From: a virus | Reading direction: 5' to 3' (one strand) | Virus record (IMG/VR): IMGVR_UViG_3300030118_004979 | Location: 2,180-66,179 of that record | DNA length: 64,000 bases | Shown here: positions 1 to 64,000 of the stretch, in pieces | Layout of the letters: each line of letters starts with the position of its first letter | Numbering within the stretch: the stretch's first letter is position 1 | The notes under the pieces: model-generated | The model's input: only the letters and a program-made list of their open reading frames with translations | What the model was told of the DNA's origin: nothing | Databases searched by the model: none | Translations under genes and position numbers: made by a program

Positions 1-29
1 ATAAATTGGAAACTCAAAAATAATTAATT

Positions 30-248
30 ATGGAAACTTATATACCAAAAAACAGTATCAATATACCTGTTGAAGACAGCAATATAGCAAACTGGAGTAA
101 GGAAGAACTCATTGAAGAACTGCAAAATCTTAATCAAGAAAATGCTAGATTAAGAAAAAACAATGAGACTTATAAATTAAAGTATATAGCACTAATTGAA
201 AAATTAGGACATTTAAAAAATATAATAAATGAAAGTATTACCCTTTAA
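30..248 (+). CDS. Small coiled-coil protein of unknown function
   Basis: 72 residues. Residues 22-60 are rich in Glu, Lys, Leu and Asn with heptad-like spacing (EELIEELQNLNQENARLRK), suggesting a coiled coil that could dimerise. There is no signal peptide or catalytic motif. The end overlaps the start of the SSB-like gene by 20 bases, so the two are probably co-transcribed and translationally coupled. An accessory role in replication is suggested only by this neighbour. It is preceded by an A-rich leader without a Shine-Dalgarno sequence, as usual in Bacteroidetes. Confidence 0.7.
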   Translation: METYIPKNSINIPVEDSNIANWSKEELIEELQNLNQENARLRKNNETYKLKYIALIEKLGHLKNIINESITL

Positions 249-810
249 TTTAAACACAACTAAACAAACCTATACTAAAGGTGAGAAAGTTGAATATATA
301 AAACCTGGTGCACATTTATGTACAATTACTAGTATATCTACTTCTGACAATTTAGATAACTATAATGGATCTCCATTTATAGATTTCAATGTTAGTAGTA
401 ATAACAAAGTTGGTAGATGTAGATTTTGGGCTGTAAAAGAAACAGACAAACCATCCACTATGGAATGGAAAACCAAACAAATAAAAGACTTCTTAGTCAA
501 TGCAGGTGTCAAAGATTTTTCTGATGACAGCACAGCTATGAATTCTTCTATTGGTAAGTCTTTGATGGTTGCTTTTATATCTGAAGAGTATATTGGTGTA
601 AACAGAGACACTGATGAACCCGTGATAAGAGAATCAGTTAGATATAGATGGTCATCAAAAGAAGGTGGTAATTGTACATATACACCAGATATGAACAAAC
701 AACTAACAGAAGAACAAATATCTGAGTTTAGCATGAAACATAGTCAGTGGAGTAAAAACTCCAACGCTAACTATGACACTCATGATGTAGATGATGATCT
801 GCCGTTCTAG
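229..810 (+). CDS. Single-stranded DNA-binding protein-like (OB-fold, acidic tail)
   Basis: 193 residues ending in DVDDDLPF, the acidic, Phe-terminated tail used by bacterial and phage SSBs to recruit replication and repair proteins. Residues 20-130 are strand-rich, as expected of an OB fold, and are followed by a flexible Asn/Ser/Asp-rich linker at 160-185. The family binds and protects single-stranded DNA at forks and recombination intermediates. Resolvase and exonuclease genes downstream support a replication/recombination module. The fold is inferred; the C-terminal tail is seen directly. Overall sequence is not close to E. coli SSB, so a diverged phage SSB is the best call. Confidence 0.75.
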   Translation: MKVLPFNLNTTKQTYTKGEKVEYIKPGAHLCTITSISTSDNLDNYNGSPFIDFNVSSNNKVGRCRFWAVKETDKPSTMEWKTKQIKDFLVNAGVKDFSDDSTAMNSSIGKSLMVAFISEEYIGVNRDTDEPVIRESVRYRWSSKEGGNCTYTPDMNKQLTEEQISEFSMKHSQWSKNSNANYDTHDVDDDLPF

Positions 811-867
811 AGATAACAAATCCCAAGGGTATCAGGTAGAATAAATAAATAAATTGTATGTTTTCTT

Positions 868-970
868 TGTTGCTAAAGGGGGTGTAAAGACACAAACCAC
901 GATTGGTAGATGATTACCCCTTTAAAAACGATAGGTGAGCATACATTGATAAGCAACATTTTTATTTATT
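868..970 (+). ncRNA. Candidate structured RNA with nested stems and U-rich end
   Basis: Intergenic between the SSB-like and RusA-like genes. Nested complementarity is visible: TGTTGCT (868-874) with AGCAACA (952-958), and AAAGGGG (875-881) with CCCCTTT (917-923). Inside are two small hairpins, GTGT-AAAG-ACAC near 882-893 and ACCA-CGAT-TGGT near 896-907. A T-rich stretch follows the outer stem, like an intrinsic terminator. An additional TGTATG (855-860)/CATACA (940-945) match could form a pseudoknot. No tRNA arms or known ribozyme core were recognised. It could be a small RNA, an attenuator for the next gene, or only a terminator. Confidence 0.45.
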
Positions 971-1025
971 CTTTAAGACTTAAGTGCGCCAAATTCCCCT
1001 TGGGTGCAACTCTTATAAATTTTGT

Positions 1026-1033
1026 TATATTTG
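1026..1033 (+). promoter_or_regulatory. Possible Bacteroidetes -7 element (TATATTTG)
   Basis: TATATTTG fits the TAnnTTTG -7 consensus of the Bacteroidetes primary sigma factor. No clear TTTG lies 19 bases upstream. The element ends only 4 bases before the ATG at 1038, so a transcript from here would be nearly leaderless; it may be a chance match in AT-rich DNA. Confidence 0.3.
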
Positions 1034-1037
1034 TTTT

Positions 1038-1403
1038 ATGGAAACAATTTTCATTCCTGGAAATGTTCCATCAAGCAAAAATGGCAAAAGATGGACAGGC
1101 AAGTATTTAATTCATTCCAAAACAGTTATGAATTATATTAAACACTCCAAAGAAGATTGGGTTAATAACAAATTTAGATTTTTGAAACTACTTGAAGGCA
1201 AGGATATACCATATAAAATTAGCTTTAAATTTATTAGAAATAGTAAAAGAAAGTTTGATTATATTAATCCTTGCCAAACTGTCCAAGATCTTATGGTGAA
1301 ATATGAATATCTTCAAGATGATAATTGCAATTATATTATACCATATTTTGAACCGTATGAAATAAACAAAAATGATGCAGGTGTTATAATAAAAGTAATA
1401 TGA
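1038..1403 (+). CDS. rusA: RusA-like Holliday junction resolvase
   Basis: 121 residues from the ATG at 1038; an upstream in-frame ATG at 984 would add 18 residues lying in the structured leader, so 1038 is preferred because the protein then begins METIFIPGNVPSSKNGK like RusA family members (short N-terminal strand, then a basic loop). The second half carries spaced acidic residues D74, D84, D94 and D95 in the pattern of RusA metal-binding aspartates. RusA enzymes are dimeric endonucleases that cut Holliday junctions and branched phage DNA before packaging. It overlaps the next gene by 4 bases. Confident at fold level, less so on activity. Confidence 0.75.
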   Translation: METIFIPGNVPSSKNGKRWTGKYLIHSKTVMNYIKHSKEDWVNNKFRFLKLLEGKDIPYKISFKFIRNSKRKFDYINPCQTVQDLMVKYEYLQDDNCNYIIPYFEPYEINKNDAGVIIKVI

Positions 1404-1612
1404 TTATACCAGACATAGAATTTTATAGTGAAAGAAATAAATTTATAGATAATATAATTGAAAATATAGATTCTAGAATTGAACAACTACAAAAAGATTT
1501 ATCAAAATCTCCTAAACTTAGTAGATCATATTTTATACTAACTGGCACAGTACAAGCCATGATTACAATAAAAGAAGAAATACTACAAAAACAATATAAA
1601 CTAAACAAATAA
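1400..1612 (+). CDS. Small protein of unknown function
   Basis: 70 residues, overlapping the resolvase gene (ATGA) and abutting the next gene (stop and start share one base), so it sits in a tight operon with them. It is helix-rich with charged residues, including SRIEQLQKDLSKSPKLSRSY, and shows no membrane segment, cysteine cluster or recognisable catalytic motif. The C-terminal half (GTVQAMITIKEEILQKQ) looks helical. A role in DNA metabolism is guessed only from neighbours. Confidence 0.6.
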   Translation: MIIPDIEFYSERNKFIDNIIENIDSRIEQLQKDLSKSPKLSRSYFILTGTVQAMITIKEEILQKQYKLNK

Positions 1613-1923
1613 TGAGAAAGACTAAAGAAAAAATCAAAATAGGTGATAAAAAGTTTAAGGTGGAACAAGAAGTTTCTAATACCTTAAAGTCACTAGCACA
1701 GGCCGTGCATTCTCATGAAGTTGCACTTATGACATGGGTGCATAAAGACTATAATGGATCTAAAAGAATGACTAAGGATAAAAAAGATTTTAGAGATTCA
1801 TTAAAAAAATACTGCATGCAAATACCTGGAGCTACAGATATTCTAAGCAGAATGGAAAAAATAGACAAAGAATTAGAACAAAGTCAAAACAAAAAGGAAG
1901 AAGTTAAGGAAGCAAAAGAATAA
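1612..1923 (+). CDS. Charged helical protein of unknown function
   Basis: 103 residues, strongly Lys/Glu-rich, ending in a coiled-coil-like tail (RMEKIDKELEQSQNKKEEVKEAKE). The N-terminus (KIKIGDKKFKVEQEVSNTLKSL) resembles a short beta hairpin followed by a helix. It is the last gene before a promoter-like element and structured leader, so it probably ends this short operon. No family recognised. Confidence 0.6.
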   Translation: MRKTKEKIKIGDKKFKVEQEVSNTLKSLAQAVHSHEVALMTWVHKDYNGSKRMTKDKKDFRDSLKKYCMQIPGATDILSRMEKIDKELEQSQNKKEEVKEAKE

Positions 1924-1928
1924 TTCAT

Positions 1929-1936
1929 TAACTTTG
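1929..1936 (+). promoter_or_regulatory. Promoter -7 element (TAACTTTG) for the exonuclease operon
   Basis: TAACTTTG matches the Bacteroidetes TAnnTTTG consensus exactly; the same octamer occurs on the other strand at 17496 and 56947 just upstream of genes. No good TTTG is seen 19 bases upstream. Transcription from here would give a leader of about 80 bases containing the hairpins at 1951-2022. Confidence 0.5.
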
Positions 1937-1950
1937 TAGTACTTTCCTAT

Positions 1951-2022
1951 CCGTGTCACACATGGTTTTGTTTTGATTCACTAGATACCCTGCTTCTGCG
2001 GGGTACCTGGTGTTAAATCAAA
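1951..2022 (+). promoter_or_regulatory. Structured 5' leader with two hairpins before the PDDEXK nuclease gene
   Basis: A small hairpin CCGTGT-CAC-ACATGG (1951-1965) is followed by a long composite hairpin. TTTGATT (1972-1978) pairs with AATCAAA (2016-2022), CACTAG with CTGGTG, and the apex is TACCCTGC-TTCT-GCGGGGTA. The hairpin ends 4 bases before the ATG at 2027, where it could restrict ribosome access. There is no T-run, so it does not look like a simple terminator. It may be a translational control element or RNA-processing site; no known riboswitch class was recognised. Confidence 0.5.
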
Positions 2023-2026
2023 CAAT

Positions 2027-2842
2027 ATGAAAATTATCCAAGATCATAACTTGACTCATGAAAACTATTATAATGATACAGACTATGTATCTAATAGTAT
2101 GTTAAGTCATTTAACAAACAAATCACCTGAATACTTTCAGTATATGCTTAATCATTCACAACCACCTAGCTCTGCTATGAAGTTTGGATCAGCATTTCAT
2201 ATGTATGTATTACAGCCTGACGAGTTTGAAAAACACTATGTAGTAACTCCAAACATAGACAAAAGAACCAAACAGGGTAAACAAGAGTATGCAGAATTTA
2301 TGTTAAAAAATCAGTTCAAAACTTTAATTTCTGAAAGTGATTTACAAACTATACAGATGATGTCAGATAAATTATCACAAGATTCATTGTGTAAAGATTT
2401 GTTAAAAATTGGCAAACCTGAACAAATTATAGCATGGAATAATCCTGAATATGATGTAAATTGTAAAGGTATGCTAGATATACACTGTAATATAAATGAC
2501 ATAATTGTAGATCTAAAGACAACACAAGATTGTAATTTAAAACCATTTACAAGATCTATTAAAAAGTATATGTATCACAAGCAAGCTGCATTTTACACTG
2601 ATGCTGTAAGAGCATTGTCATACTATATAGTAGCTATAGAAAAGAATCCACCATTTAGTTTAAATGTATTTGAAATTAGTGGTGATGTTCTAGATCAAGG
2701 CAGGGACTTATATAACCAAGAACTTTATCTTTACAAAAGATGTTTAGATGAAGACAATTGGCCTGGTCCATCTATGGCTATTTGGAAAGATGTTCAAGAC
2801 AGAGAGCCTATAGATATAAATAATTTTGAAGATATATTATGA
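2027..2842 (+). CDS. RecE/exonuclease VIII-like PDDEXK nuclease
   Basis: 271 residues. It shows the layout of the putative exodeoxyribonuclease 8 family: GSAFHMYVLQPDEF at 54-67, an acidic residue in GMLD (D151), D162-K164 in VDLKTT (the D/E-x-K of the PD-(D/E)XK core) and the basic-aromatic YMYHKQAAFY at 181-190. Family members are 5'-3' dsDNA exonucleases that feed single-strand annealing recombination. It is encoded with SSB- and RusA-like proteins, fitting a recombination module, and overlaps the next gene by 4 bases. A pairing annealase (RecT/Erf) was not recognised in this window. Confidence 0.8.
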   Translation: MKIIQDHNLTHENYYNDTDYVSNSMLSHLTNKSPEYFQYMLNHSQPPSSAMKFGSAFHMYVLQPDEFEKHYVVTPNIDKRTKQGKQEYAEFMLKNQFKTLISESDLQTIQMMSDKLSQDSLCKDLLKIGKPEQIIAWNNPEYDVNCKGMLDIHCNINDIIVDLKTTQDCNLKPFTRSIKKYMYHKQAAFYTDAVRALSYYIVAIEKNPPFSLNVFEISGDVLDQGRDLYNQELYLYKRCLDEDNWPGPSMAIWKDVQDREPIDINNFEDIL

Positions 2843-3231
2843 AAAACTCAGTAATTTTTGAAGGGGGCATTGATAAAGTTAGTACTTTAGCAGATGGTAG
2901 CTTACGTATTTACGTAGGCACCCCTGAGTTATCAAACGAAACCATGGTAAAGGTGTTTTCACTAATTAAAAAGCCTGGTTATGTTTTGGTATCAACAAGT
3001 TCTTTTAATCAAGAACAAATAGATGCAGTTGAAAAAGCAACTGTAAATGCAGAGTTTAGTGAAAAAACTCCTAGTCAAAGACTTAGGGGTGTTTTCTACA
3101 AACTATGGGAACAAACACAGCCAAAGTCTATGAATGGAGACACAGGTGAATTAGAATATGTAGACTTTGATTTGTATTATAAAAGACAAATGAATAAACT
3201 TATTGATCACTATAAAACTAAACTAAACTAA
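2839..3231 (+). CDS. Conserved-looking phage protein next to the exonuclease
   Basis: 130 residues beginning with a beta-rich segment (MKNSVIFEGGIDKVSTLADGS), typical of a small family found next to phage recombination genes in Bacteroidetes phages. The C-terminal half (TPSQRLRGVFYKLWEQ, then a Lys-rich tail) is helical and resembles the region used by many phage proteins to describe a replication-linked module. Function is not known to me. Four-base overlap upstream and one-base overlap downstream indicate tight co-expression. Confidence 0.6.
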   Translation: MKNSVIFEGGIDKVSTLADGSLRIYVGTPELSNETMVKVFSLIKKPGYVLVSTSSFNQEQIDAVEKATVNAEFSEKTPSQRLRGVFYKLWEQTQPKSMNGDTGELEYVDFDLYYKRQMNKLIDHYKTKLN

Positions 3232-3512
3232 TGACAGAACATGATGAGCAATACTATGAAAGAAATAGAAATGGCTTTGATTATATCACAGACACAACAG
3301 ATTCCCGTATTCCCCACTATTACGTAGGCTTATACTATAAATATGAAGCTAGAAAAATTATAGAAGACTACGATCTTTCGTATAACTTAGGGACTGCATG
3401 TAGTTATATACTCAGATCAGCTAGGAAACATAGCGATGGAGGTATATCTGATATAAAAAAAGCTATTGCTCATCTTGAATTTGAATTAGATAAAATTAAA
3501 AATAAATCATGA
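3231..3512 (+). CDS. DUF3310-like phage protein
   Basis: 93 residues. The stretch from HYYVGLYYKYEARKIIEDYDL through NLGTACSYILRSARKHSDGG to DIKKAIAHLEFELDKI follows the DUF3310 pattern: an HY motif, then a conserved Asn before a helix ending in R-x-x-RK, then a KA-x-x-YLE-like helix. Some members (T7 gp1.7 type) act as nucleotide kinases or affect nucleotide pools, but activity is not established for this branch. It overlaps small downstream frames. Confidence 0.6.
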   Translation: MTEHDEQYYERNRNGFDYITDTTDSRIPHYYVGLYYKYEARKIIEDYDLSYNLGTACSYILRSARKHSDGGISDIKKAIAHLEFELDKIKNKS

Positions 3513-3592
3513 TGGTATTTATTATAACCCTTTCAATTATATTTTTGACTTTATATATTGGAATTAAAAAAGAAAACTATGATCAGAAATAA
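3509..3592 (+). CDS. 27-residue single-pass membrane microprotein
   Basis: Starts at an ATG that overlaps the stop of the preceding gene (ATGA), suggesting translational coupling. The product is almost entirely a hydrophobic segment (VFIITLSIIFLTLYIGI) followed by KKENYDQK, so it would sit in the inner membrane with a short charged tail. Similar membrane microproteins occur at 57100-57296. Small size limits certainty. Confidence 0.45.
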   Translation: MMVFIITLSIIFLTLYIGIKKENYDQK

Positions 3593-3722
3593 AATTATGT
3601 ATATAATATGTTATTTAGGCTTTACACCTAAAAAATACAGAAGACCTGTATTTACGGAAAACAATAAATATTTATGTTTAATTACAGGTAAAATTAGACG
3701 TAACTTTTCCATTTACCAATAG
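3579..3722 (+). CDS. 47-residue basic protein, last + strand frame before convergence
   Basis: The ATG at 3579 overlaps the end of the membrane microprotein, and the frame runs to TAG at 3722. The protein is basic (FTPKKYRRPV, GKIRRNFSIY). Its last 29 bases overlap, on the opposite strand, the end of the zinc-finger-like microprotein gene at 3694-3870. The arrangement is plausible for a dense phage genome, but coding is not proven. Confidence 0.35.
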   Translation: MIRNKIMYIICYLGFTPKKYRRPVFTENNKYLCLITGKIRRNFSIYQ

Positions 3723-3870
3723 GACACTCAGAACTAGACAGTTTAGTTTTTAAAAACATAAAACATAAACATTCTTTACACTGTTTTGTAGGTTTAAAAA
3801 ATCTATTACAAGATTTACATATACTCATTCTATCTTCAGATATATTTTTTGGAACTATAAATTCTTTCAT
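3694..3870 (-). CDS. Cys-rich zinc-binding-like microprotein
   Basis: 58 residues starting at 3870, where ATG overlaps the stop of the metallophosphoesterase gene (ATGA). It has two Cys pairs, CKSC near residues 18-21 and CKEC at 31-34, plus further Cys at 36 and 49, and ends CPIGKW-KSYV. This layout (CxxC, CxxCxC, then CPxGKW) recurs in short proteins of marine phages and resembles DUF6171-type proteins, probably binding zinc. Function unknown. It is the last gene of the leftward late block and converges with the + strand genes. Confidence 0.65.
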   Translation of the reverse strand: MKEFIVPKNISEDRMSICKSCNRFFKPTKQCKECLCFMFLKTKLSSSECPIGKWKSYV

Positions 3871-5150
3871 ATACTTACATTATAGTTTAATATACCTTGT
3901 AAACCATTTTGTCTGTTATATATGAAAGCTTGTGCTTTTTTAATATTACCTATAAAACCTTTTGAATCATGCCAATAATCTGTTGCTGACATTGAAGATA
4001 AGTTCCTTACGGTTATACCGTTAAGTTCTTCTATTGCTTGTAACTTCATAGCTTTATTGGTATGATAGTGTCCTCTATGCACTTCAACATAATTTACATC
4101 ACTCCATAAATTTTTAAATCTTTGCGATATAATACCTGGCAAATCAGCCGTCTTTGGTCCATCACCATGATCACTAATTATTAAATTGTTACCATAGGGT
4201 ATAGCCTTCATTAAACAATCCGAATTATCTACTTTTACATTATCATTATTTTCGTAGTATAACTCTAAAAGATCACCTAAATGCATTATTGATTCTCTAT
4301 CATGATTACCTGGTATAACCATTACATGAACATTAGCTATTTCATATAGTCTATTTATAGCTTTGATCATAAGCTTTCTAGCTGTACGGTACATATCAAT
4401 ATGAAAATCAGAATTAAATTGTGGCGTACCTTTTGTAGTGCTTGGTATTGGCCAATCACCATCAGAGTTTAATAAATCTTGTCCTACAATAAATAATATC
4501 TTGTCTATGTAATACCCTTGCGCCCTATACAAAAGATGCTCTATGGCGCTTAAAAGGCGTTCTTCAGCAATTTCCATGCTGTATTCATCACCTTTTATAC
4601 CAATCTTACCAATATGTAAATCAAATGCAGATATTTCTAATAAGTGTAAATCATTACGATCATCAGGTCTTTCCCTTTTTATTAGCTTTACTTTAGGTGA
4701 CAAGTTTGCTAAGTCTTCTATTATATTTTGTTTGACTTTTTTTATGTTTAACTCAGTCTTGATTCTTTTTAACCAAGCCTTAGTTCTAAACATCGTAACT
4801 GTCACAGGTTTTCTTTTTTCATCAAAACCTGTTACTTCATATGTACCTATATCATACTTGTCTACCTCCCATAAATCTAAATCTACGGAACAAGCAGCTA
4901 ATAAATCTTCAAGTGATTTTACTCTAGTACAATTTTCAGCAGTTAATACTGCTTCATTGTTTGCTTCTTGAAAGCTTATAACTTCTTTCTCTTTAGGTTG
5001 TTTGTCTGGATTATCTTTTCTAAGTTTTCTAGCTACAGTTCTGATCTGTTCATAATTAGTTCCAAATATCTTGGCAGTATCAGCATACTTGCTTCGTAAC
5101 AAATGTGGATTTGCTAATAAATATTCTTTTATTTTATCATTAAGTGACAT
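3867..5150 (-). CDS. HTH plus calcineurin-like metallophosphoesterase
   Basis: 427 residues. Residues 1-50 look like a helix-turn-helix (FGTNYEQIRTVARKLRKD). Residues 170-370 carry all metallophosphoesterase motifs: D177-x-H179, GQDLLNSDGD at 223-232, GNHDRE at 281-286, H328-G-D and GHYHT at 360-364. The superfamily uses two metals to cut phosphodiesters; SbcD/Mre11-like nucleases are the nearest phage role. A DNA repair or host-DNA processing nuclease is likely, with the N-terminal domain possibly for DNA binding. It sits at the distal end of the structural block, overlapping neighbours by a few bases. Confidence 0.8.
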   Translation of the reverse strand: MSLNDKIKEYLLANPHLLRSKYADTAKIFGTNYEQIRTVARKLRKDNPDKQPKEKEVISFQEANNEAVLTAENCTRVKSLEDLLAACSVDLDLWEVDKYDIGTYEVTGFDEKRKPVTVTMFRTKAWLKRIKTELNIKKVKQNIIEDLANLSPKVKLIKRERPDDRNDLHLLEISAFDLHIGKIGIKGDEYSMEIAEERLLSAIEHLLYRAQGYYIDKILFIVGQDLLNSDGDWPIPSTTKGTPQFNSDFHIDMYRTARKLMIKAINRLYEIANVHVMVIPGNHDRESIMHLGDLLELYYENNDNVKVDNSDCLMKAIPYGNNLIISDHGDGPKTADLPGIISQRFKNLWSDVNYVEVHRGHYHTNKAMKLQAIEELNGITVRNLSSMSATDYWHDSKGFIGNIKKAQAFIYNRQNGLQGILNYNVSI

Positions 5151-5393
5151 TTATTCTTTTATACCATATCCATGTTGACTGACTAGTTCTAAATTTATTG
5201 GTTTTAATGTATGTTTTGATTTGTTACCGATTATCTTCTTAACAACTTTATCCACAACTTTTTGATCAGTAAATATAGATCCTTTATTATACCCTTTGAC
5301 TATAACTTCTTTTATGATATAAATCTTATTTCTTGCGTCTTTAAATGTCCAATTACTTAACCATATAGGGACATTGAAATCTTTACTTTTCAC
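5151..5393 (-). CDS. Small basic protein of unknown function
   Basis: 80 residues, Lys-rich (KVVKKIIGNKSKHTLKPINL), with no membrane segment or Cys cluster. It overlaps the upstream gene by 4 bases and directly abuts the phosphoesterase gene, so it is in the same operon. The N-terminus contains the aromatic run NVPIWLSNWTF. No family recognised. Confidence 0.6.
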   Translation of the reverse strand: MKSKDFNVPIWLSNWTFKDARNKIYIIKEVIVKGYNKGSIFTDQKVVDKVVKKIIGNKSKHTLKPINLELVSQHGYGIKE

Positions 5394-5941
5394 GACTTAA
5401 TAACAGTAAACTGTGTATACTGTTGAGAACTTACTACGTAAAAATATATTGTTTTATTAAAATTACCAAAGTGTCTAGTAATACCAGAGTCTTCTAATGA
5501 TATGACAGAAGCATGTGGTATATCCATAGTAAATATTCTAATAAAGTTACCAGTTTGCTGTGAAGATATTCTACCTGCGGATACAGTAGCTGCAGCTTCT
5601 CCAGGACCTGTTATACTCCAATACATACTAATTACAGCATCATTACTACTTGAGTTCCAATGTGATATAATTACATCTTTTAAAGCTTGTCCTGGGTTTA
5701 GTTCAGTTAATGTATATAATGTATTTACTGTATCTGTTTTAACAAAGCTTAAATTATCATTTCTAGAAACTGATTCCGTCTCTATAGGTTGTCTAGATCT
5801 AGCTACTATTTCTTGTCTTCTTCTTTGTCTTGTAGTAACTTGTCTTTCCACAGTTCTTCTCTGAACTTGACGATTAACCTCAAACTGAGATCTTCTGTAT
5901 TCAGATTTCTTAATAAATTTATTGTCTTTTTCTTTAGCCAT
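5390..5941 (-). CDS. Arg/Gln-rich N-terminus with beta-rich domain, probable virion protein
   Basis: 183 residues. Residues 10-55 are highly Arg/Gln-rich (RRSQFEVNRQVQRRTVERQ). From about 65 on, the sequence is beta-rich with aromatic and Thr/Ser residues, like small virion or fibre-associated domains (STRANDS such as NAVISMYWSITG are not an exact quote; the visible stretch is DAVISMYWSITG). The gene directly follows a fibre-like protein (3 bases apart), suggesting an attachment or baseplate-like accessory. Function unknown. Confidence 0.6.
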   Translation of the reverse strand: MAKEKDNKFIKKSEYRRSQFEVNRQVQRRTVERQVTTRQRRRQEIVARSRQPIETESVSRNDNLSFVKTDTVNTLYTLTELNPGQALKDVIISHWNSSSNDAVISMYWSITGPGEAAATVSAGRISSQQTGNFIRIFTMDIPHASVISLEDSGITRHFGNFNKTIYFYVVSSQQYTQFTVIKS

Positions 5942-5944
5942 AAT

Positions 5945-7315
5945 TTACCATTTTATTTCTATTGCAGCGCTAACAAAAGCTTTACCACCAGCACTAACAG
6001 CACTACTATCACCTTTTACCATAATCATTATGTGACTGCCAGCTGCCACTGTTGTATTATTTATATCCCCCACAGCCACTGCTACTGTTTTTACTTTATT
6101 ATTATTTGTTGATGAAGCTACAACTACTTCTTCAAATATTGTTCTAGGATGATCATTTGTATCTGCCGCTAATTCAGAAGGAACATATTCTACAATAGCT
6201 ACTGTAATATTACCACTACCAGCATTACATGTAACTTGCATATTAATAGCATTTAAATTACAAGCAACAGGAACGTGAAAACCAGCAGATCTAAATAGTT
6301 TAGATTGTGTAACCTCTGTGCTACTACTGATTGTTGCACTACCATAATCTAAAGCAATTTCAAACGGAGACTTTGTATCTTCAACATCTTCTGTAAATTG
6401 ATAATTTGTAGTTAACGTACAAAAACCTTTTAAATTTACAAACTGAGCGTATATACCAGATGATGTTGATGGTGTGTTAACAGTTAAATTACCTGCTATT
6501 AGAGCGTTCTGCGAAGTGTCTAAAGTTAATGCTGTTGTGTTATTGGTAAATAAAGCAACTTCACCATCACTTTGTACAGAACCTATATAAAAACCATCAC
6601 CTCCCCCACCTCCAGTAGGATCAGAAGTTCTAATCATATAATCTGTAACACCACTATTATTTACAAAATTAATTTGCTGGTCATCATCATCAGTAGTGTC
6701 TTTTAATATTAACTTTGGACCTCCAGTTTCAATATTAATTGCATTTTCAAAAGTTGCACCTGCATTGAAAAGAGCCTTACCTTGTTCAGACATATCAAGA
6801 GTTAAAGCAGTAATATCTGTAGCAACACTTGATTGTGTGTCTGTTCCTTTAAATATAATATTTTTATCAGTAGCACCATTATCTATAGTTAAATGACCAG
6901 TTGAATTTGTTATAAAACTATCACTAGCATCATGATGTATTTGTAAATCACTACCACTACCAAATTTAGCTTTTACATTATCAGTAAAATGCATATCCTT
7001 ACTAACTGTAATATTTACTTCGCTTCCATTTATTTTAAAATATTCTTCATTAGACTCTAAATCACTTGTAGTTTGAAACACAACACTACCTCCAGCTTCT
7101 GTATTATTTATAACAATATTTGTTCCATCAAAAGAATAACCTGTTAATGCAAGTTCTGCAGTAATATCTGTAATAGGTCTTTGAACTAACGTCCCATTAG
7201 TTTTTATAATTAACATATTATCATCACTTGATAACCCAGAGGATACTTCTTTAAATATTACTGTATTATCAAATATAGTTTTAAATCTATTAATATGTTT
7301 ACCTAAAAACTTCAT
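5945..7315 (-). CDS. Tail fibre-like repetitive beta protein
   Basis: 456 residues, rich in Thr, Asn, Asp and Gly. It contains phrases seen in phage fibres and in repetitive marine phage tail proteins: SGSDLQIHHDASDSFITN near 138-155, a TALTLD motif occurring twice and a Gly run GGGGGDGFYIG. The last 150 residues form a distinct beta domain that could bind receptor. The N-terminus is short and could join the tail. It lies with other adhesin-like genes at the end of the late block, overlapping the DUF5675 gene by one base. Probably a trimeric fibre or decoration; target unknown. Confidence 0.65.
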   Translation of the reverse strand: MKFLGKHINRFKTIFDNTVIFKEVSSGLSSDDNMLIIKTNGTLVQRPITDITAELALTGYSFDGTNIVINNTEAGGSVVFQTTSDLESNEEYFKINGSEVNITVSKDMHFTDNVKAKFGSGSDLQIHHDASDSFITNSTGHLTIDNGATDKNIIFKGTDTQSSVATDITALTLDMSEQGKALFNAGATFENAINIETGGPKLILKDTTDDDDQQINFVNNSGVTDYMIRTSDPTGGGGGDGFYIGSVQSDGEVALFTNNTTALTLDTSQNALIAGNLTVNTPSTSSGIYAQFVNLKGFCTLTTNYQFTEDVEDTKSPFEIALDYGSATISSSTEVTQSKLFRSAGFHVPVACNLNAINMQVTCNAGSGNITVAIVEYVPSELAADTNDHPRTIFEEVVVASSTNNNKVKTVAVAVGDINNTTVAAGSHIMIMVKGDSSAVSAGGKAFVSAAIEIKW

Positions 7316-7776
7316 TAGGCAATATCAACATATTCTATAAAAACTTTTTCTTTTTGTAATGCTTTAGCAATATCTGGATATATTCTTTTATACGCGTTAG
7401 TGGATTTGCCAATAAACCCATCTTTGATGATAACATTATTCTCCTGCGAATCACCAACAAGAAGACACCCAGCAGTATGTTCATCAGTATTACCAGTATG
7501 AATGAGAATGTACTCAAAATTTGGTACACCAATAACATGTAACATTCCTTTATGGAATGAAAACCTTTTTTTATATTTTTCATGGAAGCCTCCTTCTTTT
7601 CGGAGTTTTATTTGATAAGTTCCTTGTGGCACTCTAGTTTCACCACGAACCTTATTATCTCTATGTTCATCTTCTAATGTATAACATAGAAAATCTAATT
7701 TATTATTTTTTTCTAAAAAAAGTAAGCCAGAAGTACTATCCTCCTGGCTACTAATTCTTAATACCTTAAGTTTCAT
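7315..7776 (-). CDS. DUF5675 protein, possible peptidoglycan-active lysis enzyme
   Basis: 153 residues. The core from YILIHTGNTDEHTAGCLLVG (89-108) has H93, N96, D98 and C104 in the H-x-GN-x-D-x(4)-GC arrangement of DUF5675, which resembles L,D-transpeptidase catalytic sites. The upstream CYTLEDEHR and VPQGTYQIKLR also match that family. The cell-wall role is inferred; it is encoded within a few genes of holin-like proteins, so it may act as an endolysin or wall modifier. No signal peptide is seen. Confidence 0.65.
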   Translation of the reverse strand: MKLKVLRISSQEDSTSGLLFLEKNNKLDFLCYTLEDEHRDNKVRGETRVPQGTYQIKLRKEGGFHEKYKKRFSFHKGMLHVIGVPNFEYILIHTGNTDEHTAGCLLVGDSQENNVIIKDGFIGKSTNAYKRIYPDIAKALQKEKVFIEYVDIA

Positions 7777-7786
7777 GTTACTTCAA

Positions 7787-8212
7787 TTAGTCATCAGAAC
7801 TAATTCCTGTATCAGGTCCATCACATAACAAGTACTGTGCTTTTTGTGCAGCAGTTGTTGCTTGTAAATCTAGATTAGTTGAACCGTCTCCAGCACCATC
7901 TACATGCACTGGTGAAAACATACATTCACCTGGCTTAAGATCTGCTATAACATCACCATCTGGTTTTACTGCAATAGGATAATCTGTATCTACATTTTTT
8001 ACAAATGTAAAAATCATATCTTTATTATTACTGGCACTTGATATAGTAGTAGCTCCTGTGCCTACAAGAATTTCTCCTGTATGTAAAATATTAGAATCTA
8101 CTGTTGTGCTTGATGTAGTAAAACTTGGTGAATAAGATAATACTGCATTTCCATCTGAATCTACTAAACTAAGTGATCCAGATACTTGTATTGATAATGA
8201 TTGTGTAGCCAT
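7787..8212 (-). CDS. Small beta-rich virion protein, decoration-like (paralogue A)
   Basis: 141 residues, Ser/Thr/Asp-rich. The pattern from DMIFTFVKNVDTDYPIAV through VIADLKPGECMF matches the adjacent 129-residue protein (IYVRNLDDTNFVKIY...LIGILEPGQFL), so the two look like diverged duplicates; a third relative is at 41262-41723. This motif recurs in small phage head or tail decoration proteins. No enzymatic motif. Ends acidic (GISSDD). Confidence 0.6.
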   Translation of the reverse strand: MATQSLSIQVSGSLSLVDSDGNAVLSYSPSFTTSSTTVDSNILHTGEILVGTGATTISSASNNKDMIFTFVKNVDTDYPIAVKPDGDVIADLKPGECMFSPVHVDGAGDGSTNLDLQATTAAQKAQYLLCDGPDTGISSDD

Positions 8213-8222
8213 ATTTTTTTAT

Positions 8223-8612
8223 TTATGCGTTTGAATCTATTTCTATTGCTGCGTACTCAATTGTAACAGTAGCTGTATCAGCTTTTGCTACAGTAGTACC
8301 TGTTCCTCTTATAATAGTCATTAAAAATTGACCTGGCTCAAGTATACCTATTAGATCATTTGCACTTGAAGCACCATCATAAATTTTTACAAAATTAGTA
8401 TCATCAAGATTTCTAACATATATCATTCTTCCATGACCTGGAGCTGCCATTACTGTTGTATCTCCATCATGCGCTACATCAAATCTACCTGTTGCTATTT
8501 GATCTACACCAGTAATATTAAGCGTATATGATCCAGTCTGTGATAATGAATATCCAGTGCCTGAAGTGGCCGTCATATTAATTGAACAATTTAAAGTATA
8601 ATTTTTTGCCAT
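8223..8612 (-). CDS. Small beta-rich virion protein, decoration-like (paralogue B)
   Basis: 129 residues: beta-rich with Thr/Ser/Gly repeats at the start, then MIYVRNLDDTNFVKIY and DLIGILEPGQFLM near the middle, the same plan as the next gene downstream. It has its own promoter-like element at 8627-8634 ending 14 bases before its ATG, suggesting strong separate expression, as expected of an abundant structural protein. Function as capsid decoration or tail adaptor is inferred. Confidence 0.6.
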   Translation of the reverse strand: MAKNYTLNCSINMTATSGTGYSLSQTGSYTLNITGVDQIATGRFDVAHDGDTTVMAAPGHGRMIYVRNLDDTNFVKIYDGASSANDLIGILEPGQFLMTIIRGTGTTVAKADTATVTIEYAAIEIDSNA

Positions 8613-8626
8613 CTTATTATTTTTTA

Positions 8627-8634
8627 CAAATTTA
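8627..8634 (-). promoter_or_regulatory. Promoter -7 element (TAAATTTG)
   Basis: On the - strand TAAATTTG matches TAnnTTTG and is followed by TAAAAAATAATAAG and then the ATG of the 129-residue virion protein. It overlaps the end of the preceding gene. No clear -33 TTTG was seen. Confidence 0.4.
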
Positions 8635-8898
8635 ACAAATTTTTACCATTTTATCTTTTTCTTTATGTGATTTTATTCTAGCACATTTTTCGTATTCTTC
8701 GCTATCAATATAATAATTTATTAAATCATCATATATTTTATTTGGTATTCTTTTTTTTGGATTAAAAGGTAAACTACACCCATTGTATTCAAATAACTCT
8801 AAAAAAGTCATTTGTCTTGTTACAATTAAATATGCATTTCGCATTGATTCATGATATAATTGTTCTTCATCTGTGTACATCCTATTAAGGATTTTCAT
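8632..8898 (-). CDS. Small protein of unknown function
   Basis: 88 residues, mixed helical; the C-terminal half (YDDLINYYIDSEEYEKCARIKS) is a helical hairpin-like segment of the sort seen in short phage proteins. It overlaps the holin-like gene by 4 bases. No transmembrane segment. It could be a lysis or assembly accessory, but nothing proves this. Confidence 0.55.
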   Translation of the reverse strand: MKILNRMYTDEEQLYHESMRNAYLIVTRQMTFLELFEYNGCSLPFNPKKRIPNKIYDDLINYYIDSEEYEKCARIKSHKEKDKMVKIC

Positions 8899-9287
8899 TT
8901 TTTAACTTTTTCTAGAGATCTACCACCAAAATACGCACCTATTACTGTAATTAAAACTAATTGTAATAAATCCACATACGAATCTTTTACCTCAAAACTT
9001 ATAAAACCAGCATCAATAAATACAAGTAGCACTGTGCTAATTACTAAAAATACTAATACTAATGGTCTTATGTTTTTACTTAACCATGAGTCAGAGTTCA
9101 TATCAAGTTTCCATCTTTCAGTAACTTGTTTTTGCATTTCAGCTTCATAACCCATAATTAAATCTTTTATCTTTCTTTCTGCTTCTAGCTTTTCTTCTTT
9201 TGTAGTTGTAAGATTATCTAATACACCACCTACATTTTTAACTAATTCACCAGCTCCTGCTGAAAATATTTTACCTAATACACTCAT
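8895..9287 (-). CDS. Holin, 3TM-type family
   Basis: 130 residues: an amphipathic N-terminal region with a charged helix (TTKEEKLEAERKIKDLI), then two clear hydrophobic segments (RPLVLVFLVISTVLLVFIDAGFI and LLQLVLITVIGAYFGGR) and a basic C-terminus. The arrangement DSWLSKNIRPLVLV is characteristic of the holin family also found in gene-transfer agents. Holins form membrane lesions that time lysis. Overlaps the next membrane-protein gene by 4 bases, and lies near a DUF5675 enzyme. Confidence 0.75.
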   Translation of the reverse strand: MSVLGKIFSAGAGELVKNVGGVLDNLTTTKEEKLEAERKIKDLIMGYEAEMQKQVTERWKLDMNSDSWLSKNIRPLVLVFLVISTVLLVFIDAGFISFEVKDSYVDLLQLVLITVIGAYFGGRSLEKVKK

Positions 9288-9493
9288 GATTTTTTTCTTA
9301 TATATTCTAATATAATATCTATTTTCTTTTTTATTTCTTCCATATTAACAGCATTTTTTTCATGATGTTTTGAAAATGTATTCTTAACTTCATGTATGCT
9401 AAAAAAGAAAAATCTATATAAAGCATATAATGCTCCTAGTAATAATACTAAAGGTAATCCGTATCCTTCTATTAATTCTAAGATCTCAGCCAT
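9284..9493 (-). CDS. Single-pass membrane protein, possible lysis accessory
   Basis: 69 residues: one hydrophobic segment (LPLVLLLGALYALYRFFFF) followed by a charged coiled-coil-like tail (MEEIKKKIDIILEYIRKK). The topology fits an antiholin or spanin-like accessory, or an independent membrane protein. It overlaps the holin gene, which supports co-regulation. Confidence 0.6.
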   Translation of the reverse strand: MAEILELIEGYGLPLVLLLGALYALYRFFFFSIHEVKNTFSKHHEKNAVNMEEIKKKIDIILEYIRKKS

Positions 9494-9495
9494 AA

Positions 9496-9747
9496 TTAAT
9501 AACCTCCACCACCTCCACTTGTAGATCCACCAGATGTTATATTAGTTGTACCACCTAATGGACCAAATTGTATATTACTTTGTCTACTACCTGTAGCTGT
9601 ACTATGAGATGAACCACCCATATAACCAACTACTCCACGTACAACGTGTGTATGATATCCTGTTAATCCATTAGCTCTAGCGTAATTTAAAGCCTCTTGT
9701 ATTGTAGAATATACAGGCACACCTCCTATTGTTCCTAATACTGCCAT
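9496..9747 (-). CDS. Small Gly/Ser-rich protein, possible virion component
   Basis: 83 residues. The first half contains the phrase GYHTHVVRGVVGYMGGSSH, a motif seen in small marine phage proteins; the second half is Gly/Ser/Thr-rich and ends GGGGGY. The composition suggests a flexible or surface-attached structural protein. No enzyme motif. It abuts the basic-protein cluster. Confidence 0.5.
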   Translation of the reverse strand: MAVLGTIGGVPVYSTIQEALNYARANGLTGYHTHVVRGVVGYMGGSSHSTATGSRQSNIQFGPLGGTTNITSGGSTSGGGGGY

Positions 9748-10079
9748 TAATCTAATTGTCTAAATAATGTTTCTGGTAATCTACCACCACTAGCACATTT
9801 CCATCTTCTTCTAGCTTGTCTAATTCTAGAGTTTGGATTATTCCTAGTTTTAGCACTACTTCTTTTCAATTGACCTAAACTTCTAGCACAATATGACTTT
9901 CTACGTTTAGCAGCTTTGCTACCTGGTTTTACTTTACCAGTAACAGCTGTTTTAAGTTTACTTCCAGGATTAGCTTTTCTAAATAGAGCTACTCCCTTAC
10001 GAGTCATACCAGCGCCAGACTTTGTCTTACGATAGTTACCACCTTTGCCAATAGTACGTCTTATTTGCTTTTGAGGCAT
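9747..10079 (-). CDS. Very basic small protein (cluster member 1)
   Basis: 110 residues, rich in Lys and Arg with the phrases AGMTRKGVALFRKANPGSK, LKTAVTGKVKPGSKAAKRR and SYCARSLGQL, which recur in short proteins of marine phages (DUF6321-like). It ends LFRQLD, a tail shared with the two genes upstream in the operon. The high charge suggests binding to DNA or RNA, or an internal virion role. Start and end overlap neighbours. Confidence 0.6.
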   Translation of the reverse strand: MPQKQIRRTIGKGGNYRKTKSGAGMTRKGVALFRKANPGSKLKTAVTGKVKPGSKAAKRRKSYCARSLGQLKRSSAKTRNNPNSRIRQARRRWKCASGGRLPETLFRQLD

Positions 10080-10432
10080 TAATCTAATTGTCTATATGAT
10101 GCTCCATACTTTTCTCCTTTTGCCTTCATGCCATGGCCTGCCTTTTTCATTTTCATTCCATACATAGCTTTTGGCATCTTCATACCCATTTCAGCTTTTT
10201 GCATAGACATTCCATTTAACATTTTACCACCACCAGCATAGTTCATCATATCTCTTTTCATTTTCATTCCGCCTGGTGCTTTTTTCATTTTACCACCATA
10301 CATCATGAAGCCCATATTATTTCTGACGTCTTTAGGTAATTTAGCTAAACCTGGATTCTTTACAGAATCAACTGGCTTAAGTTTACCACCCTTTTTGTAC
10401 ATCATCTTTTTTTTCTTTTTAGCGTGTTTCAT
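10079..10432 (-). CDS. Met/Lys-rich basic protein (cluster member 2)
   Basis: 117 residues built largely from Lys, Met and Gly, with many repeats of K-M-x-x-A/G-G/M (for example GMKMPKAMYGMKMKKAGHG). It ends ASYRQLD, like the flanking genes. Low complexity makes homology hard to judge; the frame is held open despite this, and its stop overlaps the next start. A packaged DNA-binding or condensing role is speculative. Confidence 0.5.
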   Translation of the reverse strand: MKHAKKKKKMMYKKGGKLKPVDSVKNPGLAKLPKDVRNNMGFMMYGGKMKKAPGGMKMKRDMMNYAGGGKMLNGMSMQKAEMGMKMPKAMYGMKMKKAGHGMKAKGEKYGASYRQLD

Positions 10433-10443
10433 TTTATATAATA

Positions 10444-10701
10444 TTAATCAAGTTGTCTTAAAAATTTTCCTCCACTCTTGTACCTACTCACTCTTCCTTT
10501 TTTCTTTTTTTCCCTTGCAGCTCTTCTTTTCTCTCCAGGTGTTAATTCACTCCATGTTTTAGGAGTATCCTTAGAAATACGCTTAGTAGGTCTAAATGTA
10601 TTTTCACCTTTACTATAATCTTTTTCACCAGAAGGCGTTCTCCAATCTTCTTTAAACCAACGTTTTAATCTTAATCCAGCTTTTGTTTTTCTAACAGCCA
10701 T
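10444..10701 (-). CDS. Basic small protein (cluster member 3)
   Basis: 85 residues from the ATG at 10701; a longer reading from 10761 would run into the preceding gene and add a poor N-terminus, while starting at MAVRKTKAGLRLKRW matches the usual form of this family. It contains GEKDYSKGENTFRPTK, TPKTWSELTPGEKRRAAREKK (given in two parts here because it is long) and ends KSGGKFLRQLD. Proteins with this pattern occur in marine phages and some large DNA viruses; function unknown. Confidence 0.6.
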   Translation of the reverse strand: MAVRKTKAGLRLKRWFKEDWRTPSGEKDYSKGENTFRPTKRISKDTPKTWSELTPGEKRRAAREKKKKGRVSRYKSGGKFLRQLD

Positions 10702-10702
10702 A

Positions 10703-10921
10703 TTAATCGTGTTGGAATATTCCTTTACCGCATTTATCAGATGATGATAAAAATCTACCACCTGATTTATACTTCATTCCTTTTGATCCTTTCTTTTTAC
10801 TTTTATTTCCCCAATTAGCAGCACCTACTTTTCTGCACTTAGCCATAGCACCACTTCTGTATGCTGATGTCTTAGGTCCATATCTAGCTACTACTTTATG
10901 ATAACAAGCGTCTTTAGGCAT
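10703..10921 (-). CDS. Basic small protein (cluster member 4)
   Basis: 72 residues from the ATG at 10921; a longer start at 10972 exists but the protein family normally begins MPKDACYHKVVARYG. It continues with SAYRSGAMAKCRKVGAANWG and ends GIFQHD. The gene starts 8 bases inside the end of its upstream neighbour. A widespread short family in marine phages and large viruses; function unknown, possibly nucleic-acid or virion associated because of its high pI. Confidence 0.6.
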   Translation of the reverse strand: MPKDACYHKVVARYGPKTSAYRSGAMAKCRKVGAANWGNKSKKKGSKGMKYKSGGRFLSSSDKCGKGIFQHD

Positions 10922-11228
10922 TTTTTCTAGTTTTTCTGATCGCTTCTTTACCTCTTCTAAATATAGAAGCAACCTGTGTTTTCTTCATTACTTTTGCCCT
11001 TTGTTCCCCAACAGTTAATATTTGTATTTTTCTAGCAAACGGTTTACTAATCTTTTTTACCTTTGCTACAGTAGCTCTAGCATCTGCAGGTGTAGCAAAT
11101 TTAATTCTAACAGTATCTTTTGGATTTTCATCTGTGTACAGTCTACGTCCAGTATTCTTAGGTTTTTTACCTGTTCCTTTTTTAGGATCTCTAACTTTTC
11201 TTGGCACTTCTATGAACTTTTTGTACAT
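10914..11228 (-). CDS. Basic small protein (cluster member 5)
   Basis: 104 residues starting at the ATG at 11228 (a TTG one codon upstream is less likely). It contains VPRKVRDPKKGTGKKPK, a DTVRIKFATPADARATVAK motif and ARKIQILTVGEQRAKVMKK, a pattern seen in short marine phage proteins. High Lys/Arg content. It overlaps the next upstream gene by 38 bases and downstream by 8, so the cluster is densely packed. Function unknown. Confidence 0.6.
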   Translation of the reverse strand: MYKKFIEVPRKVRDPKKGTGKKPKNTGRRLYTDENPKDTVRIKFATPADARATVAKVKKISKPFARKIQILTVGEQRAKVMKKTQVASIFRRGKEAIRKTRKNA

Positions 11229-11358
11229 CAAAACTAGCGCTTAAACTAGCTCCTCTATGTGCTTTAAACTTACCAGTATGTTTCATTAGCTTATAAGTAT
11301 TATTACCTTTTTTCATCCAATGAAAACCTGCTGGTGCTTTTACTGTTTTTCTAGCCAT
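11191..11358 (-). CDS. Basic small protein (cluster member 6)
   Basis: 55 residues, ATG at 11358 overlapping the stop of the secreted 780-residue protein. It reads MARKTVKAPAGFHWMKKG, then LMKHTGKFKAHRGAS and DVQKVHRSAKKS. Short proteins with the KAPxGFHWMK and FxxHKGAS motifs are common in marine phages, with no known function. It is the first of six consecutive small, very basic proteins. Its 3' end overlaps the next gene by 38 bases. Confidence 0.6.
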   Translation of the reverse strand: MARKTVKAPAGFHWMKKGNNTYKLMKHTGKFKAHRGASLSASFDVQKVHRSAKKS

Positions 11359-13693
11359 CGTTTTTAACTATCAATTTATTTATTACTTTATTGCCATATA
11401 AAATTATAATATTATACAACCCATTATCAAAACTTGATAAATCTAATTGTACAACATCTTCAGCTTCTAAAAGCATTTTACCTTCTATATTATACAATAT
11501 TATACTTACAAAGTTACTAAAATAAATTTTTTCACTTGTTGGATTAGGATATATATTAATTTCCATATCTCTTAAATTAAATTCTAAACCCTGTGGATAT
11601 CCTTCTTCACAATAATTATATGTAAGCTGACATATAGTATCCCATGCATTTTCACAACAATAATCATCTACATCTATAACCCAAGCATAACACGGATCAT
11701 TTAACCAATAAGGACTGCCCGCACCAGTGATACAACCAGCACTATAAAGGCAGTTAAGACTGTCATTAACATTAGCTTCACTGTTGTAGTTATGTGCTGA
11801 TTGGTCCATACATCCTTGTACAATAGCCTCACATGAACCATTGTCAGTATTAGCTGTTGAATCATAATTAAAGGCAGTACTATCAGTGCAACCATAGATG
11901 TAAGGTATACAACTGAAATCTTCTGTATTTGCTTGTGGGTTGAAGTTGAGCATGCTAGGATCAGTGCAACCAAAGATAAAAGGCACGCAAGTATTATTAT
12001 CTGCATTTGCTAAAGGATTATAGTTAAACATTGTGCTATCTGTACATCCATAGACATAAGGCTCACAAGAACCATTGTCTGTGTTTGCTAGTGGATTGTA
12101 ATTATACATGACAGGATCAGTACATCCATATATATAAGGTATACAAGTGTCTGGTGCAGTAGCAAGAGAATTATAATTATACATCAAAGGGTCCATACAA
12201 CCATATACATATGGTATACAACCTCCATTATCTACGTTAGCTAAAGAATTATAATTAGACATAGTGTCATCCATACACCCAAAAATAGCTAAAGTATTGC
12301 AACTGTCTTGTACATTAATATCTGTATAGTATCCATTTGAAGTATCTACATGATATTCTAAATATGCTGGTGATATACATCCTGGATTATAGTAACATGT
12401 TGTTGATATGTTTGCGCTATCTACATAATTATAAGCCAAACTATCTACACAACCATATACTTTTTCTATGCAATTATTACCACAATATGTTAAGCCTTCG
12501 TATAATTTAAATGGAACTACAAAAGGTGGTCTAACACTAATAGCGGTATCACCTTCAGGACCAATTAAAGTAAAGCCACATTCTAATGCTGTATTTTGTG
12601 CTTGTTGACTTACAAATAGTTTTGCACTAACCTCTTCTATAGCATATAAATCTATAGTAAAATATTGATTAAAACCACTATTCATATAAAAAACTGATGT
12701 ATCATCTTCTTGGTATATTTCTAAACGTGTACCAACCCAACCATTGCCCACTAAATCATGTAAAATTAAATCATACGTACATACATCTATATTCTCCATA
12801 GTATTAGCTAGACTATCATAATTAAACATAGTGCTATCAATACATCCATAAATTTTTAAAACAGAACAACTACTATCATCAATAGTAGCTAATGGATTAT
12901 ACTCTACATAATCATCATCCATACAACCTGGTACAGGCGGTGGCGGTAAACAAGTGTCAGATATAAAAATATGTGTGGTATCACTTCCAAAGTTTGGATC
13001 TGATCCATATATTATAGTGTCTCCACATTGCATTATATAATAAGAGCCGTCTTGACCACCCCAGTTGCTACCAGCTAAACCGTCTCCATAATCATCATAT
13101 ATAGTAAAACTAAATTCACCAACAGGTATACATACTGGTATAAATTGTGGTTGGTAATTAGGCGCATTTACATAAGGGCCATTTGCAAAAATTATATTTC
13201 CTAAACTATCCTTTATATCCCAACTGGTTTCATCACCAAACTGATCTAAATTTATATTAATTAATGTAGGCACACAATTAACATAAGATGGAGGAGGTGG
13301 TGGTTGAGGCAAACATTGTGGCACTGTTCTAGTAGAATACAAACCACTTTGAAATGTTACAGTAGGTTTATTTATTATTGTATCACCGCAAACAGATAAA
13401 AAATAACTACCATCCATACCATCACCAAAAGTATCTCTAATCAAAAAAACAACAGTATTAATAGGTCCGTTTATAAAAAGAGTGTCTACGTAATTATGAT
13501 AAGGTAATGTTAAATCACCTGGACTTATATAACCTATAGTATCACCATATAAACTATCTGCAAATAAACACCATGATGTTTCTGTAGGATATTGATCAGT
13601 TGTTAAACTTAACACTGCAGGTTTTTGTCCACAACATTTTTTTGTTGTAAAACAACTCTGTAAAATAAGTAGTATAAAAATAAATTTTTTCAT
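11351..13693 (-). CDS. Secreted Cys-rich repeat protein with T9SS C-terminal sorting domain
   Basis: 780 residues. A signal peptide covers about residues 1-22 (FIFILLILQS core). N-terminal Asp/Gly-rich modules contain DTFGDGMDG and YDDYGDG patterns. About ten 26-residue repeats follow, of the form (Y/F)GC-(T/M)-D...NYN...AN...C, with paired Cys; six are tandem near 11800-12290. The last about 75 residues begin INIYPNPTSEKIYFSN and end KVINKLIVKN, the layout of type A T9SS sorting domains that direct Bacteroidetes cargo through the outer membrane. So the product is probably displayed or secreted by the host's own T9SS. Similar repeats occur in flavobacterial surface proteins, hinting at gene capture. 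A lipoprotein reading (LQSC near residue 14) is possible but weaker. Confidence 0.8.
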   Translation of the reverse strand: MKKFIFILLILQSCFTTKKCCGQKPAVLSLTTDQYPTETSWCLFADSLYGDTIGYISPGDLTLPYHNYVDTLFINGPINTVVFLIRDTFGDGMDGSYFLSVCGDTIINKPTVTFQSGLYSTRTVPQCLPQPPPPPSYVNCVPTLININLDQFGDETSWDIKDSLGNIIFANGPYVNAPNYQPQFIPVCIPVGEFSFTIYDDYGDGLAGSNWGGQDGSYYIMQCGDTIIYGSDPNFGSDTTHIFISDTCLPPPPVPGCMDDDYVEYNPLATIDDSSCSVLKIYGCIDSTMFNYDSLANTMENIDVCTYDLILHDLVGNGWVGTRLEIYQEDDTSVFYMNSGFNQYFTIDLYAIEEVSAKLFVSQQAQNTALECGFTLIGPEGDTAISVRPPFVVPFKLYEGLTYCGNNCIEKVYGCVDSLAYNYVDSANISTTCYYNPGCISPAYLEYHVDTSNGYYTDINVQDSCNTLAIFGCMDDTMSNYNSLANVDNGGCIPYVYGCMDPLMYNYNSLATAPDTCIPYIYGCTDPVMYNYNPLANTDNGSCEPYVYGCTDSTMFNYNPLANADNNTCVPFIFGCTDPSMLNFNPQANTEDFSCIPYIYGCTDSTAFNYDSTANTDNGSCEAIVQGCMDQSAHNYNSEANVNDSLNCLYSAGCITGAGSPYWLNDPCYAWVIDVDDYCCENAWDTICQLTYNYCEEGYPQGLEFNLRDMEINIYPNPTSEKIYFSNFVSIILYNIEGKMLLEAEDVVQLDLSSFDNGLYNIIILYGNKVINKLIVKNDG
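11800..12290 (-). repeat. Tandem ~78-bp coding repeats (GC-x-D...NYN...C units)
   Basis: Within the T9SS cargo gene, six consecutive units of about 78 bases each encode roughly 26 residues with two conserved Cys and a conserved NYN or NFN motif. Further diverged copies lie upstream in the gene. Units differ at the third codon base and in several residues, indicating older duplication rather than a recent expansion. Boundaries are approximate. Confidence 0.7.
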
Positions 13694-14031
13694 TAAAAAT
13701 CTTCCATTAATAGTTCATCAATTATATTTTGTATTTCTTTTTTTGTTGCCATTAATTTAAAACTTAAATCAGCCTGAAAACGTTTTACCTCTTCACCATC
13801 TTTAATTAATAAAATTGTTGGCACTACTGCTATTTTATATTTCTTTTGACAATCACCCTTACTAATATCCATGACTTCATGTTTAACATCATTAAGTTTA
13901 TCAAACCATTTTACTTCATTAGCAGAGTTCCATGTGGCATTAAAATAAATCGCTGTGATCTGAGAAAAACAACATTCTGTATATACCGTACAAAAAAATA
14001 ACGCTAATAATAATTTCAAACATTTTTTCAT
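13693..14031 (-). CDS. Secreted thioredoxin-fold protein lacking the CxxC
   Basis: 112 residues. A signal peptide is visible (KLLLALFFCTVYTECCFSQ), with the usual Bacteroidetes end SQ. The mature part follows the thioredoxin plan: ITAIYFNATWNSANEVKWF near 25-43 takes the place of the WCxxC region, and VVPTILLIKDGEEVKRF near 70-86 gives the cis-Pro and last strands. The usual active cysteines are replaced by N-S-A-N, so redox activity is doubtful; a binding or scaffold role is more likely. Periplasmic in the host. It abuts the T9SS cargo gene by one shared base. Confidence 0.7.
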   Translation of the reverse strand: MKKCLKLLLALFFCTVYTECCFSQITAIYFNATWNSANEVKWFDKLNDVKHEVMDISKGDCQKKYKIAVVPTILLIKDGEEVKRFQADLSFKLMATKKEIQNIIDELLMEDF

Positions 14032-14309
14032 CTTAGTTTATCTATTTTATCTTCCATTCTAATCATTCTTTCTTCAAGTTTTTTTACATTAGCTTCTGTA
14101 TTTATTATTGACTGTCTTATCATTTGATCTTTCATGTCAAACTCCATACGAGTTACCTCTGGTTCTGCCACAGGTAGTTCTTTAGCTTCAGCAATATCTG
14201 CTTGTAAAGTAAACCACATTCCTATTAAGGCTGATAAACCTGCACCTATTGCTATTAAAGTTTTTACACTAACTTTAAAACTTGTATCTTCATTTAATTC
14301 TTTAGCCAT
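14028..14309 (-). CDS. Membrane-anchored coiled-coil protein
   Basis: 93 residues: one transmembrane segment (LIAIGAGLSALIGMWFTLQA), an acidic Pro-containing linker, then a long coiled coil (NVKKLEERMIRMEDKIDKLR). The topology is that of a spanin-like, lysis-timing or superinfection-related protein, and many marine phages carry relatives of unknown role. Overlaps both neighbours, so it is expressed with the secreted cassette. Confidence 0.65.
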   Translation of the reverse strand: MAKELNEDTSFKVSVKTLIAIGAGLSALIGMWFTLQADIAEAKELPVAEPEVTRMEFDMKDQMIRQSIINTEANVKKLEERMIRMEDKIDKLR

Positions 14310-14479
14310 TATATTTCTATTCCAAAGTTAAACAACATTAATCTAAATCTTGAACATGTACCTCCAACACATGCACAATAGTGAATGTAGAATAAAGTCA
14401 TTGTTCCTAACCTAAGTTCTATTCTATATACTTCTTTTTTATTATTAGCTTTATAGCCATTTATCCAATTTACTTTCAT
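14309..14479 (-). CDS. Small Cys-containing protein of unknown function
   Basis: 56 residues starting at 14479; start and stop share bases with both neighbours (TAATG junctions), which supports it being real. It contains YIHYCACVGGTCSRF, a tight cluster of three cysteines, perhaps metal-binding or disulfide-forming. No signal peptide. No family recognised. Confidence 0.55.
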   Translation of the reverse strand: MKVNWINGYKANNKKEVYRIELRLGTMTLFYIHYCACVGGTCSRFRLMLFNFGIEI

Positions 14480-15507
14480 TATAATAATATATAATTTATA
14501 CCAACTTTAAAATCATACCACTCTCTATTCCAATACTTATTGTATTTACCCTCTGCAAACAAACCTAAATTTTTATTGTACTTATAACCAAATATCATAC
14601 CGCCTGAATAATCTGTCCATTGCCCATCTATATATTCATGATAGCTATATTCATTATTCATATTATAATGATATGGTAAAATATTTGCCCATGCATGCAA
14701 CCAATACATTTTCGTGTAATAGTAATAATCAAAACCTAATACCAATGAGTGATTCCATTTAGCAGATAATTCATTTCTCTTTTTCTCTACATAATCTCTT
14801 AATACAGTAGGTATAATTACTTCTTTCCAAACATCAGAGGATGTTGCTACTATATTACCATCAGGATCTTTATATTCATTATTAAATACATCTATATTAT
14901 AACCCTCTTGTATAGCTAAATATGTATAATGAATATCTCCATTATCCAAAACCCATTCTTCTAAAGGATCATAACCATAAGGCTCTGCTATACGCTGTAC
15001 AGCACCTATGTTGAAAGATAAATTATTATTATATTTATGTCTATATCTTTGAGATGCTTCGTAGTATTTTATGTCTGCAAAACCATCTTGTAAATATTCT
15101 ATTTTAGTTAACCAGCTATTATCAACATATCTAATAAAATAATGCTGATCTAAATAGTCATCTCCTTCTTGTCTTTTTTTATTAAACTCAAATAAAAATT
15201 CTAGCCCGCTAACTTTACCTAAAGTAGCAGCGTCTGACCATGATGTCTCAGTTCCATCGTAAAATGTTTGTGCTTTATTTTCATATCCAAACCTAGCTAT
15301 TTTTCTAATACCTAAGCTTAAATTGTAATCAAAAGGAGTTTTTACAGTATTTGTTTGTAATCCATTCTGAATAGAATAAACATCTACATCTGATATAGAA
15401 GTTCCACCGTTAGCGGCAACATAAAATGTAGAAAATTTTAAATATTTATTTATTTGGGCATTAGTGCTAAGACTAAATAATAGTAATATGTATATAAACT
15501 TATTCAT
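14479..15507 (-). CDS. Outer-membrane beta-barrel-like protein with signal peptide
   Basis: 342 residues. Signal peptide at the start (FIYILLLFSLSTNAQ), then a long series of alternating aromatic and polar strands (for example SLVLGFDYYYYTKMYWLHAW, NLGLFAEGKYNKYWNREW) ending in a strand-like YDFKVGINYILL, as expected for an outer-membrane barrel inserted by BAM. Phage-encoded porin-like proteins can alter receptors or block superinfection; this is inference. Co-transcribed with other secreted proteins of the cassette. Confidence 0.7.
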   Translation of the reverse strand: MNKFIYILLLFSLSTNAQINKYLKFSTFYVAANGGTSISDVDVYSIQNGLQTNTVKTPFDYNLSLGIRKIARFGYENKAQTFYDGTETSWSDAATLGKVSGLEFLFEFNKKRQEGDDYLDQHYFIRYVDNSWLTKIEYLQDGFADIKYYEASQRYRHKYNNNLSFNIGAVQRIAEPYGYDPLEEWVLDNGDIHYTYLAIQEGYNIDVFNNEYKDPDGNIVATSSDVWKEVIIPTVLRDYVEKKRNELSAKWNHSLVLGFDYYYYTKMYWLHAWANILPYHYNMNNEYSYHEYIDGQWTDYSGGMIFGYKYNKNLGLFAEGKYNKYWNREWYDFKVGINYILL

Positions 15508-15784
15508 CCATTTGTAACCATTCAGAACTTCTTAATACATTAAGTATTTCTTCATGATTGTATTTTGTTTTTCCACTAAAAAAATCTACATCATTTTCAT
15601 TTTCATCTTTCCATATAGGATCATTACCCTGATATTTAACAATTGCTTTATTTTTAGATACATTATATCTTAAAAAATCTTTACTTAAATTTAATAAATA
15701 TCTGTTTCCATTTTCATCAACTCCAAAATTCAAACTATCAATGTCTGATGACTCTACTATTACATATGTATAATTATTATACAT
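15500..15784 (-). CDS. Small protein of unknown function
   Basis: 94 residues, acidic (KDENENDVDFF, LRSSEWLQMDE), with an N-terminal strand-rich stretch (MYNNYTYVIVESSDIDSLNFG) resembling the cap or shaft proteins of small fibres. Overlaps the barrel gene by 8 bases and abuts the LamG gene. No family recognised. Confidence 0.55.
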   Translation of the reverse strand: MYNNYTYVIVESSDIDSLNFGVDENGNRYLLNLSKDFLRYNVSKNKAIVKYQGNDPIWKDENENDVDFFSGKTKYNHEEILNVLRSSEWLQMDE

Positions 15785-17076
15785 TATCTTAAACTTGTTG
15801 AAACTAAACTAGCATCAGCAACTGCAAACGCTGCACCACCAGTATATTTTTTTAAACTTGCAGAATGAACTTCATAAAATCCACCTACGCTTAATGTAGT
15901 TAAAGGAAATATATGTATTCTTTGATCTGTGTTGTCTATACATTTAAATACATTTTCAACTATTGTAGGCACATTAGCTACTGTACTAGTAGTAGCTCCA
16001 TGAGTTGTATTTGTAGTATCAACGGCAGAAGTTAATTTTTGCACAGCACATCTTACATTGCTACCATCTGATGTAAGTACAACAGCTCTAAATACATAAA
16101 AATCACCAATAGTTAAGTCACTACTTACAGTATGATATATTCTTTGATGAAAACTTGATGTGCATTGTGTGTTGATAGTACACCTTACACCACCCCCATC
16201 TAAAGCTGTAAATGTTCTAACACCAGAATCTCCACTATTTTTTTCTATTGTCCAATCATTAATACTAAAATTAGATCCTAATCTTGCACTATCTGAAGAA
16301 GTTCCGTGTGAACTTAAATCAGAGTTTTCTACTAGCTCTGATCCCAAGGCTGTATTTTTTAAATTAAAAATAACAGATGTTGAATCTTGTATACCATCTA
16401 CTATACCTGTTCCAAATTTATACCATGCTAATAAATTACCACTTGCAGATCCGTCATTATGATTAAAAGTTTTTCCACCATTATATATTTCTGTCATTTG
16501 ATCATCTGTAAGAGCTGTATTATAAATAGCCATATCACCAAGCTTTCCATGATGAGATGAAGCACCTGTTCCATTAGCTGCTCTTCCAAATTGAAGCCTA
16601 TTAAATGTGCCTACTACCTCTTCATCTATTATTGTTATGGCACTTAGTGTAGCTGGATCAATTCTAGTTCCATTAAAAAATAAAGATAATTGAGGTGTTG
16701 CAGTATTGTATACCATGGCTAAATGATTAAAATCATCAGATTCTACTGCGTCTTTTGGTCTATCTAAAACAGTACTGACTGTTGTTCCTTCCGATTTGTA
16801 TATAGCTCTAAAACGTTCATCAGCTGTTATATATTGTAATTCTATTTTATTATTTCCATCAGTATCTTTACATGCGCTAAAAAATGCTTCATTACCATTA
16901 CTTGTGTTTATCTTTACCCAAACACTAACAGAGCCTTGTTGAAATCCTATTAAAGATGCTAATGTAGAAGCGTCCACATAATCACCAGTTCCATCAAGTT
17001 CTAAAACTCTTTTTGTAGTGGTTGCAAATCTTTTTTTACTATTTGCTAAACTTAATGAACTAGCTACACCTAACAT
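15784..17076 (-). CDS. LamG/jelly-roll lectin domain virion adhesin
   Basis: 430 residues. Residues 25-210 show the concanavalin-like LamG pattern: LELDGTGDYVDAS at the first strand, GSVSVWVKINTSNGN, FNHLAMVYNTATPQLSLFFNG and the end motif HHGKLGDMAIYNTALTDDQMTEIYNGG. These domains bind glycans or proteins and are common in phage receptor-binding proteins. The C-terminal 200 residues are beta-rich. It lies just downstream of the giant cargo and tail genes, fitting a tail-associated adhesin that contacts the host surface. Confidence 0.75.
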   Translation of the reverse strand: MLGVASSLSLANSKKRFATTTKRVLELDGTGDYVDASTLASLIGFQQGSVSVWVKINTSNGNEAFFSACKDTDGNNKIELQYITADERFRAIYKSEGTTVSTVLDRPKDAVESDDFNHLAMVYNTATPQLSLFFNGTRIDPATLSAITIIDEEVVGTFNRLQFGRAANGTGASSHHGKLGDMAIYNTALTDDQMTEIYNGGKTFNHNDGSASGNLLAWYKFGTGIVDGIQDSTSVIFNLKNTALGSELVENSDLSSHGTSSDSARLGSNFSINDWTIEKNSGDSGVRTFTALDGGGVRCTINTQCTSSFHQRIYHTVSSDLTIGDFYVFRAVVLTSDGSNVRCAVQKLTSAVDTTNTTHGATTSTVANVPTIVENVFKCIDNTDQRIHIFPLTTLSVGGFYEVHSASLKKYTGGAAFAVADASLVSTSLR

Positions 17077-17483
17077 CAGTCACCAATATACGCTATAACT
17101 GCACCCGTGTTTATTGCTATTCTTTTGTATCTTCCAACTATTGTTGTTCCTAAAGGAAATGTTTGTGCGTTTGTAAGCTCTTGACCTCCACCGCCAGACT
17201 CTAATGTTTCAGAACCCACTGCTATTGAATGTGATCCTCCATTTGCACCTCCTGAATATATATCAGCACCAGATGTACCTTCTGTAGTAACGTACTGCAT
17301 ATCGCCCTTATTTGTATCTGCTACTAAACCACCATGTGTATCAAAAGTAGTATTTTGATCTAATATAAGTATAGCTACAAATACTTTATTTAAAGGTGGT
17401 GTTATTACTCCAGAACTACCAGATGTAAAAACTGATCCTAATTGACCAAAGCTTTTATTATATAAATCATCTATATTTGCCAT
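17076..17483 (-). CDS. Small beta-rich structural protein
   Basis: 135 residues, Gly/Thr/Ser-rich: NKVFVAILILDQNTTFDTHGG, then IYSGGANGGSHSIAVG and a Gly-rich stretch. The style matches small virion or fibre-associated proteins. It has its own -7 promoter element at 17496-17503, 13 bases upstream of its ATG, so it may be more abundant than the giant protein encoded upstream. Function unknown. Confidence 0.6.
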   Translation of the reverse strand: MANIDDLYNKSFGQLGSVFTSGSSGVITPPLNKVFVAILILDQNTTFDTHGGLVADTNKGDMQYVTTEGTSGADIYSGGANGGSHSIAVGSETLESGGGGQELTNAQTFPLGTTIVGRYKRIAINTGAVIAYIGD

Positions 17484-17495
17484 AATTTTTTTTTA

Positions 17496-17503
17496 CAAAG
17501 TTA
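17496..17503 (-). promoter_or_regulatory. Promoter -7 element (TAACTTTG)
   Basis: TAACTTTG on the - strand, in the 26-base gap after the giant gene, followed by TAAAAAAAAATT and the ATG of the 135-residue gene. The same octamer occurs at 1929 (+) and 56947 (-). No clear -33 box. It lets the adhesin and secreted cassette be expressed apart from the giant protein. Confidence 0.5.
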
Positions 17504-17509
17504 ATAAAT

Positions 17510-20500
17510 TTATTCTTTTTCTAGAGACGTCACCTCACCAACATACTTAACTGCTTTTTTAGCAGTGCCTATACTAGAAGGTATAATAGTATAATTAACA
17601 AAACGTCCACTATCTGTTGTAACAAATATATCTTTTTCAAGTTTTTTAAGATACTTTAATGTTACTGTATCTGGCTCATCCTCATCATCTAGCATTGATA
17701 TTAAAGCTATAATAACTGTTGCTATACCCAAGCCTCTTAAATGTGCTTTTATTTCTTCTTGTTTAGCAGGAGATAAAGATTTAAACTCATCATAAAATTG
17801 ATTCATAGAAATTTCCCCTCTAAAGTATCTTCTAACAAACTGAGCTGCAAATCTAGTTGAAGCTTGATAGCTACCTATGTTTACTTCACCAAATCTATTT
17901 ATTTCTTCACCACCAAATCTGTCATTAATTAATGTAATAAACCATTTTTTAAATTGTAAAATAGCTCTACCAAAAGAATACATAGATAATAAACTTGCAT
18001 CTAAAGCTGTATATCCTTCACCATGTAATGTAGCTATTTTATTATTAATATATCTAACCCTTTGTTCATCTATAATACCAGTGTTATATTCAGCATCTGT
18101 TAAAAAACCCAAGAAACTAGCCCCTTGTATATAGTGTTCTGTTTTATCCATAAAAATAAATGAAGCCTTTTCTATTTTACCCCATAAACCTTTTCTTTCA
18201 GATAAATGAACAAAATCATCAAAACTATGCTGAACTACTCTATATCTTTTTAATATATCTAACGCCTTGCCACGATCTTTAAAATATCTAATTTCACCTT
18301 TTACAAACTGACTTCCACCTCTTTTTCTTAACTCTTGATATTTACCTGCTAATAAATTACCAGCACCAATAGAAATATCAAAGCCTAATAATCTAAGAGA
18401 AGTAAGTTTGACAAAACCATCTATTACTTTATCTCCTGTCTTACCTACAAAACTTTGTTGTTTACCTCTTCCTAAAAATCCTTCTTTCCACCAACCTGTT
18501 AAATATTTTACTGCATTAACATTATCTAAATTTTTATTGAATGCTATTGCCGCATCTGTTAGTATAGATAAATTATTCATACCACCAAATCTTTGTAAAT
18601 CAGCTTCAGTGCCATCATACTTTTTATCACCATTACTAAATAAAGATCCACGAACAAATTCTAATAAAGCTGTATTAATATCTAAAGTAGTTAGTTCAGA
18701 CTTTATGCCTTTTCTTCTTTCATACTCCTGTATAATTTCTAAATCTAAATCTGTAGTGCCTTCTGGTTTTTCATCCATAAATCTTTTTAAAATAGCACCA
18801 TGATTTATCAAAGTATCATATTCTACATCTGATAATTGTATTAAACTACCATCTTCGTTTCTTCCTATTTTTTTAAACTTCTTAGCTTTTCTTCTTAGTT
18901 TTTCTAACTCATTTATTTTTCTACCAGTAGTTAAACTAATAGCTACTGTCCTGCCTTTATAAACTTCATTTTTCCACTCATAAAAAGTTTTTAATTTTTC
19001 TTTACCATCTAAATCTATACCCTTTACTTTTACTCTATCATAATCAGAAGAATTAATAATCATATTATATAATCCAAACAAACCACTTTTATCATATGAT
19101 TCTAATACACCCATTTGCATACCAGGCACATATGTTTCTAAAGACTTCATACCACTATCTCTTTGAGCGTCAAACATAATTTTAGTAATTGCTCTATATT
19201 CTAAATAATAATCTCTTTCTTCTTTTGTTAAATTATTTCTTTTTGTAGCATATTCTTGTTTAGATAATAATCTTATTTTACCATCTTCTTCTACTATAAT
19301 ATTTCCATATATCATTCTATATTTTTCGGATGGTCGTAGTGATGCTGACAGCCTTTCTAACACTGTTAGTCCCTTATTTTTAGATTTAACTAATGCATCA
19401 TTTTTTTCTTTTATTCTTTTTCTATAAACATTAAAACGATTTATATAGTTTGTATATTCTATTTCTGCTTGATTAATTAATTCTTGTAGCTCTGGTCTAT
19501 CACTAGTCATATTATTTGCACCTAACCAAGTTCTAAAATTAGATATATCTTTTTGTTGCGCACCATCTTCTCCTGGTATTACATATTTAAAGTTTTGTTT
19601 TTTTGCAGACTCTTGTAAAAACTTACTTTGTTTTTCAAACATTTTTTGTCCTATAGATTTTTCTATTAAATATGACATACCTTTTGTAGCTGTATTATCC
19701 ATTTTTCTAAACTGATTAGCTAGATCTACTAAGTCTTTAATAGTATACGAACTTAAAGGTTTTCTTGATAAAGTGTTTTCAAACTTTTTTACTATATTAA
19801 AATCATTAAGATATGTAGAATATCTAGTTTTAAGTATTTGATACGTTCTTGATTTTTTATCAATTACTTCACTTCTTATACCTTTATCAGCTAGCCACTG
19901 ATTAAAAGTAAACTCTTTGTCCATATCGCCTAAATAATCTTTATTGAATGATGTGTTAGGGCCTACATATTTTTTTGCCTTTCTTTTTGGTCCTTTAAAA
20001 GCATCTTCTTCTATAACTATAAATCTATCGTTTTCTGAACTCTTTTGTATTTCTTCTAATACTGAATATTTATCTTTTGGATTAACCACCATTTGTTCAG
20101 CCAACTCTAACTCTACTGTGCTACCTTCATCATACTCTCTATTTTGATCTTCTTGAATAATTCTTTCTATTTCGTTATTAATACTTTCCATATATTTTTG
20201 ATCAAAGAAAGGTGTAAATGATATAGCTTTCGGATAACCTGTAAATCCAAATTCATTAAACTCTGCTTCTAATTCAAAAATTAAATTCTTTTCTTGATCA
20301 CTAAGTTTAGCAAAACTTTTTCTTATATCGTTAATAGTTTTATATGATGTAAGTTCATTAATCTCTACTGTATTGTATGTTAATGTTTTAGTGCCATCTT
20401 TCTTTTCTACAATTTCTAATATTCTATTTAAGAATAAATTATCAGGTTTTAATTGTTGTAAATCTTCTAGCTCTTGAATTAATGTTTTAGGATCTCTAGC

Positions 20501-23500
20501 GCCATATAATAATGTCATACGTTTTTTTAAATTATTAACGATGACTTGATTTATTATTCTTGATTTTAAATGCGCTCTTTTATTATCATTTAGAAACTGT
20601 ACTGCAGATTCAGTTGTTAATAAACTCTGCATATATGGAGTATATCTTATATCTGTTACGCTTGCTCTATTTAAAAAACTATCAAACAAATTCATAGCAT
20701 GACTTACTATAGGATTACTTTTACTATCTCCTAATGTATATGGTATATTTAATCCAACTTTTGTTTTTCTTGTTTTAATGTTTACAGTCTCTGGATTTAT
20801 TATAATTTCATTATTAATTATTTCTTCTATTTGATCTCTTATAATTTTTAACTCTAATGGATTTTTTTCTATACTTTGATGCACCGTAAATGCTTTACCA
20901 AAAGGTCTAACTACATCATTATTAAACTGCTGTAAACCATACAACATTAATACAACATCTATGTTAGCAGATCTATCATTATTTAATAAATCTTGTATAT
21001 TTATATTAACACCATCTTTTAGTCTATTAGATAGTTTTGTCCAGTTTGTTTTGCTAGATAAGTTTTTACCTAATTTTTCATTTTGCAAAAAAGTTATTAA
21101 AGAATTAAATGACATATCATATTCTTTACCAAACATTTTTTCTATATCACTGTTTCTTGAAACATAACTTTTGCTTTGACCTTTTTTAAAAGCCATGTAT
21201 TTTTTTACAATAGGGCTATTAAATATTAAAGATATATCTTCAAGACTATACCCTAATCTTCTAAGTGTTACATATGGAAATATACTTTGGTAGTTTAATC
21301 CAAGTTTTTCTGCATATTGATATTTAGCATTATCTAATACTATATTTAATAACTGTGCCACACCATACCAATTACCTGTATTGTTTTCTAATGTAGTATC
21401 ATCAAAAAATTGAGTAACTTCTCTAGTCTCTCCTTGTAAGTTTGTAAATGATATATTAAAAGGTAGTTGTTCATTGTTATTAGAAAATACATTATATACT
21501 CTTTGTAACGCCGCAACAATACCTACTAGACGTTTAGAAGGAACATTCTCTTCAAACATTTTAGCATCACCCTGTGGTAATAATTGTGTAGGTATATCAA
21601 TTTTTGATAGCTCTGTATTTTTTTCTACACTTTCAATAGATTTTTTAGACACTTCGTCAAAGTCTATATTAGATTGTAATTCATTTTTCTTTTCTGCTTT
21701 ACTTACTAGTTGTATATACTTATCAAAAAAATCATTAGTCTTTAATCTCCAGCTTTTATTTTTAACTTTAGTTTCAATATCTGTCCATTTAAAATTCATA
21801 TGCACAGAATCTCCATCTAAATCTGCACCCCAATATGAACTTACTTTTGCAGGTATAGATATATTAGAAGATGGAGTGTTAGCCAATCTATCGTGAAACT
21901 CTTTAACAATAAATACAGCGCTACTTACTTTACCATGTGCTGGTATTCTTGTGCCTATAAATATATCTCCTATATTTACTCCTTGAGCTTTAAGATATTC
22001 AGGAACCCATGCTTCTGATACAATTATATTTGGATTCTCTTCTCTTAAATCTAATATAGCAGATTCAAAATCACTTTTATTCTGTTCATTAGTAAACTTA
22101 TCTGCGATAAAATTACCATTATCATCAAAGTAATCATCAGGAGTTTTGTAAGATTGTAATCCTAAGCCTAAACTAGAACTTTGATATGCTATAGATCCTT
22201 TAGTATACATTTTAGTACCCTTGTGCGCTATACGCCCACCAGCTATAGAATTGTATATAGAATTTAAATATGGATATCTAGGATCAGTAAAACCAAACAT
22301 AGAGTCTACTAGTATACCAAAAACCTCTGGACTCATTGAAGTTTTGAATGAATCTCTTTCTTTTATCACATCATCTTGTGTTGCACCCTCATCTTTAATT
22401 AAAGCTTTATTTCTTTCTATATTATTAGCTTCCATTACTTCTTTTCTAAGCTGTAGCATTTCATTTACTAAGGCTTGTTCATCAACACCTATATTAGTAA
22501 CTAAATGATAGAATAACTGTGACGGAAAAAATCTTTCGTTAGATTGTTTATCTAATTCTAATTGTATACCTAATCCTTCACCTGATAATGGTGTATATCC
22601 ATCTTGCATATATAATTCATTCTGTAATCTATTTATTGTATCTATATCTTCATTTACATCATAAACATACTTAGATCCTTGTGGTCCAGAAACACCATCT
22701 TTAAATACTTTAGTAGAAGACTCTGAAACGGCCATAACTAAATTACCATGTTTAAATATATTATCTCCTTTAAAATCTTCTATGGTATTTTCAGATATCA
22801 TTCTATGTCTTTCTCTTAAAACATCTGCAATTTTTTTCAACTCAGGACTTGCTTGTTCCATTTTAGGTGTTAATGGATGCACAGCATATTTTAAATATAC
22901 TGTTTCTCCAGATTTTATATCTGTATGATAATATACAAATTTTAAAACACTACCTACTTTTTGTATATCTCCATACTTGGAGGCTACAGCCTCTATTTGT
23001 TCTGGCAACATATAACCCATAGCATCATTTTCTATATAGTTATTTTCTTCTTCAGTGGTTATATTTAAATTATCATCTACATATAAGTCTTTAAATATTA
23101 CAGGCTCTACTCCAACATTTTTATCAAACTCTGTATGACTTGCAATAGCACCCGCAGCTCTTTTTATATAATCTGTCTCGCTTTGTGATTGTCTATGATC
23201 ATGTATAAAAACTTGTTGAGCCATAAACTTATTAGCTAGATATGATGTTAAGAATGCATCATAGGCTTCTCTTTTATTTTTTATTGCATTGTATTGCGTG
23301 TTACCTTCATATAGTTCTAGATTATTTTTAATATAATCGCTAAATTGTTTTACTAATTCAGGCATTTCTTTAATAGATAAATTACCATCTTTTTCTACAA
23401 TTGTGTACGGAAATATATCTTGACCTTTTGTATATTTAGCATTTATAGCAGGATTATTTTTAAGTTTAGTTAATATAATATTTTTCATATTAGTATTATG

Positions 23501-26500
23501 AGCAGCAAAACTTTGTACATAATACCTTCTGCTTTTATCTGAAAATACAGCTATAGGCTGACTATATGTAAAACCTTCTGTGTTTTTCTTTTGATTATAT
23601 ATTCCTATAAAATTAAAAAAATCACTAGCAGTTAATTCTGTTGAAGTTAAAGCATTTAATGTTAATGACATATCTTCAAATTCTACACCTTCTTTGGATG
23701 ATATAAAATATCTCATTAATCCAGAGTTTATTTCTATACCAAATGGGTTTTGTAATATATTACCCTCTTCATTTAATAATAAACCTTTTTGTAATTTATT
23801 ACGTAATATTTCTGTATATATATTATTTTCTGGACTTAGTATATTAGATGAATCAAAATTATAGTCTTTACTAACTAACTCGGCTAATCTCATAGATTTA
23901 TTATGTAAGCTATTTTGTTTGTTAAATATACTTACGCCTTGTTTTTCTACATTATCAACAATTGATAAAAAGTTTTTTGATCTTGACAATACAAGCCCTT
24001 GTGTTAATATTTGTCTTATTTCTTTTTGCCCTTTAAGATCTTTACCAACTTGATATTTAAAAAATCCAGTAGGTTTAAATTTATCTGTAGTTGGTTCAAA
24101 TTCATTTTTACCTTTATATACAACCCATGTTTTATCATTATCAAGCTTTATAGTTTTTCTTCTTGAGCCAGACTTTGTTGTAAAACCTATTTCTTTAAAA
24201 TTAAAAAATATGTCTTCTAAATATTGTTGCTTATCATCAAATAGTATAGGGTTGTTAAGTAAGGCCTGTTTATCAATTAATAATCCTTTTGGGCTATCGT
24301 CTAATAAAACACCTAATATTTCTTCTGCCGCTTCTCTTCTTGCAACTTTATCCTTAGGATCTACTTTAAATAAATTTGTATATATCTTTGCAATCTTATC
24401 ATGCTTGCTTGTTCTGTCCTTTTGTAATATGTCTAATATAGATTTTAAAGCATTATCTTCTACAGAACTACTAGTAGCTGTATATTTTTTCCAAGTTCTT
24501 TTACCTTCTTTATCTATAATTAAAGTATTGTTCATTAAAGTTTCTATCTGTAACCCATCTAATGGTGATTTTAATTCAATAATTTTTGCATTAGTTACAT
24601 CAGAATTTTGATAAACACTATCTAAAACAGTTAACATAGATTTTATTTCATGATTAGTGCTTTTTCTTAATAGCATTACAAAATCAAAAGGTTCATTCTT
24701 AGTAGATTTAGAAATAGTTAAAAGCTCATGCAATAAATTTTTTCTATCCATTGGTATTGCAGGATTTTTATAGTTGAATAATGCTACTATTTTTCTAGTA
24801 AATGCAGATAGTGTAGTGGGTAAAGCAATATCTTTTTCTTCTCTAGCATTTAAATCATTTTGATTTTCTGAATCTTCTGAAACATCTTCTATAGTTTCTG
24901 TACTTAAACCTATTTGGTTAATAGCTTTATCTAATCTTTGATCTGCAATTTTAAGTTGATTTCTTTTTGTTGTTTGAATTACTATAGCCCTTACATAATC
25001 TCTAATTTTAAATAATTCATCATCAGACAATCTATGATCTTTTTTCAAATCATTCATTACATTTCTTACTATTTCATCTTCAGTTAAGTTTCTGCCTATA
25101 TAGTCACCTATTGATGCATGAACAACTGAATATCCAGAAACTTTTTTTAGTCTTGAATTAGAAGCTTTTTTCATAGACGCCCTAGCTGGATTGCTTACTG
25201 TAGGTATTGTATTTCTATCTGAACCAAAATCTAATAAAACATGTTTAATAGCAGCCTCTAAATCTAGATCTCCTATATTGTCAACAGAAAGATTTAATAG
25301 CTCTAGCGCTTCCTTTTCTGTTGTAAGATTTTTTATGTCTTTATAAAATTCAATTAAATCTTGTCTTAACTGTTCTTGTGCTTTTGTACCTTCTATCACT
25401 GTTTGTGATGTACCATAAGAATATGCTTCTAAAGCTCTAGTAAAGGATTCTTCTATTAAAGGTTCTTGTAAATCTATTCTAACTTCTTTATGACCTAATG
25501 ATTTAAGTTGTGTTCGTAGTTCTGTAAACAACTCATTCATTCTGTTATTATCATTTTTTCTTTCTGCTCTAGCTAAATTGTTTACAATATCTGTAAGTAC
25601 ATTACTATCCAAAACTTTATTGGAAGATTTTTCTTGACTATAAAATTCACCAACTGTAATTTTTTGCCCATTAATATTCATTAATGTAAGCTCAGGATAA
25701 AGTAATTTAGTTGTTTTGAATATACCTGACTTATATATAACTTTTCTAATACGCTTCATTAAAGGCGTATCTTTCATTAATCCATAATAAACATGACCAG
25801 CTTCGTGAATTATATCACTTTGTCTAGCGCCATCTATGTTTACAATTACACTACTTCCTAGAGCAAAAGCCACTGATCTTTGACCATACGAATCTATTAG
25901 TTGTTGTGATGTTAGATATCCTTTATATCCAGGAAACTTTTTATCAATAATACTTTTAACTAAATTGTATTCATATAAGTTAGTTCTATGAAAGTTTCTT
26001 GTAAAGTTTTCATCAATGTTAGGCTCTTCTGTAGGTAATGCTGTAGATGGTTTGAAAGAATCATATATTTTTTTTGTTCTTTCTTTTATTTCATCAATTA
26101 CTTTTTTAGTTATATTTTTTGGATCAGATTTTTTAGCTCTTTTTTTAAGAGTTTGTTTAAAATCCCTTTGAGCAACCTTACCTACTTGTTCACCATTTAT
26201 CTTTACAATTATTTCAGATTCGTATAATTGATCACCAAACTGATAAAACAAATCACCATCTATATCTACTACATTATCTTGTCCAACCTGTGGTTTACGA
26301 ACCTCTAGTTCTATATTGACATCTTCATCGCTTTGTACAAATTTATCTGATACACCTGCTTGATCTACATAAGATATGGTTTCATCATCTTTGACTATAG
26401 TATAATATACTAAACCTCTACCTTTTTCTATTTTAGCTTTTGGAATGGTTCTAGATCCTGCAGATTCTACCCTTTTATAGTCCTTAGTTTTAGGAACTAC

Positions 26501-28963
26501 CTTTCTTTGGTCTTTTTTTTTTACGTCTTCTGGAGTTTCAGGAGACGTGTCTTCTTGTTGTTTATCGGCCCTTTCTTGTTCTTTAATAGTATTATTTACA
26601 TCCTTATTTCTGATTTGACCATTTCTTCCTGTACCTTTTATATTTAAAGCTTTTTCTTTTGTAAGCTTACCATCTCTGACTGCTTGTTTTAATTTTTCTT
26701 TAGCTCCTGGAAGTATGTTATCTAAATTGTCAATTTGTTGTATGGTTTCTTTAAGATCTTTTTTAGCTGCTCTTTTTTGTCTTATACTTTGTACTGCTTG
26801 TGATATTTTAGTTATACCTCTACCTACTGCTGCAATTCCTGCAGGTACACTCCTACCTATAGCTTGACCAACTCTTTCTGTTCTGGAAGGTCTATCGGCT
26901 TTTTCTTGTTGAGCTTTTGCCTCTGCTTCTTGTTGTTCTGTAGCTTCTCTTTCTTTTCTTTGCTGTTCACCTTCTTGTGTAAAGGTTTCAAATTCTTCTT
27001 GAGATAATCCTTCCTGTTTAAATCTTTTATCTTTTTTTCCTGTAGTTTTTGCAGTACGTCTATTGTCTTTTGTTCTAGTATATATAGCTTGTATTTCTTT
27101 ATTTAGCTGTTGCTCTTCTTCATTTTTTATATTTAACAACTCATTAGTTTCTTCGTTAAGTAAATCTAAATTTTCTTTAAGCTCACTATCATTATTTTTA
27201 TATATATCTCTAAAATGCTGTTCTCTATCTTTTTGATTTTCTAATATCTGTTGCTTTTCTTTACCTATTCTAGCAAGTTCAACTTCATAAAAAAATGCTT
27301 GTTTTGCTCCAGCTTCAGTTAAACCTGTATTTACGCTGTGTTTTTCATACATCTTTTCTATATTAGTAATAGCTTCAAAAAATATGTCAGCAGTTTCTTG
27401 ATTCATTTTACCACTATTAACTTGCTCTTGAACTTTTGCCCTAACACCTGAACCATCACCTGAATAGTTCCAAATTTGTGAAGCTATAATATTATCTTGT
27501 TCTTTAGCTATATCTGTTCCATCTTGATATTTTTGTGTCCAAGTATCTATGTTTTTATTTAGTTGATCTATTTTTTCATTTAATTGTAGTGTTCTTTCTG
27601 CCTCTGCATCATAGTAACCTCTAGCACCACCAAATACAGCGCCCATACCAACACTTGTCCAAAATATATCTTTTATTTCTTTTGGAGCTTGTGATGTAGG
27701 AGCTGTTTTTAACCAATCAGTCCAACTATCATATTCATTTCCTTTTGCTTGTTCTTCTGTAGCATATTTTGCCCACTCTTGATATACTTCTTGAAAACCT
27801 TCTGTAGTTCCTTCAAAAGCACTATATCCCGCAGCTACACCTAAAGATGGCGCTGCTCTTTTTATTAAGCTTACAGTAAATGGTTTTATACCTTGACCAA
27901 ATTTTACTTTGGTTGGTTTTGATGCTGCTAAGTTTTTAACTATATTAAAACTTCTACCTAGTCCACCAAACAACATACCATATGATATAATATCAACTCC
28001 TGCCCAAGCAAGATTTTTACTTATAACGTTTTTAGCATAGCTAGCTGCTTGATCTGCTGTATATAATGGATTACCATTTTCATCAACATCATTAATCATT
28101 TGATTATATGATTCTCCAGCTAAATATGCTCCTTCCGCTACGTTAGCGCCAATACCACCACCAAACAAAGCTAGACCTTCTTTACCCCCTTTTGTTAAGC
28201 TTACACCTTTTTTGCCACCATCATATAATAACTTTCCAGTTAAGCCAGTTCCTTTAACACCAAACTTGCCTGGCTTTCCTGCAACTCTTGATCCCTTTAA
28301 AGCAGTTTTACCAAATCTTCCAAGTAATGCATTAGTACCTCTAACAGCCACTTTTGCTCCAATACCATAAGGTACGATAAATGAAAGAGCATATGGTAAT
28401 AATCTAGAAAATTTTGAAGTAAAGTACTCTTTAGTAAATAAATCAGAAAAAGTCATATCTTCAAATTTTTCTGATAATACTAATACATTATCATTTTGAT
28501 ATTGTTCTCCAACTCCTTTTAACCAATTTCCAAATTTTGTATCTGGTGTGGGTTCTCCTGGAGACACCCATGCTTTTAAAAAATTAATTGTATCACCTGT
28601 ACCTACTAAAAGATCGCCCCATCCAGCAGCAAAACCTCTAGTTGTTTTTTCTATATCTGTTCCTAAAAACGATCTTGGATCTTGTACAAGTTGTTCTGGA
28701 GCAGGAGTAGCACTTGCAGCGGCTAATCCTGCAAACTCATCTGTTATTCTTTGCTGTGATGCTATACCTTCTATAATTCTTTCTCTACTAATATCTCTTT
28801 GTGGTTCAGGCTTACCTAAGCTATCAAAAAAAGATACATTATCTTTAACTATAAGTTGATCATCATAGTTCTGTTTTACATCTTGTTCAGGTGATTGCGG
28901 TGTTTCTTGCAATCCTTGAACTAAAAAATCTAAACTTTTTGTAAAATCTAATTTTTCTGACAT
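17510..28963 (-). CDS. Giant virion protein: RNA-polymerase-like core, metallopeptidase motif, membrane-active ends
   Basis: 3817 residues. Residues 190-470 hold several Gly-rich hydrophobic segments (LLPYALSFIVPYGIGAKVAV at 189-208, others near 265 and 440), like ejected proteins that cross membranes. Residues about 480-960 are charged and coiled-coil; NIKGTGRNGQIRNKDV near 774-789 resembles a peripheral subunit-binding domain. HEAGH at 1053-1057 is an HExxH zinc-peptidase motif. K2085 and K2088, then GADLDGDSVH with D2381, D2383 and D2385, match the two barrel signatures of single-chain YonO- and crAss-type RNA polymerases. The C-terminus has a hydrophobic helix (3743-3758). Crassvirales carry such polymerases in virions to transcribe early genes; that role here is inferred. 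No interruption is seen. Confidence 0.8.
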   Translation of the reverse strand: MSEKLDFTKSLDFLVQGLQETPQSPEQDVKQNYDDQLIVKDNVSFFDSLGKPEPQRDISRERIIEGIASQQRITDEFAGLAAASATPAPEQLVQDPRSFLGTDIEKTTRGFAAGWGDLLVGTGDTINFLKAWVSPGEPTPDTKFGNWLKGVGEQYQNDNVLVLSEKFEDMTFSDLFTKEYFTSKFSRLLPYALSFIVPYGIGAKVAVRGTNALLGRFGKTALKGSRVAGKPGKFGVKGTGLTGKLLYDGGKKGVSLTKGGKEGLALFGGGIGANVAEGAYLAGESYNQMINDVDENGNPLYTADQAASYAKNVISKNLAWAGVDIISYGMLFGGLGRSFNIVKNLAASKPTKVKFGQGIKPFTVSLIKRAAPSLGVAAGYSAFEGTTEGFQEVYQEWAKYATEEQAKGNEYDSWTDWLKTAPTSQAPKEIKDIFWTSVGMGAVFGGARGYYDAEAERTLQLNEKIDQLNKNIDTWTQKYQDGTDIAKEQDNIIASQIWNYSGDGSGVRAKVQEQVNSGKMNQETADIFFEAITNIEKMYEKHSVNTGLTEAGAKQAFFYEVELARIGKEKQQILENQKDREQHFRDIYKNNDSELKENLDLLNEETNELLNIKNEEEQQLNKEIQAIYTRTKDNRRTAKTTGKKDKRFKQEGLSQEEFETFTQEGEQQRKEREATEQQEAEAKAQQEKADRPSRTERVGQAIGRSVPAGIAAVGRGITKISQAVQSIRQKRAAKKDLKETIQQIDNLDNILPGAKEKLKQAVRDGKLTKEKALNIKGTGRNGQIRNKDVNNTIKEQERADKQQEDTSPETPEDVKKKDQRKVVPKTKDYKRVESAGSRTIPKAKIEKGRGLVYYTIVKDDETISYVDQAGVSDKFVQSDEDVNIELEVRKPQVGQDNVVDIDGDLFYQFGDQLYESEIIVKINGEQVGKVAQRDFKQTLKKRAKKSDPKNITKKVIDEIKERTKKIYDSFKPSTALPTEEPNIDENFTRNFHRTNLYEYNLVKSIIDKKFPGYKGYLTSQQLIDSYGQRSVAFALGSSVIVNIDGARQSDIIHEAGHVYYGLMKDTPLMKRIRKVIYKSGIFKTTKLLYPELTLMNINGQKITVGEFYSQEKSSNKVLDSNVLTDIVNNLARAERKNDNNRMNELFTELRTQLKSLGHKEVRIDLQEPLIEESFTRALEAYSYGTSQTVIEGTKAQEQLRQDLIEFYKDIKNLTTEKEALELLNLSVDNIGDLDLEAAIKHVLLDFGSDRNTIPTVSNPARASMKKASNSRLKKVSGYSVVHASIGDYIGRNLTEDEIVRNVMNDLKKDHRLSDDELFKIRDYVRAIVIQTTKRNQLKIADQRLDKAINQIGLSTETIEDVSEDSENQNDLNAREEKDIALPTTLSAFTRKIVALFNYKNPAIPMDRKNLLHELLTISKSTKNEPFDFVMLLRKSTNHEIKSMLTVLDSVYQNSDVTNAKIIELKSPLDGLQIETLMNNTLIIDKEGKRTWKKYTATSSSVEDNALKSILDILQKDRTSKHDKIAKIYTNLFKVDPKDKVARREAAEEILGVLLDDSPKGLLIDKQALLNNPILFDDKQQYLEDIFFNFKEIGFTTKSGSRRKTIKLDNDKTWVVYKGKNEFEPTTDKFKPTGFFKYQVGKDLKGQKEIRQILTQGLVLSRSKNFLSIVDNVEKQGVSIFNKQNSLHNKSMRLAELVSKDYNFDSSNILSPENNIYTEILRNKLQKGLLLNEEGNILQNPFGIEINSGLMRYFISSKEGVEFEDMSLTLNALTSTELTASDFFNFIGIYNQKKNTEGFTYSQPIAVFSDKSRRYYVQSFAAHNTNMKNIILTKLKNNPAINAKYTKGQDIFPYTIVEKDGNLSIKEMPELVKQFSDYIKNNLELYEGNTQYNAIKNKREAYDAFLTSYLANKFMAQQVFIHDHRQSQSETDYIKRAAGAIASHTEFDKNVGVEPVIFKDLYVDDNLNITTEEENNYIENDAMGYMLPEQIEAVASKYGDIQKVGSVLKFVYYHTDIKSGETVYLKYAVHPLTPKMEQASPELKKIADVLRERHRMISENTIEDFKGDNIFKHGNLVMAVSESSTKVFKDGVSGPQGSKYVYDVNEDIDTINRLQNELYMQDGYTPLSGEGLGIQLELDKQSNERFFPSQLFYHLVTNIGVDEQALVNEMLQLRKEVMEANNIERNKALIKDEGATQDDVIKERDSFKTSMSPEVFGILVDSMFGFTDPRYPYLNSIYNSIAGGRIAHKGTKMYTKGSIAYQSSSLGLGLQSYKTPDDYFDDNGNFIADKFTNEQNKSDFESAILDLREENPNIIVSEAWVPEYLKAQGVNIGDIFIGTRIPAHGKVSSAVFIVKEFHDRLANTPSSNISIPAKVSSYWGADLDGDSVHMNFKWTDIETKVKNKSWRLKTNDFFDKYIQLVSKAEKKNELQSNIDFDEVSKKSIESVEKNTELSKIDIPTQLLPQGDAKMFEENVPSKRLVGIVAALQRVYNVFSNNNEQLPFNISFTNLQGETREVTQFFDDTTLENNTGNWYGVAQLLNIVLDNAKYQYAEKLGLNYQSIFPYVTLRRLGYSLEDISLIFNSPIVKKYMAFKKGQSKSYVSRNSDIEKMFGKEYDMSFNSLITFLQNEKLGKNLSSKTNWTKLSNRLKDGVNINIQDLLNNDRSANIDVVLMLYGLQQFNNDVVRPFGKAFTVHQSIEKNPLELKIIRDQIEEIINNEIIINPETVNIKTRKTKVGLNIPYTLGDSKSNPIVSHAMNLFDSFLNRASVTDIRYTPYMQSLLTTESAVQFLNDNKRAHLKSRIINQVIVNNLKKRMTLLYGARDPKTLIQELEDLQQLKPDNLFLNRILEIVEKKDGTKTLTYNTVEINELTSYKTINDIRKSFAKLSDQEKNLIFELEAEFNEFGFTGYPKAISFTPFFDQKYMESINNEIERIIQEDQNREYDEGSTVELELAEQMVVNPKDKYSVLEEIQKSSENDRFIVIEEDAFKGPKRKAKKYVGPNTSFNKDYLGDMDKEFTFNQWLADKGIRSEVIDKKSRTYQILKTRYSTYLNDFNIVKKFENTLSRKPLSSYTIKDLVDLANQFRKMDNTATKGMSYLIEKSIGQKMFEKQSKFLQESAKKQNFKYVIPGEDGAQQKDISNFRTWLGANNMTSDRPELQELINQAEIEYTNYINRFNVYRKRIKEKNDALVKSKNKGLTVLERLSASLRPSEKYRMIYGNIIVEEDGKIRLLSKQEYATKRNNLTKEERDYYLEYRAITKIMFDAQRDSGMKSLETYVPGMQMGVLESYDKSGLFGLYNMIINSSDYDRVKVKGIDLDGKEKLKTFYEWKNEVYKGRTVAISLTTGRKINELEKLRRKAKKFKKIGRNEDGSLIQLSDVEYDTLINHGAILKRFMDEKPEGTTDLDLEIIQEYERRKGIKSELTTLDINTALLEFVRGSLFSNGDKKYDGTEADLQRFGGMNNLSILTDAAIAFNKNLDNVNAVKYLTGWWKEGFLGRGKQQSFVGKTGDKVIDGFVKLTSLRLLGFDISIGAGNLLAGKYQELRKRGGSQFVKGEIRYFKDRGKALDILKRYRVVQHSFDDFVHLSERKGLWGKIEKASFIFMDKTEHYIQGASFLGFLTDAEYNTGIIDEQRVRYINNKIATLHGEGYTALDASLLSMYSFGRAILQFKKWFITLINDRFGGEEINRFGEVNIGSYQASTRFAAQFVRRYFRGEISMNQFYDEFKSLSPAKQEEIKAHLRGLGIATVIIALISMLDDEDEPDTVTLKYLKKLEKDIFVTTDSGRFVNYTIIPSSIGTAKKAVKYVGEVTSLEKE

Positions 28964-31098
28964 TATGAATTAAAATATTTAATAATATCTTTTCTAATTT
29001 TTTTAGATGAGTTATATTCTTTTTTTGTCAAATTCTTTTTACTCCATTCATCATACGCAGTTGGTCCTTTTTTAATAGCTTCTACCATACCATTAGCACC
29101 ATCTTTATAAAAACTTTCTTTTAAGAGTTTTGCACTAACGGCCATATACTCTGCACTATTTTGAACTTGTTGTCCATTTTGCATTTGAAAAGGATATTCT
29201 CTTTCTTGCATAGCATTTGTATATAAATCGGTAAATACTAATGGTAAAGCGCTGCTTATTTTACCGCTTGGTACATTAGCCATTGTTAATCCCATGGTTA
29301 GTTGAGAGTCAAATGTATTAATATAGTTATCCATTTCGCTAACTGAAGCAGCTCCAAATGCCGCAGCTACTTTATTTTTTACTTGCATTTTTCTTTCAAC
29401 ATCTAACATAGTTCTTTTTTGTTGCATTTCATAATCTAGGGCTTGTGTTTTTACATTGTTTAAATCTGTAGGATCTATTTTTTCATTTAATGCCATTCTA
29501 AATGAACTGTCTCCTAAATCTACTACATCATAATAAAAATCATCTGGACCTACATCATCATCTCTAAATTCAGCCATTAATACATGCTCTATTTGTGTAT
29601 CTCCTGAAAGTGTATTTTTAATTTTTTGTAAGTCTTCTGGATTATCTGTTTGTTTCAACAAAAATGAATTTAATTCACCGTTAGCATCTTTTCCTGATAT
29701 TCTTAATCCAATATGAAAACCATTTAATTGTAAATCTAGAACCCTATCTTCTGCTAACCAATCTAAATATTCTGATCCAGCTTTTCCTGGAGATTTTGTT
29801 ATGTCTTGTTCTTTTATTAACTGACCGCTATCATCATATTTACCTAACATAGATACACCATATACCATTCTATTTGCAGCATTATATTTAGGCGTTCCAT
29901 CTTGGTAACTTCCATATAAAGCTTCCATTACAGCCGTCTCTTTATTAGTATTAGTTAAAACTCTATCGCTAGCTATAAGTTGTCTATTAAGTACAAAAGG
30001 ATTAAACTCTCCGATTTTTTCAGTTTTATCACCAGGAGATACTCCCAAAATTCTATCTAAATTATCATATATAGCTCCACCACTATACTTTTGAAATAAT
30101 GTATTTATGTCTGTAACACGCTTACCATCTATTACAACACCTTGTGTTGTTAAATCAATAAATGAATTTAAGTCATTAATTCCAGCTTGATTTATAGCAT
30201 CTAAGCTAGACTTTATTTCATTTGCAAATGTTGTATTTATAGCGTTTTTACTAAAGTATTGTTTACCACCTATTGCTGTTCCTCCTGTAATAGAATCATC
30301 TACACCTAATTCATCAATAATAAATTGTTTCATTTCTTCTTCCCCTATTGTGTTAGCAAAGTTACTATACTCACTAAGAGGTATACCCTTATCGTTCATT
30401 ATATCTTTAATTATAGCACCTCTATTTACTGAAATAATATCTTCTAAAGTAATATTAGTTCCATAAGTTTTATGTTGATATATTCTATCTAACTCTTCTT
30501 GATCATTAGGTAAGTAATCTGTTCTTTGTCCAGCATAATAAAAGTCATCTGATTCTCCATTTAACCATGAGTTAAATCTTTTATGTACACCTTTTGTTAC
30601 AAATTGAGCATCTTCTGGATCTTGTGAGCTTAGAATATATCTTTCTAAATCAGGTCTAACTTTATTAACCCTTTGAGAAACAGGATTTCCTTGTAAATTA
30701 CTTTTATATTCTTGCATATAGTAATCTAAATTTCCGTATGCTCTAGCATTAGAAACTGATCCATATTTTCTTATAACATCTTGTATTTCATTCCAACCAG
30801 ATTGTGAAGCATGCCAATCATAAAAATCATCTACATCTTTTTGTCTTCTAAAATTTACTGACCTATTTTCGTCACCTACTTGTTGTTTTACAAATAAAAC
30901 ATCATCAGCTGTAGTTTGAGCTTGATTTATAAATTGTTGAACTGCATTTCTTTCTTTTGTCTCAGCTAATTTTTGTCTTTGTACATTTTGCAAAAGCTGC
31001 ATAGCCTGCATCTCTTGTTGCATTCTTGTGTTCTGCAATTGATTTGCAGTTTGCAATGGACCTAAAAGTGAACTATAATATCCAAAATCTAAACTCAT
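28963..31098 (-). CDS. Large internal or cargo virion protein, coiled-coil N-terminus
   Basis: 711 residues. The first 80 residues are Gln/Met/Leu-rich helix (MQQEMQAMQLLQNVQRQKL and beyond). The remainder is mixed helical with many Asp/Tyr motifs (DDFYYAGQRTDYLPNDQEEL) and no enzyme signature. Size and position, between the lysozyme protein and the polymerase giant and one base from each, match the cargo proteins of crAss-like virions that are ejected with DNA. Exact role unknown. Confidence 0.65.
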   Translation of the reverse strand: MSLDFGYYSSLLGPLQTANQLQNTRMQQEMQAMQLLQNVQRQKLAETKERNAVQQFINQAQTTADDVLFVKQQVGDENRSVNFRRQKDVDDFYDWHASQSGWNEIQDVIRKYGSVSNARAYGNLDYYMQEYKSNLQGNPVSQRVNKVRPDLERYILSSQDPEDAQFVTKGVHKRFNSWLNGESDDFYYAGQRTDYLPNDQEELDRIYQHKTYGTNITLEDIISVNRGAIIKDIMNDKGIPLSEYSNFANTIGEEEMKQFIIDELGVDDSITGGTAIGGKQYFSKNAINTTFANEIKSSLDAINQAGINDLNSFIDLTTQGVVIDGKRVTDINTLFQKYSGGAIYDNLDRILGVSPGDKTEKIGEFNPFVLNRQLIASDRVLTNTNKETAVMEALYGSYQDGTPKYNAANRMVYGVSMLGKYDDSGQLIKEQDITKSPGKAGSEYLDWLAEDRVLDLQLNGFHIGLRISGKDANGELNSFLLKQTDNPEDLQKIKNTLSGDTQIEHVLMAEFRDDDVGPDDFYYDVVDLGDSSFRMALNEKIDPTDLNNVKTQALDYEMQQKRTMLDVERKMQVKNKVAAAFGAASVSEMDNYINTFDSQLTMGLTMANVPSGKISSALPLVFTDLYTNAMQEREYPFQMQNGQQVQNSAEYMAVSAKLLKESFYKDGANGMVEAIKKGPTAYDEWSKKNLTKKEYNSSKKIRKDIIKYFNS

Positions 31099-32762
31099 TA
31101 TTTTTTCTTTTCAAATTGATTAACTAATCCAAGATTATTTTGTGGTGAACCTGATAAATAATTATTCATAATTTGTCTCATAATAGAAGAGTTTCCAGAC
31201 ACACCAGATAAAACATTAGATAAAGCTTGCGATGTAAATTGTGTGGCTGCTTGTTTATTAGCCAATTGCATTTGCATATCTTCTGTTCTTTCTTGCTCTG
31301 ATCTTTGTTGATCATAATTTTCTTTAAACATCATTAAGTCTGCATAAGAGTCTTGATTTTGTCTTCTAAGTTCTGCGTCTTTTGCTGCTACCTCTAATAA
31401 AGCAGATGATCTTTTAGAATCAAGAATACCACTTTGTGCTAAAAATTTAGCTCTATCTCCACCAGTGCCTCTAACAGCGTTATCTAATCCAATTCTATAA
31501 GCATTATCTATTTCTTTCTGTATTGCTCTTTCTTCTGCTGGATGAAAACCTTTTTTTGCCAGCTCTCTAGATTGTCTTAGGTGTTGATAAAATAGGGGTG
31601 ATAACTCTGCTCTTTTTTGTGGAGTTATTTCTTTCATAGCATCAGTTAATCCTTTTTTACCAAGTATATATGATATTATGGTAGAAGGACCACCAATACT
31701 ATCTAAAGTATTACTAGCCGCTTTTAGCACATCACCTAACTGGCCAGATAAATTCAAAGATGGTTTTTCTTGATTTTGCTCTTCAGTTGAATTTTCAGTA
31801 AGCTGCTGTGTCGTTTCATTTTCAGTATTTTGTGTTTGATTTAAATTTAAAGGCTGACTTAAATTTTCAAGCGGGCTTTCAACAGTTGGTGTTGCATCTA
31901 TACTTTCAACACGAACTCCTGGTTTTGTTTTTTCTTGTGTAATAATTCTTTCTTGTCCGCTTGGATCTAAAACTATTACATCTTCTTTTTCTCCTTCTAT
32001 TCTTGGTGTTTCTTCAGGCCCTTTATACTCGCCCTCTAATTGATATTGTCCATCTTTAAATATATATATTAAACCTTTGTCGTTTTCATAAAATTTACCT
32101 TCTTCAGCTTCACTATCTGGAACCATTAAAAATGGGCTATTAGTTGTTCCATCTCTTTTTTTTGGTTTTGGGTTAATTAAATTAAATTGTTTTCTAATTT
32201 GATTTCTTTGTTCATTATTTAAGGCTTGCCAATCTTGTAATTTATAACCAAATTTTTCTGCCTCTTCTTTTTCACTTTGTATACCTTCTTGAATTTGTTT
32301 TTCTAAATTACCTTTAGGTAAGTTTTTTAAATCGTCTTGTATATTTTTTGATTTATATAATCTATCTACTCTGTCTTGTACCTCTTCTTCTGATTGATCT
32401 TTTGGTTTTTCAAAAGTTTTCATAAAACCTCTAGTAGAATCTTGAACAGAATTATATGGTTGTTCCATATAAGTTTTAAACTCATTTTCTTCAAAAGCAA
32501 AATCTATTTGTCCTCTCCAATTGGTTTCCCAGTCTGGAACTGCTTTTAGAAAAGCATCTTTTCTTGATTTTAAAGTATATTGAAATAATCCTATACCTGG
32601 ATTTTCTACATCTCCCATTTGTACTGCATCAGAATAGTACATAGATTCTTTTGCTATATTAGCAAGTATACCAGCAGCTTTGATTTCAGTCATGCCTGGC
32701 TTAGTCATTAAATAATCAAATATTTCTTTTTCTGATACTAAATTTTTTCCAGGTTTTGCCAT
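31098..32762 (-). CDS. Virion-associated lysozyme-domain protein
   Basis: 554 residues. Residues 10-130 match the phage tail lysozyme pattern: MTEIKAAGILANIAKESMYYS (E39 as the likely catalytic acid), PGIGLFQYTLKSRKDAF near 55-71 and YNSVQDSTRGFMKTFEKP. The centre is low-complexity, rich in Glu, Gln and Pro; the last 180 residues are helical with Ala/Arg-rich coiled coils (RRQNQDSYADLMM and similar). It probably locally opens peptidoglycan during DNA entry. It lies among cargo genes, in one operon with the polymerase giant. Confidence 0.75.
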   Translation of the reverse strand: MAKPGKNLVSEKEIFDYLMTKPGMTEIKAAGILANIAKESMYYSDAVQMGDVENPGIGLFQYTLKSRKDAFLKAVPDWETNWRGQIDFAFEENEFKTYMEQPYNSVQDSTRGFMKTFEKPKDQSEEEVQDRVDRLYKSKNIQDDLKNLPKGNLEKQIQEGIQSEKEEAEKFGYKLQDWQALNNEQRNQIRKQFNLINPKPKKRDGTTNSPFLMVPDSEAEEGKFYENDKGLIYIFKDGQYQLEGEYKGPEETPRIEGEKEDVIVLDPSGQERIITQEKTKPGVRVESIDATPTVESPLENLSQPLNLNQTQNTENETTQQLTENSTEEQNQEKPSLNLSGQLGDVLKAASNTLDSIGGPSTIISYILGKKGLTDAMKEITPQKRAELSPLFYQHLRQSRELAKKGFHPAEERAIQKEIDNAYRIGLDNAVRGTGGDRAKFLAQSGILDSKRSSALLEVAAKDAELRRQNQDSYADLMMFKENYDQQRSEQERTEDMQMQLANKQAATQFTSQALSNVLSGVSGNSSIMRQIMNNYLSGSPQNNLGLVNQFEKKK

Positions 32763-34354
32763 TATGCCATATTATTTTTTTTCCACTTATTTATATTTTT
32801 CTTTGCAACCATAGCTATTTCTTTATCATCCATATTAGGTTTAAATTGATCTGTTGCATGATCATAAATACCTGCTCCTTTTTTTACTTTAAATGGTAAT
32901 ACTCCTTTTTTAGAATATATAGTTCCTGTATTGTCTACAGGCATCGGATTAGACTTATGCGTTTCTTTACCAGGTGTAATCATTTTACCACCCATAGCCT
33001 TTCTTATTGGTGCTGCAGCTCTTTTAAAATCACCTGAAGCTAAACCAGCTTCTACTTCATTTTGATCATTTACAACTAATTCATTACCTGTAAATTCTGC
33101 AACAATATTTTTAAGTTGTCCACCTTTTTGAAAAACTTCTACGTTTTCTCTAATTAATGGACTATCTAAATCCCATCTATAATCTTCTGTACCCACTGAA
33201 TCATAACCTTTACTTTGTTTGAAAAATGGATCTAATAATGGTCCAGTTTTTATTCTACCTGTTTCTTTAACTCTATTAGAAACGTCTTTTGAATTAAAAG
33301 TTGGTAAAACTGGTTGTATTGACTCTGCTTTTATACTTCCAGGTTTTGTTACTTGAATACCACTACCCTCTTCAGATACACTTCTGCCTAAAAGATCTAT
33401 TGTTCCTTTTTGACCTGTTTGAAGATTCAGTGAGCCGTCTGGATTTATTGTATATACTTTATTACCTTTCTCATCTACCACGCCTCTATCTTGGTAATAG
33501 TCATCATCATATTTTGTTACAAAAGAAGTAAATGTATCAAGAATGTTTCCAGCTTGTGAGGGTATTGATACAATAGCCCTGCCTAACCCTCTAAAGAATT
33601 CTAAAACTCCACCGTTACCATAACTTTTAGGATCATAAGGATTTTTCATTCTACCTCCATCTTTCATTATACCTATATTGCCACCATATTGATTTTGATA
33701 TTTAGAAGATTCTTCTGCCCAAGCATAAGCTTCTTTCATACTTTCATTCTTACTTCTTAAATCTAATATAGCTTCACTAATATTTTGTTGTCTTTCATCT
33801 AAAGCTTTTTCGTACTTTTTAATTTGTTTTTTTCTTTTTTTATCAGCTTTATCTTCTTCAAATAAACCCAAACCTAAACCCAATACAGCTCCAACTATCG
33901 CACCAGGTCCTCCTGCTACTTTTGCACCTAATGATGCTCCTGAAGCTATAGATCCAGCAAATTCTAAATCTGAATATTCATATGGATTTTGATCTCTTGT
34001 TCCAGAGTATAATGCTAATGGTAAAGCTAAATCAAAACCTTCAGTAGTGCCTTCTGTTCCTAAAAACTTACCTAACTTACTATGAGTTTCTTCACCAATT
34101 TTTAAACTTTTACCTATTGTTGATCCTACTTGTGCCTGACCAACACCTAATAAAAATTTATCTACATCACTTAAATTAGAGCCTAATCTTTCTGTTTCTT
34201 CAACAATATTTATAGGTTCTGGATTTTCAGATAAAATTCCGCTTATGTTAGTTCCATATGCTTCACTTGAATATGGATTTACAGACTCAAAGTTTCCGTA
34301 GTTATAAAAACTACCATATTGCTGCATTGCTCTTAAGACGTCTGAATATGCCAT
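32762..34354 (-). CDS. Internal virion protein with Gly-rich membrane segment
   Basis: 530 residues. Near residues 130-170 a run GASLGAKVAGGPGAIVGAVL followed by GLGLGLF forms a Gly-rich hydrophobic helix like those of ejected T7-type inner-core proteins. A charged coiled coil follows (KADKKRKKQIKKYEKALDER). The C-terminal part contains KNIVAEFTGNELVVNDQNEV, a motif recurring in Bacteroidetes phage internal proteins. Directly abuts the lysozyme protein, supporting a shared role in DNA ejection. Confidence 0.65.
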   Translation of the reverse strand: MAYSDVLRAMQQYGSFYNYGNFESVNPYSSEAYGTNISGILSENPEPINIVEETERLGSNLSDVDKFLLGVGQAQVGSTIGKSLKIGEETHSKLGKFLGTEGTTEGFDLALPLALYSGTRDQNPYEYSDLEFAGSIASGASLGAKVAGGPGAIVGAVLGLGLGLFEEDKADKKRKKQIKKYEKALDERQQNISEAILDLRSKNESMKEAYAWAEESSKYQNQYGGNIGIMKDGGRMKNPYDPKSYGNGGVLEFFRGLGRAIVSIPSQAGNILDTFTSFVTKYDDDYYQDRGVVDEKGNKVYTINPDGSLNLQTGQKGTIDLLGRSVSEEGSGIQVTKPGSIKAESIQPVLPTFNSKDVSNRVKETGRIKTGPLLDPFFKQSKGYDSVGTEDYRWDLDSPLIRENVEVFQKGGQLKNIVAEFTGNELVVNDQNEVEAGLASGDFKRAAAPIRKAMGGKMITPGKETHKSNPMPVDNTGTIYSKKGVLPFKVKKGAGIYDHATDQFKPNMDDKEIAMVAKKNINKWKKNNMA

Positions 34355-37300
34355 TAGTTATAAGATTTACGGTATTTAGCCATTATTGCAAAGATATTAA
34401 ATTTAATTGGACTGTTTGATATGAACTCTATTTTCAAATATTGACCTCTAGTTCTACTTCCAGATAAATTACCCCTTAAAGGAAATCTTAGTTGTCCTTC
34501 TCTATATCTACGATCAGGTATAGACGAAGCAACATAGTTAGGTAAATTTTCTGATTTAAATTTTATAGCAGGATTATATCCTAATGGTTCTGTCATTGCT
34601 ATAATTGCTGTATCAAATACTTTAACACTTTCTGGATTTTCAGATATTGTTTTTTCTAATACAGCAGCTGACTGTCTACCAAAAAACCTTGATTTAAAAC
34701 CAAAACTATCCCATTTCCATAATTTTAGTGGTTCAGCTAGTAAGTTTTTATATACTTTCGTTTTAGCATTTTCATCTACTAATAATTTTACATCATGCTC
34801 TGTCTGTGTTGTAAAAATACCAGGATCTCCATTAATCCATAAAAATGGATAAGCAGTATAATATGAAGTAAAAGCATTTAAACCTTCACTATAAACCACA
34901 TTCATACCAACATAATTTGCTTCTTCATAATTACCATTGCTATCATATTCAAGTTTATTATTATGAAAGCAAATCATTAACTCTTTATGTTTATGATCAA
35001 ATATAGAGTTTATACCCAACCCTTTTAAAGGATTATCAGATGCATAGTTTCTAGTGTTTCCTGTTTGATATGCAGCTTGGTTATTATATCCTTTTACAAA
35101 AGAATCTAAATCACCTTCTTCTTTTATAATATTAGTAAGGTCTGATCTTATACCTAAAGAATCTCCTAATGAAATTAATTTTTCTGTATCATATTTAAAT
35201 ATTCTAGCAAATCTTGAATCTACAAAATATAAAGCCTGTTCGCTTGTTGTAACACTATGTGTGTGTCGTGATCCAAATTTTGTAGATATATAAATATGAT
35301 TTTCTACAGTATCTCCTGTACCCGTAAATAAACTTTGACCTGTGTCATCGCTAATTACAGATAATGGATTTACAAGTAGTTTAGCAAAGCCTTCATCTTG
35401 TAAAACATATATATCATTTTTAAAGTTTATAATTCTATTAATTTCTCCAAACTGCCCTTCCATATCATGAAACTGATTTATTGGAAATATTCTAAATGCA
35501 TCACCTATTTCACCTAATACTTTAGTGTTAGAGTATGCTATTTCATAAGGTAAGTCTTGCGCAGTTTGAACAATTCTTTCATTAATAACTAAACCTGATT
35601 TAATATTATTTTCTTGTGAATAAACTTCATTGTAGTCCCAATCATTTGATGGTGGCGCTTCTTGATCACCTAGTATAGTATCACCCGCATTTAAACTTAA
35701 ATTACCACGCATATCAGTGTTAGTAAATGACTCTACAGGAAACACTTGCCATCTTGCATATGAATTTGGCATATATGAAGTTCTTGTTTTTTGATGTGAA
35801 TACAAATTTACAAATGTATCACCACCAAATACTTTAGAATTATGAAATTGATGTGTTATATTATCATCAACCAATTCACTTGGTCTAACTGGATGAAAAT
35901 TACCACATGGAATATATCTTGTTGCTTCTATACCTTGAATAGAAGATCCACCACAAGGTATGTTTTTTCTTACTATAGAACATAAATATTTAAAAGGAAT
36001 ATATGAATTAGAAGTTTCGGCGCTCCTGCTATTGCCCAAAAAATAATCATCTTTATTGGTATTAGTATTTGCAGTTTGTGCGATACCTGAATTATCTCTA
36101 CTAAAAAAACCTTGATTTTGTAATATCATGGATACATTTCTTGGATGAAAATTATATCTACTACCATCTAATCCATCAGGATTTTTATCTACTGATAAAA
36201 CTATAGTTCTTAACCCTTCTTGCATAGTTGATGCTGTATTATAATTTATGTCATCTTCTTTAGCTCCTTGTCCATTATCTACATATAAACCTTGAAATAC
36301 AACTGAATATTGTCCATACCAAGGATAATCCTCTATAAATCCTAAAGTATTATTACTAAAACCTGACCATTCCCCTAAGTCAAACTCATCTACACCTTTA
36401 AATTGAGATCCAGGTATAATAGCTCCTGTTGAAATTTCAACCGCTGAACCTATTGTGTTATATTGTCTATAGTCTACTTTTGGATTTGCTGTATCACCCA
36501 AATCCCAAGATGCGCTATAATCATGACCAAAGGCATGACCTAAACCGCACTCCATACCAATACCCCAATATGTTTCGTAACTATAATATTTACCTATTAA
36601 TAAACCATAGTTTTCATTTAAATCTATTTTTCTTTTGGAAGCAAATCTTAATGCATCAGTTTCAGTTCCATTAAAGTTATATGATACATATGACGTTGTA
36701 ACACCACTAGGCTCAGTTCCATTTCCATGATTAAAATAGTTAGTTGGAATAGTAAATTGAGAGGAAGTTCCATCATCGTTTGCTAAAGGCAATGTTTGAT
36801 CTGCATATCTACTTTCATCGGATAGTTTTAGAACAGTGTCTATTCTTAATATATCACCTTCCCTAAAAGCATATGGTAAAGAACCAAAAGCACTATCAGG
36901 CGCATCTAATGTAAATAATTTTTCTGGTATTCTTGCATGTCTATTAAGTCTAGGATTACCTGATGAATCTTGTCCATATTGACATTTTTCATAACTACCA
37001 AAATATGCAGAATGCATAGATTTTTGTCCTGGCGCTCCCATTCCTACATGACCAGTTTGTGAACGAACTGCTGGTGTCAAAGTTCTATAATTATGACTGT
37101 TTCTATTATGATTGAAAGAAGATAAACCTGATTCATATTCAGCTCTAACTCCTATTTCGCCATCACTAATACCACCTATGGTTAATTTTCCAGTAGTTCT
37201 ATTTTTTATATATCTAGCAAAATGTGCATTTTCTGCTAATCCTATATAACCATTTAAATAGCTATCATACTCTATAAATGTTGGTGGTGTGTTTGGATCA

Positions 37301-40146
37301 TTAACAAATGGAAAAGAAGGATTATTATCACCTTTGAAATTTTCATTATCACTAACACTAAATTGTGATCCAGATGCATAACCAGATTCTAAAGCACCTA
37401 CAAATGGACTAGCTGGCCATCCATATTTCATAGTTTGATTTAATAAACCTTGTTGTAAAACTCTTCTTTCAGTTTCTAATCTTTCAGCTCTTACAACTCT
37501 AAACCCAGATATTTTTTTACAAACTTCTTGTGGAATAATAAATTCAAAATTTACATACAAATCATATAAATAATGAAAGTCATTATGATTTTCAATATCA
37601 GAATCTTCTTCTGCATATCCTGGATAAAATTTAGCTCTTAAGGTTCCTTGTTGATTAGCTGGATTTTGATCATGAGGATAATTTCCAGTAGCTGTAACGG
37701 GTTCACCTACTTTTACGCCATTAGAATATATATAAGCTTGTGTTTTTGGTGTTGTTGATCCAGTTGGACCTATACCACTAAACCAACATACATCCACTGG
37801 TGGAACTGAATGTCCATATATATGTGTTAATCTATGATCTTTTATTCTTGGATGAGAAATTATTCCAGCGGCATCTCCACCATCAAAAAAACTATCTTGT
37901 GGGGTATATGATCCTGATAGCATATAAGATAAATTATAACTATGTTCTAAAGGATCAAAACCTCTACCTCTTAATGAATCAACATAATCTACATTAATCA
38001 TTCTTAACACATCGTACATTTCAGGCATTTGTATATCTCCAATCCAAAGTACATTACCAGGACTACCATTTAAATCATATACCTGTACTCCAAATCTATA
38101 AAATTCCCCTCTTTGATATCCCCTTTGATTTCCAGATAAATGTGGATCTTTTGATCCCCCTAAATTCATAGATGCTTTAAATGTTGTTTGTGTTGCTTCA
38201 AAATTATTTAATCCACTTTCACTATCTGTAGGATCAATTAAGGCTGATAATTTATTGTTAGAATCTCTTTGAATCAATACACCAAATTCATCAGTTTGAT
38301 ATCCATTAACATCATCTTCATGCTGTATAGAATTAATATAAGGTTCTAAACCATCATTTGTAGTTATATCTGCTACTTTTTCTTTAACACCAAAACTTAA
38401 TCTACATCCTCCTAATTCGTTTTCACCATAAGCATAGCTTTCTGCTCCTAATGTTAATCCATCTTGTAAAAACCTATATTCTTTTTCTGTTTTATAATTA
38501 GTTGCATCTGGCCTTTGTGTAAATAACGTTCCATATTGTGGTTCGGATTCATCACCAAAATTTTTACCATTTAAATAATCAACTATAGCCGTACCTGAAG
38601 CAGCATTTCCAGCATTGGTATCAGATATTAATAATCTAGTATCAGATCCAAATTCTTTATAATAAGTTTTAACCAATGGATCTGTGCTGGTAATCATTCC
38701 TTTTGTAAGTTTTGCTCCAGCCGCATCAGTTACAGAATTAAAATCTTTAATCCTATATCTCAAAACTTTTACATTCCATTCTTCTTCACTTATAGTATTT
38801 TGTTTGGATCGTAAATTAGCAGCAAATAAAATATTATCTTTTATAGCAATATCTTTACATAAATCCCAAGTGTTAGTTTCTATTAAAACTTCTTCTAATC
38901 CATTTTCTATTTCTTTATCAAACTCTGAGTGTACAATAGTTACTCTATTGGCAGAATTATTTATATTTCTTCTATCTACTAATGCTACTCTAGGTGGAAC
39001 ATTAAAACTTTCATATAATAAAGCATATAGTTCTATAAATTGAAAATTAGGATCTACATCATCTATTGCTATTCTAAAGCCTTGACTACTAACTTCACCA
39101 CTTGGTGATCCACCATATTCAGTTGAAGAGCCAAACCCCTCCTCTGATGTATGATACATATTACTCAATGGAGAAAAAGTTGTTTCACCACCATTTGCTG
39201 ATATATATTTATAAGTATATTGATAAACACCTGTAGGTAAAGTTCCATTCAATGTTTTGTCTAAAACTGGTTGTGATGGCTTCATCATTGGTGTTACATT
39301 TAATGTATTGGGTGGTAATTGATTTTTACCCTCTTGCCTAACATTTAAAGTTCTTAATGGATTTTTATTATCAGTCCAATAAAGCCTCGTTATTGTTTCG
39401 TTTTCAACTAGAGCCTCAAGTCTTATTGGAGAATCTATATCCATATTTAATTCAGGATATTTATCATTTAGAAAACTATAACAAACTAATAAATCTTCAA
39501 CTCTTTCTATATTTTGTTCACTGTTTAAAATTAATCTTAAAAATATAGTTCTTGTTGTGTCTTCTTGAAATCCTGCTATAACTATAACTAAATATATTTC
39601 ATTACCAACTGATATACTTCCTACAATATTAGCTTGATTTGCAGCAGCTGAGTTCATGCCTACATTTCCAATATTAGTACCTACAGGTAAATTATCTCTA
39701 TAAAAAGGAAATATTCCTTGATTTCTATTATTTGTTGAAGGACCTGTGTTAGTGAGTGAGTATGGGCTACCTGATACTGGATTACGAGGGCTTGGATAAA
39801 ATTCACCAACAACATTACCCAATTCATCAGTATTATTTGGATCTGAATATATTTCTGAAAATACAAAATCAGGTGACGCTGGACCTTGTGTGTCTATATC
39901 TGGTCTTGTGCCTAATATACCTCCGTTTGTAGCATTATTATAAGATTGACTTTGTAATTTAAATAAATCTATGGCTAAAGAATTACCATCTATATTTTCT
40001 ACAGTAAAAGTTTCTCCAGTTTTATTGGTTAGTCTTATATTTTGTCCTTTACTATAACTACCTTTTATTTGAAATCTTGGATCAGGATCTGTAACCAATC
40101 CATGAGTAAATCCCTCTACTCTACTTAATTGTTTTTTTTGAGCCAT
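34354..40146 (-). CDS. Very large tail protein (crAss-like barrel/muzzle or stabilisation protein)
   Basis: 1930 residues, beta-rich, with the N-terminus LSRVEGFTHGLVTDPDPRFQ and KGSYSKGQNIRLTNKTGETF resembling the large tail proteins of crAss-like phages and P22 gp10-type stabilisation proteins. Many Tyr/Asn/Gly segments (NNRNQGIFPFYRDNLP, HNSKVFGGDTFVNLYSH) look like assembled beta domains. No enzyme motif. It follows the 370-residue ring-like protein by 1 base. Probably forms or caps the short tail; family assignment by pattern only. Confidence 0.65.
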   Translation of the reverse strand: MAQKKQLSRVEGFTHGLVTDPDPRFQIKGSYSKGQNIRLTNKTGETFTVENIDGNSLAIDLFKLQSQSYNNATNGGILGTRPDIDTQGPASPDFVFSEIYSDPNNTDELGNVVGEFYPSPRNPVSGSPYSLTNTGPSTNNRNQGIFPFYRDNLPVGTNIGNVGMNSAAANQANIVGSISVGNEIYLVIVIAGFQEDTTRTIFLRLILNSEQNIERVEDLLVCYSFLNDKYPELNMDIDSPIRLEALVENETITRLYWTDNKNPLRTLNVRQEGKNQLPPNTLNVTPMMKPSQPVLDKTLNGTLPTGVYQYTYKYISANGGETTFSPLSNMYHTSEEGFGSSTEYGGSPSGEVSSQGFRIAIDDVDPNFQFIELYALLYESFNVPPRVALVDRRNINNSANRVTIVHSEFDKEIENGLEEVLIETNTWDLCKDIAIKDNILFAANLRSKQNTISEEEWNVKVLRYRIKDFNSVTDAAGAKLTKGMITSTDPLVKTYYKEFGSDTRLLISDTNAGNAASGTAIVDYLNGKNFGDESEPQYGTLFTQRPDATNYKTEKEYRFLQDGLTLGAESYAYGENELGGCRLSFGVKEKVADITTNDGLEPYINSIQHEDDVNGYQTDEFGVLIQRDSNNKLSALIDPTDSESGLNNFEATQTTFKASMNLGGSKDPHLSGNQRGYQRGEFYRFGVQVYDLNGSPGNVLWIGDIQMPEMYDVLRMINVDYVDSLRGRGFDPLEHSYNLSYMLSGSYTPQDSFFDGGDAAGIISHPRIKDHRLTHIYGHSVPPVDVCWFSGIGPTGSTTPKTQAYIYSNGVKVGEPVTATGNYPHDQNPANQQGTLRAKFYPGYAEEDSDIENHNDFHYLYDLYVNFEFIIPQEVCKKISGFRVVRAERLETERRVLQQGLLNQTMKYGWPASPFVGALESGYASGSQFSVSDNENFKGDNNPSFPFVNDPNTPPTFIEYDSYLNGYIGLAENAHFARYIKNRTTGKLTIGGISDGEIGVRAEYESGLSSFNHNRNSHNYRTLTPAVRSQTGHVGMGAPGQKSMHSAYFGSYEKCQYGQDSSGNPRLNRHARIPEKLFTLDAPDSAFGSLPYAFREGDILRIDTVLKLSDESRYADQTLPLANDDGTSSQFTIPTNYFNHGNGTEPSGVTTSYVSYNFNGTETDALRFASKRKIDLNENYGLLIGKYYSYETYWGIGMECGLGHAFGHDYSASWDLGDTANPKVDYRQYNTIGSAVEISTGAIIPGSQFKGVDEFDLGEWSGFSNNTLGFIEDYPWYGQYSVVFQGLYVDNGQGAKEDDINYNTASTMQEGLRTIVLSVDKNPDGLDGSRYNFHPRNVSMILQNQGFFSRDNSGIAQTANTNTNKDDYFLGNSRSAETSNSYIPFKYLCSIVRKNIPCGGSSIQGIEATRYIPCGNFHPVRPSELVDDNITHQFHNSKVFGGDTFVNLYSHQKTRTSYMPNSYARWQVFPVESFTNTDMRGNLSLNAGDTILGDQEAPPSNDWDYNEVYSQENNIKSGLVINERIVQTAQDLPYEIAYSNTKVLGEIGDAFRIFPINQFHDMEGQFGEINRIINFKNDIYVLQDEGFAKLLVNPLSVISDDTGQSLFTGTGDTVENHIYISTKFGSRHTHSVTTSEQALYFVDSRFARIFKYDTEKLISLGDSLGIRSDLTNIIKEEGDLDSFVKGYNNQAAYQTGNTRNYASDNPLKGLGINSIFDHKHKELMICFHNNKLEYDSNGNYEEANYVGMNVVYSEGLNAFTSYYTAYPFLWINGDPGIFTTQTEHDVKLLVDENAKTKVYKNLLAEPLKLWKWDSFGFKSRFFGRQSAAVLEKTISENPESVKVFDTAIIAMTEPLGYNPAIKFKSENLPNYVASSIPDRRYREGQLRFPLRGNLSGSRTRGQYLKIEFISNSPIKFNIFAIMAKYRKSYN

Positions 40147-40147
40147 A

Positions 40148-41260
40148 CTAGAAATCTATTAAACCTCTATTATTTGTTAATGGTACTAAAGTATTCCACA
40201 TATTTCCTATTTGTCTTATCTGTGGTGATGAAGGCATATTATCATCGCCTCTAGCTTTTGCACATAATTGATACCATCTTCGTTCTAAATCTTTTATAAT
40301 ATATTGTGGTACTTTTGCATTGTAATAATCTATTAATTTATGTTGCCACATTACATAGTGAGCCACTGCCGTTGTGTGTGACTTCTTAAACATAGGCCAC
40401 CCTCTTAAATCAGTTGGATACTCTAAATAGGATATTACTATATCATCTAAATTATCATGTCCTATATTTAAACGATTGCCTTCTATATAGTATCTAAAGG
40501 CTCTTTGTATTGTATCATTTGCATCTTTACCTAATCTTCCTGTATGTATAGAAGAGGTTTCTCTAAGTTCTTTGTGTTGATGTGTTTTATCTGTTGATCC
40601 AACACGCACAGCTAAAAGTTTAATTAAATTTTCTGGTAATTTAATTTGTTGATTTGCATATACACCTTTACCTCCAGATAAATAATTAGAGTCTACAGTA
40701 ATATTACTAGACTTAACACCCACTTCAAATTTATTTCCTTTTATTCCTATTTCTTTTGCTGTAACTGTTAGTGTCTTAGCTGTAGTATCAACAGCATACG
40801 TTGCTCGCTGTATTGCTTCAGGATAAACAAAGGCTGGTGTATTTGGTAGTACTGAAGCCACACCCCCACCTGCACCAAGAAAATTTCCAGTCAATTTTTC
40901 TAAAAGACCTGGCTCAGATGCATCATTATTATTTAATGTTTCAGTTAAAGTTGTACCTATTGTTAATTCATTTGGTGATTTTGCTCCACCTAAATCTGTG
41001 GGATTTCTAAAATATAGTCTTGCACCATTTAAATCTATATAATCTCCTGATTCAGGCTGACCAGTAAATGTAAAAGTGGCTGATGCTTTTGCTCCTGTTT
41101 TAGTATATGATGCTTCAGCTATCTGATATGTTTCATTACTGCCTATAAATTTTTCAGCTTCAAAAGCCCATTCCAACCAAGCGTCTTCAAAATGCCTATA
41201 GTCTGGCAGCCCTAAATTTCTAGCAACTGCTGTAAATAATGTTAATGCGTCTATATACAT
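40148..41260 (-). CDS. Tail ring/tube-like protein
   Basis: 370 residues. The N-terminus (MYIDALTLFTAVARNLGLPDY) and the C-terminal stretch with WPMFKKSHTTAVAHYVMWQHKL, then IIKDLERRWYQLCAKARGDDN, fit head-to-tail ring proteins of short-tailed phages. A Thr/Ala-rich beta insertion lies near 60-200. It sits between small structural proteins and the 1930-residue tail protein, as expected for a ring below the portal. Identity is by position and style. Confidence 0.6.
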   Translation of the reverse strand: MYIDALTLFTAVARNLGLPDYRHFEDAWLEWAFEAEKFIGSNETYQIAEASYTKTGAKASATFTFTGQPESGDYIDLNGARLYFRNPTDLGGAKSPNELTIGTTLTETLNNNDASEPGLLEKLTGNFLGAGGGVASVLPNTPAFVYPEAIQRATYAVDTTAKTLTVTAKEIGIKGNKFEVGVKSSNITVDSNYLSGGKGVYANQQIKLPENLIKLLAVRVGSTDKTHQHKELRETSSIHTGRLGKDANDTIQRAFRYYIEGNRLNIGHDNLDDIVISYLEYPTDLRGWPMFKKSHTTAVAHYVMWQHKLIDYYNAKVPQYIIKDLERRWYQLCAKARGDDNMPSSPQIRQIGNMWNTLVPLTNNRGLIDF

Positions 41261-41261
41261 A

Positions 41262-41723
41262 TTATACTGATGCTATAAATAATTCTAGTTGTTGATTAGC
41301 ACTTCCTTTTACCTTTAATGCTGTTGCATTATCTAGGGTTGTGCCACCATTACCTCCTTCACATTTTGTACCTGTAAATATAATACTGCTATCTGCAGCA
41401 ACTTCTACATAAGCCGCATCATCACTCTCATCATCTAATCCAACTTGTAGTGTATCTGAGGAGTCTAAATTAGTTACTCTAATATATCTAATATCAGCTC
41501 TAACAAAAGCACCATCTGCCGTAGTAGTTCCTAATGTTGCTATTTCTGTTAAATTAGTGTTTGCTAATTTAATTATTCTTTTATTTACATTTGCTATACT
41601 GCCATATGTATGTGTATATGTTTGTGCAAAGTCAATATCGTTTGTTGATCCATTTGCATGATCTACAGCTAATGCTTCTGTTATTGTTACTGTTAAACTT
41701 TGTGCTGTTAATTCTGTACCCAT
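41262..41723 (-). CDS. Small beta-rich decoration-like protein (paralogue C)
   Basis: 153 residues. A core with IRYIRVTNLDSSDTLQVGL followed by YVEVAADSSIIF matches the pattern of the two proteins at 7787-8612 (VRNLDD... and LEPGQF...). Rich in Thr, Asp and Asn. Likely a virion surface or tail adaptor protein. One base separates it from the next gene, so it is translated in the same operon. Confidence 0.6.
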   Translation of the reverse strand: MGTELTAQSLTVTITEALAVDHANGSTNDIDFAQTYTHTYGSIANVNKRIIKLANTNLTEIATLGTTTADGAFVRADIRYIRVTNLDSSDTLQVGLDDESDDAAYVEVAADSSIIFTGTKCEGGNGGTTLDNATALKVKGSANQQLELFIASV

Positions 41724-41724
41724 A

Positions 41725-42141
41725 TTATAAATTTATTATTTTTTTGGAAAATCCAAGAGGTAAAACTTTACAATTTCTAAATTTTGTAGGTCTCACCCAT
41801 ATTATTTTTTTATAAAAGTCAGTTAATATTGGAACTTGATATGTTACAATATTTCCTGTTTCTTTTGTTTTTTTATAGTCCACTCTTGTATGAAAAGCTC
41901 TTTTATGTTCTTTTTCTGCTAAATACATAAACCCCATACTATTAGGTAAATAAACTTTTCTGTCTCTAGCCACCATATCTCTAATCAATATCATACAAAA
42001 TTTTTTAATAATGTTATAATATATTGTATATGGTATATTTAAATTTTTCTTTATACTATTATATATATCTCTAATAGATGTATATTTATCTTTATATTTA
42101 AGCCCCACCTCCTTGTAGTTTTGTAGAATCTTGTGCATCAT
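41725..42141 (-). CDS. Small basic protein, possibly HU/IHF-like
   Basis: 138 residues, basic. The stretch YYNIIKKFCMILIRDMVARDRKVYLPNSMGFMYL resembles the helix-then-beta hairpin of HU/IHF-type folds (quoted here in two parts: KFCMILIRDMVARD and RKVYLPNSMGFMYL). crAss-like genomes encode IHF-like subunits near tail genes, so a DNA-bending role is plausible. The start overlaps the previous gene by 44 bases, unusually long, with no alternative ATG until much later. A virion accessory is the alternative. Confidence 0.5.
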   Translation of the reverse strand: MMHKILQNYKEVGLKYKDKYTSIRDIYNSIKKNLNIPYTIYYNIIKKFCMILIRDMVARDRKVYLPNSMGFMYLAEKEHKRAFHTRVDYKKTKETGNIVTYQVPILTDFYKKIIWVRPTKFRNCKVLPLGFSKKIINL

Positions 42142-43153
42142 TAATTAAATCTGATGGCATACTTAATTCAGTTCTTACTTCTAATGCTAATATTCTTTCT
42201 ACTAAATCTTTAACATATTCCATAGGTAAAGGATATGGATCTATATCATCTCTATATTGTGCTGCAGTTCCTATTTTTGTTCTTTTAGCTACAACTTTTG
42301 TAGGATCTGAAAAAATTGCTCTTAAAGCTCCTTTATAAACCCATACAACAGATTTATTATCTAATGCGTCTGTATTATTCATATAGTTAGGAGATACTTG
42401 TAAATTAGTTATAGATACTGTTACCATATCTCTATCTAACTGATTTGTGCCAGATGTTGTAGAAAATTTAGCTAATGGTTGTTGGTTATATAAGTTACCT
42501 TGACCTGTTCTTATAGGTACATTAATTATTGATGTGCTTGCTGCTTGTCTGTTTGGATTAGAAGCTAAAACAGCTCTTCTAGATAAACTTACACTTCTTA
42601 CAGATCTTAAATAATTATCTACAGGTAATGGTTGTGGTACAGTAAAAACTAACCTACCATTATTTCTCCAATCACCCTGTATCAGCCTGTCTCTTTGTGG
42701 TTGTCCATAAGTGGTTCTACTAAAAGCAGCTAAAGTATTTTGAGCATTTCCTGAAGAATCATATGTGATTGCAGAAAAGGCTGGTACATCTCCTTTTATT
42801 TGATTAGGATAAGTTGCATTACTTCCTTGTTTTGGAATTAAACTTAAATAACGCACACCACCATCACCATACAGACTAGCGTCTGTAGGATCTGCATTAC
42901 GAAAATCTGCTGTAAAGTTATCTATATACTGAGCTACTACTTTATCAAATAAAGTGTATGCAGATAAATCATATACTTGAAATAAGTTATGATTTGTTAG
43001 CATGCCTCTGTTTAAATTATCTGATATAATTTTAGCTCTATGATAATGTATCCAGCTTTTTATTTGTCTTAATGAAATACTCTCTTCAGTAGAATGACTA
43101 CCACCATAAGCTAAGTTTTTGATATTGTATGCTATTTCGTTTAGAGTAATCAT
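42098..43153 (-). CDS. Connector/ring-like structural protein
   Basis: 351 residues. The middle is beta-rich; the end (YRDDIDPYPLPMEYVKDLVE, then ILALEVRTELSMPSDLINDA) has a conserved-looking pattern of crAss-like structural ring proteins. It is read from a perfect promoter at 43174-43204, making it the first gene of a transcription unit that includes the tail and cargo genes. Overlaps the next gene by 44 bases at its end. Confidence 0.6.
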   Translation of the reverse strand: MITLNEIAYNIKNLAYGGSHSTEESISLRQIKSWIHYHRAKIISDNLNRGMLTNHNLFQVYDLSAYTLFDKVVAQYIDNFTADFRNADPTDASLYGDGGVRYLSLIPKQGSNATYPNQIKGDVPAFSAITYDSSGNAQNTLAAFSRTTYGQPQRDRLIQGDWRNNGRLVFTVPQPLPVDNYLRSVRSVSLSRRAVLASNPNRQAASTSIINVPIRTGQGNLYNQQPLAKFSTTSGTNQLDRDMVTVSITNLQVSPNYMNNTDALDNKSVVWVYKGALRAIFSDPTKVVAKRTKIGTAAQYRDDIDPYPLPMEYVKDLVERILALEVRTELSMPSDLINDAQDSTKLQGGGA

Positions 43154-43173
43154 AGAATATTATTTGCGCTTTA

Positions 43174-43204
43174 CAAAATTAGTTAATTTTATCTAGTAAA
43201 CAAA
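43174..43204 (-). promoter_or_regulatory. Perfect Bacteroidetes promoter (TTTG-N19-TAATTTTG)
   Basis: On the - strand, TTTG (43204-43201), then exactly 19 bases, then TAATTTTG (43181-43174), matching TTTG-N19-TAnnTTTG. About 20 bases separate the -7 element from the ATG at 43153. The -33 box overlaps the T-run of the terminator at 43202-43238. This is the clearest host-type promoter in the window and divides the late block. Confidence 0.75.
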
Positions 43205-43238
43205 AATAGGCTTACACTATTTCTAGTTTCGGCCTATT
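43202..43238 (-). terminator. Intrinsic terminator after the connector gene
   Basis: On the - strand AATAGGC (43238-43232) pairs with GCCTATT (43211-43205) around a 20-base loop, and TTTTT follows immediately. It ends the upstream capsid-connector transcript; the next promoter overlaps its T-run. Confidence 0.55.
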
Positions 43239-43266
43239 CTTGCAGCAGGGAGCAAAAGAAACTCGT

Positions 43267-44247
43267 CTACAAATTAGATTCATTATTTTGTACCTCATAA
43301 TTAGAACTTTCAATTGCTGCAGACATCATTCTTGCAGCTATTTGAACTATTTCATGAGCCATAGATGAATTTAGCTGTGCAAATTCATTGGTAATTTTTC
43401 TATTTGTTGGTTCTCTAACATATGATATTGTCAAACTATCAGAACTAGTTACTGTAGTAAGACTAGTTGGACTTGGCATTCGTAGTTCTAAATTAGAACC
43501 ATAATTAACTCCACCATTTATAATGTTTACACTAACAACTTGACCCCCTATAGTATTTACTGTAATTGATGCAGCACCCAATCCAGTCCCTGTGGTTAAA
43601 GGTGTTGTACCTGAAAGAAATCCTATTCCAACAGGTATAGTTGCAGGAGATAAATACCCTGCTCCTGGATCAAGAATAGTTACTTGTATTATTTCTCCTG
43701 TGCTTGAATCTAATACATATTGAAGCTTAGCGTCTCTAGCGCCAGGCATAACCGACTCATTATGAGGATAATAATATATGCCATTAGGATTAAAATCAAT
43801 ACTAGGATCAGTTTGAGCTAAAGTTGGTCCTATTGTCATTATAGGATGATCATAATCAGCTCTATTATATGGATCTTCACTAGCAGCTACTGTTCCATTA
43901 TCTCCAGATAAATATTGAAAATCTTCCCAACTTACTACTTTAGCCACCTTTCCATTTACAGTTCCTGATAATAAATGTAAATAATCTTCTACAGAACCAT
44001 ATGTTTGTCTTGTAGGATCATCATCATATGGAGCAACCCCAGCCTTACCTCTAATAAAGATATTTTTAATAAAATAACCTAGCTTATCTCTTAACAATTG
44101 ATTAGCACCCATAGCGTTATAGTATTTATCAAAATACTCTACACCAGCTTTATTTAAAAAAGTATTTTTTTCTAATACAGTAAAATAAGCTTGATCTACT
44201 TTATCTATTAAAATATCTAATTGCGCTCTGGCTTCGGTTAATGTCAT
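43267..44247 (-). CDS. Head-tail connector-like protein with beta insertion
   Basis: 326 residues. The N-terminal half is helical. The centre holds a beta insertion (ILDPGAGYLSPATIPVGIG and VSVNIINGGVNYGS), a repeat common in phage fibre-type insertions. The end (MAHEIVQIAARMMSAAIESS) is a conserved-looking helix seen in connector proteins. It overlaps the upstream gene by 1 base and is followed by a terminator. Probably an adaptor between portal and tail. Confidence 0.6.
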   Translation of the reverse strand: MTLTEARAQLDILIDKVDQAYFTVLEKNTFLNKAGVEYFDKYYNAMGANQLLRDKLGYFIKNIFIRGKAGVAPYDDDPTRQTYGSVEDYLHLLSGTVNGKVAKVVSWEDFQYLSGDNGTVAASEDPYNRADYDHPIMTIGPTLAQTDPSIDFNPNGIYYYPHNESVMPGARDAKLQYVLDSSTGEIIQVTILDPGAGYLSPATIPVGIGFLSGTTPLTTGTGLGAASITVNTIGGQVVSVNIINGGVNYGSNLELRMPSPTSLTTVTSSDSLTISYVREPTNRKITNEFAQLNSSMAHEIVQIAARMMSAAIESSNYEVQNNESNL

Positions 44248-44972
44248 TATTTACTATTTTCTATTTCTTGTATATAAGAGCTTTCATTTAGTTTTGACTG
44301 TGATACTTCTTCAAGTTCAAGGCTTTTTGTTTCTTCTTTTTTACCTGTTCTTAATTGATGTTTAAGTAGCGCGTATGTATCTCCATTATCTTTTAACCAA
44401 ACAATAGCTTGATCTTCAGTCAAACCAATATTTAATGTATTGTGTTTCCAAACACCATTTACTTTATTAAGTATTTTTTTATCTAAAGCTTTTTTCAAAA
44501 ATATTCTATGCTCCTTATCTATGTCATTTAGGTAAGACATAAACTTTTCTGGATTCTCATTAGCTATTTGAATTACTTTAGCTCTTAACAGCATTTCTTC
44601 CATTTTACTATCTACACCTAAAATCAAAGATAAATCTCTTAGATCTCTTTCTTCTAGTTTGCTAGCTGTAGTTATAGCTTTAGCGCTTTCAATAGAGCTT
44701 TTGGCTTTTTGCTGTTCATTACTTGAAATATCTTCTATTGTAAATTTGCCTCTGATCAATGGATGATCTTTTAAAAATTCATATAACCTTTTGTCATATT
44801 CTTTGTTAATGTCTAAAGTAACTATAGCTTGAAACATTTCAAAGCCCGATACTTTTATTCCATTAATATCAATGAGTTCTTTTAATCTACCCTCTCTGTC
44901 TTTATAATTTCCAAACTTACAGTAATTAAACTTGCCTGGATTATTTGATTTGATTAATACTATGTGTTTCAT
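44247..44972 (-). CDS. Helical protein of unknown function in the capsid-connector operon
   Basis: 241 residues, mostly charged helices. The start (KHIVLIKSNNPGKFNYCKFG) is beta-like; the middle contains LEERDLRDLSLILGVDSKME and a predicted coiled coil, and the end is Glu/Ser-rich. No catalytic motif. It overlaps the downstream gene by 1 base. Could be a capsid accessory or assembly factor. Confidence 0.55.
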   Translation of the reverse strand: MKHIVLIKSNNPGKFNYCKFGNYKDREGRLKELIDINGIKVSGFEMFQAIVTLDINKEYDKRLYEFLKDHPLIRGKFTIEDISSNEQQKAKSSIESAKAITTASKLEERDLRDLSLILGVDSKMEEMLLRAKVIQIANENPEKFMSYLNDIDKEHRIFLKKALDKKILNKVNGVWKHNTLNIGLTEDQAIVWLKDNGDTYALLKHQLRTGKKEETKSLELEEVSQSKLNESSYIQEIENSK

Positions 44973-44996
44973 TTTTCTTTTTTTAATTAATACTCC

Positions 44997-45203
44997 TTAT
45001 TTGCTTATTGTTTTTCCTTTTCTTTCTCTTACAACCTTACCATTTTCTATCCAAGTTTTATTAGCAGACTCAGTCTTCCATTTAAAACCTGACTTGCCTC
45101 CAATATTAAATCTTACTTGATTTTTTTTAGCATCCTCTACTTGTTTTTTTTCCCAAGCTTCTGGATCTTTAGCTATACTTTTTAAAAAATCTATAAAATT
45201 CAT
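44997..45203 (-). CDS. Small basic protein of unknown function
   Basis: 68 residues, Lys-rich (ENGKVVRERKGKTISK), starting with a short helix (FIDFLKSIAKDPEAWEKKQV). Preceded by a -7-like element at 45208-45215 only 4 bases from the ATG. Possibly a structural or DNA-binding accessory. No family recognised. Confidence 0.5.
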   Translation of the reverse strand: MNFIDFLKSIAKDPEAWEKKQVEDAKKNQVRFNIGGKSGFKWKTESANKTWIENGKVVRERKGKTISK

Positions 45204-45207
45204 ATTA

Positions 45208-45215
45208 CAAATATA
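45208..45215 (-). promoter_or_regulatory. Possible -7 element (TATATTTG)
   Basis: TATATTTG on the - strand fits TAnnTTTG but lies only 4 bases from the next ATG, implying a nearly leaderless message. It follows a GC-rich hairpin at 45225-45243. No TTTG is seen at the right distance. Confidence 0.3.
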
Positions 45216-45224
45216 AAGAATTTT

Positions 45225-45243
45225 GGGAGAGCATAAAGCTCCC
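45225..45243 (-). terminator. Weak hairpin after the decoration-like gene
   Basis: GGGAG (45225-45229) and CTCCC (45239-45243) can pair around a 9-base loop. On the - strand AAAATTC follows rather than a clean T-run, so this is a weak terminator candidate or just a structured spacer before the next gene. Confidence 0.3.
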
Positions 45244-45266
45244 CCTTAATTCAATATCTACATTTA

Positions 45267-45830
45267 TTATGCAGATGCAGATAATACTACACTAGCAGTT
45301 GCAATAGCAACAGTGTTGTATCCAGTTAAATGCCAGTTAGCACCATCACAAAGACAAGTTATTCTCATACCTTCTAGGTCTTGAGAAGCACTTCCGTCAA
45401 TAGTTAACTTAGAAGCATCACCATCTACATCTCTAGCTGTACTATTAGCAGCACCATGTGCTATAGTTCCATAAAAATCTACTGCGTCAGCACCAGTAGT
45501 TAATATAAAATCTGCATCATCGTCACTATCAACTAAAAAACAAAAATCGTAGTATACACCAGCCGATGTAGCCGCCGTAGGTAATGTTATTGTAATATCA
45601 TTATCTACTGCAGATAAATCTACCGTATATAAAGTTCCAGATTCTGCTGTTGTTAATTGTCTAGTTACAGCAGATGCGTTAGTTAATGCCTCAACAGGTC
45701 TTGCTACCACCATGTGTGGAGCAAATTTTGCTTCATCACCAGCAGCTAAAGCACCGTTAGAAGTATCAACTCCTGCTGTAAACTTTTTGATTGCAGTTCT
45801 TAATTTATTAAAATCAAATTTTATTGCCAT
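45267..45830 (-). CDS. Head decoration-like protein
   Basis: 187 residues, Ala/Thr/Asp-rich. After a short helical start (MAIKFDFNKLRTAIKKFTAG), beta-rich segments (TLYTVDLSAVDNDITITLP, VYYDFCFLVDSDDDADFILT, LDLEG not exact) fold into what looks like a small jelly-roll or capsid-surface domain. It is encoded just after the major capsid protein and the 100-residue protein and is set off by a terminator on its upstream side, which suggests independent, high expression. Function inferred. Confidence 0.6.
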   Translation of the reverse strand: MAIKFDFNKLRTAIKKFTAGVDTSNGALAAGDEAKFAPHMVVARPVEALTNASAVTRQLTTAESGTLYTVDLSAVDNDITITLPTAATSAGVYYDFCFLVDSDDDADFILTTGADAVDFYGTIAHGAANSTARDVDGDASKLTIDGSASQDLEGMRITCLCDGANWHLTGYNTVAIATASVVLSASA

Positions 45831-45854
45831 TTTTCTAAATTTATTATAGTTATT

Positions 45855-45896
45855 AAAAAAGAGGCCTGCATAAAGGCACGATCTTCTACAGACCTC
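45855..45896 (-). terminator. Intrinsic terminator after the capsid unit
   Basis: On the - strand GAGGTCTG (45896-45889) pairs with CAGGCCTC (45868-45861), eight pairs with one G-U, and a T6 run follows (45860-45855). It is the strongest terminator in the late block and ends the portal-scaffold-capsid transcript, which implies a separate promoter for the decoration-like gene downstream; none was clearly seen in the gap. Confidence 0.75.
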
Positions 45897-45912
45897 CGTT
45901 AGTTATTTATTG

Positions 45913-46215
45913 TTATGCGGATTTATTATAATTCGCAACAGCGGTAATATCTGGGTGAGCAAACGCACTATTCAGACCATCAGCTATAGTAATGACACCG
46001 CTTGCAGTTGCAGCAATTCTTGCTACTTCTTTAGCTACGTCATCAGCCTTGCCTGAAGTACATGTCAGTTCAACACTACCTGCACCTCCGTCATCTCCTG
46101 CGAAATGAACATCAACTGCGGTAGCGCTTATTACTTCTATGTGGTGTATTTTTTCAACAGATACATAAGCACCATCATCTGCGTCTTTAACAAATCCTAA
46201 AAAAGCTCTAGGCAT
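45913..46215 (-). CDS. Small capsid-associated protein
   Basis: 100 residues. It starts MPRAFLGFVKDADDGAYVSVEKIHHIE and has a C-terminal helix with IAATASGVITIADGLNSAFA. Similar short proteins occur right after the major capsid gene in marine phages. It is probably a minor capsid or decoration protein; no enzyme motif. Confidence 0.6.
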   Translation of the reverse strand: MPRAFLGFVKDADDGAYVSVEKIHHIEVISATAVDVHFAGDDGGAGSVELTCTSGKADDVAKEVARIAATASGVITIADGLNSAFAHPDITAVANYNKSA

Positions 46216-46242
46216 AATTTCTAAATTTTTAAGGGTTAATAA

Positions 46243-47784
46243 TTACGATGCACTCAATATACCACAAGACAATGGGTTTCTAACTAGAAGACCAGTTTCA
46301 GAAAGCACGTGTGCTTCAAACTTGTCATCTGCATTAGCAGCCAAAATTGCGCTTTGGTCATAAGGGTTTACCATACCAGCTACATACTTCTTAATCATAC
46401 TTCTATTTGTTCCTTCAGCTCCTTTAGTAACCATCTCAATGTTAGAAACACCTGATGTTCTTCCGAAGTCTAGGAATACCATTTTTGCAGACTCTTTTAA
46501 TCTGTTGTCACCAAACGAGTTAGTTCCACCAGCAACAGAATGTAAATTTGGATCATCAAATACTGGGCAGTGAGCAATAGTAATTTTATTACCCAATGCA
46601 CTATATGAAGTAAAGTTAGCGCCTAAATCAACATCACCACTTACACCTTGCATTGAACCACCAGTGAAAGCACCAGCAGGAGCAACAATAAGATCTTTCA
46701 TAGCTCTGTGGAACGCTAATCTTCCTTCTGTACCAGTCATTACAACATACTCATTACCTTCAGCTGAAGTAGCATTAAGAGATATCTTAGCGATAAACTC
46801 AGTAATAATATCTTCAGTTAAAGATCCTAAAGTATAAGATGCTTGGTTAGATGAATCAATTTGTGCTAATAGCCCATCACCAGTAACAATAGAAGTTGCT
46901 AATGTTCCTGATAATCCTGTTGCAGAACTGATAATAGAATCTGGTCTAGCAACACCTGAACTTTCATTAGTAATTGATTTTCTTCCATACCATCTTTGTA
47001 GTTCTTGTTGATACATAAACTCATCCATCATCATTTGCTCTTTAGTGAAGTACCAAAGTCTTGAACCATTGTTTTCAATCCAAGAAACATCTGTAAGGTC
47101 TTTACCTGATACAGAAACTTTCTTTCTCATTGTAGTTAAATAGTTCTTGTGTGTTGAAGGATAAACGTAGTTTTCACCTACATCTGAACCGTTAGATCCA
47201 TTTGGAAATGCAGATCCAATTGAAGCAATAATAGCTTCATCAGCAACATCAGTTTCTAACAAAGGCTGTGCGCTTGCATCAATCATTTCAAATTTTACAA
47301 TGAAATCAGTTGAAGCAGCAGAACCTGATGAGTTTGCTACTGGATCTTCCAATACAACAGCAACAGCTCCTGATTGAAATCTAACCATATCAAATTTATT
47401 TAAGAAATTACCAGTTCTTGTTCCAGCTGTACCATCAATGATAACTTCAAATACATCACCATTAGCATCTGCAGCATCTAATATAATTCCAGTTGTAGAT
47501 GTTGGTGAACTTGTAAATGATGTATCAGCAGATACTCCTTTAAAGAAACCAGTAGAAAATGATGGAGCGTTATATCTTCCCATAACTTTCCATTCAAATG
47601 AGTTGTCCCCTAGGACTTTCTCAGTAGCGAATCTTCCTGTTCTCTCTAACAGGTAAGTCGCAGCATAACGAGGATACTGTTGAATTAAAGTTCTAGCAAT
47701 CTCTGGGTATTGCATTAGAGCTGTGTTCAACGCATTCTCGGCCGTAGTACCTGAACCGTAGGTACCTGTATAAACTCTAGCCAT
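46243..47784 (-). CDS. Major capsid protein
   Basis: 513 residues with the order expected of an HK97-fold capsid protein: N-arm-like start (TAENALNTALMQYPEIARTL), then RYNAPSFSTGFFKGV and a long helix (WYFTKEQMMMDEFMYQQELQRW quoted partly: KEQMMMDEFMYQQELQRW), and later FGDNRLKESAKMVFLDFGRT. It lies after the scaffold-like gene and portal, the standard order. The A-rich leader (TTAAAAATAAAAAAATGG) suits strong translation. Family assignment by position and style, not by a search. Confidence 0.75.
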   Translation of the reverse strand: MARVYTGTYGSGTTAENALNTALMQYPEIARTLIQQYPRYAATYLLERTGRFATEKVLGDNSFEWKVMGRYNAPSFSTGFFKGVSADTSFTSSPTSTTGIILDAADANGDVFEVIIDGTAGTRTGNFLNKFDMVRFQSGAVAVVLEDPVANSSGSAASTDFIVKFEMIDASAQPLLETDVADEAIIASIGSAFPNGSNGSDVGENYVYPSTHKNYLTTMRKKVSVSGKDLTDVSWIENNGSRLWYFTKEQMMMDEFMYQQELQRWYGRKSITNESSGVARPDSIISSATGLSGTLATSIVTGDGLLAQIDSSNQASYTLGSLTEDIITEFIAKISLNATSAEGNEYVVMTGTEGRLAFHRAMKDLIVAPAGAFTGGSMQGVSGDVDLGANFTSYSALGNKITIAHCPVFDDPNLHSVAGGTNSFGDNRLKESAKMVFLDFGRTSGVSNIEMVTKGAEGTNRSMIKKYVAGMVNPYDQSAILAANADDKFEAHVLSETGLLVRNPLSCGILSAS

Positions 47785-47867
47785 TTTTTTATTTTTAAAT
47801 TAATTAAACATTTTACTTTGTCCAATTAACTTTCAACTCTATGCAGTCTTTGACTTACTATTTAAGT

Positions 47868-48899
47868 TTACTCTGTCATGAACGCTTTTGGATCAAACTT
47901 ACCAGACTTTACTTTAAAGTTTGGCTTGCTTTTTCCAGTGTTAAGGTTTGGTGAGACTATACTATTCATTATAGCGGCTTTGCCGTCCTCTAAACCTTGA
48001 GTCCGAAGAATTTTTTCAATCTGCTTTCTGTAAAGCATGAACATAGCTACGTCTGCGACATTGGCATGACTACTGTAAATATCGTCCATCATTTTACTTG
48101 TTGCATATCTATATACTTCTTCTTTCTGTTTTTTTGTCACCTTCCCGCCCATGAACTCATTCATGTCTTTGATTGTATTTTGTAATTCTTTTTTTGCTTT
48201 TTCTGCATTAGCCTTTTGTGCAGCAGCTGCACTTTGCTGTTGTTTTTTTAAGGTATTAGTATGCGACTCAATTGCATTGTTAATAACCTTTTTTACCTCT
48301 TTAGCTTTGATTTTAAGCATACCAGAGTCTTCTAGCTTGTCTAGTGACTCCTCAATTTCTGCATCATCCATGCCATTAGCTTTTAGTTCCTCACCTACTA
48401 AATCTCTGTCATTCAATGCTAAAAATTTTTGTAGTTGAACCACCTGAGTGTTAGATGTATCAACCTCTGGTCTTTGTGCTAAATCATTTAATGTGTTAAT
48501 AATTTCTTCTTTACTTGCACCCTCTATTCCTAATTCTTTAGAAACATCAGACCAGTTTATTTCAGAACTTGTTTGCTCATTGCTTTCAACTTCCTTTTTT
48601 TCTTCACCTTCCCAATTGTAGGATTCTTCTTTACTAGCCTCTGTAGTTTCTTCATCTTTGTTCCATGACCAGCCCTCCTCTTCTTGTGATTTTTCTTCAG
48701 ATCCATCAGTAGACTCAACTGTATTTCCCTCAGTATTTTCTGTTGTTTCTTCCTCTTTTGATTCTTCAGAAATCGGTTTATCGGAAGCAAAAGCCAATGG
48801 ATTAAACTTTTCATCACTTTCATTTTGTGGTGTTTCTTGTGTTTCTATTTCTGCTGCTTGTTCAACAGCTTCTACTATTTTTGATTCTTCTTTTGCCAT
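47868..48899 (-). CDS. Scaffold-like protein
   Basis: 343 residues. Residues 1-120 are extremely acidic (SKEEETTENTEGNTVE and similar), followed by helical, Ala/Lys/Gln-rich coiled coil (TLKKQQQSAAAAQKANAEK) and a basic C-terminus (KSKPNFKVKSGKFDPKAF). This acidic-to-basic helical composition next to the capsid gene is typical of internal scaffolds that are removed during maturation. The C-terminal basic part would bind the capsid. No protease domain is seen. It has its own -7 element at 48926. Confidence 0.65.
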   Translation of the reverse strand: MAKEESKIVEAVEQAAEIETQETPQNESDEKFNPLAFASDKPISEESKEEETTENTEGNTVESTDGSEEKSQEEEGWSWNKDEETTEASKEESYNWEGEEKKEVESNEQTSSEINWSDVSKELGIEGASKEEIINTLNDLAQRPEVDTSNTQVVQLQKFLALNDRDLVGEELKANGMDDAEIEESLDKLEDSGMLKIKAKEVKKVINNAIESHTNTLKKQQQSAAAAQKANAEKAKKELQNTIKDMNEFMGGKVTKKQKEEVYRYATSKMMDDIYSSHANVADVAMFMLYRKQIEKILRTQGLEDGKAAIMNSIVSPNLNTGKSKPNFKVKSGKFDPKAFMTE

Positions 48900-48925
48900 A
48901 TTAATTTAATTTTTGTTCCCAAATG

Positions 48926-48933
48926 CAAAGATA
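48926..48933 (-). promoter_or_regulatory. Promoter -7 element (TATCTTTG)
   Basis: TATCTTTG on the - strand in the 42-base gap after the portal gene, 26 bases before the scaffold ATG. It matches TAnnTTTG. The -33 position (about 48953) reads GTTC, not TTTG, so it is a partial promoter. It could boost scaffold and capsid expression relative to portal. Confidence 0.45.
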
Positions 48934-48941
48934 ATAATTTT

Positions 48942-51230
48942 TTAAATATCTTGAACTGCCCTGTCAAGCTCTTGTCTTGCTGTTTTTTCACCAACAGTTG
49001 TTTCAGGAGTTTCTTGATTTTTTTCTCTCATTCTTAATTCTGAATCTGCCACCTTTTTTATCATAGCAGAAGATTCTTTTGCATCATTAATATCACGCTG
49101 CGCATCTGTTTGCATCTTAGCAATTTTTATTTTAGTTTCAGCCTCTATATTAGCTATGTCTTTTTTAGCATCATTATCAACTTGTTTCAATGCTAATTGT
49201 TGTTGTATTTCAGCTTCCTTAGCTTGTTGAGCCATTTGTTGCTGTTGCATTAATATTTGTTGTTGCTGATCTTGCATACGTTTCATTTGCTCCATACCCT
49301 GCTCTAAAACTTTTTCAGCTTCAGTCATGGTATCAGCTTTTAACACTTTTATAACATTAAGAAGATCCACATTTCCTGATTGTAATGCTGCTTGTGATAA
49401 TTGCTGAACAACTTGTTTCATTGCATCATCTTTACCACTATCTCCAACATATACACCAAAATCTTGTAATGCTATGTTAGGCAAAACATTTAAAAATTTA
49501 TATGCACCGTCTCCTAAAATCATACCAGCTTTTTTACCACCAGCCCAACATATTTTCATAAGATTACAAAGTCTTTCAAAAACTCTTTGCTTAACTTCAG
49601 AGTGTGCTTGAAACCAGCTTTCTGTAATTGTTGCTGATTGCACCACACTTCTTTGCACGTTACCCACATATTCATATTGTCCTACAGCCCCTTCTCTTTG
49701 TCTACTAACGCCTGATATTTGTCCAGCCATTTCTTCTAACATAATTTTTAAATTAATTAGTTGCTGAACAGATTGTGATAATGTAAAGTCAATTTGCTGA
49801 AACTGATTAAATGAACTAATTTGATTACCCTCATCTTTGGAGTTTATAGGTATAATACCATCAGTCTTTAAATGATAAAGGACTGTCTGTATATCCATAC
49901 CTGCATTTGTAGGAAGCTGAGATACATCGTATACTACAGCCTTACCACCTGATCTTGCCATAGCTAGTTCTATTTGATAGATTACTATGTTATATAACAT
50001 TTGAATATTATCTAATAAATCAACTAATGATATAGGTTTGCCTGTTGTATTATTATATATACAACCTACATAAGACAATGGTGTAGTTCCAGGATCATCA
50101 ACACTTCTTACTTGATTACTTCTTCTTGTAGCGTTTACTAAAATCTTACCACCAATTTTTGTAGCTTGCCATATATCATCTACATATTTAACTTCAACAG
50201 TTTCTCCTTTTCTAGCTTTATAAGTATCTTTTACTAGCTTTCTGAATGGTCTATTAGGATCGTATTTATTATCTGAAACTTTAAATTTCAATGCTCTTAA
50301 AGATTTCCACTCACAAGATACCACGCGTATTCTAGTTTCTTTACCATAACCAGCATCTATCCAATCAAAAGAACTATTATAATATTTTAAGTCAGGAGAA
50401 CCACCATAAAGGTTTCTCATTTTATCCAACTCAACTAAATCGCTTTCTGTAAGATCTTCTTTAAACTCATCGTTAATTTCATTTACAGTCATATATCTTT
50501 CTTCGCCCACCCAGCTAGCATCATCTAAATAATCAGAATGTGAAGCACCATCAAAAACAATAGTTCTTGGATCTACACGCCTTACATATGGATCACCATT
50601 TTTAATGTAAGTTTTATAAAAAGATTTACCTGTTACTAATAAATCTCTAAACCCTTCTTTAAAAATATCTTTAACATGATATCTATTGATTATATATTCT
50701 AAACCATCTTGCGCCACCTCTTCTACCATTTCACGATAGTTATATTTCATATAAGTTTCTATATCTTCTGGCACAGCTATACCCTTACCTTGATCTTTAA
50801 TTCTTATACCTTGTGTTTCTTCAAACTCTTGATGTATGTCTTTCAGCAAATCTGTCATTATAAGACCAACTTTGAAATCATGTTTTCTTAAAACAGCTTC
50901 TTTGTTTACCGTAGATACTTTCATATCTAAAGGTCTACGTAAAGACTCACCAACTAATAAATCTATTTTAGGTGTGATAATGGGATAGTTTACAAGTCTA
51001 GCTGGATATGTTAATCCATATTGTTCTGTAATATAAGCATAGTCATCTTGATTTAGTTGACCATTATATATTTGATAATTTCTTATGTCTTTAGCTCTGC
51101 CTTCTTCATAGTTGTTTCCATCATAAGACATAAAACTAATTATTGAGTCTAGAACCTGCTCACACCATTCAGGAGTTTTTTCTTCCTCTGGTATTATTAA
51201 CGCAGGCATTGATGTGTAATTATTCTTCAT
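48942..51230 (-). CDS. Portal protein
   Basis: 762 residues. The N-terminus (ITPKIDLLVGESLRRPLDMK) matches the pattern of crAss-like portal proteins (YLLGE..KRPFN type), and a long helical region with Gln-rich coiled coil sits near 610-730 (MKRMQDQQQQILMQQQQMAQ). The portal forms the dodecameric ring through which DNA enters and leaves. It follows large terminase by 2 bases. The Gln-rich helix probably projects into the capsid. Confidence 0.75.
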   Translation of the reverse strand: MKNNYTSMPALIIPEEEKTPEWCEQVLDSIISFMSYDGNNYEEGRAKDIRNYQIYNGQLNQDDYAYITEQYGLTYPARLVNYPIITPKIDLLVGESLRRPLDMKVSTVNKEAVLRKHDFKVGLIMTDLLKDIHQEFEETQGIRIKDQGKGIAVPEDIETYMKYNYREMVEEVAQDGLEYIINRYHVKDIFKEGFRDLLVTGKSFYKTYIKNGDPYVRRVDPRTIVFDGASHSDYLDDASWVGEERYMTVNEINDEFKEDLTESDLVELDKMRNLYGGSPDLKYYNSSFDWIDAGYGKETRIRVVSCEWKSLRALKFKVSDNKYDPNRPFRKLVKDTYKARKGETVEVKYVDDIWQATKIGGKILVNATRRSNQVRSVDDPGTTPLSYVGCIYNNTTGKPISLVDLLDNIQMLYNIVIYQIELAMARSGGKAVVYDVSQLPTNAGMDIQTVLYHLKTDGIIPINSKDEGNQISSFNQFQQIDFTLSQSVQQLINLKIMLEEMAGQISGVSRQREGAVGQYEYVGNVQRSVVQSATITESWFQAHSEVKQRVFERLCNLMKICWAGGKKAGMILGDGAYKFLNVLPNIALQDFGVYVGDSGKDDAMKQVVQQLSQAALQSGNVDLLNVIKVLKADTMTEAEKVLEQGMEQMKRMQDQQQQILMQQQQMAQQAKEAEIQQQLALKQVDNDAKKDIANIEAETKIKIAKMQTDAQRDINDAKESSAMIKKVADSELRMREKNQETPETTVGEKTARQELDRAVQDI

Positions 51231-51232
51231 AT

Positions 51233-53047
51233 TTAACTTAATTGCATCGGTATACCTTTGTATCCCATTTTATAATATTTAAAACCTAAATCTTTTTTAT
51301 CTTCTTTTTCAGTTACTTGTATTCTGTAGTTGTCTATATTATGTATTAAGCATAATCCAAAGGCCATAGCTCGGTCTGTATTTTGTAATCCATAATTAGC
51401 AAGTTCATCTATCAAATCCAAAAACCAAATATCTTCAATATTTTCTCTTATATAATCATCAATTAAATCTTCAAGTAAAGACTTAATCTGTTTGTTCATA
51501 TGCACACCATATCTATTCCTTGTTTTTGAACCAGGGTTGTGTGCTGACTCTGGTTTTTCTTTTAAATATTTCAAGGCATTCATACGCTTGAAATAATCTA
51601 ATATGCCTATCTTTGTGTACTCAACTAGCATTTTAGAATTATAATAAACTGCAAGTTTTAGTACACCGTCCCAAAAATCTTCTTTTTTAGGCGGTCTGTC
51701 AGTATACTCTGCTACGACATAATCGCAAGGAATATCTACATTTGCAAATCTACGATAAATTATCGCACTACCCAAAGAATCAGATGCTCCAGCTTTATCT
51801 TGATCATAAGAATCCACGCCACCTATATCTAAATTCTTAAATTCTGGCATGGGATGTGCCAATATTTTATATGGACCATTTGGGTGTGGTCTCCATTTAA
51901 CTCTAAAATCTTCTTCACCTAATTCCCAATCCAAATATCCACTTTGTATTTGACTTCTAAAATCTTTGCTGGATAGTATTCTTGATCTTTGTGCGTTCAG
52001 TAATGCTATATCAAATCTTGCTGAATGTGTATTAAGAAAAGCCTCTTCAACTGTTAATGGATAGTTTTGTATGTGTAAATTAAATGCCTGATTATCTCCT
52101 GACTTTTGTATATTATCTCTCTCTTCTGTAAGTTTTTCTAAGGCTTCTTGTTTCTTTTCTTTACCTGTTTTAATATCATAGTAGCCATAGTAAGCACGAT
52201 TAGCTGGTATAAACATTGGTATTAAATTATAAGCATCATGACTATAATACATGTCCATAAAATCTTTAGAGGCTTTAGTAATATCACCACCAGTACCCCC
52301 AATAATAGGTACACCAAATTGTATGTCCCCATCCATAAAACAAGCTTTAGATGACATATATGCATTCTTAAGTCTTTTAAATTCACCTGCTTCTTCAAAT
52401 ACCATTAACGATAAACGCTCACCTTTAAATACTTCTGGATTGTCCATAGTACGACAGATAATAGTTGATTGATAACCGCCCACTTCCCATTTACCGTCTT
52501 TGTTCTTTTGCTTATAACCACTACGCATTATATCACTAGTGTCTTTTAAAACAGAGTGTTTAAAGTTTGTATGAATACCATTCAATCCTTTTTTTGTTTT
52601 ATCAAAGAATGCGTCTGCTGTGGCTTGTAAACCTGCTGCTACCCCCACATCATTAAATGGAAAAAACGTATATTCATGGGCTATTGCACCAGAGTTCATA
52701 TAAGAAAACCCCTTGTCCCTAGCTTTAATTACTATCATCCCTTTTTGTTCTTGCTTGCAGGTTTCAATCAGATCAAAGTATTCATGATCCATTTCTCTGT
52801 ACCAAGGATTTATTAATGTTTTACGATTACCTTTAGTACCATCATTACCAAGTATCATATAATAATTTAAATAAAAATAATACTTGCCAGATATTTTTTT
52901 CATACCTTTTGGTTTAAAACCATTGATACATCTATCTGTTTCTCTACTCCAATATTCTTGATATTGAACAGAGTCTGGATTTAACTCAGGATGTCCGTGA
53001 TTAGCTATAGGTCTGTATTTTTGTGGATCTTTTTTTATTTTAGCCAT
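51233..53047 (-). CDS. Large terminase subunit (TerL)
   Basis: 604 residues. The ATPase domain has the degenerate Walker A KARDKGFSYM at 108-117 and Walker B LMVFEEAGE at 214-222. The RNase H-like nuclease domain starts near 400 with GGVDSYDQDKAG (409-420; D412 the likely metal ligand) and continues with DYVVAEYTDRP near 442-452. The enzyme packages DNA and cuts the concatemer. It is followed directly by portal, the standard order. The absence of a canonical GKT Walker A is normal for crAss-like and related TerLs. It overlaps the gene before it by 8 bases. Confidence 0.85.
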   Translation of the reverse strand: MAKIKKDPQKYRPIANHGHPELNPDSVQYQEYWSRETDRCINGFKPKGMKKISGKYYFYLNYYMILGNDGTKGNRKTLINPWYREMDHEYFDLIETCKQEQKGMIVIKARDKGFSYMNSGAIAHEYTFFPFNDVGVAAGLQATADAFFDKTKKGLNGIHTNFKHSVLKDTSDIMRSGYKQKNKDGKWEVGGYQSTIICRTMDNPEVFKGERLSLMVFEEAGEFKRLKNAYMSSKACFMDGDIQFGVPIIGGTGGDITKASKDFMDMYYSHDAYNLIPMFIPANRAYYGYYDIKTGKEKKQEALEKLTEERDNIQKSGDNQAFNLHIQNYPLTVEEAFLNTHSARFDIALLNAQRSRILSSKDFRSQIQSGYLDWELGEEDFRVKWRPHPNGPYKILAHPMPEFKNLDIGGVDSYDQDKAGASDSLGSAIIYRRFANVDIPCDYVVAEYTDRPPKKEDFWDGVLKLAVYYNSKMLVEYTKIGILDYFKRMNALKYLKEKPESAHNPGSKTRNRYGVHMNKQIKSLLEDLIDDYIRENIEDIWFLDLIDELANYGLQNTDRAMAFGLCLIHNIDNYRIQVTEKEDKKDLGFKYYKMGYKGIPMQLS

Positions 53048-53261
53048 ACCTTAATTTCCTGGTTGATCCTATGCCATATGGTCCTTTTCTTTTCTCTCTT
53101 GCCGCTAATTTATTATGATAATTAACCTCCAAACTTACACCATGTATTTTTTGTGCAATGTTATCGTATATTTTAGCTTTATCCAAATCTCCTCTATTAT
53201 AATTTTTATTATAAGCCCTAGTTAAATAACCTAATTTATATTCAAATTTTTTTTCACTCAT
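53040..53261 (-). CDS. Small basic protein before TerL
   Basis: 73 residues, basic, with helical segments (KAKIYDNIAQKIHGVSL) and a C-terminus KGPYGIGSTRKLRYG. It overlaps both neighbours (TerL by 8, the lectin-fold protein by 4). It may be an accessory of packaging; no family recognised. Confidence 0.5.
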   Translation of the reverse strand: MSEKKFEYKLGYLTRAYNKNYNRGDLDKAKIYDNIAQKIHGVSLEVNYHNKLAAREKRKGPYGIGSTRKLRYG

Positions 53262-55582
53262 AATTCATTTTCAATTTCATTTTCATCTTTATCTTCTTGA
53301 TTATAAACGTAATCTCCATTTTCATCATATCTTGCTAGTATTTTTAAACTTTCATTATTATTGCAACAGTTTCTTTTTATGTAGCTAATATCATTTACAT
53401 CTTCAAAAAGTTTATTGATTTTTTCATTTCTTTCAATCGCTGATTCAATAATGTTATCATTTTGATATTGAGATATTAAATCTTGTGGTAAATGTGAGGT
53501 AAAAATATTTCTTGGACAATCTGATATGCTTTCAAAATCATATTGTTCTTCAAAGTCAATGTTAAAAGATTCTAATGTTCCAATTTGTTTGGGTATATTT
53601 ATTTCATCTAATTCTGGTTGATCAGGGTTACGAGGTGGTGGTGGTGGCACTACTACTACTGGCTCACATCTTGAACGATTTCTGCATTCCTGTCTTGTTG
53701 GATATGCATCAGCTCCTGTTCTAAAAATTGCCACCCAAAACAAAACATTTGATCTTGGCTCTTGTAATGGTGGTGCAGTAGGATATGTATGCGTGAACAA
53801 TTTATTGCAATCTGCAATAGAAATTGTATTTCCTGATCCTCCAGCTCCTATAATAACACGATTACAATGACCTCTACATGTATAAAAAATTTCAGTTCTA
53901 TTAGTGTTTATAGCCCCTGTATCATCTATCCATCTTGCGTTTAATGGATTATTAAGTAAAGATGGATTATTTAAATAATATGAACTAGTTAAATTGTTTG
54001 AATCAAATTTTAAATATTCTTCTAATTGTTTTGTATTACCATATGTATATTGTCTTATAATACCATTAGGACCATAATTATAATCAATACCATCATTCCT
54101 TGCTGTGCTTTTAATAGATAATTTTACATAATCATGTTCATTTTTCGTTATCTTATATACACCTGCGTCTGAACTAATTAATCTAACATATACTATATTT
54201 CTACCGCAAGGACTATAAGTACAATTACCCACCCCACGTGAGTAGTTCATAAATTCATATATGTATGTTCCTACATATTCTTCATACTTATTATGTATTG
54301 TAATTTCTATTGTGTCGCCAGGAACTAAATAAGTTGTTTGAGGTAAAATTTGTCCTAAAACATCATATTTATCAAATTCAATTTCTAAAACTTTTGTCCA
54401 ACCTAAAACTCCTTGACCTTGAGGGCCACTATTTTGTACATGTCTACTACCTATTTGAACATCAGCATATGTTTCGTAAACTATACCTTGATACCTCCAA
54501 TACTCTATAAATCTAATACTAGATGCGTTTCTAGTGCTTTCAGAAATTCTAAAATTATAGTCTATGCCTGGAAACTCTACGTCTGGACATTTTTCAAATT
54601 TTCTTATAGCTCTTACAGAGTGTGGTACAATTCTGTCAGAAAAAGCAGGCATACCTGCCGTAGTAAATAACGCTTGTTGTGAATGTCCAGTAAATAACAT
54701 TGAGTCCATAACATATGCCATTTCATTATGAGTACCTGTAGGATCGTCAGGAAGTTCAGGCTTAGGGGTAGACGTCCAATAATATTTATTAGTAGGACTA
54801 TCATGACTAGTTAGAAAATCCCCCATGTTATTATTTGGATTACCAAACGTAGGTTGAGCAGCTGGACCGATAGTAAGCATCATAACCAGCGCTTCAATAA
54901 AATTAGGTAAATAATAATCCTGATCACCAAAAGGTCCCACATAACGTTGAGCCACATCAAACGCCCAATTATGTGATGGAACTAATGGATTTCTATTAAA
55001 AAAAAGATTAGGTGAAGAAAAAATTCTTGCAGGATATGTATTATTTACAAAATCAGTTAGATATTCACCATCTCCCATACCAATAGTTGGCACAGCTAAA
55101 GCTATACTTAATAAATTATTTTGTAAAGGTGGTTGAACAAAAGGTGGTGCTAATATATCAACATCTACATTACCATATTCTGTTCCTTTAAATATCTCAA
55201 CAATTTGCTGTGCAGAATTTCCTCTAAGAACTTGTGTAAAATCAAATTCTGGTGGCTCAAAAGAAAATCTAGATTCAAAAAATGGCATAAGCCCTTCAGC
55301 TGAATCATTTGGTGCCGCTTCAAAATAAAAGGGACTCCAGTTATACCACTGATATGGTATTGCAAAAATAATACCACCAGCAGGGCCTACATCACCCACT
55401 TGATAACAAGGACCTGTAGCGGGTGAACTTTGTGATCTTAATTCTTCAACACCATCTTTGAGTTCTTGTAGACTTGGAAAATTTTCTTCTTTAAATAATC
55501 CTGAGCCTATTAGAATCCTACGATACTGTTGATACATAGACTCATCATTAGTAATATCAGTGTGTCTTTTTTTATAAGTCAT
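53258..55582 (-). CDS. Large protein with Lcl/C-type-lectin-like domain
   Basis: 774 residues. Residues 55-345 contain GDVGPAGGIIFAIPYQW, WSPFYFEAAPNDSAEG, DYYLPNFIEALVMM, NKYYWTSTP and RIVPHSVRAIRKFE, together the pattern of DUF1566/Lcl domains with a C-type-lectin or formylglycine-enzyme-like fold. Such domains bind ligands or host surfaces. The rest is beta-rich with four Cys-containing patches (CRGHCNRVIIG, RRQECRNRSRC not exact: TRQECRNRSRCEP) and ends acidic after a Pro run. Its place between packaging genes is odd for an adhesin. Could instead be a head fibre or vertex protein. Confidence 0.6.
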   Translation of the reverse strand: MTYKKRHTDITNDESMYQQYRRILIGSGLFKEENFPSLQELKDGVEELRSQSSPATGPCYQVGDVGPAGGIIFAIPYQWYNWSPFYFEAAPNDSAEGLMPFFESRFSFEPPEFDFTQVLRGNSAQQIVEIFKGTEYGNVDVDILAPPFVQPPLQNNLLSIALAVPTIGMGDGEYLTDFVNNTYPARIFSSPNLFFNRNPLVPSHNWAFDVAQRYVGPFGDQDYYLPNFIEALVMMLTIGPAAQPTFGNPNNNMGDFLTSHDSPTNKYYWTSTPKPELPDDPTGTHNEMAYVMDSMLFTGHSQQALFTTAGMPAFSDRIVPHSVRAIRKFEKCPDVEFPGIDYNFRISESTRNASSIRFIEYWRYQGIVYETYADVQIGSRHVQNSGPQGQGVLGWTKVLEIEFDKYDVLGQILPQTTYLVPGDTIEITIHNKYEEYVGTYIYEFMNYSRGVGNCTYSPCGRNIVYVRLISSDAGVYKITKNEHDYVKLSIKSTARNDGIDYNYGPNGIIRQYTYGNTKQLEEYLKFDSNNLTSSYYLNNPSLLNNPLNARWIDDTGAINTNRTEIFYTCRGHCNRVIIGAGGSGNTISIADCNKLFTHTYPTAPPLQEPRSNVLFWVAIFRTGADAYPTRQECRNRSRCEPVVVVPPPPPRNPDQPELDEINIPKQIGTLESFNIDFEEQYDFESISDCPRNIFTSHLPQDLISQYQNDNIIESAIERNEKINKLFEDVNDISYIKRNCCNNNESLKILARYDENGDYVYNQEDKDENEIENEL

Positions 55583-56111
55583 TACTTTGTATTTCTTTAC
55601 GTCTTTCTAAAAAACTCAGACCTTTATCACCAGCAATCTTTACTCGCTCACCTCTTCTTTCTATAGCATCTAATAATGCTTGTCTAGTCTTTAATATCTT
55701 TTCTACACCTATCATAAGCTTTTGTAACATCTCTGCATTCTCTTCATCTAAATGCATTTTATCTATAAGATCAGTGAACTGATTAATCTTTTTATTAAAA
55801 GCTATAAGCTGTTCGTCCAATGGATCAAACTGCAATTCATTATATTTATTACAAGCTGCAAGTAAACATGCGTCATTCATACCAGACCAAGAATATGTAT
55901 CATAGATATCTTTACTGACTATCTTTTTTCTTTCTTGCTCGTTGTAATGTCTATATGGGCTTTCGTAGTCATAGACTAACGCAACCCATTTGAGGGCCGC
56001 AGGCCCGAATTTTTCTTTCTTAATGAGTGTAAGAAACTCAGGAACCCCCGTGACTCCATCGTCATCCTTGTATATATCCCCTTTGCGATTTAAGTTCAAT
56101 AAATACATCAA
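55572..56111 (-). CDS. Helical protein, possible small terminase subunit
   Basis: 179 residues, helical, charged: FGPAALKWVALVYDYESPYRH near 35-55, DACLLAACNKYNELQFDPLDE, then a coiled-coil (MLQKLMIGVEKILKTRQALL). The position upstream of TerL and the coiled-coil oligomerisation region fit a small terminase subunit, but no clear HTH is visible, so this is tentative. Overlaps neighbours by a few bases. Confidence 0.45.
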   Translation of the reverse strand: MMYLLNLNRKGDIYKDDDGVTGVPEFLTLIKKEKFGPAALKWVALVYDYESPYRHYNEQERKKIVSKDIYDTYSWSGMNDACLLAACNKYNELQFDPLDEQLIAFNKKINQFTDLIDKMHLDEENAEMLQKLMIGVEKILKTRQALLDAIERRGERVKIAGDKGLSFLERRKEIQSNDL

Positions 56112-56341
56112 TCATTATATTCTAGTTGTAAACTCAGTGTAAATATAATTTCGTCACTAAGTGGATGAACTTGATATTTCCAAGATGATTCTGTTAAATC
56201 AAAACCATACTCTTTAGTATTACGTATTAAATCGTATTCATCTTCCATTAGAAGATAAAGATCATCGTACATTCTTTCTATAAAGTATTTATTATCGTCC
56301 CCTATAGAAACCTTTCCGAATCTAGTTTCTATCTCTCTCAT
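56108..56341 (-). CDS. Small acidic protein of unknown function
   Basis: 77 residues, acidic and aromatic (YFIERMYDDLYLLMEDEYDL). It starts MREIETRFGKVSIGDDNKY and ends in a hydrophobic strand-like tail. Three bases separate it from the first gene of the block; it overlaps the next by 4. Function unknown; the position before the packaging genes suggests an assembly accessory. Confidence 0.55.
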   Translation of the reverse strand: MREIETRFGKVSIGDDNKYFIERMYDDLYLLMEDEYDLIRNTKEYGFDLTESSWKYQVHPLSDEIIFTLSLQLEYND

Positions 56342-56344
56342 AAT

Positions 56345-56929
56345 TTAGAATCTACCCCCTTGCGTAAATCTTTTTTTTCTCATATTAACAACTCCCTCTA
56401 GTTGCTTACCAGCAGCTATTCTATTGTCCAAAGCTTTTCTAAAAGAATTGACTGCACTGTTATATGGATTCATCATACCACCATTATCAAACTGACTAAC
56501 ATTCTTACCAAGCAACTCACTACCCATTGCAAGCATAGGATTAGTAAATACTTGTAGTCCAGCCATACCTCCACCTGCACCGCCTCCTTCTCTTGAGAAC
56601 TGATCTCCATATACAAGTGATGATGGTCTACCAGACATATTCATTACACCACTAACATTAGGTCTTTCCATAAGTGGATCAGGCATATCTGGTGATGTAG
56701 CTGGCTCAACCTGTATAGGCGCATTAGGATCTGGCATATCAGGAGTGACGGGATCAACACCCATTATTGGATCTGTAGGTACTCCAGGATCAACAGGTAT
56801 TCTTGGTGGAAAAAACGGCAACAAGCTATTTATATTCTGTTTTCCTGTGCCTGCATTTGATTGTGGTGTTGTCTGTCCTCCAGTTACCTGATAAGGATCT
56901 TGAACATTAAATAAGCCTAGTCTAGCCAT
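56345..56929 (-). CDS. Pro/Gly-rich protein, first gene of the late block
   Basis: 194 residues. Residues 35-95 are Pro/Asp-rich (FFPPRIPVDPGVPTDPIMG, PDMPDPNAPIQVEPATSPD), then a Gly/Met-rich region (REGGGAGGGMAGLQ). The C-terminus is basic (NMRKKRFTQGGRF). Disordered character suggests a virion or assembly factor. It is directly downstream of the TAACTTTG promoter element at 56947-56954, so it heads the leftward transcript. Confidence 0.55.
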   Translation of the reverse strand: MARLGLFNVQDPYQVTGGQTTPQSNAGTGKQNINSLLPFFPPRIPVDPGVPTDPIMGVDPVTPDMPDPNAPIQVEPATSPDMPDPLMERPNVSGVMNMSGRPSSLVYGDQFSREGGGAGGGMAGLQVFTNPMLAMGSELLGKNVSQFDNGGMMNPYNSAVNSFRKALDNRIAAGKQLEGVVNMRKKRFTQGGRF

Positions 56930-56946
56930 AATTATAATTTTAAATA

Positions 56947-56954
56947 CAAAGTTA
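56947..56954 (-). promoter_or_regulatory. Late promoter -7 element (TAACTTTG)
   Basis: TAACTTTG on the - strand, 17 bases before the first late ATG (56929). It matches the host -7 consensus and the copies at 1929 (+) and 17496 (-). The expected -33 position reads CTCA, not TTTG, so it may need an activator or an alternative upstream box. A purine-rich tract lies further upstream. Confidence 0.5.
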
Positions 56955-57099
56955 AAAAAATTATTTGTAATTGTGAGGGAGGGATTCTCTGTGCCTTTTT
57001 ACCCCCTACCTTCTACATTTTTTTCACACCCACCCTATTTTTTTGTTGCACTTTTGTTTTATGTATATTTTATTGTATTAATCTAAATTTATTATTATT

Positions 57100-57222
57100 A
57101 TGAACACGCTTATTATTATAGTAGTTACTATCTTGCTTACGAAATACGGAATGTTTGATGCTAAGAGAATGTCGGATGACATCAAGATAATTAAAGATAA
57201 CTTTAAAAAAGAACAGAAATGA
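57100..57222 (+). CDS. 40-residue membrane microprotein
   Basis: ATG at 57100 to TGA at 57222. Residues 3-16 are hydrophobic (TLIIIVVTILLTKY), followed by a charged tail (FDAKRMSDDIKIIKDN then FKKEQK). The stop overlaps the start of the next frame (ATGA), as in coupled genes. It would sit in the inner membrane. Similar in form to the microprotein at 3509-3592. Confidence 0.5.
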   Translation: MNTLIIIVVTILLTKYGMFDAKRMSDDIKIIKDNFKKEQK

Positions 57223-57296
57223 TATACCTTAAAATTATTATAGGTGTACTATTATTTGAATGGTATATTGACACACATATAAAGGGAGACGCTTAG
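57219..57296 (+). CDS. 25-residue membrane microprotein
   Basis: ATG at 57219, coupled to the previous frame by a 4-base overlap. The product is a single short hydrophobic segment (YLKIIIGVLLFEWYI) and a polar end. Its stop codon lies inside the stem of the terminator at 57284-57312. Small but supported by coupling and by the terminator immediately after. Confidence 0.4.
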   Translation: MIYLKIIIGVLLFEWYIDTHIKGDA

Positions 57297-57312
57297 TCTC
57301 TCTTTTTATTTT
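57284..57312 (+). terminator. Intrinsic terminator overlapping the microprotein stop
   Basis: GGGAGAC (57284-57290) pairs with GTCTCTC (57296-57302), seven pairs with one wobble, and T5ATTTT follows. The TAG stop of the 25-residue frame lies in the loop and stem, so translation reaches into the hairpin. Confidence 0.7.
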
Positions 57313-57410
57313 ACTTGTAAAAAAAATATAATTATCCCTGATTGTGTTTGTGTGATATAGTCTAATACTATACAAATACACACTTTTTTTTACATATACA
57401 ATACTATAAT

Positions 57411-57433
57411 ATAGTTAAACTATTGATTATCAA
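57411..57433. promoter_or_regulatory. Two adjacent palindromes, operator-like
   Basis: ATAGTT-A-AACTAT (57411-57423) is a perfect palindrome and is followed by TTGAT-T-ATCAA (57423-57433), another. Adjacent small palindromes in a phage control region are often repressor or initiator sites, but in AT-rich DNA they may also arise by chance. Confidence 0.35.
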
Positions 57434-57473
57434 TCTGTTATATAATATATTGTAAAAATACCGTTTATAAAAT

Positions 57474-57540
57474 ACTAACTAATCTATTTAATTGATTGAT
57501 ATGCTTTGCGTATTCGCTTTGCGAAGTTAGTGTTTTTTTT
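57474..57540 (+). terminator. Terminator-like hairpin with T8
   Basis: ACTAACT (57474-57480) pairs with AGTTAGT (57525-57531) around a long loop that itself contains the hairpin TTCGC-TTT-GCGAA (57513-57525). T8 follows at 57533-57540. It could stop transcription from a promoter within the control region before the early genes. Confidence 0.5.
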
Positions 57541-57627
57541 GGACAAAGTCAAGTGCAATCTATCAGATTAATGCAAAATTGTAATCAGTATACTATTTAA
57601 CAGTTTAATGTTTTATATATATATTAT

Positions 57628-57714
57628 AATGCAACTTATAACAATCACGAAAAGTATTCTAGAGTGCTTAGTAGTTAACCGCCAGAGATAGAGGCAACGG
57701 TTGCATTTTTTTTT
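57628..57714 (+). ncRNA. Candidate structured RNA or attenuator
   Basis: AATGCAAC (57628-57635) pairs with GTTGCATT (57700-57707), closing a domain of about 80 bases. An alternative inner hairpin is AACCGCC (57677-57683) with GG (57693-57694) and CGGTT (57698-57702), which competes with the outer stem. Nine T follow from 57706. Two mutually exclusive stems before a U-run are typical of attenuators. It ends 20 bases before the zinc-ribbon gene at 57734. It may also be an independent small RNA; no known class was recognised. Confidence 0.5.
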
Positions 57715-57733
57715 ATTAATTAAAATCAAAACT

Positions 57734-57976
57734 ATGGAAACGTTATTCATTGAGTGTTCTTGTGGTAATACCACAGGTTTCAAACACTCACACAATGTAG
57801 CAGAATGCACGTCATGTGCTGCTGTCATACATATGGACACACCTGTGTATCATCAGGTGCAATACAAATCTCTTGACGAGATTGCCAAAGAGCAAGCTCT
57901 GATTGATATGCGTCAGCTAGACTATATAGATTGGGCGCAAGTATTTGATACAGATAATATAAGAGTGGCTGTTTAG
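57734..57976 (+). CDS. Zinc-ribbon-like small protein
   Basis: 80 residues from the ATG at 57734; a TTG at 57701 would place the start inside the terminator-like T-run, so it was not used. Residues 8-27 carry C-x-CG...C-x2-C (CSCGNTTGF and CTSC), a metal-binding pattern. The C-terminal half is acidic (YIDWAQVFDTDNIRV). Function unknown; it is the first gene of the right-hand early-type block. A terminator lies in its stop region. Confidence 0.6.
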   Translation: METLFIECSCGNTTGFKHSHNVAECTSCAAVIHMDTPVYHQVQYKSLDEIAKEQALIDMRQLDYIDWAQVFDTDNIRVAV

Positions 57977-57989
57977 TCACTCTTTTTTT
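57963..57989 (+). terminator. Intrinsic terminator overlapping the zinc-ribbon gene stop
   Basis: GAGTGGC (57963-57969) pairs with GTCACTC (57976-57982), with a G-U pair, and T7 follows (57983-57989). The stop codon TAG lies in the loop, the same arrangement as the terminator at 57284. Confidence 0.7.
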
Positions 57990-58009
57990 GTTTAACTTAA
58001 AATTAAAAT

Positions 58010-58216
58010 ATGAACAATACTAATTTTATACAAGAAGACTACGAGAAAATAGCTCGTATGCTTGAAAATAATTATTATAAACTTGAAGAGATATATAATC
58101 TACAACAAGAATATAATAGAAAACCATTAGACAAGTTAAAACTTGCTATATCTAAAGTTAAAAGTAATGTTAAAGCTAAGATACCAACAGTATCTATAAA
58201 CTTTGACAGAAAATAA
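58010..58216 (+). CDS. Small Lys-rich protein of unknown function
   Basis: 68 residues, basic, with a helical start (QEDYEKIARMLENNYYKLEE) and a Lys/Val-rich tail (ISKVKSNVKAKIPTV). The leader contains TTAAAATTAAAAT just before the ATG, part of an A-rich motif also before 58237 and 61614. No family recognised. Confidence 0.55.
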   Translation: MNNTNFIQEDYEKIARMLENNYYKLEEIYNLQQEYNRKPLDKLKLAISKVKSNVKAKIPTVSINFDRK

Positions 58217-58236
58217 TAATCATTAAAAATTAAATC

Positions 58237-58548
58237 ATGAAAGATACTATTTTTGCAAAAGGTATGTTTGTTAAATCACATACCACTAATAATAATAAAG
58301 AAATAATCAGCGTTTCAATCAATGTAAATGACGTATGTCAGACATTGAAAGAACATTATAATAAAGACGCTAATGGTAATCCATGGGTAAACATCAAGTT
58401 GATCCCAAGAAAATCTGTTTCAGATAAAGGACTTACACATGTACCTGTTATTGATACATACTTTAAGAAAAATTCAGAGCAAAAAGCTATGGACAATCTT
58501 AAAGAACTAGCGAATATTCAGACTAAAACTGCTGATTTGCCTCTATAA
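58237..58548 (+). CDS. Small protein of unknown function, SSB-like tail
   Basis: 103 residues. The middle (SVSINVNDVCQTLKEHYNKD) is a beta-then-helix element and the end reads KTADLPL, reminiscent of SSB-interaction tails. It is translated with the next gene (stop and ATG overlap by one base). A leader motif ATTAAAAATTAAATC precedes the ATG. Similar short proteins are common in phage early regions, unknown role. Confidence 0.55.
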   Translation: MKDTIFAKGMFVKSHTTNNNKEIISVSINVNDVCQTLKEHYNKDANGNPWVNIKLIPRKSVSDKGLTHVPVIDTYFKKNSEQKAMDNLKELANIQTKTADLPL

Positions 58549-58769
58549 TGGGAATCCTTACTATAGCCTTGTTTACTGCCGTTGGCTACTATATAGTTTT
58601 ATATAAAGCTATCGGCAGGCGCAAGCTAGTTAAATCTCAAGCATTTTGGGACATTTTATTTACATTTGCTATCCCAATAATATTTATTGGTACATTCAGT
58701 GGCGTGGCTACAGCTGTCGTTGCTGGTGTATTGTTTTCCATTTTCACGTTTCTTACACCAAGAGACTAG
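58548..58769 (+). CDS. Small multi-pass membrane protein
   Basis: 73 residues with about two to three hydrophobic segments (GILTIALFTAVGYYIVLYKA, FTFAIPIIFIGTFSGVATAV, VVAGVLFSIFTFL) and a basic loop (GRRKLVKSQ). Ends with a strong terminator 2 bases after the stop. It could influence the host membrane or act in superinfection immunity; nothing specific seen. Confidence 0.6.
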   Translation: MGILTIALFTAVGYYIVLYKAIGRRKLVKSQAFWDILFTFAIPIIFIGTFSGVATAVVAGVLFSIFTFLTPRD

Positions 58770-58770
58770 G

Positions 58771-58797
58771 ACAACCCCTTCGGGGGTTGTTTTATTT
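58771..58797 (+). terminator. Strong intrinsic terminator (TTCG loop)
   Basis: ACAACCCC (58771-58778) pairs perfectly with GGGGTTGT (58783-58790) around a TTCG tetraloop, and TTTATTTAT follows. This is the clearest hairpin in the window and separates the operons at 58548 and 58825. Confidence 0.85.
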
Positions 58798-58824
58798 ATA
58801 TTCTATAACTAAAAAAAAATAATT

Positions 58825-59169
58825 ATGTATACCTTTGAACTATCTTCAGAATATCTGAAACAAATAAAACAACTTATCAAAACAAGACAAAAAACACCGT
58901 ACGATTTGGCTCATGCATCGTTTAGAAAAAATAACGCTGACGTTATTATTAAACATGTAGATAGAAAAAATCTTGTAATTACATTTCTAGACGGTTCTGT
59001 TGAACAGTTCAAACCTACACGTAGAAAATTATTCTACAAGTATATAGATAATTTAAACTACTTATATACAGTAGCACGTAAAGCATATGTATCAAGATAC
59101 TTTGATATAATTAATAAATTTAATCATAGACATAATCAGAATACCATAGGTTCTATTGTGTCTATGTAA
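58825..59169 (+). CDS. Basic protein of unknown function
   Basis: 114 residues, basic, with a central segment ADVIIKHVDRKNLVITFLDG that reads like a beta hairpin, and a C-terminal helix with Arg/Tyr (YLYTVARKAYVSRYFDII). Ends NHRHNQNTIGSIVSM. No transmembrane segment. Possibly DNA- or RNA-binding; unproven. Followed by a structured terminator. Confidence 0.55.
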   Translation: MYTFELSSEYLKQIKQLIKTRQKTPYDLAHASFRKNNADVIIKHVDRKNLVITFLDGSVEQFKPTRRKLFYKYIDNLNYLYTVARKAYVSRYFDIINKFNHRHNQNTIGSIVSM

Positions 59170-59170
59170 T

Positions 59171-59239
59171 AAAAAGGGGTGGGAGCGTGTGGCCATGGAA
59201 TGATAACTAAACGTAGCTGTTATTACCGCCCCTTTTTTT
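59171..59239 (+). terminator. Structured hairpin with T-run, possibly a small RNA
   Basis: AAAAAGGGG (59171-59179) pairs with CCCCTTTTT (59229-59237), with the next GG/CC as a bulged extension, around a long internal region. The inner segment can form ATAAC/GTTAT pairs and contains the palindrome CCATGG. T7 closes it. The A-rich/T-rich arms make it bidirectional. It resembles the G4/C4-armed element at 875-923, so it may be more than a terminator. Confidence 0.55.
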
Positions 59240-59253
59240 CTAAAAATATAAAT

Positions 59254-59511
59254 ATGAAAATACACTATAATACATTAAAAATTATTAGATCAGCTTTTAA
59301 TAAAAAATTTGTAATCTACACAAGTGGTGTAAATAGTCTATCAATTCGTTTTGGATATTGGGACAAAATTGATCATCAATTATTAAACAATATGTTAGTA
59401 ATGCATGAAAATGATGTATATATAAAAGTAACAGAACAAACAATAAATGATGAAGACTGCGGTGATAAGTATTCTTATTCTGTAACAAAAGATATTAACT
59501 TAAATAATTAA
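59254..59511 (+). CDS. Small protein of unknown function
   Basis: 85 residues from the ATG at 59254; an upstream start would be within the hairpin at 59171-59239. Beta- and helix-mixed (KFVIYTSGVNSLSIRFGYWD, LLNNMLVMHENDVYIKVTEQ). Acidic C-terminus. Two bases before the next gene, so same operon. Confidence 0.5.
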   Translation: MKIHYNTLKIIRSAFNKKFVIYTSGVNSLSIRFGYWDKIDHQLLNNMLVMHENDVYIKVTEQTINDEDCGDKYSYSVTKDINLNN

Positions 59512-59513
59512 TT

Positions 59514-60077
59514 ATGCCAAATTGGTGCTGGAATCACCTAACTGTAACAGGTGATGAAAAAGAACTACAAGAATTTGTAGAAAAATCAACAAATGTTCAA
59601 AATAGACATCCTAAAGACAAAGAGTTTTCATTTGAAGGTACTTTACCACGTGGTGATCGTAAAGACTGGTACGACTGGTCTATAGGAAACTGGGGTACTA
59701 AATGGGATGCATGTGAACCACATATTGAAAACGATGATAAAGAATATTTTGCTGTAACATTTGATAGCGCTTGGTCGCCACCAATAGCATGGTTAGAAAA
59801 TATTGTACATATGTTTCCTAAACTTTATTTTACACTAGAATATGAAGAACCAGGTATGTGTTTTGCAGGTATTTTAGAAATACAACACAACAAAATACAT
59901 GATGATAGATGTTGGGACATTGAATCAGCCTCGGAGTGTTGTCATGGAGAAATTGATTGGGAACATCCTGAATACGATTATTATTGTACAATATGTAAAT
60001 GTGAAACAGAAGCTGTTTCAGTGAGAAAAGATCAAATTAAAAGAAATCTTAACTATGATTATAACTATGAAAAATAA
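59514..60077 (+). CDS. DUF1281/Api92-like ferredoxin-fold protein with C-terminal Cys cluster
   Basis: 187 residues. The start MPNWCWNHLTVTGDEKELQEF is the hallmark of the DUF1281/YubB-type family, and FDSAWSPPIAWLENIVHMFP near 83-102 is its second conserved block. The C-terminus adds acidic residues and a CTICKCE motif that may bind metal. Found on plasmids and phages; function not established, perhaps host interaction. It overlaps the next gene's start. Confidence 0.65.
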   Translation: MPNWCWNHLTVTGDEKELQEFVEKSTNVQNRHPKDKEFSFEGTLPRGDRKDWYDWSIGNWGTKWDACEPHIENDDKEYFAVTFDSAWSPPIAWLENIVHMFPKLYFTLEYEEPGMCFAGILEIQHNKIHDDRCWDIESASECCHGEIDWEHPEYDYYCTICKCETEAVSVRKDQIKRNLNYDYNYEK

Positions 60078-60315
60078 TATTGAAACTATATCATTTAACG
60101 TAAGTAAAACTATAAACATCGGAAACTTTGAAGCTATTAAAATCAATTATGGTCAAAGTGTTACTGTTGATCCTAGCAGAGATATTGAGACGCAGAGACA
60201 AGAACTAATCAACGATTGTTATACTGTTGTTAAACAAGAAACATCTCATTGGGATAAAATAAAATCAGTGCAGCATGTTGATAGAAACAAAAACATTAAT
60301 GTTATACAGAAATGA
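60067..60315 (+). CDS. Small protein of unknown function
   Basis: 82 residues from the ATG at 60067; a second ATG at 60055 would add four residues, and either could be used. A beta-rich start (ETISFNVSKTINIGNFEAIKI) is followed by a Gln/Asp-rich helix. It overlaps the Api92-like gene and the next. No family recognised. Confidence 0.5.
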   Translation: MKNNIETISFNVSKTINIGNFEAIKINYGQSVTVDPSRDIETQRQELINDCYTVVKQETSHWDKIKSVQHVDRNKNINVIQK

Positions 60316-60575
60316 AAAAATATTTGATAAAGAAACTAATCAGTGGTTATAGAATTAATCCCAGTTTATCTGGGATGACACTGGTTGGTATTCCACATAA
60401 TGTCAAAGATAACAGTATACAGGTTCAGTATGCTGATCAAAAAATGATAATAAATAGTAATACACCTTTATTAGGTAAAAAATCATTTAAAGATAAATTT
60501 GGACGTGATAAAACGTACATACTTTATTACTATGAATGGACACCTAATAAAACACAAATAAAATTAGAGTTATGA
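60312..60575 (+). CDS. Small basic beta-rich protein
   Basis: 87 residues: MKKYLIKKLISGYRINPSLS, then MTLVGIPHNVKDNSIQVQYA and TYILYYYEWTPNKTQIKLEL. Mostly beta strands with Lys-rich start. Overlaps both neighbours by 4 bases. Function unknown. Confidence 0.5.
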   Translation: MKKYLIKKLISGYRINPSLSGMTLVGIPHNVKDNSIQVQYADQKMIINSNTPLLGKKSFKDKFGRDKTYILYYYEWTPNKTQIKLEL

Positions 60576-60712
60576 AATATATATTAAAAACTAGTGGCAA
60601 AGAAATATACATATATAGAAAATATTGGTTGTTTAAATCATTGTACTGTATATTTCCACAAGAAGAATTAAAAGAAGCTATAGAATATTTAAATTATATT
60701 AATGACAGGTAA
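60572..60712 (+). CDS. 46-residue protein of unknown function
   Basis: The ATG at 60572 overlaps the previous stop and the frame ends at 60712, overlapping the next start by 11 bases. Contains YIYRKYWLFKSLYCIFPQEE and a helical C-terminus (LKEAIEYLNYINDR). The dense overlaps on both sides support translation. Confidence 0.45.
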   Translation: MKYILKTSGKEIYIYRKYWLFKSLYCIFPQEELKEAIEYLNYINDR

Positions 60713-60965
60713 AGACGTAGAAAACTACATATGCAATACATATGGCAAACATGCATTAAGACATGATCCTTATGCCTTAGCAGAAGCAATAAATCAAACA
60801 CAACAAGATATGGACTATGAAAACGAGTGGGATTTATTTTATTTATTAATTGAAAACAAACCAATACCATCTTTGTTAACACATAGTTATGGGTTTCATA
60901 CACGTAATGGTAGAGGTATAATAGAAAGAATTAAAAGTTATTATTATGAATACCAAGAAATATAG
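60702..60965 (+). CDS. Small protein of unknown function
   Basis: 87 residues, mixed. The start MTGKDVENYICNTYGKHALR is helical, with a central NEWDLFYLLIENKPIPSLLT and an Arg/Tyr-rich end. Overlaps both neighbours. A general early-gene character; no motif. Confidence 0.5.
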   Translation: MTGKDVENYICNTYGKHALRHDPYALAEAINQTQQDMDYENEWDLFYLLIENKPIPSLLTHSYGFHTRNGRGIIERIKSYYYEYQEI

Positions 60966-61167
60966 AATATTTTTCAATAGAACATACTACTCATATATAG
61001 AAGTAGAATATCCAGATGATGGTGCAGATCACAAAGAAATAATTAACGAATTGATTGAAGATGGTGATAAAGAGATTTGGACTGAAATGGCTGAAGCAGA
61101 ATTATCACAGATGGGTATTGAAGATGAAGAGTGGGAAATAGTAGAAGTAAAATCTAAAAATAAATAA
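60946..61167 (+). CDS. Small acidic protein of unknown function
   Basis: 73 residues, acidic. The N-terminal beta-rich RTYYSYIEVEYPDD is followed by helices (HKEIINELIEDGDKEIWTEM). Two bases separate it from the next gene. Function unknown. Confidence 0.5.
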   Translation: MNTKKYRIFFNRTYYSYIEVEYPDDGADHKEIINELIEDGDKEIWTEMAEAELSQMGIEDEEWEIVEVKSKNK

Positions 61168-61169
61168 TT

Positions 61170-61586
61170 ATGGGTACAAGAAGTTTAACTTATATAAAAG
61201 ATGAATACGAACATAATGATAATATTATCATATGTATGTATCGTCAATATGACGGCTATTTAAGCGGTCATGGTAAAGAATTAGCAGAATTTTTGCAAGA
61301 TTTTAATGTTGTTAATGGTTATAATATGCATACTCCTGCTCGTTCTTTTAATGGTATGGGTTGTTTAGCAGCACAGCTTGTTGCACACTTTAAAGATGGT
61401 ATAGGTAATATTTATTTATATCCACCCAATACATCAGATGTTGGAGAAGAGTTTATATATGTAATATCACTAATTGATAATCAAATAAATATTGAAGTCA
61501 GAGATGTATGGAATAATAAAATCATATTCAGTGGTACACCAAAGGAAGTATTGACGGAAATGGAAATCATAAATTATGGTGAATAA
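61170..61586 (+). CDS. Conserved MGTRSLT-type phage protein
   Basis: 138 residues. The pattern MGTRSLTYIKDEYEH, then IIICMYRQYDGYLSGHGKEL, AEFLQDFNVVNGYN and NGMGCLAAQLVAHFK is a family found in many phages and plasmids. Biochemical function is not known. The four conserved blocks are all present, and the length is typical. Confidence 0.65.
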   Translation: MGTRSLTYIKDEYEHNDNIIICMYRQYDGYLSGHGKELAEFLQDFNVVNGYNMHTPARSFNGMGCLAAQLVAHFKDGIGNIYLYPPNTSDVGEEFIYVISLIDNQINIEVRDVWNNKIIFSGTPKEVLTEMEIINYGE

Positions 61587-61613
61587 ACTAATTAAAAATT
61601 AACATTCAATAAT

Positions 61614-62507
61614 ATGCTTAATACAGAAACTATATTACAACAAAACGGCCTTGATTGGGAGGTCGTTAAAAAACCATTAATGTACTCAGGACAATGCACT
61701 CCTGAGGCTAATAATGGATTACACGATACACCATACTATGCACTTGTCAGATCAGATAATGGTGAAGTATTAAATAGTGTATCAAAATCTTATACACCAA
61801 CGCAAAACTATACTATCATAGAAACTATGCGAAATATTGCAAAAGACAATGATCTTGAAATTGTAACAGCATTATCATTGCATGGTGGTAGAAAAATTGT
61901 TGTTCAAATGCAAAGATATAATAACATTACAGTTATTGGTGGTGAAAGAACACAAGAATATATATATGCTATGAATAGTCATGATGGTTCTTGTTCATTA
62001 AAATTTGGATTTATGAATAAAGTTATGTTCTGTCAAAATCAGTTTGCTTGGATGTCAAAAAATGCATTTGCAAGTTATAGACACACTAAATCTATACAAG
62101 ATAAAGTGGGTTTATTGTCTGGAATGATTGATTTTACAGATCATGATAGTAAAATAGCTGATCTTCATGATTTTGCAACACAAAGTGTAACAAAACAACT
62201 TATAAAAGATACAGTAGATTACTTAATTAACACAGATCGTCTAAATCCTCATAATTTACAATATAGCAATACAAATAAAGAATTTTCCACAAGATTAAAA
62301 AATCAACGTGAAAAACTTGAACAATGTATTATGCTTGAAATGTATAGAGTAGGTCATAACAAATGGGGCTTATTTAATGGTGTAACACAGTTTACAACAC
62401 ATCACAAATCAGCTCCAAAACGTACTTTTGGTCAACAAGAATCTATTCTTATTGGCGCATGTAGTAAAATGAATAATAGAGCTTTTGAGTATATTAAAAA
62501 TTATTAA
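61614..62507 (+). CDS. DUF932-type phage/plasmid-like protein
   Basis: 297 residues. Visible blocks: TPYYALVRSDNGEVLNSVSK near 39-58, YTPTQNYTIIETMRNIAKDN, GGRKIVVQMQRYN, SLKFGFMNKVMFCQNQFAWM near 126-145 and NKWGLFNGVTQFTTHHKSAP near 248-267, the layout of the DUF932 phage/plasmid-like family. The role is unknown, though it is often found near replication or defence genes. Leader motif ATTAAAAATTAAC precedes it. 61614 is the only reasonable ATG. Confidence 0.7.
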   Translation: MLNTETILQQNGLDWEVVKKPLMYSGQCTPEANNGLHDTPYYALVRSDNGEVLNSVSKSYTPTQNYTIIETMRNIAKDNDLEIVTALSLHGGRKIVVQMQRYNNITVIGGERTQEYIYAMNSHDGSCSLKFGFMNKVMFCQNQFAWMSKNAFASYRHTKSIQDKVGLLSGMIDFTDHDSKIADLHDFATQSVTKQLIKDTVDYLINTDRLNPHNLQYSNTNKEFSTRLKNQREKLEQCIMLEMYRVGHNKWGLFNGVTQFTTHHKSAPKRTFGQQESILIGACSKMNNRAFEYIKNY

Positions 62508-62508
62508 T

Positions 62509-62745
62509 ATGAAAGTAATTATAAATAAAAATCAACAAAAAATTAATTTTAAAAATCATGTTGGGACTATCATAATGATAGCCCAACAAAAAGCTGAAGC
62601 GGGATATGATAGGTTTTCCTATCCAATACCGTACGGTCAGGGCATAAATTTAGAAAACTTAATTAATGCAGTAGAAAAACAAACTGAACAATCAGTGTAT
62701 GCATTTTGTAGAAATGGAATAATTAAATTTAGAATAAGAGATTAA
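62509..62745 (+). CDS. Small protein of unknown function
   Basis: 78 residues from the ATG at 62509, just after the DUF932 stop; an earlier ATG at 62485 lies inside that gene and was not chosen. Beta- and helix-mixed (VIINKNQQKINFKNHVGTII), then FSYPIPYGQGINLENLINAV. Function unknown. Confidence 0.5.
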   Translation: MKVIINKNQQKINFKNHVGTIIMIAQQKAEAGYDRFSYPIPYGQGINLENLINAVEKQTEQSVYAFCRNGIIKFRIRD

Positions 62746-62749
62746 GAAA

Positions 62750-62995
62750 ATGAAAATAAAAAACCCAACTAAATATTGGACTAAAAAAGCTGCTGATCAT
62801 TTGATCGGCAAAAAAATTGTAGCCGTAGAATATCTTCTTGATTCAGAGTTAGAAGAATTTATGTGGCACAAATCACCCCTAGCAATAAAGCTAGATGATA
62901 ATCATTGGATTTATCCAACTATGGATGATGAAGGTAATGACGGTGGTGCTATGTTTACAACTTATAAAGATTTGCCATGCATTCCAGTGATATAG
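62750..62995 (+). CDS. Small phage protein with DDEGNDGGA motif
   Basis: 81 residues. The middle (KIVAVEYLLDSELEEFMWHK) and the end LAIKLDDNHWIYPTMDDEGN followed by DGGAMFTTY match a small family found in phage early regions. Function unknown. Followed by an overlapping small gene. Confidence 0.55.
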   Translation: MKIKNPTKYWTKKAADHLIGKKIVAVEYLLDSELEEFMWHKSPLAIKLDDNHWIYPTMDDEGNDGGAMFTTYKDLPCIPVI

Positions 62996-63195
62996 ATGTT
63001 TCTGTAAGTAAATTAATTGTACTTGATTATCGTAAAAATATTACATTTATCTATACTTTGCCTTATGAATTTTGTAATCATAACATGCAAAAAGACTTTA
63101 TAGAAGAAATAGTAATAGAATTTATGCGTAATAATGGTCATAAATCTAAGTGGTGTCAGTGGATGTTTACTAAGAATGAAGTAATAATTAAATAA
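62977..63195 (+). CDS. Small protein of unknown function
   Basis: 72 residues, mixed. Starts in the end of the preceding gene (19-base overlap), reading MHSSDIDVSVSKLIVLDYRK and ending in a Trp-rich basic tail (KSKWCQWMFTKNEVIIK). It is the last gene before the helicase. Function unknown. Confidence 0.5.
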   Translation: MHSSDIDVSVSKLIVLDYRKNITFIYTLPYEFCNHNMQKDFIEEIVIEFMRNNGHKSKWCQWMFTKNEVIIK

Positions 63196-63196
63196 T

Positions 63197-63204
63197 TATA
63201 TTTG
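63197..63204 (+). promoter_or_regulatory. Promoter -7 element (TATATTTG) before the helicase
   Basis: TATATTTG fits TAnnTTTG and lies 18 bases before the DnaB ATG, a spacing similar to those at 17496 and 56947. No TTTG at -33 was seen. It could give the helicase separate expression. Confidence 0.45.
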
Positions 63205-63222
63205 TAAATCAAAACAAACTTA

Positions 63223-64000
63223 ATGGATACACAAGAAATTGAACAAATTTTATTGGCTAAAATCATTGTATCAAATAAATTAATTGATGATATGGGTGAT
63301 TACTTGCATAAAGATTTGTTTGAAGATCCATTTCACAAGTCAGTTTATCATGCAATAAAAACATTACATAAACAAAACAAAACTATTGATATATTATCTC
63401 TGTCTACTTACATAGGTGGAGATAATATAACAAGAGATATAGCTGATATTATAGTATATGATTCAGTTTACTACTCTGCACAAACTTGTGTAGCAGTATT
63501 AACAGAAAAATATCAAAAAAGTTTATTGGCTCACATTGTTAGTGATGTAAATAATAGCTTAAGTAACCAAGAAGAACTTGAACTTATTATAGATAAATTA
63601 AATGTAAATTTAGAAAAACTACAAATTGCAGAACCTACTAAGCTTTCTGATATTAATCAACAAGCGATGAATTTTCTCAGTGATGTAGAACTTAGAATGA
63701 ACACAGAAGGGTTACTTGGCATATCTTCTGGCTTTGAATCTATAGATAAATTTACAGGTGGTTGGCAAGAAACAGATTTAATTGTTGTAGGTGGAGCGTC
63801 ATCTATGGGTAAGACTAGCTTTGCTTTAGCTCTTGCTTATAATGCAGCTCTACACTCTTCTACACCAACAGTAATATTTTCTTATGAAATGTCTGCTATA
63901 CAATTAATACGTAGACTTGCATCTATGGATTCAGGTATTTCTAACAGATATATTACAAATGGTACAATCAATATGGAAGAACTAAAACGTATACATGGAT
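63223..64000 (+). CDS. dnaB: DnaB-like replicative helicase, cut by the window end
   Basis: 259 complete codons are seen from the ATG at 63223; the gene continues past 64000. Residues 1-140 follow the DnaB N-terminal helical domain, including the start MDTQEIEQILLAKIIVSNKL and the sequence HKDLFEDPFHKSVYHAIKTL. The RecA-like motor begins near 165 with GISSGFESIDKFTGGW and has the Walker A GGASSMGKT at 190-198 (K197, T198). DnaB unwinds DNA ahead of the replication fork. With SSB, RusA-like and exonuclease genes at the left end it forms the replication module. The family's later motifs lie outside this window. Confidence 0.85.
   Translation, partial: MDTQEIEQILLAKIIVSNKLIDDMGDYLHKDLFEDPFHKSVYHAIKTLHKQNKTIDILSLSTYIGGDNITRDIADIIVYDSVYYSAQTCVAVLTEKYQKSLLAHIVSDVNNSLSNQEELELIIDKLNVNLEKLQIAEPTKLSDINQQAMNFLSDVELRMNTEGLLGISSGFESIDKFTGGWQETDLIVVGGASSMGKTSFALALAYNAALHSSTPTVIFSYEMSAIQLIRRLASMDSGISNRYITNGTINMEELKRIHG

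Follow-up and report, generated by a model that had tools for sequence, protein, structure and literature searches.

Among the late genes of a crAss-like phage lies one for a 780-residue protein that seems to carry both ends of a type IX secretion system (T9SS) cargo, an N-terminal signal peptide and a C-terminal sorting domain. It raises the question whether the phage exports a protein of its own through the secretion system of its host. We examined the gene within a 64,000-nucleotide stretch of the IMG/VR virus record IMGVR_UViG_3300030118_004979 (positions 2,180 to 66,179; hereafter the window), to which all coordinates refer, (-) denoting the minus strand.

The phage and its cargo protein

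The window has a GC content of 31% and encodes a crAss-type portal protein (48942–51230 (-); phrog_6547, E 3.6e-118), a crAss-type terminase large subunit (TerL; 51233–53047 (-); phrog_6681, E 2e-90), a major head protein (MCP; 46243–47784 (-); phrog_11589) and a 1930-residue Crassvirus muzzle protein (34354–40146 (-); PF25731, E 5e-119), which together identify it as a member of the Crassvirales. Its tblastn relatives are crAss-like phages of Bacteroides, Flavobacterium and Cellulophaga at about 22–32% identity, so that the phage belongs to a crAss-like lineage without a cultured member. The likely hosts and the nature of the related records, rather than a stated source, suggest that it is marine.

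The cargo gene (11351–13693 (-)) starts with ATG and its open reading frame (ORF) boundaries are exact. The encoded protein begins with MKKFIFILLILQSCFTTKKCCG, followed directly by Gln, and this N-terminus has the form of a signal peptide (residues 1–22; 13628–13693 (-)) with cleavage expected before Gln23. The Gln is invariant in an alignment of 50 relatives, as expected from the Bacteroidetes Q-rule (PMC5837995). Form and invariance support a Sec signal peptide, in agreement with the signal peptide named in the initial annotation. A lipobox-like LQSC in the same region, with its Cys at residue 14, makes a lipoprotein reading of the cargo possible.

An AlphaFold2 (AF2) model computed from the 50-sequence alignment comprises three N-terminal β-sandwiches, the repeats, a small Cys domain of helical structure and, predicted with good confidence, a β domain at the C-terminus; the overall pTM is only 0.39, and the model therefore defines the domains and not their mutual arrangement. 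The sandwiches span residues 24–123 (13325–13624 (-)), 140–245 (12959–13276 (-)) and 304–401 (12491–12784 (-)). We counted by eye 11 GC...C units, which are recognizable in the sequence and as conserved alignment columns, two at residues 256–305 (12779–12928 (-)) and nine of about 26 residues each at residues 414–648 (11750–12454 (-)). Their spacing of 24–34, mostly 26 residues, fits the earlier description of about ten 26-residue Cys repeats. A Cys-rich helical domain (residues 653–697; 11603–11737 (-)), delineated by the alignment and the AF2 model, precedes the C-terminal sorting domain (CTD). Pfam and NCBIfam profile searches of the cargo found neither an enzyme nor a known binding domain.

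The CTD (residues 714–777; 11363–11554 (-)) scores above the curated cut-offs of the T9SS type A models, with 26.8 bits against TIGR04183 (cut-off 23; E 3.8e-6) and 29.6 bits against PF18962 (cut-off 27; E 8.6e-7). It is the sole match of the sorting-domain type in the whole 68.4-kb virus record (E 1.1e-8), which excludes chance as its explanation. A profile built from 35 phage CTDs retrieved the CTDs of solved T9SS cargo proteins (8glk_D, E 5e-12; 8glj_D, E 2.5e-9; gingipain R2, E 2e-4). With the full-length model as query, Foldseek aligned 75 columns with 8glk_D, a substrate CTD within a solved T9SS complex (probability 1.00, target TM 0.73, rmsd 2.4). The domain is predicted with an Ig-like fold and a pLDDT mostly of 84–90. 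Ferlin matches that ranked above 8glk_D are low-TM alignments of strings of β-sandwiches. The sorting domain proposed from the letters of the sequence thus passed the profile search that could have told against it, and its fold matches that of a known T9SS substrate.

Two exchangeable tails shared with likely hosts

Every complete cargo ORF ends in either a type A CTD or a tail of about 38 residues, which we refer to as class 2. In the 50-sequence alignment TIGR04183 matches all 20 class-1 relatives and none of the other 30, which bear the class-2 tail. This tail has the consensus LIxITDLLGRPxKxxKNxLLFFIYxDGTVEKKxIK, shares the linker of type A (W-S/T-GPLPxR) and has no Pfam or NCBIfam match.

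Our data indicate that the two tails have been exchanged repeatedly. A tree built from 109 cargo bodies, after removal of signal peptide and tail, requires at least 16 changes of tail class, with 14 of them forced by well-supported branches and about 33 expected for random placement; the count is open to the effect of recombination in the repeat body, but still means exchange. The cargo proteins of loci L023 and L153 have different tails despite 95.1% identity over 616 residues, the protein and DNA alignments both breaking at the linker. This swapping suggests that the class-2 tail is functionally equivalent to the type A CTD. Their homology is suggestive only, because the hhalign match, strong with the shared linker included (P 4.6e-5), is weak once it is removed (probability 6.6, with 2 of 200 column shuffles scoring at least as high). 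The class-2 tail retains both the G-R/K turn and the KKIIK terminus, in keeping with published work (PMC11285876).

The class-2 tail is also used by bacteria. Among 149 genomes related to one Flavobacteriales metagenome-assembled genome (MAG), most of them 1–2 Mb in size, 87 encode it, and the 30 small marine Flavobacteriales genomes that were examined for the T9SS hold 12–47 such tails each. In the loci inspected, the host tails lie at most 3 residues from the stop codon on varied proteins (PKD, LRR, TlpA-like, fn3), and many of the proteins with this tail have a signal peptide ending before Gln. In one host protein family, the members from six genomes end in the class-2 tail and those from two further genomes in a type A CTD. 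Host MAG loci with the class-2 tail are L176–L195 and L338–L343.

These bacteria also encode T9SS components. All 30 tested genomes encode TIGR04183 proteins (25–64 matches each), PorU scores above its cut-off in 29 of 30, and PorV and PorP were found in 17 of 17, counts that describe the likely hosts. The assignment of the phage to such hosts is indirect, the cassette turning up among assembled genomes in three MAG contigs that may be binning errors. Exported repeat proteins of the hosts use the same repeats and sandwich domains in 29 of 30 genomes, which implies that the cargo is probably built of host parts.

A conserved cassette of envelope proteins

The cargo gene is followed on its upstream side by three genes that form with it a conserved cassette. 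The nearest (13693–14031 (-)) encodes a secreted thioredoxin-fold protein of 112 residues, a conserved family in which FNAxWN replaces WCxxC in the aligned members (FNATWNSANEV in the window) and whose thioredoxin profile matches are weak and below cut-off. With the CxxC missing, a function as disulphide catalyst for the Cys repeats of the cargo was rejected. As in the cargo, the Gln after the signal peptide of this protein is invariant in the alignments. The next gene (14028–14309 (-)) encodes a 93-residue protein with one transmembrane (TM) segment and a coiled-coil C-terminus, and the third (14479–15507 (-)) a 342-residue outer-membrane β-barrel of about 12 strands. A 56-residue ORF (14309–14479 (-)), present in 18 compared loci, occupies the 170-bp stretch between the last two. 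Apart from this stretch, the cassette genes overlap or abut one another and the upstream tail-type genes, which makes co-transcription with the late genes likely.

Immediately upstream, a 94-residue ORF (15500–15784 (-)) overlaps the barrel gene and is preceded by a gene for a Laminin-G/ConA-like protein, probably a tail or receptor-binding gene (15784–17076 (-); PF13385, E 3.5e-18). A holin gene lies about 2 kb downstream of the cargo gene (8895–9287 (-); phrog_3427, E 3.7e-30; PF11351, weak). The location in the middle of a phage late operon, as first described, was therefore confirmed. The tail region also holds a 3817-residue ORF (17510–28963) that matches nothing in Pfam or PHROG; in other lineages, the protein encoded ahead of the cassette is a different one and reaches about 1780 residues. 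Just downstream of the cargo gene, small and very basic ORFs (10444–11231) share a repeated C-terminal RYKSGGKF or KYKSGGRF motif, near a DUF6321 protein (9747–10079). Further on lie two adjacent related ORFs of 141 (7787–8212) and 129 residues (8223–8612), whose family occurs in 56 compared loci, often as two or three tandem copies, and matches no known Pfam or PHROG family.

Cargo relatives are encoded in 105 matched viral stretches. Across 81 cargo loci (80 of these stretches and the window), the thioredoxin-fold gene is a neighbour in 72, the TM gene in 70 and the barrel gene in 67. Conversely, a search with the barrel alignment retrieved at least 591 viral contig stretches, and three MAG contigs among 84,980 genomes. 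The thioredoxin-fold gene accompanies the barrel in 68 of 83 loci taken from this search and the TM gene in 64 of 83; the 83 loci also include 54 recognized cargo ORFs with a classed tail, 23 of type A and 31 of class 2. The barrel gene lies on one or the other side of the remaining three genes, and the linkage thus survives rearrangement.

The cassette belongs to crAss-like phages, a crAss portal being encoded in 37 of 42 tested cassette records. Among 18 records with a close TerL, the barrel is present in 8, including all four longer than 60 kb, the others being shorter and possibly fragments. By tblastn the cassette has no match among 50,697 GenBank phages, and neither TIGR04183 nor the barrel was found in seven cultured relatives. 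The MAG contigs with cassette genes, L083, L084 and L085, are binned as Sphingobacteriales, Nitrosopelagicus and Flavobacteriales; they are probably phage contigs binned with hosts or bystanders and may be binning errors.

The barrel was also compared with the outer-membrane proteins of T9SSs. A relation to PorP/SprF was rejected since the hhalign match (probability 41) covers only 17 signal-peptide residues, as was a relation to PorV (probability 2.8). The barrel has no Pfam match to PorP/SprF or PorV and no sequence relation in the PDB, and Foldseek returned generic barrels only (NanC, EstA, FapF, autotransporters).

Export route, role and relation to known systems

We interpret the cargo as a surface or extracellular protein of a marine crAss-like phage, most likely made late in infection, and export by way of Sec followed by the host T9SS is its best and, in our judgement, highly probable reading. 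The reading is well supported by the match to curated models, the structural match, the exchange with a tail that hosts use and the presence of a T9SS in the likely hosts. As read from the sequence, the signal peptide would direct the protein to Sec and signal peptidase I. By analogy with its family, the type A CTD would then be recognized by the host T9SS (PorV/SprA/PorU) for passage across the outer membrane, after which the CTD would probably be cleaved and the remainder anchored or released. The cargo would act within the exported cassette, together with the outer-membrane barrel, the inner-membrane coiled-coil protein and the secreted thioredoxin fold, and the most likely outcome is that the host envelope is remodelled at a late stage of infection. 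What the phage gains may be that receptors are masked or blocked, so that additional or progeny virions do not adsorb, a guess that we regard as possible but rather less than probable.

Two other explanations concern this benefit and leave the export route as it is. The cassette may serve host lysis and egress, the TM protein acting as an inner-membrane spanin while the barrel and the cargo disturb the outer membrane, so that the envelope is opened after the holin fires. The order of genes, with the cassette following the tail genes and a holin downstream, suits this idea, as do the i-spanin-like topology that the sequence of the 93-residue protein suggests and the prospect that the products would cover inner membrane, periplasm, outer membrane and surface. 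However, profile searches matched the cassette to no known spanin or lysis family, the cargo and barrel are much larger than lysis requires, and the holin family (cluster c12) is found in only 23 compared loci; we consider lysis unlikely, if well short of negligible. To a similar degree we doubt that the cargo works as an adhesin or an extracellular factor, helping infected cells or released virions in the water to attach to particles or aggregate instead of protecting against superinfection. Its repeats and sandwich domains are indeed common in adhesin-type-looking surface proteins of the hosts, in the same 29 of 30 genomes, but the linkage to the barrel and two further envelope proteins suggests an envelope role, and the cargo contains none of the known binding domains or enzymes searched for.

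The T9SS reading itself faces two challenges. The gene sits in a structural operon, and its GC repeats have a match in a Synechococcus phage S-CAM3 protein whose annotation is virion structural, as might be expected of a virion component with an incidental T9SS-like tail. Virion proteins of tailed phages, however, are assembled in the cytoplasm and normally have no signal peptide, whereas the cargo has one with an invariant Gln and all complete relatives end in one of the two host-type tails, making a virion component very improbable. Finally, the domains shared with host proteins might betray a host fragment on a chimeric or contaminated contig, an explanation refuted by recurrence in the same phage context, that is by a near-identical gene (98–99%) in three other records, relatives in 105 viral stretches and the crAss portal in 37 of 42 cassette records.

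As predicted T9SS cargo, the protein resembles known type A substrates (TIGR04183/PF18962; gingipain RgpB and the F. johnsoniae substrate CTD in 8glk) in its signal peptide and in an Ig-like domain at the extreme C-terminus with YPNP, G, GxY and basic terminal motifs. It differs from them in being encoded in a phage late operon and in that most of its orthologues carry a short tail missed by the curated models. The clustering of a surface cargo gene with an outer-membrane barrel gene recalls type B cargo and its cognate PorP/SprF barrel (PMC10202324), but the present cargo has a type A CTD and its barrel no detectable relation to PorP/SprF or PorV.

The use of the host export route by a phage, initially put forward as novel, is not a new idea, since phage-borne T9SS cargo was reported in 2019 and 2020. 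T9SS type A domains on proteins of Cryophage led Bellas et al. (2020, PMC7468147) to propose use of the host system; those domains sit on three variable genes (endoglucanase, GH39, PA14) of a cryoconite phage, whereas the many marine crAss-like contigs considered here share one conserved repeat protein within a fixed cassette. For crAss-like phages with type IX secretion, the literature searched yielded only de Jonge et al. (2019, PMC6949934), who noted T9SS sorting domains near or in BACON-domain ORFs of predicted gut phage contigs, one of them fused to BACON repeats. These phages, in contrast, come from the gut and have different repeats, and the passages on them describe no cassette of barrel, thioredoxin-fold and TM proteins. 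The conserved cassette, the interchangeable tails and the short tail as a family were not found in that literature and appear to be new; their novelty is provisional because the search missed most subscription papers.

A bolder reading has two parts: that marine crAss-like phages carry an envelope-spanning display system, composed of an inner-membrane coil, a periplasmic thioredoxin fold, a barrel and a T9SS-exported protein, and that the tail of about 38 residues, common to these phages and marine Flavobacteriales, represents a hitherto unlisted kind of signal for T9SS sorting, derived by reduction of a type A CTD. We advance both together tentatively, as a conjunction somewhat less likely to hold than to fail. 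Earlier suggestions of T9SS use by phages concerned single, variable genes, whereas the trait described here is conserved and widespread in marine members of a major phage order and is linked to three further conserved envelope proteins. It offers a testable case of a virus displaying its own protein on a Bacteroidota cell through the export machine of the host, and the natural swaps between type A CTD and short tail, in phages and hosts alike, suggest a minimal sorting signal that escapes the current profile models.
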